From: Cinnamomum chago | Lineage: Eukaryota > Streptophyta > Magnoliopsida > Laurales > Lauraceae | Assembly (NCBI GenBank): GCA_038049695.1 | Contig: CP142452.1 | Span: 49,062,501 to 49,126,500, forward strand | DNA length: 64,000 bases | Direction: 5' to 3' | Shown: piece by piece, positions 1 to 64,000 of the stretch | Numbering within the stretch: the stretch's first letter is position 1 | Layout of the letters: each line of letters opens with the position of its first letter | The notes under the pieces: model-generated | Seen by the model: only the letters and a program-made list of their open reading frames with translations | What the model was told of the DNA's origin: nothing | The model's database searches: none | Position numbers and translations under genes: made by a program

Positions 1-417
1 AGAAAAGTACTTGTCGAAATATCTAGTTTCCAAAAAGTATATGTTTCGCGGGTTTCGGAAATATCAAGTTTTGGGTACAGATTTAGTGTACGATGACTGT
101 TTTGCCCTCAAGGCTATGAAGTCACGTTTCGGGATCTCGAACGGGGACGGGATCAACATGAAAGTTGTAGGGATTATCAACACAAATAAAACGGGATTAA
201 AACAATGAATGCAGTAACTACGATAAATCCTCAAGCGCATGCAAGGTCATAAAGAAGGAACCCCCAAAGGGCCCCACTAAGCACAAACAATCAAAATTCC
301 CCAAAACTATATCAAAAGCTATTTTAAACCCAACTTAGCCAAAATCACTTATCAAGCTTAGAACTAACACACGACTTAATTAGTACTAATCGAGTTCACT
401 TGGGTCGGGGTCTTACA
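1..417 (-). repeat. LTR fragment, Ty3/gypsy chromovirus-like, cut by window edge
   Basis: Read on the minus strand this piece begins TGTAAGACCCCGACCC at 417, a form typical of the 5' end of long chromovirus (Tekay/Del) LTRs. No coding sequence is visible and the rest lies left of the window. The family call rests on the terminus only and is an inference. Confidence 0.45.
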
Positions 418-1086
418 GTAGGTATGTGTTGGGGTTAACTTTTGGCAAAAAGCCAAATGGTTTTGAAAGAGAGAGAGAGAGTTGTTGGCTGAAAGTAGGG
501 TTTTTTGGGGTGACAGATTTGGGTAAATATAGGTTTCTTGGGTTGGAGGTTACAGTCTAAAAAAGGATGATTAGGGATTGAGAGATAAGACTAAGAGATA
601 GGGGTAAGAGATTGAGACGGTTGAGTTGGTCCGAGGTTCGAAATTTCCGAACGAGCATGAGAAAACTTGAGCGTGTTCTATTTTTAAAGATAATGATTGA
701 TTCTAGGAAAAATTGCTTGATAACAGGAAAAGAGAGGACATCAATAAAATCCTGTCTGCTCTAAATCCCAATCTGATTCAAGAAGGCGATGTCAGATTCA
801 CACTTCGGTCTTCTTTTGGAAGGTTTTTATTTTTTTTTTACTTCACACAATGAGATGACTTACAGATCATCCAAAAAACAAGAGCGAAAACCCAAGTTTT
901 TTACAAAATGAAATCAATTATATCATCCCAATTTGCATCGATACATTGTAAATTGAAATTTGAGTCTTTTGAAGATTCTTGTAAAAGTTTCTACAAGTGT
1001 GTTCTTGAAATGTTTTCTTGTTATCTCCATCAGTATATTTTATTGCAGATAATGGTTATTTGGACTTTGGTGTGGTACTCTATGAA
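418..1086. other. no gene recognised; short GA repeat
   Basis: A short GA run lies near 463-482. The rest is AT-rich sequence with no convincing reading frame. I see nothing else in it. Confidence 0.4.
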
Positions 1087-1335
1087 ACACCCAAAAGAAA
1101 TAAGGGATTTGAAGAAGTTGTTGTGCTGGGTTAATGCTGCCAACCACTCTATTTATAATGGAGTCTCATGCACAAATCACAATATTAGTAATGAGCTTGT
1201 CTTTACAAATACAATGAAGTTCGACAAACTACTTGAATCTAAGAACATTTATAAAACATGATAGACTATCAAATAAAGGTAATCCTCTAGGGATTATGAT
1301 ACGCTAATGACCATATGAAAATAAGAATCTTAGTG
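1087..1335 (+). repeat. dispersed repeat, copy 1
   Basis: About 240 bp that recurs in the same orientation at about 10345-10585, with roughly 80-85% identity by eye and small indels. Shared stretches include GGGATTTGAAGAAGTTG and GACTATCAAATAAAGGT. No terminal repeats or known protein are seen, so its class is unknown. It abuts the copia remains that begin near 1290. Confidence 0.6.
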
Positions 1336-3180
1336 GTACTGCGAGCTAAGGCCCGATCTTTGGCTTTAGCAAAGGAGTGGGAAACTACTGATTGCTTCTT
1401 GCTCTTCCAGGAGATAAGAAAAGGGCCAAGAAAGATGCAGTATTCTGTAGTAGATCGGTGTGTATTACATCTGGTGCAATTAGAGTCAAAGTAGGCAGTG
1501 AGTTGGAGAGAGCTATCACTGAAGATTAGTGCCCGAATCATTGTTCTTTGAAGATGGTGCAAAATCCAAAGAACAATAGCCAATGGAGAGAAGTAGGGGT
1601 GAAGACAAACTAACAACTTGGACTAGATAGGCAGTGTCAGGCCGAGTGCTAGTCAAGTAGACAAGACTACCAACAACTTGTCTATAATGAATGGGATCAG
1701 GGAGAGGAGTGCCATTCAATGCAGAGAGTGTTTGATTGAGCTCAAGTGGAGTGCTAAAATTTTTGGAATTGGTTAGCCCTGCTCTATGAAGAACATCTCC
1801 AAGATACTTCATTTGTGAAAGAACATAACTTTGCGGAGTGTAGGCAACAAGAAGTAGCTCAGAGGACCAAGATCTTTCATGTCAAATTGGGAACTGAGGT
1901 AGATATTGAGAAACAGTATGCTTTCTTGATCATCACTGGTAACAAGCATACCATCAACATAGAGAAGAAGTATGCGACCATGGGTAGAGAAGTAGAAGGG
2001 TGTTGAGTCATGAAAACTTTAGGAATAGCCAATGCCGCCATTGCACTGGATAAGCGGTCAAATCAAGCATGAGGGGCTTGTTTGAGTCTATATAGAGCTC
2101 GATGTAGTCGACAAACATAGTGTGGTGGATGATAAAGTCCCTCGGTGAAGTCATGTAAATTTCTTGTGTTAGCAGGCCATTTAAAGAGGCATTCTTGACA
2201 TCCATTTGAAATACAGTCCAGTGACAGGCAGCAGCCACAGAGATGAGAGTGCGGACAATGGTCATTTAGGTGAGTAGAGCAAAGGTCTCCTTATAATCAA
2301 TGTCATATTCTTGCTTGTAGCCTTTTGAACTAGGTGGGCCTTGAAGCATTCAATGCTTCCGTCAAATTGAGTCTTGATTTTTTTATACCCAATTTAAACC
2401 AATAGTAGGTCTGCCAGCAGGAAGGGGAAAGGGGAACAAGATCTCATGCAATCTTGTACAAAGCTGCAAGTTCTTCGGGTGATAGCAGCTTGTCATTGTG
2501 GAGAGGTGGACGCTTCTTTGTACGACTGAGGCTCAGTATAAGAATGAAGAGCTGCAAGAAACTGTTGGTAGGTTGGAGAAAAATGGTGAGAAACAATAAA
2601 GCTAAACCATCAACAGGTTTGTAATTTCAAAAAATACCTGCAAGGTGTCTCGTTAACTGAGGGAGCAGGACATTTAATAAGTTAAGCGACACTATGGTTG
2701 GTTCATGAAGAGGAGCAAAAAATGGGGACAGGGAATAAATTAATGAAAGGATCCAGGGAGTAGGAGTGAGGAGGATCAGGAGAAAGAGAAAGCAGTTGGC
2801 AGGGGGTAGAATGGAATATGCTCATGAAATGTGACATGCGAAATACAAAGATGGTTGACTTTAGGATTGAAACAACGGAACCCTCAATGTTCGATCAAAA
2901 ACTGAAATGGTGGATTTGGGAGAAAGTTTGGATTTGTTATCAAGGAGGAAGAAGAACAAAATAGGTACACCCAAATACGACAGATTAGTCTAGTTTTTGA
3001 TGCAAGAATGTTTTAAAGGGTGTGCGGCCAGGCAAATCATAGGGTGGATAGTGTTTGATGAGATAAGTGGCTGCTAAAAGAGCTCATCAGAAGGAGAGAA
3101 GTACGTTCAATGACACCATTTTGTTCAAGGGTATAAAGACATGGGAGCTGGAGAATGGTTCCCTGATGAGATAGTGATGC
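1290..3180 (-). mobile_element. degraded Ty1/copia pol remnant
   Basis: Minus-strand fragments match copia pol in the expected order from right to left: the integrase region near 3090-3180 (a TPEQNGV-like motif), the post-integrase segment around 2800-2950 (CFNPKVNHLCIS-like), reverse transcriptase near 2180-2265 (QMDVKNASLNG), the RT end near 1620-1812 (YRQVVGSLVYLT) and RNase H near 1290-1530 (LISWKSKKQS). No LTRs are recognised at either side. It is heavily broken (many breaks) and old. It is unrelated in age to the young copia element at 15.6-21 kb. Confidence 0.75.
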
Positions 3181-4375
3181 AGTCCCGATTTGGTGCAATG
3201 GGACCATCTAGGGCCCAATTTAACAAACCAAAAATAATTTTCAGCAACTAGTATGATTTGCAGGTACATCACAGGAAATCCAGAATAGAACATTATGCAA
3301 GGAACAACCAAATAACTAACCCACTGACCTTAGAGTAGTCTTCTCTATCCCTATAGTACTACATGACCACCAAGAAAAAAGAGAAGCACATAACCAGAAC
3401 TTGCAGTTCTACTCAAAAGCTCAAAACAGTCAAACATGGATTGACTACTGCTATGCTTATATAGAACTCAAAACCCATCTAAAACTCCAGGAATTTTTCT
3501 AATTTTGTTTCCTATTACAATTAGAATGTCCTACTAATGCTTCTTAAATCAAACAATCAGAAATTAGATTAATAAAAAAATAGAGAAAATAGGAAATTTC
3601 CAAGTTCCAGGTTGTGGGCCCCATGTGTGCCACTTGATCATGAAACAAACCAAACGAACTTGAAGTTAATACCTGGGTGCCTAACCTGCTTGGATTGATT
3701 TAGGTCTGGCCCACCATCCATTGCTTAGAAGTAGACTGCATGTGACAACCTGTTTGTGTTATGAACTTTGAAAATTTGCAAAAGCCCTGCTTTGCTTTAT
3801 TTTCCTGAAACAGCCCCTGAAATTCAATTTTAAACATAAATATGGACTCTTTGGGTCCCAATACCACTTCAATTCTTTATTAGAAGCTTGCGAGCCTTCT
3901 TACAATGATCAATATGTGCCAAGTAGGCTTCGGCCACATCAAAATCTTGATTGAAAATTCATTCTTCATGTGATAGGAAGTTGCAAAACCAAGTAGAAAA
4001 ATACTCGTCTCGAGAGTTGGACCTGAAAATTTTACTTAGTCATTCGATGGGCCCAATAAGCATAATTAATCCTACCCAAAATATAACGGAAGAGAGCTCG
4101 CTAGTGGAAACTGTTAGTTTTACACACAAAAGCAGTTCGGTAGTAGCACTTGGTTTGGATGTCCAGGCCAGATAACAGCAGATGGGAGTTAATCGCCTCT
4201 AAACAGCATCAATAAGCTAATCAATCTTCCAGGTTAGGTATGTAGTTGAGTGACGGCTATCCTCCACATTAGGGAATGATCCATTGAGAATCAAAGATAT
4301 TCAACGACCGAGATGAAAACAAGTTTAGAAAACTGTCAACTCACAGCAAGCCCTGAATACCTAATCAGATGAGGT
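3181..4375. other. no gene recognised
   Basis: About 1.2 kb of AT-rich sequence with no long frame, no clear terminal repeat and no recognisable protein similarity. Confidence 0.4.
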
Positions 4376-4394
4376 CCAAATGGGTTCAAATTTT

Positions 4395-4851
4395 TTTTTT
4401 TTTTGATAATTGTTAAATTTTATTCCACCAGAAAAAGAGAAAAACAGAACAATTACCCAAACACAAGAAAAGTAAAAAATAATAAAAAAAAACTATACAT
4501 CAAACATGATAGAAGGTTGAGAAATTCCTTCCCTTGCCAAACCATCCGCTATTGAGTTAGCCTCCCGTAAGATGTGACGAAAAGAAACACCCAATTTATT
4601 AGATATATCCTGCACCTCCTCCACCCAATCTGCTATCCGCCAGGTAAAAAACAGCCTTCTCAAAAGCCCATAGAATAGTAAAAAAAGAGTCTCCTTCAAT
4701 AATAGGATGAGAACTGCCTATCCTTTCCAACTCATGGCACTGAATAAGTAGAGCAAATACTTCAGCTTCATTAGCATCCATAGAAACCACAAGCCCAGAA
4801 AAATTTCTAATAACATTTCCGTTCCATTCTCTAATTACACCTCCAATACCG
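4395..4851 (-). mobile_element. 5'-truncated L1-type LINE tail with target-site duplication
   Basis: A poly-T run at about 4391-4404 is the 3' poly(A) of a minus-strand LINE. The insertion is flanked by a perfect 19-bp duplication starting CCAAATGGGTTCAAA at 4376-4394 and 4852-4870, the mark of target-primed reverse transcription. The body encodes the end of the LINE RNase H domain: IGGVIREWNGNVIRNFSG and DANEAEVFALL in one frame, then DWVEEVQDISNKLG and REANSIADGLAREG in another, so one frameshift splits the domain. Only about 460 bp remain, the usual outcome of 5' truncation. Confidence 0.87.
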
Positions 4852-4870
4852 CCAAATGGGTTCAAATTTT

Positions 4871-5177
4871 AACTGAAGATTGCTTTAGTAGGAACGACCA
4901 GATGGGATGAATCTTTTGATGATCGATGGTATGCACCAAGCAACCTAAAAATAAGCTACTAGTATGCACACAATTAAAACTCACAAGCGCACAAGATCAC
5001 TATGTAGTATAATGAATTGTAAGTACGAGGTCGATCCCACGAAGACTTGTGATAAAACGATGTCAAAAATAACTAAAAAAATGAGAATTTTAAATGGATG
5101 AAAAGGTGATTGAATGCTAATTGGTTGAATGAAATTACTAAAAACAGCAACTTAAACTATTAAAATAAATCAAAAGC
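4871..5177. other. left flank of a nested insertion; older non-coding repeat
   Basis: This stretch and 9066-10140 flank the LTR element at 5178-9065 and were probably continuous before that insertion. It contains a GTCGATCCCACGAAGACTTG motif often seen in non-coding parts of plant LTR elements. No frame is recognised. Confidence 0.35.
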
Positions 5178-5647
5178 TGAAGCAACCTATATCCGCAAGC
5201 AGTGATGAAACGAGTGTAGACAATATCTGCGAGAGAGTTTGCCGAATCCTGGACGGATTCCAATGGCGACCAATTCCGCAGATGGGAATTAGCCGAATTC
5301 CTCTCGGAACTCAATAACAATCTTCCATTGAAAATAAAGAAAACCAAACAAACCAACCAATCTTTATTATTGAATAATGATGAAATACTCTCCTAATAGA
5401 GGGATTACATATTTATAGGAAGGGTTGGACATCCCCTTTCCTAACAGGACTTTGCTTTCCTAAATAATAAAGGAAACTAAACTTGGTCATAATCCAAATA
5501 AATAAAACTACTAATTTTAAGGACTTCTAAATAAATAACAACTCTCTAAATAAGACTTTTAACTAAAAACTCTAACTAAATGAATGATCTATTGGGCTTG
5601 TGAACTGGGCCCAATTAGTTGGCAGACCATGGGTCTGGCCTGCATCA
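5178..5647 (-). repeat. 3' LTR of the gag-protease element
   Basis: Repeats 8600-9065 in the same orientation and ends at the AAAGC duplication. It contains CTATAAATATG read on the minus strand (near 5407-5417), a plausible LTR TATA box. Confidence 0.85.
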
Positions 5648-5843
5648 GTTTCTCCCCGCTTTGGAGAGAACTCGACCTCGAGTCCTGTAAATGTCCACCT
5701 GGGTCAAAAATCAAGCGTACAAACTTCCAAAGTTCTTGATCTTCATATTCTTCACATAGCGTGGGAACTCGAATTGATTTCTTCCTGCAATTAGAAGTAG
5801 ATTGGATGTATTGATTCTTTTGATGCTTGCATTTTTTTTGGAT

Positions 5844-6614
5844 CTATGATTGAACCATTAGATGCTTCAATTGTTGCATGTGTACCAACAGATCTTGACC
5901 TTCGAATATCCATCGTTGATTCCCGAACATGAAGTCAATGTGGGGGATTTCAACAATTTGTTCTGCTATTAATGTCTCCTTAACAACCATTAGATCCATT
6001 GAATGATTAGGCTGCTTGTTCATTAGATCTATGTCTTCAACATGCGCTTGACCTTCTTCATTTGCCTCTTGCCTCTTTTGATCAGCACTATTAACAGCAA
6101 TGATTGTAGTCTTTGTGTTGTCTGGCTCTTCTGAAATATGCTCCATAGAAAAAGTTTTGCATGCTATTTCATCTGACAGTGTCGTGACATCTTCAGTTTC
6201 TTGATCTTGCTGTTTAATGTCATCCTTGATGTCTTTTATCATGGTTTGTAGCTCTTGTGGCACAAGCACGACATCTGTTTCCTCCTTCTGCTTATTCTTT
6301 GATTCTTCAATTGGAGGTGAAGATGTAAATGCAGAAGGTGTTTGTGATGGCAATGGAATGAGCTCGATCCGTTGTCCTTTCCAAAGAAAAGAATGTTTGT
6401 TATTCTCTTCGTCAGTATGCACATTCATATCTAAAAGCCATGGTCTTCCAAGAAGAATATGAGTGAGATTCATATTGATAACATCACACCAAATATTATC
6501 TTCATAATTGCCAATCTTGAAAGATACCAAACATTGATGAGTTATTGGAATGATTACATCATTGGCCCATGTAAATATGGCTTCAGGAGTTTCTTGTAAG
6601 AAACCATATACCAA
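5844..6614 (-). pseudogene. gypsy-type aspartic-protease-like region of the element
   Basis: The first third resembles the retropepsin-like part of plant Ty3/gypsy polyproteins: NMNLTHILLGRPWLLDMN corresponds to the conserved (M)D..HLLLGRPW..D segment, followed by a hydrophilic Glu/Lys-rich tail with no known domain. It is part of the non-autonomous LTR element and lies downstream of its gag. A TRIM separates it from gag. Treated as a fossil coding region; function is not claimed. Confidence 0.65.
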
Positions 6615-6923
6615 CCCAAAAGCTTAAGCTTATAGGTGGAAGGCCCATACAGGTATATTAAGATATGTCAAGCCTATTACTTAGGCGATGTGGGATGTGG
6701 GACTTCCCAACACTCCCCCTCACGTGCAGGCCCAACATATTTCATGGACGGGCCTGTCACGTGGGCTACACAAGAACACCGGGATCGAAATCCGCTCTGA
6801 TACCATGTAAGAGTCCATATACCAACCCAAAAGCTTAAGCTTATAGGTGGAAGGCCCATACAGGTATATTAAGATATGTCAAGCTTATTACTTAGGCGAT
6901 GTGGGATGTGGGACTTCCCAACA
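6595..6923 (-). mobile_element. TRIM (terminal-repeat retrotransposon in miniature), complete
   Basis: 329 bp with two 118-bp LTRs (6595-6712, 6806-6923) that start TGTTGGGAAGTCCCACATCC and end CTTACA on the minus strand. The PBS TGGTATCAGAGC lies at 6794-6805 and a purine tract (GTGAGGGGGAG) lies next to the 3' LTR. The only interior is 93 bp. A perfect 5-bp duplication TTTCT flanks it (6590-6594, 6924-6928). The LTRs differ at about 3 sites (about 2.5%). It sits inside the gag-protease element and is therefore younger than it. Structurally it looks whole; TRIMs encode nothing. Confidence 0.92.
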
Positions 6924-7058
6924 TTTCTCGGTTGGCCAGTGAAGCTTGTCAATCAATTCTTGCGCAACAAAGTTTATTGCGTTGCTGCGATTAATAACCA
7001 GATTAGCTAGCTTGCCTTCACACCTTTCATGTGTTTGGAATTTTGTATGCTGTTTCCA

Positions 7059-7487
7059 TTATTCTTCTTCCATCTTATTTGTGGTGAGAAGTCGATGTAT
7101 GACAAGCTTGGGATTATCTTCTCCTGAAAAATGTGTTTCAACAACTTGAGCTCTTCTTCTTTCCAGGGACCTTCTTTCTTGAGATTTATATTGTTGCATG
7201 TGAGATTGCCGAAGCATGTGCTCAACATGGATAGCTTCTTTATATGCTTCTGGAATGGTTTCACAAAAATTTACTTTTGCTCGTATGCTTGGTCTTAACC
7301 CTTTGATATATCGAGCTCCATGATTCTTATTGCTCTCCCATAAGCCACATAAAATTTCCAACTCTTGATATCGAGAGGTATATTCATCAACAGTTAAGTT
7401 ACCTTGCTTCAAATTAATGTGCTGCTCAAAGTAGAACTTTTTTTCATGGTACTGTTTTCCATATCTGGACTCATATAATAGCTTCAA
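7059..7487 (-). pseudogene. Ty3/gypsy-type gag region of the element
   Basis: The 142-residue frame matches the plant retrotransposon gag capsid domain: QHINLKQGNLTVDEYTSRYQ, then CGLWESN, ARYIKGLRPSIRAKV and PEAYKEAIHVEHMLRQ, in the usual order. It continues the minus-strand layout PBS, leader, gag, protease, 3' LTR. No zinc knuckle is evident. Fossil coding region of a non-autonomous element. Confidence 0.75.
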
Positions 7488-7499
7488 ATGTGTTTCATA

Positions 7500-8585
7500 T
7501 TGATTTGATAGGCTTGGTTAATGACACTCTGAACGGGTGGGATTTGAAATAGGCCCACTGATTCAGACCAAAAATTTCTGCACTTTTTTTCTTTTTTGGA
7601 TAACTTCTGCTGCTAGCGGGCTGGGTCAGGTCGGACTCAGATCAGGCCCAAACTGGAAAATGTAGATTCAGTATGCTGCAAGTGGGCTGGATTTGGGCTC
7701 GGGTTCAGGTTGGACCTGAATTGCAGGTTAGGCCCAAACTGCCTAAGTTATGCTAGTGTTACACACGTGGGAAAGGGATCTCCTTTTCTGTTTTGGGTTC
7801 CGTGCAAGAAAGGAGTTGAGGCAAGAGTTCCTTGCTGTTTGACATTTAACGAAGAGGAGAACTCAACTTGATGTAGTTGCATGCAAGGATGTGGTGAGAT
7901 GATGATGAAGACGCTTGGATGCTGGCTTGCGAGAAGACGCTGGTTGCTGGACGGTGCCAGGTATTCTCTCCCAACTCTGTCTTCTTATCTTCTCTCTCTT
8001 TTTTCTTTTTCTATCTGTCTTCTTCTCTTCTCCTTTCCTTTCCTTTTTTTTTTTTGCTTTGTTTCTCTGTTGGGTTGGGGCTTTCTCACAGAAGATTCGA
8101 TGGGTTGTTTATATATATATATATATTTGGTTGGGGTTTCTATTTTTTTTTTCTGGTGTATTGGGGTTGTCGAGCTGAAGGTGGGGTTTGGTGTCGGGGC
8201 TGGTTTGGGGTATGATTGGAAAGGTGGCGGAGATGTGAGAAGGGGATTCTGGGAGGATGAAGGGTCTGGTGCTAAGGCTTGGTTAAGGGGGAAGTGGCTG
8301 TCAGCTCTGGTAAGGGGTATGTGAGATGGGGATTTCGGTTTGGATTGGGGCAGTTGCTGGGTTTTTTTTTTTTTTTTTTTTCTTTGAGTGGGAAATTGGG
8401 TTTGTTTGGATTCGACTGGGGCTGGGGTTTTTGAAGAGGTGGGGTTCGGTGGTGGGCAGGGCTTGGTGGCAGTGGATGACGAGAAGGGATTAAGATGGAC
8501 GGACGGACGGTGAGGATGATGATGATGGAATGGCCAGGGGATAGAATCCGGAAGGGACCGTTGATCTCCCCGCGATCGCTCTTCG
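7500..8585 (-). other. long untranslated leader of the gag-protease element
   Basis: About 1.1 kb between PBS and gag. It holds pyrimidine-rich tracts, an AT microsatellite near 8111-8125 and a T run near 8362-8381. Plus-strand frames here have biased composition and no recognisable domain, so I do not call a gene. Confidence 0.5.
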
Positions 8586-9065
8586 GCTCTGATACCAATT
8601 GAAGCAGCCTAGATCCACAAGCAGTGATGAAACGGGTGTAGACAATCCCTGCGAGAGAGTTTGCCATGGATTCCAGTGAGGACCAATTTCGCAAATGGGA
8701 ATTAGTTGAATTCCTCTTGAAACTCAATAACAATCTTCCATCGAAGATAAAAAGAAAACCAAACAAACCAACCAATCTTTATTATTGAATAATGATGAAC
8801 TACTCTCCTAATAGAGGGATTACATATTTATAGGAAGGGTTGGACATCCCCTTTCCTAATAGGACTTTGCTTTCCTAAACAATAAAGGAAACTAAACATA
8901 GTCATAATCCAAATAAATAAAACTCCTAATTTTAATGACTTCTAAATAAATAACAACTCTCTAAATAAGACTCTTAACTAATTAAAACTCTAACTAAATG
9001 AATGATCTATTGGGCTTGTGGACTGGGCCCAATTAGTTGGCAGACCATGGGTCTGGCCTGCATCA
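8586..9065 (-). repeat. 5' LTR and PBS of the gag-protease element
   Basis: The LTR is 8600-9065; the PBS complement of initiator-Met tRNA is 8586-8597, two bases inside the LTR. The right boundary is fixed by the AAAGC duplication at 9066-9070. Confidence 0.85.
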
Positions 9066-10140
9066 AAAGCTTAATGGAAAGTAACCTAACACAAAATTAA
9101 TACTATGATGGAAAACAATGAGAATGAATGAACTAGGGTTTCATCTACTCCCCTAACCTATCCTATGCATGTCCCTTATTATCCCTTCAAAAAATAGAAT
9201 TATTGGTGACATTTATCAACCTAGACCATGGCATATGTATTTAGATTATGATTCCCCTAAGCCTAATTCATGAGTGGCATACTACATGAATTGTTCATCA
9301 AGTTGTAATAAACTAAGCATGGCATATGTCCTAGTCAATACATGCATGATGCATAAAAACAATGGGAATGATAAATGCATGAGTCTAAGCATGGCATATA
9401 CCCAGATTATTCATGGTTCTAAACCCTAGATGCTTAACATCAAGATCAATCAAAATTAAGTTAGCTACTCTTAAATTTAATTGAACATGGCATGGTTGGC
9501 ATGGCATATACACAACTCATCAATTAAAAACATGGTTTAGAAACTCAACAAATAAAACTGAATTCTTAATTAAAGAATGCCAAAAGAGACTGCATAAATC
9601 TAGGCTAGGGTTTCTACTACACCTTAGCCGTAAAAGCTACTCATGTTTTTAATAAAAAATAACATAAAAAATAAAGTCATAAGAAGAACTCTGAAGATTG
9701 GAGGAGAAGAATTCGGCCAGCAGCTTGTTCCACTTTTTCCTCCATTCTTGGGCTCCACTTTGACTTGAATAAGACTTTCAAAATCTGAAATTCAGCTTTT
9801 GCAATGGATGTGGCACCCCCTTTGGGCGTGTAACACAGTTGGTTTTCTTCTTTTCCTTCTTTGTTTCACTTTCCTTCTTTGATTATGCTTTCTTGTTCTC
9901 CAATTCTTTCCTTCTAATTTGAATTTTAAATTGTCCAAAGAATTAGAAAGGAATCTTGAAATCTGAAACAGCTTGGATGGACCCACCATGACTCATTCTT
10001 TGGGATTCATGCCTACTTCATAAATTCTTCTCTTTTAGCTCCTTTTGACCTTTTCATAAAAATTAACACAGACTATGTAAAAACAAATAAAACAAACATG
10101 ACTAGCACAAGATAAACCAAATATTAGGGCTCAGATTGTA
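9066..10140. other. right flank of the nested insertion; no gene
   Basis: AT-rich sequence with a scattered CATGGCATAT motif (about six times between 9230 and 9520). It probably belongs to the same older repeat as 4871-5177. No coding frame is supported. Confidence 0.35.
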
Positions 10141-10344
10141 AACAATTAAGCAATTATCAATCTATCTGGGGTTGTTCCCACCAGGTTGTCGAATTTCTGG
10201 CAGCAGTTCAACAGTTGATTGGCAGATTTTTTAGCACAGATTCGGAGAACAGGGAATAGTTCATTAATCTCAGAAGCAGAATCCAAGATCATTTGGGTTA
10301 TAGATAGATCAGAGAGCCTAGGTTCTGATTTATGAGGCAACCTA

Positions 10345-10585
10345 AAAAGAAACAAGGGATTTGAAGAAGTTGCTGTGTTGGGTTAATGCTCCCAGCAAAC
10401 CTATTTACAGTGAAATCCTTGTACAATATTAGTAATGAGCTTATCTACACAAATACAATGAAGTTTTACTAACCACTTGAATCTAAGAAATTGTATGATA
10501 TATGGGAGACTATCAAATAAAGGTGATCCTCTAGTGATTATAGACTACACTGAGGACCATATGAAATTAAGTGTCTTCACACTCT
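10345..10585 (+). repeat. dispersed repeat, copy 2
   Basis: Partner of 1087-1335 in the same orientation. Nothing in it identifies a family. Confidence 0.6.
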
Positions 10586-10907
10586 AGCTGCTAATTCTTA
10601 AACATCTCTCTCTCAAAAGCTACCAGGAAATACTGGTTACCATAACTGTTTGGGATCAAACTGTCTCGTGGGAGTGGTTGTAAGTGCGTGTTTTGGTTTT
10701 TGTTCTATCCACGGCACACCTAACTATTAGTGTATTTTTTATTTATTTCTGTAGTTTGATATTTTATGCAGAGGTTCATGAAGCGAGTTATTTTTCCTTG
10801 AAGTTGACAATTTTTGTTTTTTAATTCTGTTATTACTTGTATCGTGCAAAATGGATTTTATGGCTTCACTAAGTAGTATATTGAATCGCACTAATTTTCT
10901 TTTCTAG

Positions 10908-10978
10908 AAAGGTGATTTTTCGAAAAGGGCTGCCTTCGCAAAGAATATTGCTGAGACTCCAAAATTTTCTAATAGCAG
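10908..10978 (+). CDS. isolated exon-like segment, unrecognised
   Basis: A pyrimidine tract ending TTTTCTTTTCTAG precedes 71 nt of open frame (KGDFSKRAAFAKNIAETPKF...) that ends at AG/GT. The splice-like borders and codon-like composition suggest an exon or a relic of one. I do not recognise the protein, and no partner exon with a matching phase is evident nearby. Confidence 0.22.
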
Positions 10979-11235
10979 GTATTTGTTTTTGGCATTGAGA
11001 TATATCGTTCACAAAATGTTTTATAACTGATAAAGATTTTTGTGCTTTGAATTCACATATTTTATTGAGTTCTAATTAGATAATTATGTAAAAACTTGTG
11101 TTGAATTAGACTTACCTATGATCAATGTGTTGAATTAGACTTAGCTGTGATCAATGGTGCTTCAAAGGAGAAGTCTATGGGGCAAGAGAAATGAAACTAT
11201 ATTCAAGGTTAAGGGAAAGTAGATAGATGAGGTGG

Positions 11236-11400
11236 TGCTTCAGTGAAGCTGTCTTCTTATTGGCAAACCCTGCCTTCTGGGTGCTTGATATTCAAGGTGG
11301 ATAGAGCTTTTATCGGCCCAACAGGTAGAGGCAGTGTCTTGTTTGATGAGAAAGGTGTAATCAAGGCCGTTTTCCGAGCCCTATAAGTTTGGCAGACTTT
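11236..11400 (+). pseudogene. LINE-type RNase H relic
   Basis: The plus-strand translation includes LPSGCLIFKVDRAFIGPTGR and GSVLFDEKGVIKAVF, which fit the start of the plant LINE RNase H domain (WxPPxxGxLKFNVDG..., GGVLRDExG). It is interrupted by a stop soon after and no other LINE parts are visible around it. Confidence 0.42.
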
Positions 11401-11689
11401 TAATCATGATGTACTTACTATTTTATTTATCTTGGAGAATAAAATATGAATTAGGTGCTCTTAGTAACCACATGATAATTAAATAGAGTCAATTGAGAAG
11501 CTCAACTCCTTTGTGAGCAGACATTCACTATTTATTATTGCTTTTAAATACAACAAAGCTAGAAAGTGCAGCTTCTTGGCTATCCTAGAATGCATGAGAT
11601 AATATCTGGTTATTTTAGGTTAGTTGTCCACAGTACTACATAAATATTACATTGCCGGACACCTCCTAGAATGTGTGAGGAAAAAAAAA

Positions 11690-12390
11690 AGAGAGATTAC
11701 TGATGATAAATATAAAATGATGTAGTAGTCCATTGTACTTCACAGATGCTAGATATGTGACATCCCTCAAGCTCACAATTAACATGATTTGAAGAGAGAG
11801 AGATTGCAGAGAAAAGACTTTGTGGAGTCTTGTTCCCACGATGATCAATTTATATAGTAGTACATAGTACTCTGCAGATGCTAGATATGTGGACCTCCCT
11901 CAAGCTCACGATTGACACAATTTGAAGAGAAAGAGAGATTGCAGTGGCAAGGCTTAGTGGAGTCTTGTTCCCACGAGGATCTATTTATACTAGTATTGTT
12001 AGAAAGAGGATGTGGTTTGGCTGTTACAACTACTTATTTAGAGAGATTTATCGAATCCTATTGTCACAACCATTTTGCGACAAGAAAGGGCCATTTGACC
12101 CAATAGTTCCATAAGTCCATTTAGTCCTTGATGTCCTGGTCCACTTAAGTATCGGCTGTGTATTTGATACCAACCCTCAAATTGATGTTGGGAATTCAAT
12201 TAACAGAAATCCACATGTGAAAAATTGATGTCGGTCTGGAGGTATGGCTTTTGTGAAAATATCAGCAAGCTAGAGGTTTCCAGAAAGGGAAGAGTGATGA
12301 TAACTTTGAGATCATAGGCTTTGCATATATAATGACTGCCAGCTTCAATATGTTTAGTGCGCTGCATGGAATACTAGATTAGTGTTGATG
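11690..12390 (-). mobile_element. Ty1/copia 3' end: RNase H tail and LTR, degraded
   Basis: On the minus strand 12390-12190 encodes a copia RNase H C-terminus (TKHIEAGSHYICK, then a LADIFTKPLP-like stretch). It is followed by a short purine tract (TTGAGGG) and a likely LTR that starts TGGTATCAAATACACAG at 12172. Inside that LTR two ~155-bp tandem copies are visible (about 11720-11870 and 11872-12030), each with GCTAGATATGTG and TGGAGTCTTGTTCCCACGA. The left LTR end is uncertain. Old and broken. Confidence 0.6.
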
Positions 12391-12462
12391 GGAATTTCAT
12401 GTGGGACCCACTAGAGTGGGATGGCCCAAGGATTGGCTATATTAGCTAATTGGCTATCCTTA

Positions 12463-15079
12463 TTTTTTTTATTGGTACTGAAAACTTTCATTAAGAAAGG
12501 GTTAATCCACAAGATCAAAACCCCAACCACTAAGGGAAGGGAAAAGAGAACGTATAAGAGCATTCTACCCTTGCCCCAAGAAGAATAAAAAAAGAAACAA
12601 CATCATCAAAAGGGAAAGAAAGCAAGCTACAAGGCATAGGCAGCAAAAGGAAGAGATTTGTCCACCCCTTGATCTGCCAAAGAATCGGCAAAGTTATTAG
12701 TTGACTGCCCAACATGCTGAAAAACCACGCCAAAATAAGGAGATAACATCTTAATCTCATTCAAGTAAAATTGAAATCTTCACAGGGGCATGACAGAGGA
12801 AGATACCCAAGAGATAACATTCTGCAAGTCACTTTCCACCACTAACTTGGATCCAAATGTAGAGATATAAAACCGAAGAGCTTCTAGGATAGCCACCACT
12901 TCCGTTTCATTAGATTTCATGCATCCCACATGCTTAGAGAACATGGCTAACACTACCATCACTATTATGAAGCACCCCTCCAATTCTTGCTGGACTTGGT
13001 TTATCTCAGGCTTAATGTTACGAAATTCGGTTCGTTTTAGCTGAAATTCCCGAATAATATCGGTTCGTTCGCTCTATTTAAACAAATAGGATCTTTGTAA
13101 TTATTCGTTTCAGAATTCATTCCAGTTCGGTTTGAATTTCATGATTTTGGGCCCATTCATCCAATTCATTCGATTCGTCCAATTATTTGTCCCAGCATTT
13201 AGGTTGCCTTTAAAATTGAAAACAATGAAAACGAGGGCGCTAAACATAATTTTTTGAACTTAAAAAGTAAAAGTAAAATACACCTTTTTAGCATTTTGGC
13301 TTAGAGAAATTCGTGGGCTCCACTGTGGAGCCCATCTATTAAAAATCTAAATAACTACATCGGTCCTAATAAAATTTAATTCCAATAAAAAATATTTTAG
13401 TATGAATAAGCTAGCCAAATATGAAATAGCCTATCAAATATAAATTAACGTACTGTATTGATTTAGTAGAATAAACTAAATGTATCATATATTATTTTTA
13501 CATTTATATATATATAATAAATTTTTTTCTGAAATATTTCACCAAAATATTCAAATCCGTTGAAACATTTCATTTGAAGGCCAAACCGAAATGGCATACA
13601 AATCGAAATTCACAATTATGCTTTAGCTGCCCCCACCAACATTGAACTTCAAAACCCCACGGGACGACGAAGCCCAAGGAAGAACTTCTCTCACCTTAGG
13701 AACCCCACAAAGAATGGAAGCCTCCCAGTTAGAGTAGATTCCATCTGCCTTTAAATTATCAAATTTGTCCCTGCAAGAAACCCACTTGGCAATTTGCTGA
13801 AACACCAAATGCATAATATCTTCCGCATCCTTCGAAACTCCTTTAAAAATTCTGTCATCCTTTTCCACATGGACTAAAGAATAGCAAAAGAAATTATCCT
13901 CCAAAGAGCCAGTCCATTGCCAAAAAAGGTGGAAGCCTCCATGTCTTAAACAAACTCTTTAACAACCTTGGAAGGCACCGAGAAACACCACGCTTTGCCG
14001 GAAGCCGACACCATATAAAATAAGAGAAATCACAATGCAAAAATAAGCGATCAATTGCCTCCCGGTCTGACCCGCAAAGCTGACACAAGTTTGAGGACGA
14101 CTCCAACAAGATACCTCTCCTTCTAATGAAGTCCACTGTATACACTTTTCTAGAGACTGTTAACCAACAGAAAGCCTCCACTCAAGGAGGAGCCAAGCTT
14201 ACCCACAAAAGGGAACTGAAGTGCTTGATGTTTGGCTCTTCTTCCAAGCCCCTAGAAAAGGACTTAGTGGAGAAAATGCTAGCCGGGCTTGGCTTCCAAA
14301 TACAGAAGTCTACCTCTCCACTGCAAATAAAGACGTTAGAAAGTAGACTTAACAGAGATGCATACTCCAACTCCTCGGATTGCCTCAAACCTCTCCTAAA
14401 GGACACCACCCAACACACAAAAGCCCCCACCCTCTTAATTTTCTTTAACTGGAGAATGCTTATTAACCACCACCTTAAAAAACCTAGCAAACACCCCAAG
14501 CAAAGGACCCTCTCCCAACCAATCATCGAACTAGAAATGAACACGACTCCCCTTCCCCACTTTGAGCCCCATTATCCTACTGAACAACTTTGCCCCCAAT
14601 GGGGATCCATCCCCCGCCCTCAATATATTACCCCATAACCCAGACGCTCTATGCCTAGGGACTTCTACTAGGCACCCCCAAACATCCTCACCATATTTTG
14701 TTGCAATAACTATCCCCCAAAAGCCTACTTTTCTTCTCCCAACCTCCACCACCACTTAGCTAATAATGCCCAGTTCTTGAATTCCAGATAGCCAAGACCA
14801 AGACCAAGACCATGACCACTGGTCCATTACCATCCTCCCTTTTAGGTTTAATGACTTTGTCCCACCTCATAGGATGTAATTTCCTCTTCTCGTTTTATAC
14901 CTCCCATAAGAAAGTCGTTTCGATCCAATCCAAATTCTCCCTCACTGCCACTTGCAATAAAAGGAGAGATGTAGTACACAGTAAAATTTGATAAAGATGC
15001 CTTAATCAGGGTAATCCTCCATCGAATGAAAGATAACTTCTCTTCCAATCTGAAAGTTTTCGCTAGAAATTCTTAACAA
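12463..15079 (-). mobile_element. L1-type LINE 3' half, broken and interrupted
   Basis: Minus-strand order from the right: RT thumb-like region at 15048-14848 (WRITLIKASLSN, the classic plant LINE segment), then frames at 14755-14182, the zinc-binding zf-RVT region at 14181-13894 (CQLCGSDREAIDRLFLHCDFSYFIW), the linker at 13904-13623 ending VLKFNVGGGS, and RNase H resuming at about 13006 (KPSPARIGGVLH, KSNETEVVAILEALRFY, VESDLQNVISWV) down to 12640 (NNFADSLADQGVDK). A poly-T run near 12468-12475 marks the 3' tail. Several frameshifts break it. A TIR-bounded insertion (13007-13620) splits the RNase H domain, and the 5' part is lost where a hAT-like end begins at 15080. Confidence 0.85.
13007..13620. 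mobile_element. TIR-type non-autonomous element nested in the LINE
   Basis: About 610 bp of AT-rich, non-coding sequence that separates two parts of one LINE RNase H domain, so it is an insertion. Its ends are imperfect inverted repeats: GAAATTCGGTTCGT near 13021 against GAATTTCGATTTGT read inward from about 13612. The flanks GGCTTAA and GCTTTA may be a decayed target duplication. The superfamily is undetermined. Confidence 0.5.
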
Positions 15080-15240
15080 CATGGATGAAAATATCACGTA
15101 GGAGCCAATAAATCGGGCAAAGCGACATGAAATATCGCCGTTCACAACCGTATCGGTGTGTATCAACCACTATTTACCTGTAGCGGCTGATATGCACCGA
15201 TACGTTGCATATTCGACACAACTGAGGTATGAACGTAAAA
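15080..15240. mobile_element. hAT-like element end, truncated
   Basis: Starts CATGGATGAAAATATC, the same terminus as the intact element at 30900-31602, followed by a GTAGCGGCTGATATGC-type subterminal region. No matching right end or 8-bp duplication was found, so it is a fragment. It lies exactly where the LINE coding sequence stops. Confidence 0.45.
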
Positions 15241-15622
15241 GAAAACCCAGCCGGATTGTTGTTTATAGCTTCCAATTAATTTGGTTATTCTTTTCTTCTG
15301 TTTATGCTTTAGGAAAATGAATTTTCATTTTGATGATTATTAGGTTTTTGTACAATAATTTTCTTTCCATCTTGATAATTTGTGCTGTTCATGTCATTAT
15401 GTGGTGTAGCTTTCTAATGGAGGATCATATTGCGATGGACTCCTTGCAAGATCATAAGAACCAGGCTCTGCCACCTCCACCTCCGAGCTTACTTCTACAT
15501 AATATGAGTGAGTTATTTTTTTATTTTTCAATGATTAATAATTCATGTAGTAATCTGAACAACCAAGGTCTCTTTTATATGGGTTCTAACTAATCTCTAT
15601 CTTGTTGATGATAAGAGATGAT
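15241..15622. other. no gene recognised
   Basis: AT-rich sequence with a short open frame (15330-15593) that shows no known domain; I see nothing else before the copia target site. Confidence 0.35.
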
Positions 15623-15627
15623 ATGTA

Positions 15628-15925
15628 TGTTAACGCAAGCCCATTATAATATAAGTTTGGCCCATCCATGACCCATCTGCAAAGCCCATTATGTTATAAA
15701 CTTGTATAGCAATACATACTAAAATAGGAGATTTGATTGATTGATACTAGTCAGACTTGTACAGCAATACATACTAAAATAGGAGATTTGATTGATTGTA
15801 ATTGTAGCCCAAATTGGGCATCTCTGATCTATAAATTACAATGGTGAATCCTTAAGGAGATCATCGAATACAATTCTATTCAGTCTTGTTTTATGAGTGA
15901 TATTTCTTCTAGCTTATTCGTTACA
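15628..15925 (+). repeat. 5' LTR of the copia element
   Basis: 298 bp. It contains an internal direct repeat of about 44 bp (15700-15743 and 15755-15798, both with CAATACATACTAAAATAGGA) which is also present in the 3' LTR, so it predates the insertion. CTATAAATTACAATGG at 15830-15845 is a plausible TATA region. Confidence 0.95.
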
Positions 15926-16620
15926 TGGTATCAGAGCCAACCTTGGTGCAATAGAGAGATTAAAGCCATCTAATCTCTCTCGTTTAAAATTCTCAAGGAG
16001 AGTTTCTCCTCTGTCGACTGTTTTGAACGAGACTTACACGACGACAAGCTGTGAAGATCAACAAAGGGCCATCATCAACAGATCAGATCTGATCAGAAGG
16101 ACACCACAGTGCTGGTCGTCTGACATTCTGGGATTTTTTGGCTATTTTTTCAGAATTTTTTGAAGAATCAGAGGTAGGTTTTTTTATCACTGTTTGGGTT
16201 TACCAGTCTCTGCAATATCATTTCATCAAATCCGTCCATCTTTGAGCATAAGTATTCCGATTGCTGCAATTTGTGCTGTGTTGGTTCGAAATTTTTGTGG
16301 AGTATCTATCTGATCACCCTGATCTGGTATACTGCATCTCAAGTGGGCCCCACCTACTGTTTTATGCAGAAAATTTTGGTCGCCTGGACCAAATTTGTGA
16401 GCATTTTTTCTACAGATCTGAGATCTGTTGTGATCTGTTGAGTCAGAAAAATTTCTGGGCTGTTCTTGGTTCTCTGGTGTTGCTGTCTCCTTTAATCAAC
16501 ACTTTCTGCATGATCTACAATTAATCTGAGCTGTTTTTTTATTGCTGTCTGGTTACTGCTCACTTTGTTTGTGCCTTTACTGTCATCTGTCTGTTACTAT
16601 TGTCCTCTGTGGGTTGCAAA

Positions 16621-19600
16621 TGGACAAGAATGAAATGCAATTGATCAAATTCAATGGGAAAAACTATTCTGCTTGGGCCTATCAATTTGAGTTATATCTG
16701 AAAGGCAAAAAATTATGGGGCCACATTTCTGGTTCTATACAAAAGCCAACTGGAAATGAAAAATTGGAAGATTGGGAAACCAAAGAAGCACAAATTATGA
16801 GCTGGATGTTGGGCGCAGTGGAACCCCAATTTTTCCTACATCTTAAGCCCTATAAAACTGCTCAAGATATGTGGGGATATCTGAAACGCATATATCACCA
16901 AGAGAATTCAGCCCGTTGGTTCCAATTAGAACATGACATTGCTCAATATTCTCAAGGACAGATGGCTGTCTAGGAGTATTACTCTGGCTTCTTTGCTCTT
17001 TGGACTGAATACACAGATATTGCCTATGCCACTATCACCGGAGAAACTCTCTCTGGTATTCAGGAAGTTCATAAAATTACTCAGAGAGATCAATTCTTAA
17101 TGAAACTTCGGCCTGAATTTGAAAATGTTCGCTCCAATCTTCTGAGTCGGCATCCATCCCCCTCTTTGGAGACATGTCTCAATGAAGTGCTCCGCGAAGA
17201 ACAACGGATATTCACTCAGCATCAACTATCCCAACAATCATCCACTGGTCCCACTGAAGTAGCTTATGTAGCAAAAGGGAAACCCCCCAGACGCAACACT
17301 TTAACCCAGGATTTGAGCAAGATTCAATGCTTCACTTTAAGGAGTATGGACATTATTCTTCTCAGTGCAGAAGAAAAGTTTGTAACTACTGCAAAGCTAG
17401 CGGACATATCATTTCTGAATGCAGGAAACGACCAGAAAATCGAAATTCGCGTGCTTATTCTGCCATTGCTTCTTCAGATTCTCACTCTGTGGCACCTGCT
17501 TCTCCGTCTTCATCTATGTCTTCACAGCAATTTGCACCCAGCCCTCCTATCAACCCTGAAATGATTCAACAAATGATTCTCCAAGCATTCTCCTCCTTGG
17601 GCCTCTCAGGTAAAACCTCTCCGTCTCCTTCCATTTGGTATTTTGATTCTGGAGCATCAAATCATATGACTTCCTCTTCCAGACTCATGTCTCATATTCA
17701 ATCATATGATGGGAAACTCCAAGTTCAAACTGCAAATGGGGGTCATTTACCTATCACTGCCATAGGAGATATTCCACACAAATTGCCTTTGAATCATGTT
17801 TTTCTTTCACCTGGCCTCTCTACAAATTTGTTATCTGTTGGACAACTCGTAGATAATTAGTGTAATGTGTCATTCTCTTCTTCTGGTTGTGTTGTACAGG
17901 ATCAGGGGATGGGACAGGTGATCGCGAAGGGGCCTAAGTGCGGCCGGTTGTTTCCGCTTAGTCTACCTATACAACCTAGGGATGAATCTACTTCAGCTTT
18001 TTCATGTGTTCTTCAAAATAATGTGCATCTGTGGCACAAAAAATTAGGACATCCTAATTCGAACATATTGTTATCTTTGAAAAATTCTGGTTTGATTAAT
18101 AAAATGCAGTTTTCTACTTCTGATGTGAATATTGATTGTTCTGTTTGCAAATTAGGAAAAAGTAAGGCCCTTCCATTTCCTGTGCATACCTCTATATCCG
18201 AAAAATGTTTTGATTTGATTCATAGTGACGTTTGGGGTATAACACCAGTTATTTCTCATTCACACTTTAAATACTTTGTCACATTCATCGATGATCATAG
18301 CAGATTCACTTGGGTTTATTTTTTAAGGGCTAAATCAGAGGTGTTTGAGATTTTAAAAAAATTCCTGGCCTATGTTGAAACACAATTCTCCACTTGCATA
18401 AAGATTCTCCGATCTGATTCAGGTGGAGAATATGTGTCAAACAGATTTCAAGAATTTATCCAACACAAGGGGATTATCTCACAACGAACCTGTCCTCACA
18501 CTCCACAGCAAAATGGCATTGCTGAGCGGAAGAATCGCCATTTACTTGACATGGTTCGTTGCCTGCTACTTGAATCCTCTGTTCCCCCTAGATTCTGGCC
18601 GAAAGCTCTCTCCACTTCCGCTCATCTTATTAATCGGCTTCCGTCTTCCAAACTTCAAAATCAGTCCCCATATTTCCGTCTTTTTAACTCTCATCCTACA
18701 TATACACATCTTCGTCCTTTCGGATGTGTTTGTTTTGTTCATCTTCCTCCTTCTGAAAGGACGAAATTGTCTGCGCAAGCTACCAGATGTGTTTTTCTTG
18801 GTTACGCAACTCATCAAAAAGGATTTGTTTGTTATGATCCAGCTGCCAAAAGAATTCGTGTTTCTCGACATGTTGTGTTTTTTGAAAATTTATATTTTTT
18901 TTCTCAAACCCCTGATTCCTCCACTCCTATTACCATGACTAGATTACCACATTTTTCATCCGACACTTCTTCATCTTCTGTTGAAAGGTTCAAACCTGGA
19001 ATTGTATATCGGCGACGGACGGAACCACTCACTGCTACAATACAACCCCTTCAAGAGACACCTGATCCGGCACCTGATCCACCTCCCTTAGCCACTCCAC
19101 CAGCCCTTACTATGATGCCCACTCTTCGACGCTCCACACGTGTATCTCGGCCTCTTGATAGATATGGGTATTCTCCTTCATCTTTTCTTGCCACTCTATC
19201 ATCTGTTAACATTCCCACTTCCTATTCTCAAGCTGTGAAGCATGAATGTTGGCGGAAAGCTATGTCCGAGGAATTAGAAGCTCTACAGAATAATCATACA
19301 TGGGATGTGGTTGCCTGCCCGCCTACAGTTCGACCTATTGGGTGTAAATGGGGTTATTCGGTTAAATTGAAATCTGATGGCTCGCTAGACCGATACAAAG
19401 CTCGTCTGGTTGCTCTTGGTAATCACCAAGAATATGGCATCGACTATGATGAAACATTTGCTCCAGTTGCAAAAATGACTACTGTCCGGATGATTATTGC
19501 CATTGCAGCATCTCAAGCTTGGCCCATTCTTCAGTTAGATGTAAAGAATGCCTTTCTTCATGGTGATCTTAAAGAAGACGTTTATATGCGCCTTCCTACC

Positions 19601-20746
19601 GGGTGTTCCTCTTTCAGTAGTTCAGATGTGGCTAAACTCAGGCGTTCCCTCTATGGCCTTAAACAGGCTCCTCGCGCTTGGTTTGAAAAATTTCGGGATG
19701 CCTTGCTTATGATAGACTTCCAGCAAAGTCCGTATGATTCGTCACTATTTTTACATAAGTCTCCAAGTGGTATCACTATTCTTCTTGTTTATGTTGACGA
19801 CATCATTATTACTGGGACGGATTCCGCAATGATATCGAAGCTTCAATCCTCATTGCATCAATCATTCCATATGAAAGACCTGGGTCCCTTAACCTACTTC
19901 TTAGGTCTTGAAGTGCATCAAACAGAAAAAGGGATCATCTTGCACCAACACAAATATGCTCTAGACCTCATTGAACTAGCAGGACTCCAACAATCAACTC
20001 CAGTTGATACTCCTCTTGAAGTGAATTTGAAGCTCTCAAAGGATAGCGGGGATCTCCTTCCCGATGCCACGCTCTATAGGCAATTGGTTGGTAGCTTGAT
20101 CTACTTAACTCATACCCGCCCCGATATTTCCTTTGTTGTTAACATGGTCAGCCAGTATATGACTCAACCAAGGCATCTTCATTTGGCGGCTGTCCGACGA
20201 ATTATTCGTTACCTTCTTGGTACGACTACTCGTGGTCTATTTTTCCCTGCCGGCTCCCCCCTAAATCTTATTGCTTTCTCCGATGCTGATTGGGCGGGTT
20301 GTACTGACACCCGTCGGTCCACAACTGGGTGGTGTATGTATCTTGGCGATGCGTTGATATCCTGGAAATGTAAGAAACAAGATAAGGTTTCAAGATCTTC
20401 CACAGAAGCCGAATATCGCGCCATGTCTGCTGCCTGTGCTGAAATACTTTGGCTTCGTGGGCTACTCTCAGATCTCGGTTTTCCACAAAGCTCACCTAAG
20501 CCTCTCCATGCTGACAACACTAGTGCTATTCGTATTACAGAAAATCCAGTTTTTCATGAACGGACCAAGCACATCGAAGTTGATTGTCATTTCATTCGTG
20601 ATGAATATCTACGGGATGTCATTTCCCTACCATTCATTTCCTCTGGCTTCCAGATTGCGGACATCTTCACGAAGGGTCTTCCTCGCCCACGTCATCAATT
20701 CTTGTCCGGCAAATTGATGCTTACTGATTCTCCCGCATCAATTTGA
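16621..20746 (+). pseudogene. copia gag-pol region
   Basis: Domains in order. Gag starts at 16621 (MDKNEMQLIKFNGKNYSAW, typical copia gag). The zinc knuckle is near 17378-17420 (CNYCKASGHIISEC, CX2CX4HX4C). The aspartic protease is near 17635-17670 (WYFDSGASNHMT). Gag-pre-integrase and the integrase zinc site lie near 18030-18165 (LWHKKLGHPN, CSVCKLGK); the integrase core at 18190-18560 has HSDVWG, RSDSGGEY and TPQQNGIAERKNR. RT spans about 19240-20000 (WDVVACPP, LDVKNAFLHGDL, YVDDIIITG). RNase H spans about 20270-20650 (SDADWAGC, STEAEYRAM, ADIFTKGLP). All catalytic signatures are recognisable. The region as a whole is a fossil with a few breaks. Lineage within Ty1/copia is not resolved by eye. 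Confidence 0.93.
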
Positions 20747-20753
20747 GGGGGGG

Positions 20754-21051
20754 TGTTAACGCAAGCCCATTATAATATAAGTTTGGCCCATCCATGACCC
20801 ATCTGCAAAGCCCATTATGTTATAAACTTGTACAGCAATACATACTAAAATAGGAGATTTGATTGATTGATACTAGTCAGACTTGTACAGCAATACATAC
20901 TAAAATAGGAGATTTGATTGATTGTAATTGTAGCCCAAATTGGGCATCTCTGATCTATAAATTACAATGGTGAATCCTCAAGGAGATCATCGAATACAAT
21001 TCTATTCAGTCTTGTTTTATGAGTGATATTTCTTCTGGCTTATTCGTTACA
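20754..21051 (+). repeat. 3' LTR of the copia element
   Basis: 298 bp, about 99% identical to the 5' LTR and bounded by the ATGTA duplication. The purine tract immediately precedes it at 20745-20753. Confidence 0.95.
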
Positions 21052-21056
21052 ATGTA

Positions 21057-21707
21057 TGCCCACCATTCTAAAATTTATATTGCACACATCCCTTCTCCCA
21101 GCATATAACCACCACCCCACCCCAACCAGCATATAACCACCCCCCCGGCCCCCCGGCCCCCCCTGCCCCAACAAACACCACTACCAACACCATGACCACT
21201 GCCGCAACAAAGGCCTCATGGGTCTAGGATAGTAATCAACCAGCTATGAGGTCCCACATGAACAACTTAAATCACTCAAATGTAAATTGCCTAATTGAAT
21301 AAACTGAGGAATATGGTACCAATTGTGCAAAAATAGGGTGAAACGAGTTGAATTAAGGGTAGATCTTGATGCATCTCTTTGATCTATTTTATTGAGAATG
21401 GCTAAGGCTATTTATATAGTGCAATCGAAGAAGTCTACTCAAACTAGGAAGCCTAATCCCACAATTACTCTAGCCTAAAATAACTCAAATCTAAGAAATT
21501 AACTCTCATAAAAACAAATAAGTGCATTAACCCAAGATTATAAATAAACCCTACTGTTTCTCAATACTACTCCTGAAGGTGGCACATAGATTCTATTACC
21601 AGTTTGGAATAAACTCAGAAATCTGCTTCCTTTTGCAATGCTCTGATGAGGAACTTTGTCAGCTTCATCTTCATCGGACATTATCTTTGACGGATCTTAG
21701 ATCTATT
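21057..21707. other. no gene; C-rich low-complexity patch and a possible LTR remnant
   Basis: 21105-21172 is dominated by C runs. 21330-21560 contains TATTTATATAGTGCAATCG and looks like degraded LTR sequence, but no boundaries can be set. Confidence 0.3.
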
Positions 21708-21715
21708 CTTAGAAC

Positions 21716-22552
21716 CAAGGATTGGTTACAACGGGTGTGGAGGCTGGTGGCCAGAACGCTATGTAGTGGTAGCTGTGATACGTAGCGGTGTGAATTGAAA
21801 AGGTTTTCAAATTTATTTGAAAAAATATCTAAACAATCTAGAATATTGAAAAATGCTAGAATTTGACGCTTTTTTCATATAATAACTAAGATAGGGGGTG
21901 TAGCGGTCCCTTTAGTGCATACAATTTATGTATCGATGAATGATTAAAAAAATGTATTGATCTAATTTTTCCCATGTATTCTTGTTGGTCAGCTATACTA
22001 AGTTCGATTCTATTATGCATTTCTAAATTTCAAATTCAAATAAGCAATTTAGTATAACTGTATATATAACAAAGGATATATATAAACTATAAAATAATGC
22101 TTAAATAAAGTTTAAAGTTAAAACCGAATAACTAATTAACTTTTATCAAAACAAACAATGTATTCTAAAAAGAATACCTCTACCAAAGGGGGTGTCTACT
22201 AGGATATACTTAGAGAAGAACCATTAAGAGGAAACCGATTGCAATTCGGTGAGGTCATGTATTATTTTGGTTTTCTTTTAAGCATAGAAGGGTAGAATAG
22301 TTGCGTAGAAATGTTATTTAAAGAAAAGAAGAGAATAAATAAACCTTATTGTGCATTTAAAATTTTTTTGGAAAGTATTTTATCAAATTTTTTTCCCAGA
22401 AAGTAGCAGTCCGTCTCACTCCATAGGGGCCCTGTAGCGGTCTATAGCAAGCGTGGTGGATTGTAGCAGCTTTGTGGATGTGAGCGGCACTGAATACCAT
22501 TTATTGTAGTGGTCTTGGCTACTATGCGTAATGGCCGCTATTTTGATCCATG
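21716..22552. mobile_element. hAT-type non-autonomous element with 8-bp TSD
   Basis: 837 bp flanked by a perfect 8-bp duplication CTTAGAAC (21708-21715, 22553-22560). Termini are short imperfect inverted repeats: CAAGGATTGGTTACAACGG on the left, CATGGATCAAAATAGCGG read inward on the right. Subterminal GTAGCGG-type motifs recur at both ends. An 8-bp duplication with CA..GG termini fits hAT. It is related in opposite orientation to 30900-31602 (for example the block GGGGGTGTCTA near 22189). No transposase is encoded. Confidence 0.87.
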
Positions 22553-23615
22553 CTTAGAACTTGACTGATAAAAGAGGTGAAAAACTTCATGTGGCCCACA
22601 ATGTAGTACATACATTGTTTTTGGTGAAAATGATTCACATGAGTAAATGACTCACAGGTGAATCATTGACATGTGCAAAAGACTCACGTGAGATTCAGAT
22701 TCCACTGTTTTCAATTTCACCTATTTGCACATGTGAATTTAAAGTGCATCCAACGGGCATACGTTTTTGACAAAATTCTCACAATCCATGACGGATCATG
22801 ACCTCAAATTTGACCCTCTGGCCTTTCTAGGCCTTTTAAAGTTATTGAATGGTTCAGATCTTGAAAAGGGGGCCTACAGAAGTCCAAATCATAGATCTAC
22901 TGGTTTGGAGTTTTTCACAATCTAGGGTGAATTAACAGTTGAAAATTCCCCCCTTGCCGTTTTGGACATTCTAAAGAGGATAGACGGTTTGGATCTTGAA
23001 GTAGAGGCCCACCGGAATGTAAAAAAAAAAAAAAAAAAGAGAGACTAGGCAGTATACATAGTTCATCATGCCAGGTAGGGAAGGGGACATCAACAGTTAC
23101 AATGTTTTTTACGATTTTCTCATAGTTCATGAGAAATCGTGATCTGAAATTCAGCCCGCTAGCCGTTCTTGGCATTTAAAGCTAATCGACGGTTCGGATC
23201 TTGAAAGGGGGCCCCATAGAAGTCCATAATTCAGATCTAACGGTATGAGTTTTTCCCATATATCCGCAATCTAGGACGATCCAATGGCTGAAATTTGATG
23301 TCAGAGCCGTTTTAGACTTTTGAAGACGATTAACAGTTCTGATTATAGTTTTGGGGCCCACAAGAATGAGAAAGTAAATAAAAACATGGTAACCCCTTTT
23401 GGACGTCTGTGGCACTGTAGCGTGCAGTAACAGTAGCATGTGAAACGTTCAGAGGCAAGGTCTTGGACTTGGACACGGAATTGACAACATGGACAGATTT
23501 GACTATTGCACTAACAAAAGTTAGGATCGAGATTGCCGTATTTTGGTAGAAATTCAAGAAAACTGAAGCTGATATGAGGAAAAGGGGTAAAACTGATTTG
23601 TCGAATAGATTGAAA

Positions 23616-23765
23616 CATCATTCTAGTTGCATTCTTATTGTAATTTCCATCTACTTGAACCATTATGCTAGCATCCTTGTAGATTTGATGAGCAACATCT
23701 GGCCACTCTTTAAGCATCGGATAGTACTGACTAATGAAAGACGATCCAATTTGAATAGAACTCAT
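23616..23765 (-). pseudogene. NTF2-like domain fragment of a G3BP-type gene
   Basis: Fifty residues starting at an ATG (MSSIQIGSSFISQYYPMLKE, then DVAHQIYKDASIMVQVDGN and ATRMM) match the N-terminal NTF2-like domain of plant G3BP-type RNA-binding proteins, which bind nucleoporin-like FG partners and act in stress granules. Family features seen: the QxGxxFxxQYY helix, then H(Q)xYxDxS and the VDGN turn. The open frame continues to 23511 without family similarity, and I find no next exon, RRM or C-terminal part, so this is a first-exon fragment rather than a gene. It lies at the centre of the inverted-repeat structure, which suggests transduplication. The domain call is firm; the capture mechanism is inferred. 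Confidence 0.7.
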
Positions 23766-23781
23766 GGAAGCGGGAAAGGAG

Positions 23782-24123
23782 TGATGCAGAACGGGCCATA
23801 CCATAAGTGGTCCTGCCCAAAAATAGTTAGAGATATTTTATTTTATTTCCTTTTATCTTTCCTAATTATTAGTTAGCATGTTTCTAATTGTATTAAGGGT
23901 AGTTTCCATTATTAGATTAGGTTGCTTAGGCCCCTAAGCTTGCTTTTCCTATTTATATTACATTGTAGAGATGGAAATCTCAACCTTTGGAATTGAATAG
24001 AATTGGGGGTTTTCCCTTGGAGAGGTGTTTCCTCATGTTAGAAATCTTTGCGGAGATAATTTGAGGTGTCTTTGACATAGTGCTTTGGCACTCCCACAAG
24101 CCCTAGCCCTAGGGTCTGCATCA
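23782..24123 (+). repeat. probable solo LTR
   Basis: 342 bp bounded by TGATGCAG and CTGCATCA. It contains CCTATTTATATTACATTG as a possible TATA region. It lies 16 bp upstream of the NTF2 fragment's ATG (minus strand) and its terminus resembles that of the element at 5178-9065. The flanks (GAGTG on the right, GGAGTG overlapping the left end) give only an ambiguous duplication. Confidence 0.45.
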
Positions 24124-25080
24124 GAGTGACCATGTAGAAACCCAAATCCTAAAACTGTAGAACACAAACCCTTGATATGCTGTTTTGTTACAAGGTAGTC
24201 CACGTTAAAGAAGAGCAGGTTGTTTGTTTCCACTGTTTGACATATGTAAATGAGCATGCTGTGTAACCTTTTCACTTCAGTCATGTTTGTTTGTGCGATT
24301 AACTCATCAGGTGTGAAAAACATGTGAAAATGGTGTGAAAAAAGGGGCTGAAATTTTACCACCTATTTATAGGTGTGAAATGGAACCACACCTGCACTTC
24401 AAAAGGTGCTGTAGAGTGCCTGGGACATTAAACCATAGGTCACCGGGTTTTTTCATTTTCTGATTAATGTTGGTCCCTGCATCATGATCTGAACCGTTAA
24501 TCATGTTTAGAAGGGCAAAAATGGCTATGCCGTGGAATTTCAGCTGTTGGATCATCATGGATTGTGAGAAATTTATGAAAAAGTATGGACTATTAGATCT
24601 GTATTTTTGGATTTTTGTGAGACACATTTCCACAATCCGAATCATTAATCCTCTTCAGAAGGCCAAACACGGCTATAGTGTCAAATATCAGGTCTTGATT
24701 CATCATGGATCTTTAGTAATTGCAAAAAACGTTGAACTGTTGGATGTATACACTGATGCTACAGTGTATTCCTCGAGTTGTAAAAGGAGTCCGGTTTTTT
24801 CAAAATTTTGAATCATATGGGCCTCTAAAGCAAGACCCGAACTGTTCAACCTTTTCAGAAAGCCCAAAATGGCTAGGGGCTCTAATTTCATGCATTGATT
24901 ATTCATGGATTGTGAGAAATTTTCGAAAAAGGCCAGACTGTTAGATCTACTTTTCTGATTTCTCTGGGCCTCTTTTTTTCGATCCGACCTGTTGATCCTC
25001 TTCAGAAAGCCAAAAACTGCTACTGAGTTGAATCTCATCACTTGACTCATCATGGATTATTACAGATTTGTGGAAAACAG

Positions 25081-25862
25081 AGAAAGATGTTGAATCACTG
25101 GATCCACTCCGATTCACACATTTTTATCTACGTAAGGTCAGAAACAGAAATTCCAACTGGTAAGTGTGCATTTCCTGGTTCGCTAAGCTTGATTCCTCTT
25201 TTATGCAGAGAAAGGGAAATGATCAAGAGCATATTGCATAAGGATATTTTGAAAGGTGAAGCATCACCCTTTACATTTGACTGTCAATTTTCCTTTTCTC
25301 AGCATATACATAATCTAAAAACACAACTTCATGTTGCTTTTCATGCTTCAGAAGTGATGCCTTCATCATCATATTGCTTTCATGCTTCAGAAATGGCGCC
25401 TTCATGGTCTTTACTTGTCATTCAGATTTATCATTGACAAGAATTCAGCTTCTGAAAACAGCACCTCGATGTTAGTCACACTACAAATTTCAGCAGAGCG
25501 GGTTCAACATGGATAAAGTGTCTGTTGTATATGTAAATTTACATGGGACGCCTTAAGCTGTTGGAGTGAAATGTGATTTGTCAAGGCCAATTTGTGATTC
25601 TTTCAATGGTATCTTTTGTCTGGTGATCTCATGACTATCTCATGGTCTCAGGTCTCACGTTTTATCTTGCTGTGTTTGCCACTTGTCTATTAATAACAGA
25701 ATTTAGATTGCAACAGTTTCTTGCTTTCTAGACAAAGAATTTTACGTTTCTGGTAAAATTACTTGTGTTGTGACCATAACAATGCCACGAGTTCAGTACC
25801 ATGAGATCAGTTTTCAGCTTGTGTACATGCAGCTTCTGCTTGCTTGCTTGATTCATTCATTA

Positions 25863-25895
<33 letters not shown>

Positions 25896-26400
25896 GCCCT
25901 GTCCAAACTATTCAGCCACATGAATTCTGTTTTGTCATTATTTTCTCAGAATTCATGTTGTAGTTGCGACAAAAGTTTATACCCAAGTAAAAGAGCAAAC
26001 CACAATTATGGATCCTTATTTTCTGAACAAGGTAGGGTCATCTTCGACATGGTTAAATTCACTATTGTGGGGAGACTTATTTTATTTCATCAGTCACTTT
26101 TGAATTGACTTCATGTTCTTGGTGCCTGGCTACTCTAGTGGCTCTTCCATTGAATTTCAGCTTTCATTCTTAAAAGCAATCAAGTCAACTGAGCAAAATG
26201 CCGGACTTCAAATAAAAACCTGGAATTGTTCTGGGTTAGTACCCCTTATACTTGATTTCTACGTGCTAATGACAAAAGAAATAAAAATATCACTAGAGTG
26301 CCTTCACTTTCTTGACAGTCTTACCCATGATTTGCAATATTGGGGCCATGATCCTGATCATCGATCAGGTACCAAGATGTCATGGGGGACATAGATACTC
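25081..26400. other. no gene recognised; CAT trinucleotide repeat
   Basis: A (CAT)n/(ATC)n run lies near 25864-25893. Open frames here are short and without recognisable domains. Confidence 0.35.
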
Positions 26401-26408
26401 CTGCCTTC

Positions 26409-26683
26409 CTACTTTTTCCTAAGAGCAGAAACCCCAATTGGTCCAATGAAAAAAACTTCGTCACACACTCTTGCGGTGCGTTCCAGAGGCAGGAGAAGAG
26501 CAAGGGAGGGTTGATTACTAACGGTTTGTGCGGTCTCCCAGGGTAGTACTCCAACATAATCTTCAGGCTTGCCAACCATGAATTCAAGAAAGCCATTGCC
26601 AACTTGAAAAAGCCTGCAATTGCTCACTTTCTCTCCATCAGTGCAAATGGAAATCAAAATGGAGTACCCATCTTGGAAAGTTG
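26409..26683 (-). CDS. unrecognised coding-like segment, possible last exon
   Basis: A minus-strand frame of about 90 residues (DGYSILISICTDGEKVS, CRLFQVGNGFLEFMVGKPED, VGVLPWETAQTVSNQP, ending GPIGVSALRKK and a stop) has protein-like composition with alternating hydrophobic and charged residues. I do not recognise the family. No start is implied: the frame continues upstream only to about 26690, so it would be a terminal exon. It could belong with the coding-like pieces at 28.1-30.5 kb on the same strand, or be an isolated relic. Confidence 0.3.
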
Positions 26684-27249
26684 AACTATCTTTTTATATT
26701 GTCCTTGTTTTATGCTGGAATTGAGAGGGAAGAGAGAGTTTGGGAATTGAGACCAGACTCTCCTCTTTTCATTCCAAGATAACATCACCTCACTGAAAAA
26801 GAGGGGATCTGGGTTTGCTGACAAATGGCTAGAGCTTGATGGAGCAAAAGAAAACACAGTGTCCATGCTCTAGAACTCTCTCTGCTGTTGATCGTACAGT
26901 GGCCATACATCTGATGGCTAGAATCATCAAATAGTGAGAGTTGGGAGCTCATGGAGGCAGAAGATTCAAAACCAAAATGGCAGAAGAAGGCGTACTTGCA
27001 TTGAATAAGTGCATGAACCAATCAACATTTCTCGACATGGACCCAATCACCACTTCAAGTGCAAATGCAAACGAAGGGTTGTATCTGAGGGCAAAAGAGG
27101 CCCATGATATCATGGGTCACTGGTAAGACTGTCAAGAAGTGGGTCGCCGGTCATGGCAATATGGTGACATTTTTATTTTTCTATTATTAACCCATGGAAA
27201 TCAAGTTTAAGAGATACGTAATCCATAGAAATCTGCAAAAGGTATAGCG

Positions 27250-27752
27250 TGTAAGAAACCATATACCAACACAAAAGCTTAAGCTGATAGGTGGAAGGCC
27301 TATACCTGGCATGTGGGATGTGGGACTTCCCAACACTCCCCCTCACGTGCAGGCCCAGCAGACGGTTCCACCTATCAGCTTAAGCTTTTGGGTTGGTATA
27401 TGGTTTTTTACATGGTATCAGAGCGGGTTTCGATCCCGGTGTTCTTGTGTTGCCCACATGACAAGCCCGTCTGTTGGGCCTGCACGTGAGGGGGAGTGTT
27501 GGGAAATCCCACATCCCACATGCCAGGTATAGGCCTTCCACCTATCAGCTTAAGCTTTTGGGTTGGTATATGGTTTCTTACATGGTATCAGAGCGGGTTT
27601 CGATCCCGGTGTTCTTATGTTGCCTACGTGATGGGCCCGTTTGTTGGGCCTGCATGTGAAGGGGAGTGTTGGGAAGTCCCACATCCCACATGCCAGGTAT
27701 AGGCCTTCCACCTATCAGCTTAAGCTTTTGGGTTGGTATATGGTTTCTTACA
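27250..27752. mobile_element. composite TRIM array with inverted end, flanked by one TSD
   Basis: From the left: an 86-bp LTR in minus orientation (27250-27335) with 30 bp of interior; a truncated plus LTR (27366-27412); interior 27413-27496 with PBS TGGTATCAGAGC; a full plus LTR (27497-27582); a second interior 27583-27666 with the same PBS; a full plus LTR (27667-27752). Each plus LTR starts TGTTGGGAARTCCCACATCC and ends CTTACA, after a purine tract. The whole is flanked by a perfect 5-bp duplication TAGCG (27245-27249, 27753-27757). The two complete plus LTRs differ at about 1 of 86 sites. It is the same family as 6595-6923 but with shorter LTRs. Confidence 0.92.
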
Positions 27753-27994
27753 TAGCGGGCTTTTTAATTTTTTTTATATTTTTTATTAAGTTTTTCTTGT
27801 GAGCTGCAATCTTAAAAATTGTTATGCGATGTGGTATTAAGGCTAAATTTTTAATAGCCAATCACGACAATAATCATTTATCAATTTATATTTACATTAT
27901 AGATCAGATGTGTGGGAGAGTGAGATTTTGCATGTGTACAGAGATATGGTGTTTAAGTCAACTAACAGATAATGAATTCTCTGAACTTTTGTCT

Positions 27995-28085
27995 TTCTAA
28001 TTAATAGTCTTATTTACAATGACTGCTGCTGCCCTACAGTTCTAATCAATAGTCTTATTTACAATGACTGCTGCTGCCCACCAGT
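27995..28085. repeat. 46-bp tandem duplication
   Basis: TCTAATYAATAGTCTTATTT and the following bases through CTGCTGCTGCCC occur twice with a 46-bp offset. Probably a local duplication. Confidence 0.8.
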
Positions 28086-30480
28086 GGCAATGGGTTTTGT
28101 TCCATGGGTGTTATCTCTTTGACATGAATTTCAGTATCTTGAGTTTCATCGGATTCTACTTCAGAATCATTACGAGACCTCTTTCCTCTTCGATCTTTGT
28201 TATTACCTCATTTACTCTTCAAATTACATTCATTTCTTTACTAAGGAGTTTCTTAAGAATATCCAGCATGATTGGAATCATGGTTTGGATTTTGGAATTG
28301 GTTTTTTACCTGTGTTTTCCTTTGCTCAAGTCTAGTACTCTCATCTTTTCATTGACAACATTTGGTTGCACCCCTTGCGGCTAGTAAGATGACAAAGTAT
28401 CTCCATCAAGGCTCCCTTCTTCTTTCTCAGATCCTGGAGGAGCAATAGGAGTGCTACCGTGGCACTTTGAGTTCAGGGCCTGTTAGTACCCTAGTTTGAA
28501 AAAGTGCATTGCTAACCAGCGTGATTTCTTTAGTTTTATATTGTCCTTTTGAAGGTCATATGATGATATGAGCTGATGCTATCGGTGGTTCCTTTTCTTG
28601 CAGCACCCAGTTTTGCACAATGACCTTCACTTCAAGACCTTTGAAGATTTTCTAATCATTGGTCAAACTGATCCTTCAGATCTTTTCAATTAGGGTAACC
28701 TTTTCAGTTTGACAGCTCTCTTGAGGAGGGTCATATTTGAATATCTCACGAGCAGGTATTTCCCATTAATTCTTTCTTCTTGTCATCTTCAATTGCCTTT
28801 ATGTGCTTTTGTAGTTTTTGCTTCTCTTTAGGCATTTCATCAACGCCCTCCAATGCTTGGAATGTATTGTAAATGGGAAGAGTGTTGACAACCGCTTACT
28901 TTAAAAACTTAAGCTGATAGAGGATGGCGTAACAATGTATATTAAAGGGCACAACATTCTCCCGCATGTGCGGCCTCCACATGGGAACGTACACAGCGCC
29001 TTCCGTGGGAGAATACAGGGCATGAAGGCACAACACAACCCTTGCGTATCGAACACTCGACCTCCCGCTTTAATACCATGTTGCAACCACTTACTCTATA
29101 AGCTTAAGCTGATAGAGAATGTCGTAAGTCGTAACAATGTATATCAAAGGGCATAACAAGGATTACCCTGATATTATACTTTCTCGAAGCTTTCAACCAT
29201 GGGAGTATCTTCAGACACTCCTTTTGGAGTGGAAAGATGAAGCTGATAATTTTGCCCCTAGGTGCACCATTATCTTTGCTTACTTTTGAATTCTATTTGC
29301 TTTTGAAGGGACTGCCCACTTGCCTCGTTACAAGGAAATTTTTTAGTGATCACTTGGTTTTTCTTAGCTTTGAGATTGTAGATTGATTTCTAGAGCATTT
29401 TTCAGTCCCTTTCCATTGCTTTGCTTCTTTCCTAAAATTCTAGGACTTCCTAATGGTGGCAACTAGTTTAGTCACTAAGATTTATCAATTTTCATGACTT
29501 TTCCTAGTTACTAACTCCCCAAGGCTTAGAAGCATGTTCCAGCAGAGTTCTAGCATTCTCAAAATGTTGAAGTAGCATGGAAAATTCACTTGTTTACTTA
29601 AATCATCTCGTAGGAGCTTTGTGAACTAAGATATTGACATAGTTGAGGGAAGCCTAATCAGATTGACTGCAAGCCTAAGAAACCTCGATTTCAATTAAAC
29701 CAAAAATCCACTCAACAAGGACAAAGTAGAGATTCACTTATCGTTGATTGCATTTCCACCGTAGATATTTTCAATCCATTACGAGATACTCAACCAATAG
29801 GAGAAGAGGTAGAAAATTGCATCAAAAGACCTTGTGATCTATCAAACTGATACAAAGAATTGAAGGCCTGACCAATCACTTAATCCATTGCTCACATGGG
29901 ATCTCTTCCTCATGTCTTTACCCTTTGGTAACAGTCGCAAAAATGTTTGAACAAAAATTGGAAGAGAATTGAAGCAGTAACTTGTTCCTGCACATGGGTA
30001 TGCCAGTATCAGTAAGAGGCAGTTTAAACTTTAAACTAAAGCTTGTTGTGATCCTTGTTATTTTAGTTTTCGGGACCTTGTTCATTTGATTGAGAACTTG
30101 CCTAATCTTCGTAGATATTCCAACTGACTTCAGAGTGGTCCTTAGCTCCAGTTTGAAGGGGTTGACATTATTGTGCAGAGGTGCACTAGTATCCATTCCG
30201 GCAGTCTGTTCATCACCGAATCTTGATAGTTCTTTAAATTCTACTACTTTGGAAGCTCTGAAAACTGATACAGAAATTGTCCTTCCATACTCTTTTCCAG
30301 AGGTAGTGGTGATAGTTGCACTCTCCATATTATAAGATTCATAAAAGAGTCTTCACTGAGTATCGGTGCGCAAGTTTCAACTTTAGTACTTTGGCAGATA
30401 TTGGCGAAAATCTTTTCTTTTGGAAACTCACTGCAGGATTCATTTTTTAAATACTGTAGCAAGTCTTTTAAGTCAGTAGA
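28075..30480 (-). pseudogene. coding-like pieces of an unrecognised minus-strand gene
   Basis: Several minus-strand segments look like exons or exon relics: 30480-30300 (TDLKDLLQYLKNESCSEFPK, then ICQSTKVETCAPILSEDSF); 30345-29918 in another frame (ESATITTTSGKEYGRT, NPFKLELRTTLKSVGI); about 28860-28700 (EMPKEKQKLQKHIKAIEDDK, then EIFKYDPPQESCQTEKVT); 28383-28310 (GVQPNVVNEKMRVLDLSKGK) ending CACAG/GTAAAA, a good donor; and about 28210-28080 (NDSEVESDETQDTEIHVKE). I do not recognise the protein; it is Ser/Lys/Glu-rich. The frame change near 30320 could be an intron or a frameshift. A TRIM (28883-29158) lies inside, which would be an intron if the gene lives. Confidence 0.3.
28883..29158 (-). 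mobile_element. second TRIM family
   Basis: Two direct repeats of 74-80 bp (28883-28956, 29079-29158), on the minus strand starting TGTTRTGCCCTTTRATATAC and ending CAACA. A PBS-like TGGTATTAAAGC is next to the 5' LTR (29067-29078) and a purine tract GCGGGAGAA next to the 3' LTR. The interior is about 122 bp. It shares CTATCAGCTTAAG with the TGTTGGGAA TRIMs but is otherwise different. The flanking duplication is not clear, so it is probably older. Confidence 0.75.
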
Positions 30481-30559
30481 AGAACTTTTAAGGACTTTTG
30501 TTGCCGAAACTTGAATTTTCTATCGGTTTAATCAAACTTCTTACGTAAGAAACTTTTTG

Positions 30560-30660
30560 CTTGTCCCTGGCTGTGTCTCAGCTGATTAGGGTTGTGGTCG
30601 TTACTGTGGGAGTGTGAGTTCGAGTCCTCAATGTAGGGAAAGAAAGAGAGAAACTTTAAG
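30560..30660 (+). mobile_element. tRNA-derived SINE head
   Basis: A box-like TGTCTCAGCTG at about 30574-30584 and B box-like AGTTCGAGTCC at about 30618-30628, about 33 bp apart, match an internal pol III promoter. The sequence does not fold as a functional tRNA. The 3' end is not defined. Confidence 0.45.
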
Positions 30661-30899
30661 CTCAGTTCTCTATGTCCCCCTATCTCCTTTAGAATAATCT
30701 TATCCAAATTAGAAACTGCTTTAGTTTTGTGGGGTTAGGCATTTTGTCCATTTTTATGCTTGCATGTCTCGACCTCTCACAAATTGAGGGTCTATTTGTT
30801 AGCATAGAATATGTAGGAATTAATGGTCAAATGCTTTTCACCGAAGATTATTAAAATGGTCATGGGTGAAAGATATAAAGGGAGTGATGTAGATGTGAC

Positions 30900-31602
30900 C
30901 ATGGATGAAAATATCGGCCACAGCTACGGTCGATTTATCGCCCATCGCACCTGTAGTGGCCGCTACGGGGCCGCTACGACTGCTACGGGGCCGTTATAGG
31001 GTGCGAAAAATTCCTGCTTTCCAAATTTAAAAAAAATGCATAATAAGACTTGTTTCTTTTAATCTTCTCTCCAAATAACATTTCTACACAACTTTTCTAC
31101 CATTTTATGTTTAAAAGAACACTAAAAAGCACATGATCTTTCCGAATTATAGTCGATACAGAGAGTTCTTATCAATGATTCTTCTCAAAGTACATCCTAT
31201 TAGACACCCCCTTTGGTAGATGTATTTTTTTCTCTAGGTACTTACATCTTTTCTCTAGGTACTCTGACTTCATGACATAGTTTTTTCTTTTATTGTCCTT
31301 TCATTAGTTTCTAAGTTAGCATAACTAAGCAACATGAACACATGTGAAAAAAATATGATCATTACTATTATTTTCCATTTATATTATACAGCGATACAGG
31401 ACCTCATATTGTGAGGGGACCGCTATGCTCCCTTATCTTAGTTATTTTTGAAAAAAAAAAATTCTCTCATTTTCCAATATTCTAGATTTTCTATAATTTT
31501 TTCATATTTTTTTTGACGATTTTTCCAAATCGCACGCTACGTAGCGTAGCGCCGCTATGCTACGTAGTGCCCGCTATGTAGCGTTAGCTATTTTCGTCCT
31601 TG
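30900..31602. mobile_element. hAT-type non-autonomous element with 8-bp TSD
   Basis: 703 bp flanked by a perfect 8-bp duplication GATGTGAC (30892-30899, 31603-31610). Inverted termini: CATGGATGAAAATATC on the left and CAAGGACGAAAATAGC read inward on the right. The subterminal regions are rich in GTAGCG/CGCTAC motifs at both ends, as in hAT elements whose transposase binds subterminal repeats. It is a relative of 21716-22552 in opposite orientation and of the fragment at 15080. Confidence 0.9.
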
Positions 31603-31610
31603 GATGTGAC

Positions 31611-32924
31611 CTTGACTTTCCTAAGATTTTAACTAATAGGGTGATGAGCCAGTGTTCATTCCCCATCTGCCTTCAATTCAATTTCCATTTAGGGGGAGGT
31701 TATTTGATGTTCATTTTTGGATTCAATATTTCAATTCCCATTAGGGAGAGGAGGAAGAGTCGGGGGGTGGGTGGGTGAGTAGGGGTTTATTTGATGTTCA
31801 TTTTTGGATATTCTAACCATGTATGAAAATACATGTCTTAGAATTCCTAGGAATAAATTGAATGAAACAATTAGGGCCTCTTGAAACACATAATTTATCT
31901 GTAGGCATTGAATGTGTCCACGTGGGGGTACTATGCCCAGTAGCAATTGTCTAATGGTATAAAAATTAGAACGGCAATCTCCTTGTACTAGGAGACTCAA
32001 ATCTCATTTTTTTAGTTCTTTATCCAAAAACAACCACAGTCCAGATGGGGATTGCTCACCCTTTAGAGATCACTCCAAATGAGTTTTTGCTTTATTGTAA
32101 TAGTTCTTATTGTTATTTACTCGTGAAAATAGTGTTCTATTTCTTATTTTGTAATTTCTTGAACTATATGTGAGAAATATGGCTAATAGAGGCATATTAT
32201 ATTCATACAAGTACATAATATATATTTTAAAATAGAGGCATATTATATTCATACAAGTACATAATATATATTTTAAAATATATTTGTGAAACATGACCCA
32301 ATTGAGCCTTCATGGTAAAATTTCTCACTCGAATCCAATGAGCTTAAAGTGCAATGTTTTCTTCTCCAACCTTTGTTGGCAGATGTTCATATCTCTCTCT
32401 TTCTTTCTATTTCAAATGCAATGCTTTTTTCTTTTTTGTAGTTCCTTTTTTTCCACAAAAAAAAAAAAAAAAAAAGAAGAAAAAAGACAGAAACTCAGAG
32501 ACAGGGCTTTGATGGTGATGAGATACATACACATGAAACAGAAGCCACATGGAATGACAAAGATACTTCAACTTTGTGGGTCCTATGGACAATGTTTGTA
32601 TTAGTCATCAAATTGAGCAAGATTCTCTTCCTTGTGTATTGAACAAGATTCTCCCCCTCATCAAATTGAATGATTCATGTGGGAAAAATCACAAAAAAAA
32701 AAAAAAAAATGAAGACAAAAAAGCCTCCTTGAATTTCAGCAAACACACAGCCTCACAATTGAAAACACAGAACATAAGAAGAGAAAAGGAAAGCCCTGCA
32801 CCTCTTTCTCTTGCAATGCGTCTGAGCACCATTAACCCACCTTTGTGTCACACAGGCAAGGAACTATGTGCTCCTTCCACTCACCACAACGAAACTCTCC
32901 TAGAAAAAAAAAAAAAATCCCTTT
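31611..32924. other. 3' flank of the PHD gene; AT-rich, with a 46-bp duplication and A runs
   Basis: GGCATATTATATTCATACAA starts at 32191 and again at 32237 (46-bp tandem duplication). Long A runs lie near 32457-32476 and 32691-32709. This is where the minus-strand gene's 3' UTR and poly(A) site should be; TTTATT near 32091 is one candidate signal (AATAAA on the minus strand). No other gene is seen. Confidence 0.4.
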
Positions 32925-35900
32925 TCACACCATGGTGAGAAACGATTGCTCTGACGACTGCTGAAGCGCAGATCCGCACTGTCCACATAAGAACAATGGC
33001 GGGACGACATCTGAGTCATCGATCCCCTCACAAATTGTGTGCTGCCACACCTCGCACATATCACACGCCACCATCCTCTCCCCATCATCATCGCGTGCAC
33101 CACATGAGCAGTCTACCCTCCACGTGCAATCTGATCCTCCCTCGTACATCAACTCACATGTGTCCAACCTACTCCCTCTCAGCCGCACATGTGACCCTGA
33201 CTCCAGCACCCCAAACAACACATCATCATCGTCCAGGTGGACGCCCTCAATCCAGCTCACCTCAAACCTTTCCAATGAACAATAAGTGTCCCTCAATGCC
33301 CTCTCTCCTGCTGCCTTCAGGTCCCCCACAGTCGCATACAGTGACACCACCACCAGTTCCGGCGGTGGTGACACCCACTGCTGTCCCTCCTCCCCTGCGA
33401 CTGGCACCACCCAATACCGGAGTAGCTCGTCATTGTTGTCCCGAAATGGCCACTTCTTTATAAAGTGTGTGCTGTTGAGGATCACACGGGCGGCTAGTTT
33501 CGCCGTCTCTGACGATGGTGCACCTTGCGGGTAGTCCTCTAGCACCTGCTTGTATAGTTGCACCAGGTCTTGGTTTATCTCATCCCGAATGATGTCTGAG
33601 TCTGCCTTGGTGGGTGGCTCGCTGTCAAGGTCCCTGACCATGTACTCCCCCACACGCGTTGTGGGGTTCACAGCCCGGATGATGAGTTGGTTGCCAACGG
33701 TGCAACCACCAAGGGACTTGACTACGAAGTCAATCAGCCCAGTGTCTCCGATGTGGAGACGGGCAGCATCTCGGACTTCCTGACGAGTCATCCATGCCTT
33801 CTTGTTGCAGCTGGTCACCGCCTTCTCTTTTAAAGCATCAACGATCACCTGTGCAGTGTACTCTACTCGCCGGACCGGCCACCGGCTGGTCAGGCTACTT
33901 GCCATCTTGGAGAATTGGCGGTATTTGTTTCTTGTTTTTGAATTTGGCTGGTGATTAGCTGCTGTAGAGGATGGTTTTAGTGATTCAGTAGTTTTCTTGT
34001 TCCCATGTTGGAGTCTGGCTTTGGATTCAAGCATGAATCTGAGAAGGTCTTGCAAGGTTGTCAGCTTGCTCTTACTCATCTTCTGATAGCACCCTACAAT
34101 GCGTCTGATCTCTCTGTTCTTTCCTGCATTTCCAAAGTTATCCATGATTGCATCGAGAGTGAGAGAGCCAAGTATTTGGACAGCATTCATGTACATGTCT
34201 GCTGTGACTCCAAAGGTGCCGTGACAGAATTTGTAGCCCCATCTTCCAAACCAGGGCTGGCCATAGGCGGCAGCATAGGGTAGCCGGAGCTCCATGGAGC
34301 TCTTTCTTGATCTGTCCTCCAAAGTCACTTCCCTGCATTGAGGAGAGGAGAATTTGGATCAAACATTGTTCTTTCATCCTTAGAGGCATGCAGAAATCAG
34401 GGGAAAATGCCTCCCTTTCCCTTCCACCTTACCGGGTTCGGAGAGTAGTACAGATCCGGTCCCAAAGATCCATGATATCAGTTCCTGAGGCATATTGTGA
34501 TCCCCCTTCATGGCCATTGATCCAGAGGAGGTGGCCAAATCCATTGCAGTGAATTAGGCCATGCAGGAGATGGTTTTGAACATAGAAGATGTCGCTGAGA
34601 GGCTTATCCCAGTCGTCATCAGCTGGAATTATCATATGGTATCGCAATGTTGACACAAAATGGTGGCTCCAACCTGCCAGAGAAAAAGAATATGATATCC
34701 CCATTCTCCACACACAACAGGATTCATCACACATTCAATCCAACCATTTAACGCAATTCAGTTCCTCTACCAAAAAAAAAAAAAAAAAACAGTTCAGTTC
34801 AGTTCACCCCGCAATTCAGCTGTGTGATTGATAAAAAAGACAGCACTATCTGCCAAATTTAAGATTTTTAGAATGCACCCAAAGTAAATAACAATTTTAA
34901 TATTTGATGGAATGTGGATAATTATCTATCCTGCAGAGTGTTTGAAAACCAAAGTGGGAATGATATTGTCTCTCAACTTTTCATCCCAAATCGCAGGAAA
35001 AGCAGTAACCACAGTAATTTAATCAGATATACTCTTTGATTTTGCACTACACAGATATTCAGGGCCCAAGATGAGAGAAACTACCATACCCAATTCTGGC
35101 TGAGCCACTGCTGAAAAATATCTATTCCTGACAAGTAACATCTACTTCTTCCATTCATGATTCATATTCAGTTGTAAATGAAATGGCATTATACTGTATA
35201 AATCCAGTTAAATCTACTTGTGAGAAAATCATCATCATCATTCATTCGTTGTCTTCTTCTTCACCTCCTCCGCTTGCTTGCCGTAATGCAGGTGGTAAGG
35301 GACATCAAAGAACTCCCTTGGGAGGCGGAGGTTACTGGTTTGAGCCTGGTTGGGACAGAGAGTGAGTAGCCATTTGCATTCCAAAAGTTTAGGTATTTGC
35401 TTTCTAGTTACCCACCCTACCCACTAGGTGCTGGACCTAGGCTTCTGGTGGTCCATACAGACCGGGAAAAAGAGAAGGAAATCAGCTTAGCCTTGTCTCA
35501 TGATGAGTTCTACTCCTAAACAGAAAACCAGCAATACCATCACAAGATGATGTTTTTAAAAAAAATATTCCAATGCAAGTCTAGTATCTAATTGAAGGTA
35601 AAATGCACAGAAATATCAGCAAGGATGTGTCTTATGTATGATATGTTGTGTATATGAATGCCAATCAAATGCCTTCAGGTAGCTTAACTGCTTTTATGAT
35701 TACTAATACTGATACTAGTTATTGAAAAGAATCCTCAAAGCGAATACAGTTTGCACTTTGGTCTCAGAAAAGGCTTTGCCTCTAGCAAGAAATCCAATCC
35801 AGTTTTACGAAATTACTCAAAAGAATCTCATTCAACCCAAATAAAGTTGTTGTATAAAGGGACCGACAAATCTGTTCAGATCTGCAAGGAATTGCTCGAA

Positions 35901-37609
35901 AGATTCATTCCCATCATTGTTGCAAATTTATTTTTCATTATTAGTATTTTCTTATCTGGGAAAATTGTTGGAAATTTTCCAAATTTGTGGTTTTTAATTT
36001 TTTTTAACTGGATATTATCTGAAGAGTATTGCAGGAAAAAAAAACTATCAAATAATTATTTCTAATAATATATATATATAATACGATTAATTTATTAATA
36101 GATTTCTTTGATTTTTTCAATTTTACTTTGTTATTCTTATGATTTTCTCAATAATCTCGGTTTTTGTCAATGTTTTGAGAATGTTGCGATACTATCAGAA
36201 ATGGAGCATCCTACATAAATATCACAATATTATCAGAATAATTTCAGAACATCTCCCATATTTTTTTTTGACACTGCTCAATGTCCATATTTTAAAAGAT
36301 CTAAATGCAGATTACAGCAAAGCTGTTGTCTGTTCCCTCAATCCCAATGTAAGGGTAGAACAATCAGGCCATTGGACAAAATGGCTTTTAGTTTAGAGCC
36401 CAGTTGTTTGCATGGAGTTTGGATTGCTAGGAATTCTAAGAATGTATTCATAGCGGTGTCTAAAATTGAAGAAACACAGGTATAAGTTCCAAAAATTAGG
36501 TAGCCATCACTATAGTAAATCAAATACTTGGAATATTAAAGTCCAATCTTCATCTCCATCTTTTATCCTCCATCTCTCGCCATATTTCCATCTTGTTGGA
36601 ACTGATTTTACATAAATAACTCGGAACTCAATTCCATGTAAGCAGAGTGGGTTCTAAGAATTCCATGTAAGCTCTAAGGGCGACCCACTTATTGAAGTTC
36701 TAAACGACTCATGGTAAAGTGGGATCTAATAAAGGAATATTACAGAGGGGAAGACTGACTGATACTGTGTGTAATCAAGATGGCACCCTCACTTTCCTAA
36801 GACTTGATTTACTTGTGATAATTATTTTCTAGCAAAGGGGAGAACATTTGACGGACATTTGAGATCTTGACCATAAATGTATTCAATTTAGCATTGTTGA
36901 TAGGAATTCCTCATAATTTAATTCCAAGGAAACGAACAGGCCCTCAGAAAAAAAAAAGTCCTTTTTTCCACGATCCAACGGGAACATAGAAATCATTTAG
37001 AAAAAAAAAAAAAAAAAAAAACAACCCATCTACAGCCCATTACCCACTTCATTCCCCTTAAAAGAAACCTGATCTTGGTTATTCAGGTTACCCCAGATAA
37101 TCTCAATCTAAAATCCTAAATTGGATAAACCAAGGACAACAGAAATTCTCTAAGACTAAAAAAATGAAGAGAATCGTCTCCCAAACTCAAAGCACAAAAC
37201 AAAGAAAAACCCAATTCCAATCAAACTCAACCAAACTAGAAAACTCCAAACACAAAATCAAGAAAGCCCCAAAATTCCAATCAAATTCAACAGAACTAGA
37301 AAACCTTTTTCTCTTACCAACAAATCTGCATTGGTCGCAGAAAGGGTTAGACGAGCACATGACACTCTCCTCCACCACATAGAGCGGGATGGCGACGCCT
37401 CTCTTCTCATCCACCAGCAATGTGCACCATATCGGCATCCCCTCCACGGTGTAGTCCTCTCTCTCCCCACATTCCCGGAGAAACACCCGGACATTGTTGC
37501 GAAACGATTCACAGAAATAGCCCTCCGATCCAGGACCCAGAAATGAGTGAAACCCGAAGGCCTTTGCCTTTTTTTTTTTCTTTGGATAGTCTTCAAAGAT
37601 GGAAGCCAT
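32925..37609 (-). CDS. MMD1/DUET-type PHD-finger protein, three exons
   Basis: Exons 37609-37318, 34673-34433 and 34332-32925 (292 + 241 + 1408 = 1941 nt) join in frame to 646 residues; all introns are GT-AG (GTTG/GTAAGAG, CTCTGGCAG/GTTGG, CCCG/GTAAGG, CAATGCAG/GGAAG). The product matches plant PHD proteins related to Arabidopsis MMD1 (At1g66170), At1g33420 and At2g01810: a basic N-terminus (KKKKKAKAFGFHSF), FRNNVRVFLRECGE, FCDQCRFVGWS across junction 1, HLLHGLIHCNGFGHLLWING, LPYAAAYGQPWFGRWGYKF, then a C-terminal PHD finger with C586, C588, C601, C604, H609, C612, C627 and C630 (C4HC3). MMD1 reads methylated histone H3K4 in male meiocytes and controls meiotic genes; a nuclear chromatin-reader role is expected here, but which paralogue this is cannot be told by eye. 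No breaks are seen. Intron 1 is 2.6 kb and holds repeats. Confidence 0.93.
35280..35365 (+). mobile_element. possible tRNA-derived SINE fragment in intron 1
   Basis: GGTTTGAGCCTGG near 35337 resembles a pol III B box and is preceded by GGTGGTAAGGGACATC. No clear poly(A) or target duplication. Weak call. Confidence 0.28.
36398..36945. mobile_element. possible MITE in intron 1 of the PHD gene
   Basis: The left end GAGCCCAGTTGTTTGC and the right end read inward, GAGGGCCTGTTCGTTTCC, are imperfect inverted repeats, and AGGAATTC follows inside both. The target duplication is unclear. AT-rich and non-coding. Confidence 0.3.
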
Positions 37610-38025
37610 GATTGGGTAGCTTCGAGCTTCTCCAATGGAGACACAGCGGGAGACAGAGCGAGAGAGAAGCTTTAGCGCTGTTGTTTCAAATGGAAGAATT
37701 TACTGAAATGGCCTCTGGTTGGCTGCTTTGATGGAGGAAGAGATGAGGATATTTTGGGGATTTCTTGAGGGCGTCTGATGAAGTTTGTTTTAGCCGTTAG
37801 TGGGGATGCAAGTGGAGGGAAAGATCCGACGGTTGAAACTCGATGGGGCAGCAGGTTGGATCGTATCTACCGTGGATTTCTTAACTGTTCTGTGCAAGTT
37901 GCTGCTGCTACTCGGCAACTGGACTATGAAGAATCTTCTGCTGACGTGGCTGTTATGGATTGGTGGAAACATGGGGATTGGATTTTTTTTTTATGCCTGG
38001 CTTTAGTTTGAGGATTAGAGAATAA

Positions 38026-39349
38026 GGGCGTGTTTGGCATCGTTTAGTGGGATGTTCCTATCTTCCAATGAGATAAGGTTGTGGAAAAATGTGTAAATCA
38101 AATTTTAATCTCGTGGGAAGGAATTTCAAAATCTTATCACATTGGCATAAGAAAGTGGGAATGAAAAAAAATTTATTTTTTTTAAGAAACAACTTGCTGG
38201 CACAATTGTTTTACTTATCTCTTGCATTTTAAAGAATGTCATTTAAATACTCTAAATCCTCATGTTTACAATCTCAAAGAAGGTAGCCCCACTTTATAAT
38301 TATTAAAAACGGGTCACGTGGTTATAATTACAAAAGGTGGGCCCATATTATAATTCTATAATGGTGGGACCGTATTAAAAATCCTGTGAATGTGGGCCCT
38401 ATTTTCTAATTTATAAAGGTAGGCATCACGTTATAATTTGTAAAGGTGGGTCTCATGTCTACAACCACAGAAAGGTGGCCCCACTTTATAATTCTTTAAG
38501 GTAGGTCGCATGGTCGCAATCGCTAAAGGTGGAACCACATTGTAAATCCTATGAATGTGGGCGCACATTGTGAATCCTTGAATGTAGCCCTCGTGTTCAG
38601 ATTTCTAAAGGTGGGTACCACATTGTAATTTTTTAAAGGTGGCTCCCATGTTCACAATTACAAAAAAGATGGTCTCCACATTATACTTTCTATAAGGTGG
38701 GCTCACATTGTAAATCCAATGAATGTACTGCCCCATGTTTAGATTTCTAAAGGTGGGCACCACATTGTAATTTCTAAAGGTGGGTCATGTGTCCACAATC
38801 ACAAAAAACGTGGCCCCACTTTGTCATTCATAAATGTGGGTCACATGGTCATGACCACAAAAGGTGCACTTACATTATAAATGGTATGAATGTGGGCCCC
38901 ATATTCTAATTTCTAAACGTGGTATCATGTTGTAATTTCTAAAGGTGGGTCACATATTTATATTCACAAAAGGTGGCCCCACATTATAATTCCTATAAAG
39001 GTTGGCCCACATTGTAAATCCTATGAAAATGGGTTCAATGTTTTAGTTTTTAAAAGTGAGTACCGCATTGTAATTACTACAGGTGGGTTCCATGTACGAT
39101 AATAATAGAGCGGCACAAACAATAAAAAGTGGGTCTCAAATTGTAAGTCATACGCCCGCTACTTAGATCAAAACTTTTATAATGTTGCCAAGCAAGTTCC
39201 TTACAGTATAATATATTTTCATTAGAGTAATTTAATATAATGACGCCAAACAAGTTCTGCAGAGTATAGTCTCGGCACAACATGATCTCAGCACAATCTG
39301 ATATGAGCACAAAATTGGGAAGAACACAAAAACGATGCAAAACTGACCC
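38026..39349. mobile_element. PIF/Harbinger-type non-autonomous element with internal tandem repeats
   Basis: 1.3 kb, starting GGGCGTGTTTGGCATCGTTT and ending with the imperfect inverted repeat GGGTCAGTTTTGCATCGTTT read inward. A 3-bp TAA flanks both ends (38023-38025, 39350-39352), the TWA target of PIF/Harbinger. Most of the interior is a tandem array (38280-39110). No transposase is present. It lies about 0.4 kb upstream of the PHD gene's start codon. Confidence 0.72.
38280..39110. repeat. ~167-bp higher-order tandem repeat of ~35-bp AAAGGTGGG units
   Basis: The landmark TATGAATGTGGGCC (variants) recurs near 38382, 38548, 38716, 38883 and 39020, at spacings of 166, 168, 167 and 137. Within each period are four to five ~35-bp subunits, each with (T)AAAGGTGGG plus CACATTGTAA or CACATGTTCACAATCACA. 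Copies are quite diverged. Confidence 0.8.
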
Positions 39350-39511
39350 TAAGGCAGTGCTTTTTCTGCACGTATGTAACTTGTGCAGTTAAATCAGGGC
39401 CGTAGAAGGATTACTTTTTATGGATGACCCCAAAAAAAGATTCAGTCAGCATGCATGCTTTCTCAATGGGCCCATGTAGTTCAGCATGGAATAGTGTGGC
39501 ATGTAGGTCTA

Positions 39512-39868
39512 GGGGTGCTCATGGGCTGGGCAAGCCCGAGCCCGATCCGGGCCTAGCCTGCTTTGGGCCGGGCTTGGATATGTAATGAGGACTCGATTAA
39601 TAATTGGGCCGGGCTTGGATTCAGTGATAGAAAGCCCATAGCCTGGTCCAGCCCGTCTTGTGTAAGAAATGCACATAATTTAATTTAATTAGTGCTCTAA
39701 TTCCCACAAAAGTGACGAAAAGCCTGATTCGGCCCGGCCTGATTGATTAAATGGATGGGCTCAGGCCTAACTTTTATGGCCCGTGTCGGGCTTGGGCCAG
39801 TATTTCTAAAGCCGGGTTGGGCCTGGATATGCCCTTGCCCGGCCCTGAATGCCCATTTGGCCTACTCT
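39512..39868. repeat. GGGCCGGGC-rich dispersed repeat, hAT-MITE-like
   Basis: Ends are GGGTGCTCATGGGCTGGGC and, read inward from the right, GGCCAAATGGGCATTCAGGG, imperfect inverted repeats. The interior repeats GGGCCGGGCTTGGA. This composition is common in small plant hAT-like elements. No 8-bp duplication was found. Confidence 0.4.
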
Positions 39869-39929
39869 ACGATCAACCTAAAACCCTCAAATTACCTATA
39901 TATCGTTGTTAAATTAACATTTACTATGA

Positions 39930-40137
39930 GGGCATGTTTGTGTAGCCGACTTTACGTGGAAAGGTATGGAGAAAGGAAATACTTTTTCTTCAGTAAAAAA
40001 AAAAAAGGGTTCTATGTTTGGCGGAAAATAAACCTTTTTTTATTTTTGCGATTCTACGGAAAAAGCATTTTTGATGGTTGAATGTAGAAAATGTTGTGTG
40101 CAGAACTAGTTTTCCATAGCACTGCACAAACAAGCCC
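39930..40137. mobile_element. Tourist-like MITE
   Basis: 208 bp with inverted termini GGGCATGTTTGTGTAG and GGGCTTGTTTGTGCAG. The flanks TGA and TAA are close to a TWA duplication. Non-coding. Confidence 0.58.
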
Positions 40138-40203
40138 TAAAGTTTAACACTCATTTGGGTTTTATAGGCCCTTGAATTGATAATGTAAAGTTGGTGGTAG
40201 TAA

Positions 40204-40501
40204 GGTCATGTTTTGCAACCAAATCTCCGGATTTAAAGAATTAATGTTTGGAAATTGTAAATCTTTGAAAATTTGAGCCAATTTTGAGGATATTTAGGTT
40301 TGTCCACCCCCACACATAAGATTTGAAAATCTTCAAGTTGTGGATTGATGCAATGACACCAATTTCTCTCAGCTAGAAACACTAATGTATACTGATATTG
40401 ATGTGAAATCCTTGGTGAGAATCTTTAAATCTGCAGTAGCAAATAATTCTCAAATTTATAGATTTTTGTAACAGATTTCTCACCTATTACCAAACATGTC
40501 C
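40204..40501. mobile_element. Tourist-like MITE
   Basis: 298 bp with inverted termini GGTCATGTTTTGCAA and GGACATGTTTGGTAA; flanks TAA and TAG. AT-rich and non-coding. Confidence 0.55.
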
Positions 40502-41370
40502 TAGGGTTTAACGGTTGTGATCATACAGACAATTTAGAGGCGTATAGAAATGCACCTTTGCGATCATGATCAATTTCTCAATTTTTTTCTGGGGTTAAGT
40601 TACCTGGAGACCTTATTCCCACTTGATGGTCATGCTTCGAAGTGGGCTGCACCGGCTAGGCCATGCTAGGGATAACTTGGCCGTTCCTGAAAATAACAGT
40701 TATTTTTTTATATATATTTTTTTATGTCCAATACCAACGGGATCGTCTCTCCCTTGTACACATACTGATACAACCAATACAGACTGATGATACAGGCCAA
40801 TACAACTCTCAATTGCACCATAAAATTGCTCTGATATGGGTCGTTTGTCATTTATAAACAAATACAAATCAAATTCTTGAATCGATCAAATATAGTGTTG
40901 GATACCAATAATTTATTTACATCTTATTTTTCTCTGGTGCATCTTATGGTTAGCCAAAAGGACCTGACCCATTGGCAACTACAATGGTCAAGTCCATTCT
41001 ATGACCTACATTTCATTAAAGATGGAAATAAGTTGCATATAGTTGTTAGTCATCCCATCAATGAAACTCATTGCAATGGATGTGGAGAATAAAAACAATC
41101 CAACACCTTATTTCTTTCACACAAACTTACTTGGAAAAAAACCCAGAAAACCTCCTTATTTTCACCATGGTGCTTACTCTCAATGCAAATACAGGTTTTG
41201 TACTTAAGAACATTATTTTACCTCCATCCTAGCCATCCATTCAATGGGCTCCGCTTGTGCAACATCATTCACGAACCAGTTGATATCATCACAGTGGTAT
41301 GTGAATCGACACAAACAGCAGTAGCTTACAACCCTGATGTAGGGGTATAGTTATACATTGTAGCTACTTC

Positions 41371-42714
41371 CTAGTAACCTGGTGTATTATATCCATAGCA
41401 GGTGGAGGAGCTGAAAGGGTTAGGACTAGGGTCATAAACTTGCACCCTTCGATCATCGGTCTCATTCTTATCTTTCAAAAGTATGCATCTGTGTTTGTTT
41501 CTATATCCGTAATCACAGTGAAATGGATTATGTAATACCAAATTAGCAGGGCGCCCTGCAGTGGGTTCTAGGAGCTCCTCCCAACTCGCATCATTAACTT
41601 CCAATCGAATTAGAGGCTCTTCATCCTCTCCTTCCTTTCCTTCATCAAACTTATTCCAGTCCATACTAATCACCGACTGTAATCGTTTCAGATGTCGTTC
41701 AGTCCCATCTTCTGACTCTGACATGGATGATGGCGGTGTAGTAGACAATGATGATGATGAGGATGATGAGGATGATGATGATTCAGTTAACTGCCACATC
41801 TCATTAAGGAAGGACTCCAATGCACGGATTTGTATGTGGGGAATCTTGTCTACAAAGGGGTATTCATATAGCCCACACAAGCCCATCCCTTTGCATGACT
41901 CGTAGAACTCATTGAGCCGGCTCGCTTGAGTTGCTGCTTTCTTGTAAATTTTGAGCGCCGAGATGGAGCTCCGGTACTGCATTTGGAATAGGTTGTCAAG
42001 CAGAACCACAATGTCCCGCCTGAAGGTGGCGTAGCACTCAAAGCTGTCGCGGACTATCTGCTTCATTGCAGAACGCACGATGAAGTTTCGGACAGTGGCC
42101 CCGGTCGGGTGGCAATCTATGACTCGATCTATGAGACTCTGGAGCTCAGGTAAGAGGTTGAGAATCCGTCCTATCTCCTTCATCTTCTCCGGTAGGCTAT
42201 CGGGTGGCTCAGTTTCCTTGGTTTTATCATTGGAGAAGTAGGAAGAAAAGCAGTTAAGGGCCTCATCAAGGAGATGCGCATATGATTGGATGAAGAGGGT
42301 AAGGTCATGGGAAATGGAAGGAGATGAAGAGGTATCGCGAAAGTGGCATGGGTGCAACGATAGCAAACCATTGGATCGAAACCATAGGATATCAGATCGG
42401 AATGAGGTGGATTCAGGGAGGGAGTGGAGGAGACGGTGGAGGAGTGCTAGGCACTTGAGTGCGACTCGCCAGCTTTGAGTCTTTCCAAATCGGCGAGTGA
42501 AGCTGAGTGCAAAGGCTTTTGATGAGGAAGGTGACAAGGATAATATCTTCAAGAGTTCTCGGACATACTTTTCAGGTAAGGGTACCTCATCGGGGGCTGT
42601 CGCTTTGATGACAATGAAGTCGAGGTCACAAAATCCACTGATCGTAGCCACCTTCGCATAACTGACGCTCCCGTGCTCCCAGAGAGCGGTGTAGGCTTGC
42701 CGTAATCGTCGATG

Positions 42715-42717
<3 letters not shown>
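41371..42717 (-). CDS. ANTH-domain clathrin assembly protein (AP180/CALM-like), single exon
   Basis: An uninterrupted 448-residue frame. Residues 1-280 are an ANTH domain: it starts RRLRQAYTALWEHGSVSYAK and has the phosphoinositide-contacting region IVIKATAPDEVPLPEKYVRE (about 35-54), then a helical solenoid typical of AP180 N-terminal homology, with FRRDIVVLLDNLFQMQYRSS near 230. A poly-Ser run (near 315-322) opens an acidic, disordered tail. Two NPF motifs (397-399 and 433-435) should bind EH-domain proteins. The family recruits clathrin and cargo at PtdIns(4,5)P2 membranes. The closest relative I recall is Arabidopsis At1g33340, also intron-poor. The start is the first ATG, directly after a long CT tract. 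No breaks. It could act in endocytosis at the plasma membrane or TGN; the specific cargo is unknown. Confidence 0.94.
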
Positions 42718-42718
<1 letters not shown>

Positions 42719-42776
<58 letters not shown>

Positions 42777-42794
42777 GTAGAGAGAGAGAGAGGG
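42719..42794 (-). promoter_or_regulatory. CT/GA microsatellite in the 5' UTR of the ANTH gene
   Basis: About 50 bp of uninterrupted GA on the plus strand (42719-42770), then a broken extension to 42794; in the gene's sense this is CT ending a base or two before the ATG. GA/CT tracts in plant leaders bind GAGA-binding BPC factors and can raise expression. The tract is seen; the regulatory role is inferred. Confidence 0.75.
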
Positions 42795-43586
42795 TAGATT
42801 AAGCTATAACAATGGCTTTGGTGCCATGGGGTTGCATTGAAATGAACGACTTGAAAGAGATAGGGTGTTGTGTCTATTTTCTTTCTTCTTGGCAGTGTTT
42901 GTAAAGGGGTTCTTCGATAGGATCGTTGCTCCAAGAAAAAACAAAGTCTTCAGTGCATCTCCTGGAAACAGATCAATATGATTTGTCCCGTGAATGTCAA
43001 AACCTCTTTTCTTAATACAAGGAACTGTCGTTTTGTTAGTGAAGACCATTTGTGGGCTTCGGTATTGGTTGAGATGAGTGTGAAATGTTAAACGTTTGCT
43101 GTTTTGTTAGTGGACCAGCTAAAAATGGTGTTTTTAATTGATGTAGCTTATACCATCTAGGCATGTGGTATGAGTAGGCTGAACTTTGTTACAAGCAGGT
43201 ACATTACATGGACTTTAATGTGATAAAAATCGTTTTCCTATTTCGTTCTAAGGAGCCTGTTTTCCGCGGCCATGGCCATGGCCCCCAAAAATTCTCAGAA
43301 AAACACCTTAAACTTAGAGCAAACCTCATGCTTTTTCACATTTGCCCAACCCCGCAATAATTTCTTTATTCCATAATGCTCGCCTAGGAAAATATCCTCG
43401 TTCCGCCCTTACCCACCTTCTATACATTAAAGCTGGATGTTAGTTGGAAATAAAAAGCCTCAACTCTCTCCTCTTTGAGCCATATCAGCTCTTCTATTCC
43501 ACATTGGTCATCTATCCTCTCCTTGCATAATGTTTTGGAATTGTCAACTTAAATTCTTATCCTATCGAGGAGAGTAATTTAATCCA
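42795..43586. other. promoter side of the ANTH gene; no gene
   Basis: Presumed 5' region of the minus-strand ANTH gene. No clear TATA box or other element can be assigned by eye. Confidence 0.3.
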
Positions 43587-43589
43587 TTA

Positions 43590-43886
43590 GGGCCCGTTTG
43601 GTAATTTACTTTTAAAATAAAGTGGAGTTAAGTGAAATGAAAAGAATGAATAAAATATAAGTAAGTTATGATTGTATTTTGCTTTTAGTTGTTAGGGATG
43701 AAATATTTTTGACTTTTTGTATGGGGAAATGGAGTTTTTTTGTCTTTTAGTGAGGAAATGTAGTTGTTTTTTTACTTTTTTATGGAAAAGATGGAGGGAG
43801 TTTTGATAAAAAAGTGCTTTTGATGGAATTTTAAACTTGACTTGACTTCCCTTTAACTTATATTAGTAAAATTACCAAACGGGCCC
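43590..43886. mobile_element. Tourist-type MITE (PIF/Harbinger), intact ends
   Basis: 297 bp with an 18-bp perfect inverted terminal repeat GGGCCCGTTTGGTAATTT and a perfect 3-bp TTA duplication (43587-43589, 43887-43889). The interior is AT-rich and non-coding. A textbook Tourist structure. Confidence 0.9.
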
Positions 43887-43889
43887 TTA

Positions 43890-45310
43890 AGGACTTTCAC
43901 CTCGACATTAACTATCATTTAGGAGAGCTCACTATTATTACACTATTTACGTGTTCCACATAATTATGTTATTTATGGGCGCACTTGAATATTTTATTTA
44001 ATTTTCAGTCAAAAGGCATATTGATAATTCAGCAGTCATTTTCTCATACATTTAATTAAGATGTACTAAAAAAAGTCAAACTTGTACAAACATTTAACCG
44101 AATGCATGATTGGTTTAAGTTCAAATCATAGACTAATTTCCAGATTTTACTCACATATTATTGAAGTGCTATATATGAGTTTGTTTTTACTTAATAAATT
44201 TTAAATATAGATTTATATTTTGATGATTACCCAAATGGTTTATCATTCATCAAATCATATATATTATAATAATATTTAAGTTTAATCTTAGCATTAATCT
44301 TTTATTTAATTTTGCATGAAATTTTAACCCTCGGGCTTTAATGCTAGTAATATTTATATCTGAGAAGAATTATATGATACCACTCCCTAAAAACACTAAG
44401 ACACAAATACACACACGTACTAAAACTTGTCACAAACTTTTCAATGAAGATGTTTATCTCAAATGTCTTCATATCCAATTTTTTTGGTGTTCCCTTTCTT
44501 ACGAATTTAACGTTGCACCCTTTTTTTTTTTTCTATAAGTGACACCCTAAAATATCTTACGTACCCTACATCCCCCATATGCCCAATGACTGTGGTTCGT
44601 TAACTTCTTTTTTGGACAGTTTGTAACTGAATTTTCCTTTGCATATTAGTGGTTTCTTAGGTTTTTGTTTTCCTTCTGTGACCTTAAATCATTTTCAAAA
44701 GAATTCTTTTAAAAAGTCCAAAAGCCATGTATATACGCTCTCGGTGGGATACCCAGGATTTTCGTTTGAATGGTGCAAATCCTAATAAGTAGTTTGGTCT
44801 TGGTGGCTAACCGAGGATTTTTATGTGGATTTTGAGGGTGGATCCATGACTTTTATTAGATTTTTGGAAGTGGATAAATAATTCTCACATATTTTTTGGA
44901 AGTGCACTGCCGTTTGACAGGTGGGACCCTGCCCCCCCTGCCCCGCCCCCCAATGCTTGTACTTCGGTCTGCCCCTGGGAGGACTTTCAATTTTTTCCGT
45001 TCAAATTGTTTGGGTCGTGCCTAGCTTGACCCACCTAAATTCTAATCGTAATTCATCTTTAATTTGATATTCTCAACTCTCAATCAGATTAATAGATAGA
45101 CCGGCTGAATTGAGTTGAGTCCGTACTCACTAGTCCCAGAGGTGGCAATTCCCAAGAGGACCCTAGGTAAAGTTTGATTTTTGGTTGACCCTTTTCACTT
45201 CTGGGTGGTTGGGTATGAATTTTCAACCCTACTGATAAATGAGTTAGGTTTGGATTGGGTCCATGCTTGCTATTTGATGCATCACCCTAATCAAAACCAC
45301 CAACCAATCT
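43890..45310. other. no gene recognised
   Basis: AT-rich intergenic sequence with a C-rich patch near 44930-44952. No supported frame, RNA gene or repeat boundary. Confidence 0.4.
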
Positions 45311-46999
45311 TTTTTTTTTTCCAAAGGTAATTGTAGTAAGAAAGAGAAGAAAGAAAACAAATGCACAAAAGCCTCCAGAGAAGGAGAAAAGGAGGAATAG
45401 GCCACAAAAAACAGGGCCAGAGCAACAGCTAGCGATTAGGGATGGAAGAATTCACATGTATTCTCAAAAAATTGAAGAGGGAGCTGAGCTGCTGACTGCC
45501 AAAAGGTTTTGATATCTTCCTTAGTGAGAAGCAGAGATCATCGTGTAGATGAGCTAAGACTTGATTGAGGGTTAGGTGTTGGTTTTTAAAAATCGCAGCG
45601 TTCCTGGCTTTCCAGAGAGCATATAAAATGGACAGAAATATTGACGCCATGAAATTCTTTCCAGCTGTGCCGTTTCCTCTAGAAAGGGATTTCCAAATTG
45701 AGGAGGTAGAACAGGAGGAGGGTTGCTGGGCGCAAGAAGATTGGAGCAACCAATTCCAAAGGGATTGAGCTATAGTGCAGGAGAAGAAGAGGTGGCTGAC
45801 AGAGTCTTCGCCATTGCAGCAAAGGCTGCATCTAGAAGCTAAGGAGAAGCCAAGGTGCTGTAGATGAGATTCAATGGGGGGTTCTATTGAGCATCAGACG
45901 CCATCCAAAGCAGCTGACTCTGGGGAGGGAGATACCGTACTAAATGAGGGCTGGCCACTGGAGGATGTTGCCCTTCAATCTGATAGCATTCCAAACACCA
46001 TGCAGAGAGATCTGACCATCAGGTGCCTCCTTCTAGAAGAGGTGGTCTCTAGCAGATGAACTGGTAGAGAGATAAGATGTAGCAGAAGTGAGCAGGTCTT
46101 GGTCTGCAATTGGCAAATTCGGAGGGATATGCCAAGAGCCTGAGTGGAAGAAGGATGCAAGTCGTTGGTCCAGAGGAAATTGCAGATTAGGAAAGACAGC
46201 AGAGAGGGGCTTGTCTCCACACCAAGTGTCATGCCATATGTTAATGTCCTTGCCATTTCCAAAAGCCCAGGCACTACCTTGGTGGATGAAGTGAGCGAGG
46301 CGGCAGATTCTCTTCCAGATACAGGATCCATAGATAGTGTTTGCAGGGTTTCAGATGTTGCTGTCCTTGAAGTAACGATTCTTGAACCATGTAGACTAGA
46401 TGGTGTTCATAGTGGTAGCCTGTCAGCCCAGCTTGATGAGGGAAGCATCATTCACTTCAGAGATCCTTCTAATGCTGAGGCCTCCTTCCATCTTTGGGAG
46501 GGTAACTTGAGACCAATTTACATAGTTGGTCTTAGAGGAGGGAGCGTTGCCTGACCAGAGAAAGTGTCTCATCAGATGCTCAATGTCTTTGCAAATGGAT
46601 ATTGGAAGGGGAAGGATGGAAGCTATGTGTATGGGAATACAAGAAAGGACATGCTTGATGAGTATATGATGACCTGTAAAGGAGAGGGTTTTGGTTTTCC
46701 AAGCAGACAACCTAGCATTAATGGAGTCCAGCAGAGGGAGTATGTGAATTCATTTCGGAGATCCAAAGACAATAGGGTAGCCCAAGTACTTGAGCTGAAC
46801 CTGGCTCTCCTGCAGTCCAAGGATGGAGTAGATCTTAGCCTTTCTTCTGATTCCACATTTGCCAATGAAGAGCTGACTCTTGAGGAGGTTAATGTGCTGG
46901 CGACATGATGATTGATATAATTCAAGTAGGTCTTGCATAGCGAGAACACCAGAAGTAGCTCCCTTCATTAGGATGATAATGTCATTAGCATATGTAAGG
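45311..46999 (-). mobile_element. L1-type LINE 3' half
   Basis: Minus-strand coding from the right: RT active-site region at 46999-46960 (LTYANDIIIL, where plant LINEs usually have F/YADD), SQVQLKYLGYPIVFGSPK near 46755-46800, then SAWKTKTLSFTGHHILIKHV, FLWSGN and LPKMEGGLSIRRIS (46710-46430), the zf-RVT region further left, and a C-terminal piece SLFNFLRIHVNSSIP near 45440. A poly-T run at 45311-45321 is the 3' tail. Several frameshifts and stops. The 5' half is missing because a long LTR begins at 47000. Confidence 0.85.
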
Positions 47000-49090
47000 T
47001 GTCACGCCCCCGAACCGAAACCTCGGGGGCGGGAATGGGATTTACATAAATAATTATATTTTTCTCCCAGGATCCGCGTGTGTGAAGACAACACATTCTG
47101 AATATTTTGCGGAAGCTTTCGTGGCATTGCAACACGGAGTCCGTGGCCATCGGATTCCGCGTCGCACTCAACCTTTAGCATATAGCTATCATATCAGGAA
47201 TCATATCAGACTGGAGTAAACCATCACAACAAAACACAGAGCTGACAGTAATAGGATATTACATTCCCACATATGTTCAAGTTACAATTATCAATGTACA
47301 TTAATTAAGAACCCCAAGAAAAAGGCTAATAAAAGCCATACAACAATAAGCTATAAACTACTACCCAAATGTGACGTAGCTCCGATGTCAAGCTCAATGT
47401 CTACATGACATAGCCGACAGAACAACCTGCAAAACATGGCTCCACAGGCAACTCAAGCACTCAACTCGGGACGAAGAAATCTGAACCTGAGTACCAAAAG
47501 TAGTGGGTCAGACACGACGGTCTGGCAGGTGGATGAAAAGATAACAAATATACTGAAGAATAAAACATAAGATAAATCATGATACTCGATCAAATGCTGC
47601 ATATAATTAAACGGGTGCAAAAGTTGGGAATCTCGGGGAAAACCTGTATTCATTTCAAGCATGGGTAAAACATGAATATCTAATAAAACATGTGTTCGTT
47701 TACATCATCTATAATCATAGATATTTGACAATCGGGTGTTCGTCTAAAACATGTATAAATATAGCGGTATGGCAAAACAACGTTCATTTGAAACTTAAGT
47801 AAAAACATAAGTATACAACAAACCAGGTATTCATAGCAGTCTAGCAAAACCAATGTCCATTTGAAACCTATGTAGAAATACGGATATTTAACAAATCGGG
47901 TGTTCATTTAAAACAGGTATAAACATAGGAATCTCACAAGCCAAATGTCATTTAAAACAAAGCACGGATATTTAACAATTCGGGTAATCATTTAAAACTT
48001 GTGTAATCACATAAATCTAGTAAAACCATCGATCGTGTGAAACATATGTAAAAGCATGGGTATTCGCCCAACCGGCATTCATTTAAAACATGTGCGGGTA
48101 CAAAGAACAGAAGGCAATATAATAATAACTGAATTTACATTGGAGAATATTAACACTTGTTTAAATAACAACTTTCATAAAGGAAACGAATCATTTATCG
48201 GAAAGCAAGTAAGCAATATAAAACATGTCGGGTATCCAAGGAATCGGGAACTGGTAAGATGGCAACCACACGAAGCTAAGTCCTCTATCACTAAAGCGAT
48301 AGAGCAATAATTAGGCCCTGATCTCAGTCACTCGAGGTGAGGAGAAACAGGGGATCTCATATAAATACATATACATATACTAGGCACTGATCTCAGTCAC
48401 TCGAGGTGAGGAGAAACAGTGGATCTCATGAATGCATATACATATACTATACATGACCACGGTAGCGAGCCGGGCATCGGGGACCACAGTAGCAATCTGC
48501 GGTATCGGGACAAGACCACGGTAATAACCGGGTAGCGGGATCCAAGCTGCAGCTGGCGGGACAAGAGGGGGATCTCCAAGTCGGTGGATCAGACCAACAG
48601 GGTTATCCAAGCTTAGTGGTGCCGACTCATAGGTCAAATACAATCGAGACACATGCAAGTAAACCAAGTACAAATACATAATCAAACGGGCAAGACGGGG
48701 GTGCTCAAGGGCACACTGACATATCATGTGGTGCAATGCACTTCGGGACAATAACTGTTACCAGAGTAACTTCAATGCTTTCGGGAAAACAAGTCTGTTG
48801 ACACCAAAAATGTCACTTTGCCTCTTTACACCAAAAGCTACATGGAGCCGCATCCTACCAAAAATAGGCAGGCGCCACTTCAAGCATCAGATCTTGTCAG
48901 AATCAAACAAAAACTGCAAGGTCATTCAAAACAACCAAAAGAGAGGTACACATGAAGTTTCGGGCCATTCCGACATCATTTGGCCTAGCTACACTTCTCC
49001 AACAGCTAAACAAGCGCTCCCGGCGGCGGCAGAATCGGAGACACCAAATCTTCGATCAGGGCCTATGGATGTTCTCAAAATATGTCCAAA

Positions 49091-49760
49091 GGGCTCCACG
49101 TCAAGTCTCAAGTCAAACCAGCAACGTTTGACCCATCATCAACTCTCCAACGGCTGAATCAAGCCTACCAGCGGCAGCGCACCCCGGGACCATGGCACCC
49201 AATTCGGAGCTTGTGGATCATCTCTAAATGACTCCAATAGGCTCCTCGTCGAATTTCAGGTCAATCGGACATCGTTTGACCAGAAGTCAAAGCTCGACAT
49301 CTCCCTTGCGGTGAAATCAAAGGCAAGCGTTTGCATGACTCCAAATGGTTTCAAGACTCAAACGAAAGCCTATGGTTGGTCTTATCTACTGATGAGGGAG
49401 TCACCCGTCGAATTTCAGGTCAATCGGACATCGTTTGACCAAAAGTCAAAGCTCGGCATTTCCCTCGCGGTGAAATCATAGGCAAGCATTTGCATGACTC
49501 CAAATGGCTTCAAAACTCAAACAAAAGCCTATGGTTGGTCTTATCTACTGATGAGGGAGTCACCCGTCAAATTTCAGGTCAATCGGACATCTTTTGACCA
49601 AAAGTCAAAACTCGGCATTTCCCTCGCGGTGAAATCAAAGGTAAGCGTTTGCATTACCCAAAATGGCTTCAAAACTCAAACGAAAGCCCATGGTTGGTCT
49701 TATTTAATGCTCAAGAAGCTTCACCTCAAATTTCAGGTCATTCCGACATCGTTTGATGCT
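49091..49760 (+). repeat. 159-bp tandem repeats inside the LTR
   Basis: AATTTCAGGTCAATCGGACA and variants recur at 49252, 49411, 49570 and 49729, exactly 159 bp apart, with more diverged copies to the left. 159 is a multiple of three, so one plus-strand frame stays open across copies; no protein is claimed. Confidence 0.85.
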
Positions 49761-50710
49761 GTTTCAGCTTCTGGCGGAAAATCAGCAGTTCTGCGTTCGG
49801 CTTTTCCCGGAAAATCAGAAACTTTGCAAACCAATTTGCAAGGATTCTCATCAGGGTTTTCAGAGGGAAATCAAGCCAAATAATGTGGGGAAATGTCAGA
49901 GAAAATAAGAAAAAAAAACGGAAGCAAAAAACGACGAGAAACGGCCAAAAAGGGGCCCCGGGAAGGGATTTTCCCCCCAGGGTCGCAGACCCCTGCGACC
50001 CTGGGCCATGGTCGCCTGCGACCCTGCGAGGTCCGGGGCGCCGATTTCGCCCCGGGACCCCCCATTTCGTCCGTTTTCGCGAGACGAGTTGTTCTGTCCC
50101 TGTGATTTTTCCAGATTCAGGCTTTTGAGGCTCCAAATTCACTGATATTCATCAAGATCACATTACTCCTTTCCAGAACTTCAAAAACTTCATTGATCGC
50201 CAGCCGAACAACCAAAAAAGTGCACTTTCTGCCCACCCGATCGTGAAATCAACTGGACAGATGCTGCCGGCCCGCTGGTATCAACCAATGTCTGAAACTA
50301 CATGATCATCTGATGTTGATTTACATAAGGATCTATCGATGATCATCGCAAAGGGAATTCCAAAAGACGCAACATGGCCCGCAACTCTTCAGCTACTAAG
50401 GCGGCCACTTAATGCTATCAATTGGCCCGTTTATGGCAAGTTAATGCGGTCATTAACCCATTATCTTGGACGGCCCAATCAGAAGCCTCTGTTCAGGAGT
50501 TACAAGTCCAAGCAATCATGGCATTCAAGCCATGAAACTCCTAACATAATGGAGATTAAAGGCGATTAAATGCCCATGACTCTCCTCCGGCCAATGAAAT
50601 CCAAGGGGCAGGAGTTACAAAGCAAGAGACAATTAAACTTGTAACTCCTCCCTTAATGAGCTTTATTACCATAAAGGCTCATAAATCACTCCTAAAGGCT
50701 ACCTAAAGGC

Positions 50711-50895
50711 CTATAAATAGGAGTCACCTCCAAAGTTTTCAGGATCAGAAAAATCGGATCAGAAAAAGCCCCGGAAGAAAAATCCAAAGCCAGAGAGAAA
50801 AGAAAGGAGGAAGAAAAATTCTCAGGAGGAAGAAAAATTCTCAGGATCAAGAAAAATTCTCAGGATCAATAAAAATTCTCAGGATCAAGAAAAAT
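50711..50895 (+). promoter_or_regulatory. LTR TATA box and leader microrepeats (recurs in every unit)
   Basis: CTATAAATAG at 50711, repeated at 52619, 54527, 56416, 58324 and 60213. It is followed about 100 bp later by the 19-bp AGGATCAAGAAAAATTCTC repeats in 4 or 5 copies. The TATA consensus and its place ahead of the R-U5 side suggest the LTR promoter. Transcription is not shown. Confidence 0.6.
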
Positions 50896-51703
50896 TCTCA
50901 GAAAATTGCCTGAAGATCTGAAACCTCTGAAAATCCAGACACTTTGCGAACGAAGAAACTCTGCTGCAGCAACCAACACTACAAGGTGATTGAAGTCCCT
51001 TGGGGGGCCACCCCCCCAAGGTTCCACCTCTCCTTCTATCCAACATGGCTAGACATGGCTCTTCAGCCCGTCTACTCGGTTTTTTATTGAACATAAGACC
51101 TTCTCTCGGTCTTTGTTCTATAAAAATCTGAGGATATAGCCAAGCCAAGCGAATCCAAAGCATCCGACGTTCTCATTTGCATGGATGATGGCGGAGTCCA
51201 TACATGACTCGCGACCGTCAATCTAAATGGGTCCCTCCCACAATCTCCTGAAAAGTTAGATTCTTCCTTTCTCGCTTTTCATTGTATTTTGTATTTTTTT
51301 TAAAGAGACAAAAAAACCACAACTCTTGTCTTTCATTATTGATGAGAATTGTAAATCGGCTATAAACGCCACAAATCAGCTATAAACGCCAAAAATCGGC
51401 TATAAATGCCAAAAAATCGCCTTTTACGGGAAAATAAAAAAACTGTCTCTTTTCTTAAATATATATGCAATGGAAACTTGAAAAGAAGTTGATTTCCATT
51501 TTTACTTGCGAAGATTGATCTCCGGATCATCACTTGAAATTCCAAGTAAAATAGAAAATCTGGCACACCCACCCAAACACCCAAAAGCATTGATGCACGC
51601 TTCGCCCTCCGGGGGCGAAAGGGTCGGACCAAACGGACTCCCACGTCCGCCGACGCCCGGTAGCGCCCGGGGCCTGGAGCGCGTTCCATCAAGTTGGCAC
51701 AAA

Positions 51704-51749
51704 CCTGATGAGAATCCTTGCAAATTGGTTTGCAAGGATTCTCATCAGG
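51704..51749. repeat. hairpin junction between array units
   Basis: A perfect inverted repeat: 21-bp arms (CCTGATGAGAATCC... and its complement) around a 4-base loop TTGG. It is identical at 53612, 55501, 57409 and 59298, always just after TGGCACAAA. At the array's left edge (49823-49856) only one arm is present and the centre reads TTTGCAAACCAATTTGCAA, with the loop inverted (CCAA). Confidence 0.95.
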
Positions 51750-54700
51750 TTTTTCAGAGGGAAATCAAGCCAAATAATGTGGAGAAATGTCAGAGAAAAT
51801 AAGCAAAAAAAACGGAAGCAAAAAACGACGAGAAACGGCCAAAAACGGGCCCCGGGAAGGGATTTCCCCCCCAGGGTCGCATACCCCTGCGACCCTGGGC
51901 CATGGTCGCCGGCGACCATGGGCCCGGCGACCCTGGGAGGTCCGGGGCGCCGATTTCGCCCCGGGACCCCTCTTTCGTCCGTTTTCGCGAGACGAGTTGT
52001 TCTGTCCCTGCGATTTTTCCAGATTCAGGCTTTTGAGGCTCCAAATTCACTGATATTCATCAAGATCACATTACTCCTTTCCAGAACTTCAAAAACTTCA
52101 TTGATCGCCAGCCGAACAACAAAAAAAGTGCACTTTCTGCCCACCCGATCGTGAAATCAACTGGACAGATGCTGCCGGCCCGCTGGTATCAACCAATGTC
52201 TGAAACTACATGATCATCTGATGTTGATTTACATAAGGATCCATCGATGATCATCGCAAAGGGAATTCCAAAAGACGCAACATGGCCCGCAACTCTTCAG
52301 CTACTAAGGCGGCCACTTAATGCTATCAATTGGCCCGTTTATGGCAAGTTAATGCGGTCATTAACCCATTATCTTGGACGGCCCAATCAGAAGCCTCTGT
52401 TCAGGAGTTACAAGTCCAAGCAATCATGGCATTCAAGCCATGAAACTCCTAACATAATGGAGATTAAAGGCGATTAAATGCCCATGACTCTCCTCCGGCC
52501 AATGAAATCCAAGGGGCAGGAGTTACAAAGCAAGAGACAATTAAACTTGTAACTCCTCCCTTAATGAGCTTTATTACCATAAAGGCTCATAAATCACTCC
52601 TAAAGGCTACCTAAAGGCCTATAAATAGGAGTCACCTCCAAAGTTTTCAGGATCAGAAAAATCGGATCAGAAAAAGCCCCGGAAGAAAAATCCAAAGCCA
52701 GAGAGAAAAGAAAGGAGGAAGAAAAATTCTCAGGAGGAAGAAAAATTCTCAGGATCAAGAAAAATTCTCAGGATCAAGAAAAATTCTCAGGATCAAGAAA
52801 AATTCTCAGAAAATTGCCTGAAGATCTGAAACCTCTGAAAATCCAGACACTTTGCGAACGAAGAAACTCTGCTGCAGCAACCAACACTACAAGGCGATTG
52901 AAGTCCCTTGGGGGGCCACCCCCCCAAGGTTCCACCTCTCCTTCTATCCAACATGGCTAGACATGGCTCTTCAGCCCGTCTACTCGGTTTTTTATTGAAC
53001 ATAAGACCTTCTCTCGGTCTTTGTTCTATAAAAATCTGAGGATATAGCCAAGCCAATCGAATCCAAAGCATCCGACGTTCTCATTTGCATGGATGATGGC
53101 GGAGTCCATACATGACTCTCGACCGTCAATCTAAACGGGTCCCTCCCACAATCTCCTGAAAAGTTAGATTCTTCCTTTCTCGCTTTTCATTGTATTTTGT
53201 ATTTTTTTTAAAGAGACAAAAAAACCACAACTCTTGTCTTTCATTATTGATGAGAATTGTAAATCGGCTATAAACGCCACAAATCGGCTATAAACGCCAA
53301 AAATCGGCTATAAATGCCAAAAAATCGCCTTTTACGGGAAAATAAAAAAACTGTCTCTTTTCTTAAATATATATGCAATGGAAACTTGAAAAGAAGTTGA
53401 TTTCCATTTTTACTTGCGAAGATTGATCTCCGGATCATCACTTGAAATTCCAAGTAAAATAGAAAATCTGGCACACCCACCCAAACACCCAAAAGCATTG
53501 ATGCACGCTTCGCCCTCCGGGGGCGAAAGGGTCGGACCAAACGGACTCCCACGTCCGCCGACGCCCGGTAGCGCCCGGGGCCTGGAGCGCGTTCCATCAA
53601 GTTGGCACAAACCTGATGAGAATCCTTGCAAATTGGTTTGCAAGGATTCTCATCAGGTTTTTCAGAGGGAAATCAAGCCAAATAATGTGGAGAAATGTCA
53701 GAGAAAATAAGCAAAAAAAACGGAAGCAAAAAACGACGAGAAACGGCCAAAAACGGGCCCCGGGAAGGGATTTCCCCCCCAGGGTCGCATACCCCTGCGA
53801 CCCTGGGCCATGGTCGCCGGCGACCATGGGCCCGGCGACCCTGGGAGGTCCGGGGCGCCGATTTCGCCCCGGGACCCCTCTTTCGTCCGTTTTCGCGAGA
53901 CGAGTTGTTCTGTCCCTGTGATTTTTCCAGATTCAGGCTTTTGAGGCTCCAAATTCACTGATATTCATCAAGATCACATTACTCCTTTCCAGAACTTCAA
54001 AAACTTCATTGATCGCCAGCCGAACAACAAAAAAAGTGCACTTTCTGCCCACCCGATCGTGAAATCAACTGGACAGATGCTGCCGGCCCGCTGGTATCAA
54101 CCAATGTCTGAAACTACATGATCATCTGATGTTGATTTACATAAGGATCCATCGATGATCATCGCAAAGGGAATTCCAAAAGACGCAACATGGCCCGCAA
54201 CTCTTCAGCTACTAAGGCGGCCACTTAATGCTATCAATTGGCCCGTTTATGGCAAGTTAATGCGGTCATTAACCCATTATCTTGGACGGCCCAATCAGAA
54301 GCCTCTGTTCAGGAGTTACAAGTCCAAGCAATCATGGCATTCAAGCCATGAAACTCCTAACATAATGGAGATTAAAGGCGATTAAATGCCCATGACTCTC
54401 CTCCGGCCAATGAAATCCAAGGGGCAGGAGTTACAAAGCAAGAGACAATTAAACTTGTAACTCCTCCCTTAATGAGCTTTATTACCATAAAGGCTCATAA
54501 ATCACTCCTAAAGGCTACCTAAAGGCCTATAAATAGGAGTCACCTCCAAAGTTTTCAGGATCAGAAAAATCGGATCAGAAAAAGCCCCGGAAGAAAAATC
54601 CATAGCCAGAGAGAAAAGAAAGGAGGAAGAAAAATTCTCAGGAGGAAGAAAAATTCTCAGGATCAAGAAAAATTCTCAGGATCAAGAAAAATTCTCAGAA

Positions 54701-57700
54701 AATTGCCTGAAGATCTGAAACCTCTGAAAATCCAGACACTTTGCGAACGAAGAAACTCTGCTGCAGCAACCAACACTACAAGGTGATTGAAGTCCCTTGG
54801 GGGGCCACCCCCCCAAGGTTCCACCTCTCCTTCTATCCAACATGGCTAGACATGGCTCTTCAGCCCGTCTACTCGGCTTTTTATTGAACATAAGACCTTC
54901 TCTCGGTCTTTGTTCTCTAAAAATCTGAGGATATAGCCAAGCCAAGCGAATCCAAAGCATCCGACGTTCTCATTTGCATGGATGATGGCGGAGTCCATAC
55001 ATGACTCGCGACCGTCAATCTAAACGGGTCCCTCCCACAATCTCCTGAAAAGTTAGATTCTTCCTTTCTCGCTTTTCATTGTGTTTTGTATTTTTTTTAT
55101 AGAGACAAAAAAACCACAACTCTTGTCTTTCATTATTGATGAGAATTGTAAATCGGCTATAAACGCCACAAATCGGCTATAAACGCCAAAAATCGGCTAT
55201 AAATGCCAAAAAATCGCCTTTTACGGGAAAATAAAAAAACTGTCTCTTTTCTTAAATATATATGCAATGGAAACTTGAAAAGAAGTTGATTTCCATTTTT
55301 ACTTGCGAAGATTGATCTCCGGATCATCACTTGAAATTCCAAGTAAAATAGAAAATCTGGCACACCCACCCAAACACCCAAAAGCATTGATGCACGCTTC
55401 GCCCTCCGGGGGCGAAAGGGTCGAACCAAACGGACTCCCACGTCCGCCGACGCCCGGTAGCGCCCGGGGCCTGGAGCGCGTTCCATCAAGTTGGCACAAA
55501 CCTGATGAGAATCCTTGCAAATTGGTTTGCAAGGATTCTCATCAGGTTTTTCAGAGGGAAATCAAGCCAAATAATGTGGAGAAATGTCAGAGAAAATAAG
55601 CAAAAAAAACGGAAGCAAAAAACGACGAGAAACGGCCAAAAACGGGCCCCGGGAAGGGATTTCCCCCCCAGGGTCGCATACCCCTGCGACCCTGGGCCAT
55701 GGTCGCCGGCGACCATGGGCCCGGCGACCCTGGGAGGTCCGGGGCGCCGATTTCGCCCCGGGACCCCTCTTTCGTCCGTTTTCGCGAGACGAGTTGTTCT
55801 GTCCCTGCGATTTTTCCAGATTCAGGCTTTTGAGGCTCCAAATTCACTGATATTCATCAAGATCACATTACTCCTTTCCAGAACTTCAAAAACTTCATTG
55901 ATCGCCAGCCGAACAACAAAAAAAGTGCACTTTCTGCCCACCCGATCGTGAAATCAACTGGACAGATGCTGCCGGCCCGCTGGTATCAACCAATGTCTGA
56001 AACTACATGATCATCTGATGTTGATTTACATAAGGATCCATCGATGATCATCGCAAAGGGAATTCCAAAAGACGCAACATGGCCCGCAACTCTTCAGCTA
56101 CTAAGGCGGCCACTTAATGCTATCAATTGGCCCGTTTATGGCAAGTTAATGCGGTCATTAACCCATTATCTTGGACGGCCCAATCAGAAGCCTCTGTTCA
56201 GGAGTTACAAGTCCAAGCAATCATGGCATTCAAGCCATGAAACTCCTAACATAATGGAGATTAAAGGCGATTAAATGCCCATGACTCTCCTCCGGCCAAT
56301 GAAATCCAAGGGGCAGGAGTTACAAAGCAAGAGACAATTAAACTTGTAACTCCTCCCTTAATGAGCTTTATTACCATAAAGGCTCATAAATCACTCCTAA
56401 AGGCTACCTAAAGGCCTATAAATAGGAGTCACCTCCAAAGTTTTCAGGATCAGAAAAATCGGATCAGAAAAAGCCCCGGAAGAAAAATCCAAAGCCAGAG
56501 AGAAAAGAAAGGAGGAAGAAAAATTCTCAGGAGGAAGAAAAATTCTCAGGATCAAGAAAAATTCTCAGGATCAAGAAAAATTCTCAGGATCAAGAAAAAT
56601 TCTCAGAAAATTGCCTGAAGATCTGAAACCTCTGAAAATCCAGACACTTTGCGAACGAAGAAACTCTGCTGCAGCAACCAACACTACAAGGCGATTGAAG
56701 TCCCTTGGGGGGCCACCCCCCCAAGGTTCCACCTCTCCTTCTATCCAACATGGCTAGACATGGCTCTTCAGCCCGTCTACTCGGTTTTTTATTGAACATA
56801 AGACCTTCTCTCGGTCTTTGTTCTATAAAAATCTGAGGATATAGCCAAGCCAATCGAATCCAAAGCATCCGACGTTCTCATTTGCATGGATGATGGCGGA
56901 GTCCATACATGACTCTCGACCGTCAATCTAAACGGGTCCCTCCCACAATCTCCTGAAAAGTTAGATTCTTCCTTTCTCGCTTTTCATTGTATTTTGTATT
57001 TTTTTTAAAGAGACAAAAAAACCACAACTCTTGTCTTTCATTATTGATGAGAATTGTAAATCGGCTATAAACGCCACAAATCGGCTATAAACGCCAAAAA
57101 TCGGCTATAAATGCCAAAAAATCGCCTTTTACGGGAAAATAAAAAAACTGTCTCTTTTCTTAAATATATATGCAATGGAAACTTGAAAAGAAGTTGATTT
57201 CCATTTTTACTTGCGAAGATTGATCTCCGGATCATCACTTGAAATTCCAAGTAAAATAGAAAATCTGGCACACCCACCCAAACACCCAAAAGCATTGATG
57301 CACGCTTCGCCCTCCGGGGGCGAAAGGGTCGGACCAAACGGACTCCCACGTCCGCCGACGCCCGGTAGCGCCCGGGGCCTGGAGCGCGTTCCATCAAGTT
57401 GGCACAAACCTGATGAGAATCCTTGCAAATTGGTTTGCAAGGATTCTCATCAGGTTTTTCAGAGGGAAATCAAGCCAAATAATGTGGAGAAATGTCAGAG
57501 AAAATAAGCAAAAAAAACGGAAGCAAAAAACGACGAGAAACGGCCAAAAACGGGCCCCGGGAAGGGATTTCCCCCCCAGGGTCGCATACCCCTGCGACCC
57601 TGGGCCATGGTCGCCGGCGACCATGGGCCCGGCGACCCTGGGAGGTCCGGGGCGCCGATTTCGCCCCGGGACCCCTCTTTCGTCCGTTTTCGCGAGACGA

Positions 57701-60700
57701 GTTGTTCTGTCCCTGTGATTTTTCCAGATTCAGGCTTTTGAGGCTCCAAATTCACTGATATTCATCAAGATCACATTACTCCTTTCCAGAACTTCAAAAA
57801 CTTCATTGATCGCCAGCCGAACAACAAAAAAAGTGCACTTTCTGCCCACCCGATCGTGAAATCAACTGGACAGATGCTGCCGGCCCGCTGGTATCAACCA
57901 ATGTCTGAAACTACATGATCATCTGATGTTGATTTACATAAGGATCCATCGATGATCATCGCAAAGGGAATTCCAAAAGACGCAACATGGCCCGCAACTC
58001 TTCAGCTACTAAGGCGGCCACTTAATGCTATCAATTGGCCCGTTTATGGCAAGTTAATGCGGTCATTAACCCATTATCTTGGACGGCCCAATCAGAAGCC
58101 TCTGTTCAGGAGTTACAAGTCCAAGCAATCATGGCATTCAAGCCATGAAACTCCTAACATAATGGAGATTAAAGGCGATTAAATGCCCATGACTCTCCTC
58201 CGGCCAATGAAATCCAAGGGGCAGGAGTTACAAAGCAAGAGACAATTAAACTTGTAACTCCTCCCTTAATGAGCTTTATTACCATAAAGGCTCATAAATC
58301 ACTCCTAAAGGCTACCTAAAGGCCTATAAATAGGAGTCACCTCCAAAGTTTTCAGGATCAGAAAAATCGGATCAGAAAAAGCCCCGGAAGAAAAATCCAT
58401 AGCCAGAGAGAAAAGAAAGGAGGAAGAAAAATTCTCAGGAGGAAGAAAAATTCTCAGGATCAAGAAAAATTCTCAGGATCAAGAAAAATTCTCAGAAAAT
58501 TGCCTGAAGATCTGAAACCTCTGAAAATCCAGACACTTTGCGAACGAAGAAACTCTGCTGCAGCAACCAACACTACAAGGTGATTGAAGTCCCTTGGGGG
58601 GCCACCCCCCCAAGGTTCCACCTCTCCTTCTATCCAACATGGCTAGACATGGCTCTTCAGCCCGTCTACTCGGCTTTTTATTGAACATAAGACCTTCTCT
58701 CGGTCTTTGTTCTCTAAAAATCTGAGGATATAGCCAAGCCAAGCGAATCCAAAGCATCCGACGTTCTCATTTGCATGGATGATGGCGGAGTCCATACATG
58801 ACTCGCGACCGTCAATCTAAACGGGTCCCTCCCACAATCTCCTGAAAAGTTAGATTCTTCCTTTCTCGCTTTTCATTGTGTTTTGTATTTTTTTTATAGA
58901 GACAAAAAAACCACAACTCTTGTCTTTCATTATTGATGAGAATTGTAAATCGGCTATAAACGCCACAAATCGGCTATAAACGCCAAAAATCGGCTATAAA
59001 TGCCAAAAAATCGCCTTTTACGGGAAAATAAAAAAACTGTCTCTTTTCTTAAATATATATGCAATGGAAACTTGAAAAGAAGTTGATTTCCATTTTTACT
59101 TGCGAAGATTGATCTCCGGATCATCACTTGAAATTCCAAGTAAAATAGAAAATCTGGCACACCCACCCAAACACCCAAAAGCATTGATGCACGCTTCGCC
59201 CTCCGGGGGCGAAAGGGTCGGACCAAACGGACTCCCACGTCCGCCGACGCCCGGTAGCGCCCGGGGCCTGGAGCGCGTTCCATCAAGTTGGCACAAACCT
59301 GATGAGAATCCTTGCAAATTGGTTTGCAAGGATTCTCATCAGGTTTTTCAGAGGGAAATCAAGCCAAATAATGTGGAGAAATGTCAGAGAAAATAAGCAA
59401 AAAAAACGGAAGCAAAAAACGACGAGAAACGGCCAAAAACGGGCCCCGGGAAGGGATTTCCCCCCCAGGGTCGCATACCCCTGCGACCCTGGGCCATGGT
59501 CGCCGGCGACCATGGGCCCGGCGACCCTGGGAGGTCCGGGGCGCCGATTTCGCCCCGGGACCCCTCTTTCGTCCGTTTTCGCGAGACGAGTTGTTCTGTC
59601 CCTGTGATTTTTCCAGATTCAGGCTTTTGAGGCTCCAAATTCACTGATATTCATCAAGATCACATTACTCCTTTCCAGAACTTCAAAAACTTCATTGATC
59701 GCCAGCCGAACAACAAAAAAAGTGCACTTTCTGCCCACCCGATCGTGAAATCAACTGGACAGATGCTGCCGGCCCGCTGGTATCAACCAATGTCTGAAAC
59801 TACATGATCATCTGATGTTGATTTACATAAGGATCCATCGATGATCATCGCAAAGGGAATTCCAAAAGACGCAACATGGCCCGCAACTCTTCAGCTACTA
59901 AGGCGGCCACTTAATGCTATCAATTGGCCCGTTTATGGCAAGTTAATGCGGTCATTAACCCATTATCTTGGACGGCCCAATCAGAAGCCTCTGTTCAGGA
60001 GTTACAAGTCCAAGCAATCATGGCATTCAAGCCATGAAACTCCTAACATAATGGAGATTAAAGGCGATTAAATGCCCATGACTCTCCTCCGGCCAATGAA
60101 ATCCAAGGGGCAGGAGTTACAAAGCAAGAGACAATTAAACTTGTAACTCCTCCCTTAATGAGCTTTATTACCATAAAGGCTCATAAATCACTCCTAAAGG
60201 CTACCTAAAGGCCTATAAATAGGAGTCACCTCCAAAGTTTTCAGGATCAGAAAAATCGGATCAGAAAAAGCCCCGGAAGAAAAATCCATAGCCAGAGAGA
60301 AAAGAAAGGAGGAAGAAAAATTCTCAGGAGGAAGAAAAATTCTCAGGATCAAGAAAAATTCTCAGGATCAAGAAAAATTCTCAGAAAATTGCCTGAAGAT
60401 CTGAAACCTCTGAAAATCCAGACACTTTGCGAACGAAGAAACTCTGCTGCAGCAACCAACACTACAAGGTGATTGAAGTCCCTTGGGGGGCCACCCCCCC
60501 AAGGTTCCACCTCTCCTTCTATCCAACATGGCTAGACATGGCTCTTCAGCCCGTCTACTCGGCTTTTTATTGAACATAAGACCTTCTCTCGGTCTTTGTT
60601 CTCTAAAAATCTGAGGATATAGCCAAGCCAAGCGAATCCAAAGCATCCGACGTTCTCATTTGCATGGATGATGGCGGAGTCCATACATGACTCGCGACCG

Positions 60701-61174
60701 TCAATCTAAACGGGTCCCTCCCACAATCTCCTGAAAAGTTAGATTCTTCCTTTCTCGCTTTTCATTGTGTTTTGTATTTTTTTTATAGAGACAAAAAAAC
60801 CACAACTCTTGTCTTTCATTATTGATGAGAATTGTAAATCGGCTATAAACGCCACAAATCGGCTATAAACGCCAAAAATCGGCTATAAATGCCAAAAAAT
60901 CGCCTTTTACGGGAAAATAAAAAAACTGTCTCTTTTCTTAAATATATATGCAATGGAAACTTGAAAAGAAGTTGATTTCCATTTTTACTTGCGAAGATTG
61001 ATCTCCGGATCATCACTTGAAATTCCAAGTAAAATAGAAAATCTGGCACACCCACCCAAACACCCAAAAGCATTGATGCACGCTTCGCCCTCCGGGGGCG
61101 AAAGGGTCGGACCAAACGGACTCCCACGTCCGCCGACGCCCGGTAGCGCCCGGGGCCTGGAGCGCGTTCCATCA

Positions 61175-61195
61175 AGTTAGCACACCCGGTGGGAC
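61175..61195 (+). other. PBS-like sequence after the last LTR unit
   Basis: Three bases after the LTR end CA (61173-61174) comes a sequence ending GCACACCCGGTGGGAC (61180-61195), the form and position of a tRNA primer-binding site. The other five units share only its first seven bases (TGGCACA). Confidence 0.5.
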
Positions 61196-61950
61196 ATGAC
61201 TTGGGCAGCCAATCGACAGAGAAGGGTGATTCTTCATCTGGCCCATCTCTTCAATATGCGAAGAAGGTGGTGATGCGGGTTTTGAGCTCTTGGATTGAGA
61301 CCCTCCTTTCTGGACACTTGGTTGTTGCACGTAGCAAGATTCCGCATGTGAAGGAGATTCTCAAAGATGCTGAGGATGATATTGTTCTGGATGTTACGGA
61401 CGCCCGGGCGATCGTTGATAGGATCATTGCATTAGGCGACAGGTGGTTTGAGACCATCAGCTATCCTGATGACCAGTTCTTCCAAGAGATGTTCATGAAC
61501 CCTGCTGAGAAGGCTCAATCGGAATTGAAAGAGACTGCACAGGGCAGGAAGCAGCTGGTTCGGGAGAGGAACCGAGCGGAGTTAGACATCATCAGGCTGC
61601 AGCATGACCTTAGCATCCTTGATGGAGAGGTTGAGGAGGCAAGGAAGCATCTCGAACACTTAAAAGCCCAAGTCTCCAGTACGTGGACCGCCATAACAGA
61701 GGCTCGTGACAGGGAGAGTGCTTTGATTCACCAAGTTGTAGAGGCCGATCAGATTCTCAATAGGAAGGCTAGAGAGAATGAACGATGGCAGACTGCTCGG
61801 GATAATCTTCCTGGTGTAGCAGAAGGGATAGAGCCTTCTCCAGCTACTCATGGCAGATTCTTGAAGAAGCGTGCCTTGGAGACTCTGACGGATGAAGCCA
61901 AGAGTTTGCTTGAAGAGCTGAAAGCTTGGCTGGAGAGCAATTTTGGCTGA
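61189..61950 (+). CDS. coiled-coil ORF next to the LTR array; element-encoded, function unknown
   Basis: An open frame of about 250 residues; the true start is uncertain because the first codons overlap the PBS-like site and the first ATG lies at 61273 (MRVLSSWIETLL). The middle and C-terminal half is a coiled coil rich in Glu, Arg, Leu and Ala (NRAELDIIRLQHDLSILDGE, EEARKHLEHLKAQ, HQVVEADQILNRKARENERW), ending EELKAWLESNFG. Composition resembles the C-terminal tails of plant mobile domain proteins and the extra ORFs known in Tat/Ogre elements (ORF1 after the PBS, or the antisense ORF between integrase and the 3' LTR). It is opposite in strand to the integrase at 63490-64000, which favours the antisense ORF; its adjacency to a PBS-like site favours ORF1. 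No gag motif is seen. A host gene is unlikely. Confidence 0.5.
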   Translation: MGHDLGSQSTEKGDSSSGPSLQYAKKVVMRVLSSWIETLLSGHLVVARSKIPHVKEILKDAEDDIVLDVTDARAIVDRIIALGDRWFETISYPDDQFFQEMFMNPAEKAQSELKETAQGRKQLVRERNRAELDIIRLQHDLSILDGEVEEARKHLEHLKAQVSSTWTAITEARDRESALIHQVVEADQILNRKARENERWQTARDNLPGVAEGIEPSPATHGRFLKKRALETLTDEAKSLLEELKAWLESNFG

Positions 61951-62224
61951 GGCCCTGTTGTTTTTTTTTTTTTTTTTTTTTTTTTAACAGAAACTCTTTC
62001 TCTCTTTTTATATACCACATGTTTTTTTTTTTTGGTATACATTTTTGTAGTGCTTGTGAACACTTTTCTTTTCTTTTTTTTTTTTTTGGTACCACATGTA
62101 TTTTTTGGTACTTTTTTTTTTTTTTGTTTTCCCTACGCTCACTCAAATATTGTGATTAAAGTGATTGCTAAATGGGATGTGATCAAAAGTTTGTCATTTT
62201 GTGAGAAATCTTTTGACAAATGAT
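61951..62224. repeat. T-rich low-complexity stretch
   Basis: T runs near 61962-61985, 62023-62033, 62077-62088 and 62111-62125 with GGTAC(C/A)ACATGT between them. Non-coding. Confidence 0.7.
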
Positions 62225-62229
62225 TGTTT

Positions 62230-62712
62230 TGGCATGGGAGCCAGTTTTTGAGACATGTTTTGGCATGGGAGCCAGATTTTGCTTGCGGCATGAAAGCCAA
62301 TTTTTGGGTGGCATCTGTAGCCGGATTTGGGTTTATGGCATGAGAGCCAAAATTTTGGATGGCGTGGAAGCCGAAATTTTGAGGTGGCGTCGAAGCCGAT
62401 TTTGGTGGCGTGAAAGCCAAATTTTGGGATGGCATGAGAGCCAATTTTTTGAGATGGCATGAAAGCCGAATTTTGAGGTGGCATGAAAGCCGATTTTTTT
62501 TTGAGTGGCATGAAAACCGGTTTTGGTATGGCATGAGAGCCAATTTTTGTTTTTGGTGTAAGAACCAGATTTTGTTTTTGGCATGAAAGCCGGATTTTTT
62601 GAAAACTGAATTTTTTTTGGTTGGCATGGAAGCCGAATTTTGATTTTTGGCATGAAAGCCGGATTTTTGGCATGGAAGCCGGGTTTTTTGGCGTGAAAGC
62701 CAGGCTTTTGGT
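62230..62712. repeat. minisatellite of GGCATGRRAGCC units
   Basis: About 17 copies of GGCATGAAAGCCRRATTTT-like units, 20-35 bp apart, differing in spacer length. On the minus strand they read as repeating FHAxxK/SHAxxK peptides with no known function. Tat elements are known to have hypervariable, repeat-rich 3' untranslated regions, which fits its place left of the integrase. Confidence 0.85.
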
Positions 62713-62725
62713 TTTCAAAAACTGC

Positions 62726-63112
62726 AAGTATCGACTAAAAGTCGCCTCCCTGCTGAATGGTATTGCAAGTATCGATGGAATGTCGCCTCCTTGCTCATTC
62801 GGTTGCGAGTATCGATGGAATGTCGCCTCCCCGCGGATTTGGGTGCAAGTATCGACTAAGCGTCGCTTCCTTGCTTTTTTCTTCAAAAATTTTGTTTTGT
62901 GGGTATCGATGGAATGTCGCTTCCCCACGATTTTTGAATTTTGAGGTTTTTTCGAACCTTTGTTTTGTTTTTGTTTGTATTGAAATTTGGGTTGTGGATA
63001 TCAACTGGAACGTTGCGTCTCCACGATTTTGGGGTTTTGGAAGTATCGAATGGGGTTCGCATCCTTCCGATTTTGGGTTTTGCAAGTATCGACTGAACGT
63101 CGCTTCCCTGCG
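62726..63112. repeat. second minisatellite: GCAAGTATCGA...CTTGC units
   Basis: Eight ~30-bp units (near 62726, 62765, 62806, 62846, 62900, 62995, 63042 and 63083) with the core AAGTATCGACTGAACGTCGC. The better copies end in complementary GCAAG and CTTGC, so each could form a small hairpin. Confidence 0.8.
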
Positions 63113-63489
63113 GTTTTTGAAAAACCATTTTTTGTTTAAAGACACGAGGGTCGTAAATTTTGACTCAAAACCATTTTGGTGGTAAAAGTCGGGGTGGACT
63201 AGCGCTGAAATCCCTAGGTCCTGATTTTGTTTCAAACCATGAATTTTGGGTTCAAGGATCGAAAATTTTGGTCAAGTTTGGGAAGAGGCTTATAAACTTG
63301 GATTTTTGGAGTTGTTTTTTTTTTTTTTTGAACAATGAAACGATGAAAGAAACATTGTTTTGAGGGGTTTTTTTTTTTAGAAATTTCAACAAGAGGATGA
63401 AAATTCCAAAAGGACTGGGTTTGACGAGCAGATACCTAGGAATAGGCTTTGGCCGTGCAGGCGTCGCTCTGACCCGATGGAAGAAGCCT
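63113..63489. other. no gene; probable 3' untranslated region of the Tat element
   Basis: Between the integrase stop (minus strand) and the minisatellites. It contains two T runs. Nothing else is recognised. Confidence 0.4.
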
Positions 63490-64000
63490 TCAAGGGTAGT
63501 ACCGCTTTAAGAAGTTTCCATTGATGGGCAGCATACATCTGTCACCCTCCATGTTTAGAAGGGCGTATGCGCCGTTGGAGAAGACTTTGTCGATGACGAA
63601 AGGTCCCTCCCATTTTGGTTCAAATTTGCCTTTGGATTTGTGAGTAAAAACCATAGGTCTTTTTACTGTAAGAACCAAGTCTCCCTTTTTGTAGGCGCGT
63701 TGCCTGACCTTCTTGTCAAAAGATCCTGCCATGCGTGCTTGGTAGAGTTCGATGCTTTGTAGAGCTTCGAGCCGTCTCTCGTCGAGATTGTCCAGCTCAT
63801 TGAGTCGCAACTTTACATTGCTTTCTTGAGTCATGTCATTTTGTAGAGATACCCTCAGAGAAGGAATTTGTACCTCTAAGGGCACGACAGCTTCACATCC
63901 ATAGACCAAGGAGAATGGTGTGCTATGGGTTGGTCCTCGAACAGTAGTTCGATAGGCCCACAAGGCTTCAGGAAGCTTGTCGCCCCAGTCTCTTTTGTGA
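63490..64000 (-). pseudogene. Tat-lineage Ty3/gypsy integrase C-terminal region, runs off the window
   Basis: The minus-strand frame is open to the window edge. It shows the integrase core end (GDKLPEALWAYRTTVRGPTH, then STPFSLVYGCEAVVPLEV) and the C-terminal DNA-binding part (ERRLEALQSIELYQARMAG, KKGDLVLTVKRP, GKFEPKWEGPFVIDKVFSNG) and ends in GNFLKRYYP with no chromodomain. That pattern is characteristic of Tat/Ogre-type elements. The rest of pol lies to the right of the window. No break is visible in the visible part. Confidence 0.88.

What the first reader, a model, noticed from the sequence alone, without database searches (positions are those of the whole stretch)
47000..61174. A 14-kb expanded LTR: promoter-R-U5 module amplified six times
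The LTR starting at 47000 seems to end at 51691, but its last ~1.87 kb, including the TATA box and the LTR end, is repeated five more times before a PBS-like site appears. LTR retrotransposons with tandemly amplified LTR ends of this size are unusual, and the units are over 99% alike, so the expansion is recent. It could be the birth of a satellite from an LTR, or a way of stacking promoters.
Basis: partly seen in the sequence, partly recalled or inferred. Interest (0 to 1): 0.85.

Follow-up and report, generated by a model that had tools for sequence, protein, structure and literature searches.

The report
Scrambled retrotransposon insertion with six-fold LTR
A plant retrotransposon's end repeat carries six back-to-back copies of its promoter-bearing part, and it turns out to be the left end of a 54.5-kb scrambled copy that seems to have entered the chromosome in one step after reverse transcription went wrong, with the repeat array probably growing further afterwards.

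Summary
The repeat is real: six units (periods 1889 or 1908 bp), six identical TATA boxes, ending at 61174. But the LTR starts at 48796, not 47000; 46984-48795 belongs to another repeat that the element interrupted. Family LTRs are mostly 2.6-2.9 kb; this one is 12.4 kb. Beyond the window it proves to be the left end of a 54.5-kb block (C2:49111296-49165816) with LTR termini TGTTGA...CATCA and the same 5-bp duplication, AAGTC, on both sides. Three of three related copies of the interrupted repeat run across the empty site. Inside, five segments of one Tat-clade Ty3/gypsy family lie in mixed orientation (+ - - + -). Four of eight junction types break 10-21 nt past an LTR end, inside the primer-binding site, where plus-strand strong-stop DNA ends; three others break inside the LTR's 3' end. 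Best explanation: aberrant reverse transcription with several wrong strand transfers, integrated once, which seeded an LTR duplication. The array (u1-A-B-A-B-B) then probably grew by unequal exchange, since units 2=4 and 5=6 are identical while other parts of the block carry private changes. The unit junction was found only here, so no dispersed satellite. Promoter stacking is untested. Array copy number needs long reads.

The parts
46984..48795 (.). Flanking repeat of another family (interrupted); NOT part of this LTR. Its other half continues at offset 103322
   Evidence: Copies without this LTR in L014, L025, L029
48791..48795 (.). Left target-site duplication AAGTC (right copy at offset 103317-103321, outside the window)
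48796..51691 (+). Complete LTR (2896 bp), TGTTGACACC...GTTCCATCA; its 3' part 49835-51691 is unit 1
   Evidence: LTR start/end shared with copies elsewhere
49247..49756 (+). 159-bp x 3.2 tandem repeat inside the single-copy part of the LTR
51692..51728 (+). Unit junction: 10 nt of the PBS (AGTTGGCACA) followed by 27-28 nt that are a snap-back inverted copy of LTR bases; same junction starts at 53600, 55489, 57397 and 59286
51729..53599 (+). Unit 2, type A
53637..55488 (+). Unit 3, type B (one 19-bp repeat copy fewer than A), one private change
55526..57396 (+). Unit 4, type A, 0 of 1871 differences from unit 2
57434..59285 (+). Unit 5, type B
59323..61174 (+). Unit 6, type B, 0 of 1852 differences from unit 5
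61175..61195 (+). PBS AGTTAGCACACCCGGTGGGAC, fused at CCG(G/A)TGGGAC to the internal region in inverted orientation (junction J2)
   Evidence: 1 hit in the genome at up to 2 mismatches
61186..64000 (-). Internal region, inverted relative to the LTR: antisense-ORF region (ORF 61189-61950 on +), 3' repeats, end of the integrase ORF (63490-63999 on -); runs on to offset 70590
   Evidence: integrase named from the longer copy in L011

Best explanation
One aberrant cDNA of a Tat-clade Ty3/gypsy retrotransposon, about 52 kb long without a later 2.2-kb insertion and copied from more than one family template, was integrated once into another repeat. During its synthesis the two obligatory strand transfers went astray. 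The 3' end of plus-strand strong-stop DNA, which lies in the PBS, primed at wrong places (LTR hairpin, inverted internal site, deletion partner, another U5). Nascent minus strands jumped out of U5 early. One such event duplicated the LTR 3' part behind a 10-nt PBS remnant and a snap-back hairpin. After integration the duplicate grew by unequal exchange or conversion from about three distinct units (u1, A, B) to u1-A-B-A-B-B. Shown: the anatomy, the termini and TSD, the empty site, the junction positions, unit identities and that the segments are not copies of one template. Inferred: the enzymatic cause, the order of events, and that the expansion followed the insertion.
For: Single insertion: AAGTC on both sides, LTR termini at both ends, and the flanks joined to an empty site align without a break in 3 of 3 copies of the interrupted repeat tested. 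No N in the window or in the loci of the block. Segments, in offset coordinates, lie + - - + -. PBS breakpoints: unit junction after 10 nt, J2 21 nt, J3 12 nt, J5 13 nt past an LTR end; a rough uniform-breakpoint model, made after seeing the data, gives P about 2e-9 for 4 of 8 junctions and about 2e-7 for 4 of 20. J2 sits on a 10-nt match between PBS and an internal inverted site, with the PBS base at the one mismatch. Templated filler at J4 (43 of 60 nt match the element elsewhere). Different templates: segment 3 holds a 1.9-kb block found in L023 (97.9%) and absent from segments 4, 5 and L017; the middle LTR (12-15 differences in 726 bp) is no closer to the array than outside copies such as L022 (10-13) or L043 (12-15) are. 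Later expansion: 0/1871, 0/1852 and 1/1852 differences within unit types, against 0.24-0.88% private changes in nine internal stretches of the block and 0.77% in the middle LTR; under those rates 0 differences has P about 1e-4 or less. Another, solo-LTR-like insertion with TSD GATGA has since entered at offset 65735-67954.
Against: The same ends would remain if a normal resident element had been rearranged later by microhomology-driven repair, since only 42 nt of the right LTR are left. Seeing the same complex junction five times means RT alone did not make each unit separately. Private changes could partly come from the templates: outside copies show 0-1.21% private changes in the same sets and the C>T excess is uneven, so the 'later expansion' argument is not clean. 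Each of three junctions searched (unit, J2, J6) was found only at this locus. Of the 13 LTR ends listed outside the block, none has such a junction. The primer tRNA was not identified. Reads were not available, so the array number and inner order rest on the assembly.
Confidence: 0.66

Rival explanations
1. A normal element inserted at AAGTC and was later rearranged in place by replication-based or end-joining repair (template switches to other family copies), including the LTR duplication and inversions.
For: The left LTR is complete and the last 42 nt of a right LTR remain in the right orientation beside the TSD; templated fillers and microhomology fit polymerase-theta or MMBIR repair.
Against: Repair gives no reason for 4 of 8 junctions to lie 10-21 nt past an LTR end, nor for the breaks inside the LTR's 3' end.
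Confidence: 0.22
2. Several independent nested insertions of the family, later trimmed.
For: Nesting is common in plants; the region holds several partial internals and several LTR pieces.
Against: One TSD pair brackets the block; the inner junctions read lie mostly in PBS/U5 and I saw no TSD at them. The one later insertion (offset 65735-67954) does have a TSD, so such marks are still readable.
Confidence: 0.06
3. Assembly artefact: units or arms duplicated or collapsed by the assembler.
For: Identical 1.9-kb units and inverted arms are hard to assemble; reads could not be checked.
Against: No N, two distinct unit types in a non-simple order, internal arms differing by roughly 0.5-3%, and a matched TSD.
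Confidence: 0.06
4. On the array only (a variant of the best explanation, so the odds overlap with it): all six units were made at reverse transcription by repeated switching between two co-packaged RNAs (A and B), in a very young insertion.
For: A/B alternation and identity within types; unit 1's left third differs from the other units at many sites, as if from another LTR type.
Against: Needs the same complex junction five times; private changes elsewhere in the block and a later solo-LTR-like insertion suggest an older block.
Confidence: 0.2

Closest known systems
Template-switching complex LTR-retrotransposon insertions (Sabot & Schulman 2007, PMC1950507; whole text read)
   Same: Large complex element flanked by one 5-bp TSD, explained by abnormal template switching and one integration
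   Different: Theirs are two same-orientation cores sharing three LTRs; here there are five segments of mixed orientation, PBS/U5 junctions, and an LTR array without cores
Tandem LTR-RT structures in rice and other plants (PMC11899658; abstract and two sections read)
   Same: TSD-flanked single insertions with repeated units, gypsy-rich, origin (RT or unequal recombination) left open
   Different: Their unit is LTR plus internal region; here the unit is a partial LTR plus 10 nt of PBS
Tat/Ogre 3'UTR tandem repeats and the satellites they seed (PMC7004042; passages and discussion read)
   Same: Tat-clade element; [quoted passage not shown]
   Different: Short 3'UTR repeats there, a 1.9-kb promoter-R-U5 unit here; no dispersed satellite found here
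LTR-derived kilobase repeats of Solanum verrucosum centromeres (PMC13232507; passages read)
   Same: Arrays of 1.7-4.1-kb units derived from LTR elements
   Different: Centromere arrays within 0.6-1.7-Mb regions there; six units here, centromere position not tested
Recombination between family members during transposition bursts (Onsen; PMC5668417, abstract read)
   Same: New insertions are mosaics of family members
   Different: Pairwise recombinants there, a scrambled oversized product here

Membership tests
Tat clade of Ty3/gypsy LTR retrotransposons | RT with RNase H, integrase downstream (gypsy order) | tested here: met
   RVT_1 and RT_RNaseH in L012, rve integrase further downstream in L011; best solved relative by E-value is 4ol8, RT/RNase H, then Ty3 7q5b
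Tat clade of Ty3/gypsy LTR retrotransposons | Additional RNase H next to RH (PMC10508981, start of abstract seen in the listing; that Tat elements carry it between RH and IN is recalled) | tested here: met
   RVT_3 (PF13456) E 1.9e-19 in L012:1-756:-, between RT-RH and IN
Retand lineage within Tat (PMC11963269, passages) | Long pol-3'LTR region with antisense ORF and, often, tandem repeats | tested here: met
   317-aa antisense ORFs in L011 and L015; TRF repeats at window 62257-63119
Retand lineage within Tat (PMC11963269, passages) | TRP28 domain in antisense ORFs (97% of clusters) | tested here: not met
   Not among the Pfam matches of 3 antisense ORFs tested: L011 and L015 none at E 0.01; window ORF only HAUS5, below its cut-off
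Retand lineage within Tat (PMC11963269, passages) | LTR 315-1194 bp in the survey | tested here: not met
   14 LTRs measured, 2566-3662 bp
Template-switching complex insertion | One TSD pair around the whole complex | tested here: met
   AAGTC both sides, empty site in 3 of 3 copies
Template-switching complex insertion | Outer LTRs highly similar, internal LTR, two complete cores | tested here: not met
   Right outer LTR is only 42 nt; cores partial and in mixed orientation
Tandem LTR-RT (alternating LTR and internal region) | Unit = LTR + internal region | tested here: not met
   Only 10 nt past the LTR end in each of five junctions
Satellite DNA | Array at several loci or long homogeneous arrays | tested here: not met
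   Junction 5 of 5 hits at this locus; six units

The most novel reading that the evidence does not exclude
Retrotransposon particles can make, and integrase can insert, partly palindromic multi-template cDNAs more than twice the element's estimated length (about 20 kb, from an internal region of at least 14.5 kb plus two LTRs), and the two obligatory strand-transfer points (U5 and PBS) are the places where they break. Such junctions then seed tandem arrays, so the fossils of failed strand transfers are a source of kilobase-unit satellites. A second array in the same family (C7:20.4975-20.5075 Mb, PBS-leader units joined about 44 nt inside U5) would be another case.
Probability: 0.4. Interest if true: 0.75.

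Novelty: new variant of a known kind. Interest (0 to 1): 0.6.

Why it matters
Complex and tandem LTR-element insertions are known, but whether they come from reverse transcription or from later recombination is left open. This locus keeps several junctions inside one TSD pair, and most lie at PBS or the LTR's 3' end, so the strand-transfer model becomes testable by sequence. It also shows a route from an LTR to a multi-promoter array.

Tried and rejected
Considered and dropped: (1) rDNA or another RNA gene array: no Rfam hit at gathering threshold in the window. (2) LTR start at 47000. (3) The 1.9-kb stretch at offset 72107-74035 as a later nested insertion: it is 97.9% identical to internal sequence of L023, so it is a template difference. 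(4) A genome-wide satellite of the unit. (5) Head-to-head U5 ends like J5 elsewhere: exact patterns gave 1 hit (J5 itself) and 0 hits, but (40 of 1450 candidates scored) lists oppositely oriented U5 ends at C3:48725124/48725203 and C3:48747572/48747651, which I could not read. (6) Identifying the primer tRNA: not attempted with a tool. (7) Dating in years: left out, because I had only a recalled rate.

Errors of mine, mended where possible: third block, the row named s2 is a second copy of L021 by a script mistake, so the zero private changes of L021 and s2 there mean nothing. In one search the L017 LTR start was read at a guessed coordinate. In one search the empty-site join was 2 nt off; one search repeats it correctly. 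The nested-insertion ends used were 1-2 nt off; one search gives 65735 and 67954. The notes hold early values (the 1.9-kb block as nested, 45 nt for the C7 junction) that this report replaces. The P value treats junctions as independent and was computed after seeing them.
Full report
Setting. The window is C2:49062501-49126500 of a 1.06-Gb genome in 14 contigs that is held without a name. It looks like a plant genome from its retrotransposons; the species was not identified. Below, 'offset' coordinates continue the window numbering past 64000 (offset n = C2:49062500+n).

The array. BLAST of the window against itself shows 49814-61184 matching itself at shifts of one to five units. LTR ends lie at 51691, 53599, 55488, 57396, 59285 and 61174, and the TATA-box 16-mer occurs six times. 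Two unit types exist. A (units 2 and 4, 0 of 1871 differences) and B (units 5 and 6, 0 of 1852; unit 3 has one change) differ by 9-10 substitutions and one 19-bp repeat copy. Unit 1 differs from all of them by 18-20 substitutions and 2-3 indels, mostly in its left third. The order is u1-A-B-A-B-B. All five junctions read the same: LTR end, AGTTGGCACA, then 27-28 nt that are the reverse complement of LTR bases near 49831-49858, forming a 23-24-nt snap-back hairpin with the following unit start. At up to 2 mismatches a 24-nt junction pattern has 5 hits in the genome, all here, against 311 canonical LTR-PBS junctions (153+158).

The LTR. Copies elsewhere show the family LTR to run from the equivalent of 48796 to 51691: 15 of 16 LTR starts listed show it (14 outside this block; the exception, L017, was read at a guessed place). 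Of 14 LTR ends listed there besides those of the window, 7 are followed by the PBS AGTTGGCACACC(C/T)GGTGGGACCC (GG for AG at its start in L028), 6 by flanking DNA, and 1 (L011, inside the same block) by an aberrant junction. Four copies have matching TSDs: CACTT (L016/L017), CATAT (L018/L019), CATTT (L024/L025) and ACCAA (L020/L021). Of 14 single LTRs measured, 12 are 2566-2946 bp and two, in L015 and L013, are 3304 and 3662 bp with extra internal repeats. So 46984-48795 is not LTR; it is part of another repeat present without this LTR in L014, L025 and L029.

The block. After unit 6 the PBS AGTTAGCACACCCGGTGGGAC runs into internal sequence in inverted orientation. The eight other places printed (five outside the block) read CTCTTCCGATGGGACATGAC there, so the fusion lies on a 10-nt match with one mismatch, where the window keeps the PBS base; the fusion has 1 hit in the genome. 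Downstream I read four 10-kb pieces and then two more. At offset 103316 an LTR end CATCA is followed by AAGTC and by the other half of the interrupted repeat. The left AAGTC is at 48791-48795. Joining the two flanks gives an empty site that aligns through the join in L014 (88.6%), L025 (81.7%) and L029 (80.3%), 3 of 3 tested. The block is 54,521 bp, about 52.3 kb without the later insertion named below.

Inner map. i = bases past the LTR end in the internal region; the reference is the right-hand copy. (+) LTR and array 48796-61174. J2. (-) i 12924 to 5746, offset 61186-70590, with a later 2.2-kb solo-LTR-like insertion at 65735-67954, TSD GATGA. J3, in element sense: LTR end plus AGTTGGCACACC, about 30 nt of filler, then i 5746. 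(-) LTR last 301 nt, then (J3b) i 14472 to 9096, offset 70635-78475, including a 1.9-kb block shared with L023 but absent from segments 4 and 5 and L017. J4: inversion with about 78 nt of filler, 43 of 60 nt searched matching the element near i 8010-8053. (+) i 8605 to the 3' end and a full LTR, offset 78554-88593. J5: AGTTGGCACACCC, filler, inverted LTR end of 80 nt, then (J5b) a T-rich stretch. (-) i 14470 to 1, offset 88784-103252. J6: 24 nt of the LTR end inverted, then 42 nt of it forward, then the TSD.

Mechanism. Eight distinct new junctions can be named (unit, J2, J3, J3b, J4, J5, J5b, J6). Four have one side 10-21 nt past an LTR end. If breaks were uniform on 17.4 kb, P is about 2e-9 (about 2e-7 if 20 junctions were the base); this was computed after the fact. 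In LTR-element replication (established knowledge, recalled) plus-strand strong-stop DNA ends in the PBS and minus-strand strong-stop DNA begins in U5; J3b, J5b and J6 leave the LTR's 3' end at 301, 80 and 24-42 nt. Where R ends and U5 begins was not mapped. Both obligatory transfers therefore appear to have gone wrong. The alternative, repair-driven rearrangement of a normal resident element, also leaves these ends and explains fillers, but not the PBS preference; I give it about 0.22.

Templates and timing. Private substitutions, counted where all other sequences in the set agree, were 0.24-0.88% in nine internal stretches of the block, 0.77% in the middle LTR, 0.39% in unit 1, 0.26% in A and 0.13% in B (one row invalid, see Tried and rejected). 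Outside copies in the same sets gave 0-1.21%, so the block is not older-looking than its family. In the set i 9253-10088, 11 of 14 private changes of the block were C>T; elsewhere the share was uneven (10 of 23 in segment 2c, 15 of 21 in segment 5b, 9 of 18 in the third set, 0 of 6 in units A and B). Zero differences between units 2 and 4 and between 5 and 6 is unlikely if all units were as old as those private changes suggest (P about 1e-4 or less). Against this, some private changes may have been in the templates already: in the last 726 bp of the LTR the middle LTR is as far from the array (12-15 differences) as several outside copies are, and segment 2c's other hits are only 97-98% identical (40 of 2546 candidates scored).

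Family. Pfam finds RT and RNase H and an aspartyl protease, an additional RNase H (RVT_3) and integrase in an order that fits the Tat clade; the best solved relatives include the Ty3 polyprotein. An antisense ORF lies between pol and the 3' LTR, as in Retand (PMC11963269, passages), but TRP28 was not found and the LTR is longer than the Retand range, so I file it as Tat, not as Retand.

Recurrence. A second array of the family lies at C7:20497501-20507500: three PBS-leader stretches in tandem (LTR-PBS junctions 2423 and 2478 bp apart), two joined about 44 nt inside the U5 end; its junction has 2 hits, both there.

Print. Ten paper searches were run. They found complex and tandem insertions and retroelement-derived satellites, but in what I read no LTR-only array inside a mixed-orientation single insertion; the library lacks most subscription papers, so this is weak evidence of novelty.

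Noticed in passing
L044 (C7:20497501-20507500): Second tandem array in the same family: three PBS-leader copies, two of them 99.3% alike, joined about 44 nt inside the U5 end; junction found only there.
   Followed up: partly
C3:48725023-48725302 and C3:48747482-48747752: Two pairs of oppositely oriented U5 ends about 79 nt apart, possibly another palindromic scrambled insertion.
   Followed up: no
L013:3293-6954: LTR of this copy has an internal duplication of about 1.07 kb (equivalent of 49443-50510); it is preceded by what looks like a PPT and followed by a PBS, so it may be the shared LTR of a tandem element.
   Followed up: no
15628-15925 and 20754-21051: Direct repeats of 298 bp, 99% identical, 5.1 kb apart: perhaps the LTR pair of a small young element.
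   Followed up: no
offset 65735-67954 (L009:1735-3954): 2.2-kb solo-LTR-like insertion TGTAAAG...CTAACA with TSD GATGA inside the scrambled block; relatives in L022, L029, L030, L042, L043.
   Followed up: partly
[quoted passage not shown]
   Followed up: no
L016/L017: Shorter copy lacking about 6.9 kb of pol (i 3581 to 10530) with near-identical LTRs (2 of 1666 differences in the part compared) and a TSD: perhaps a young non-autonomous subfamily.
   Followed up: no
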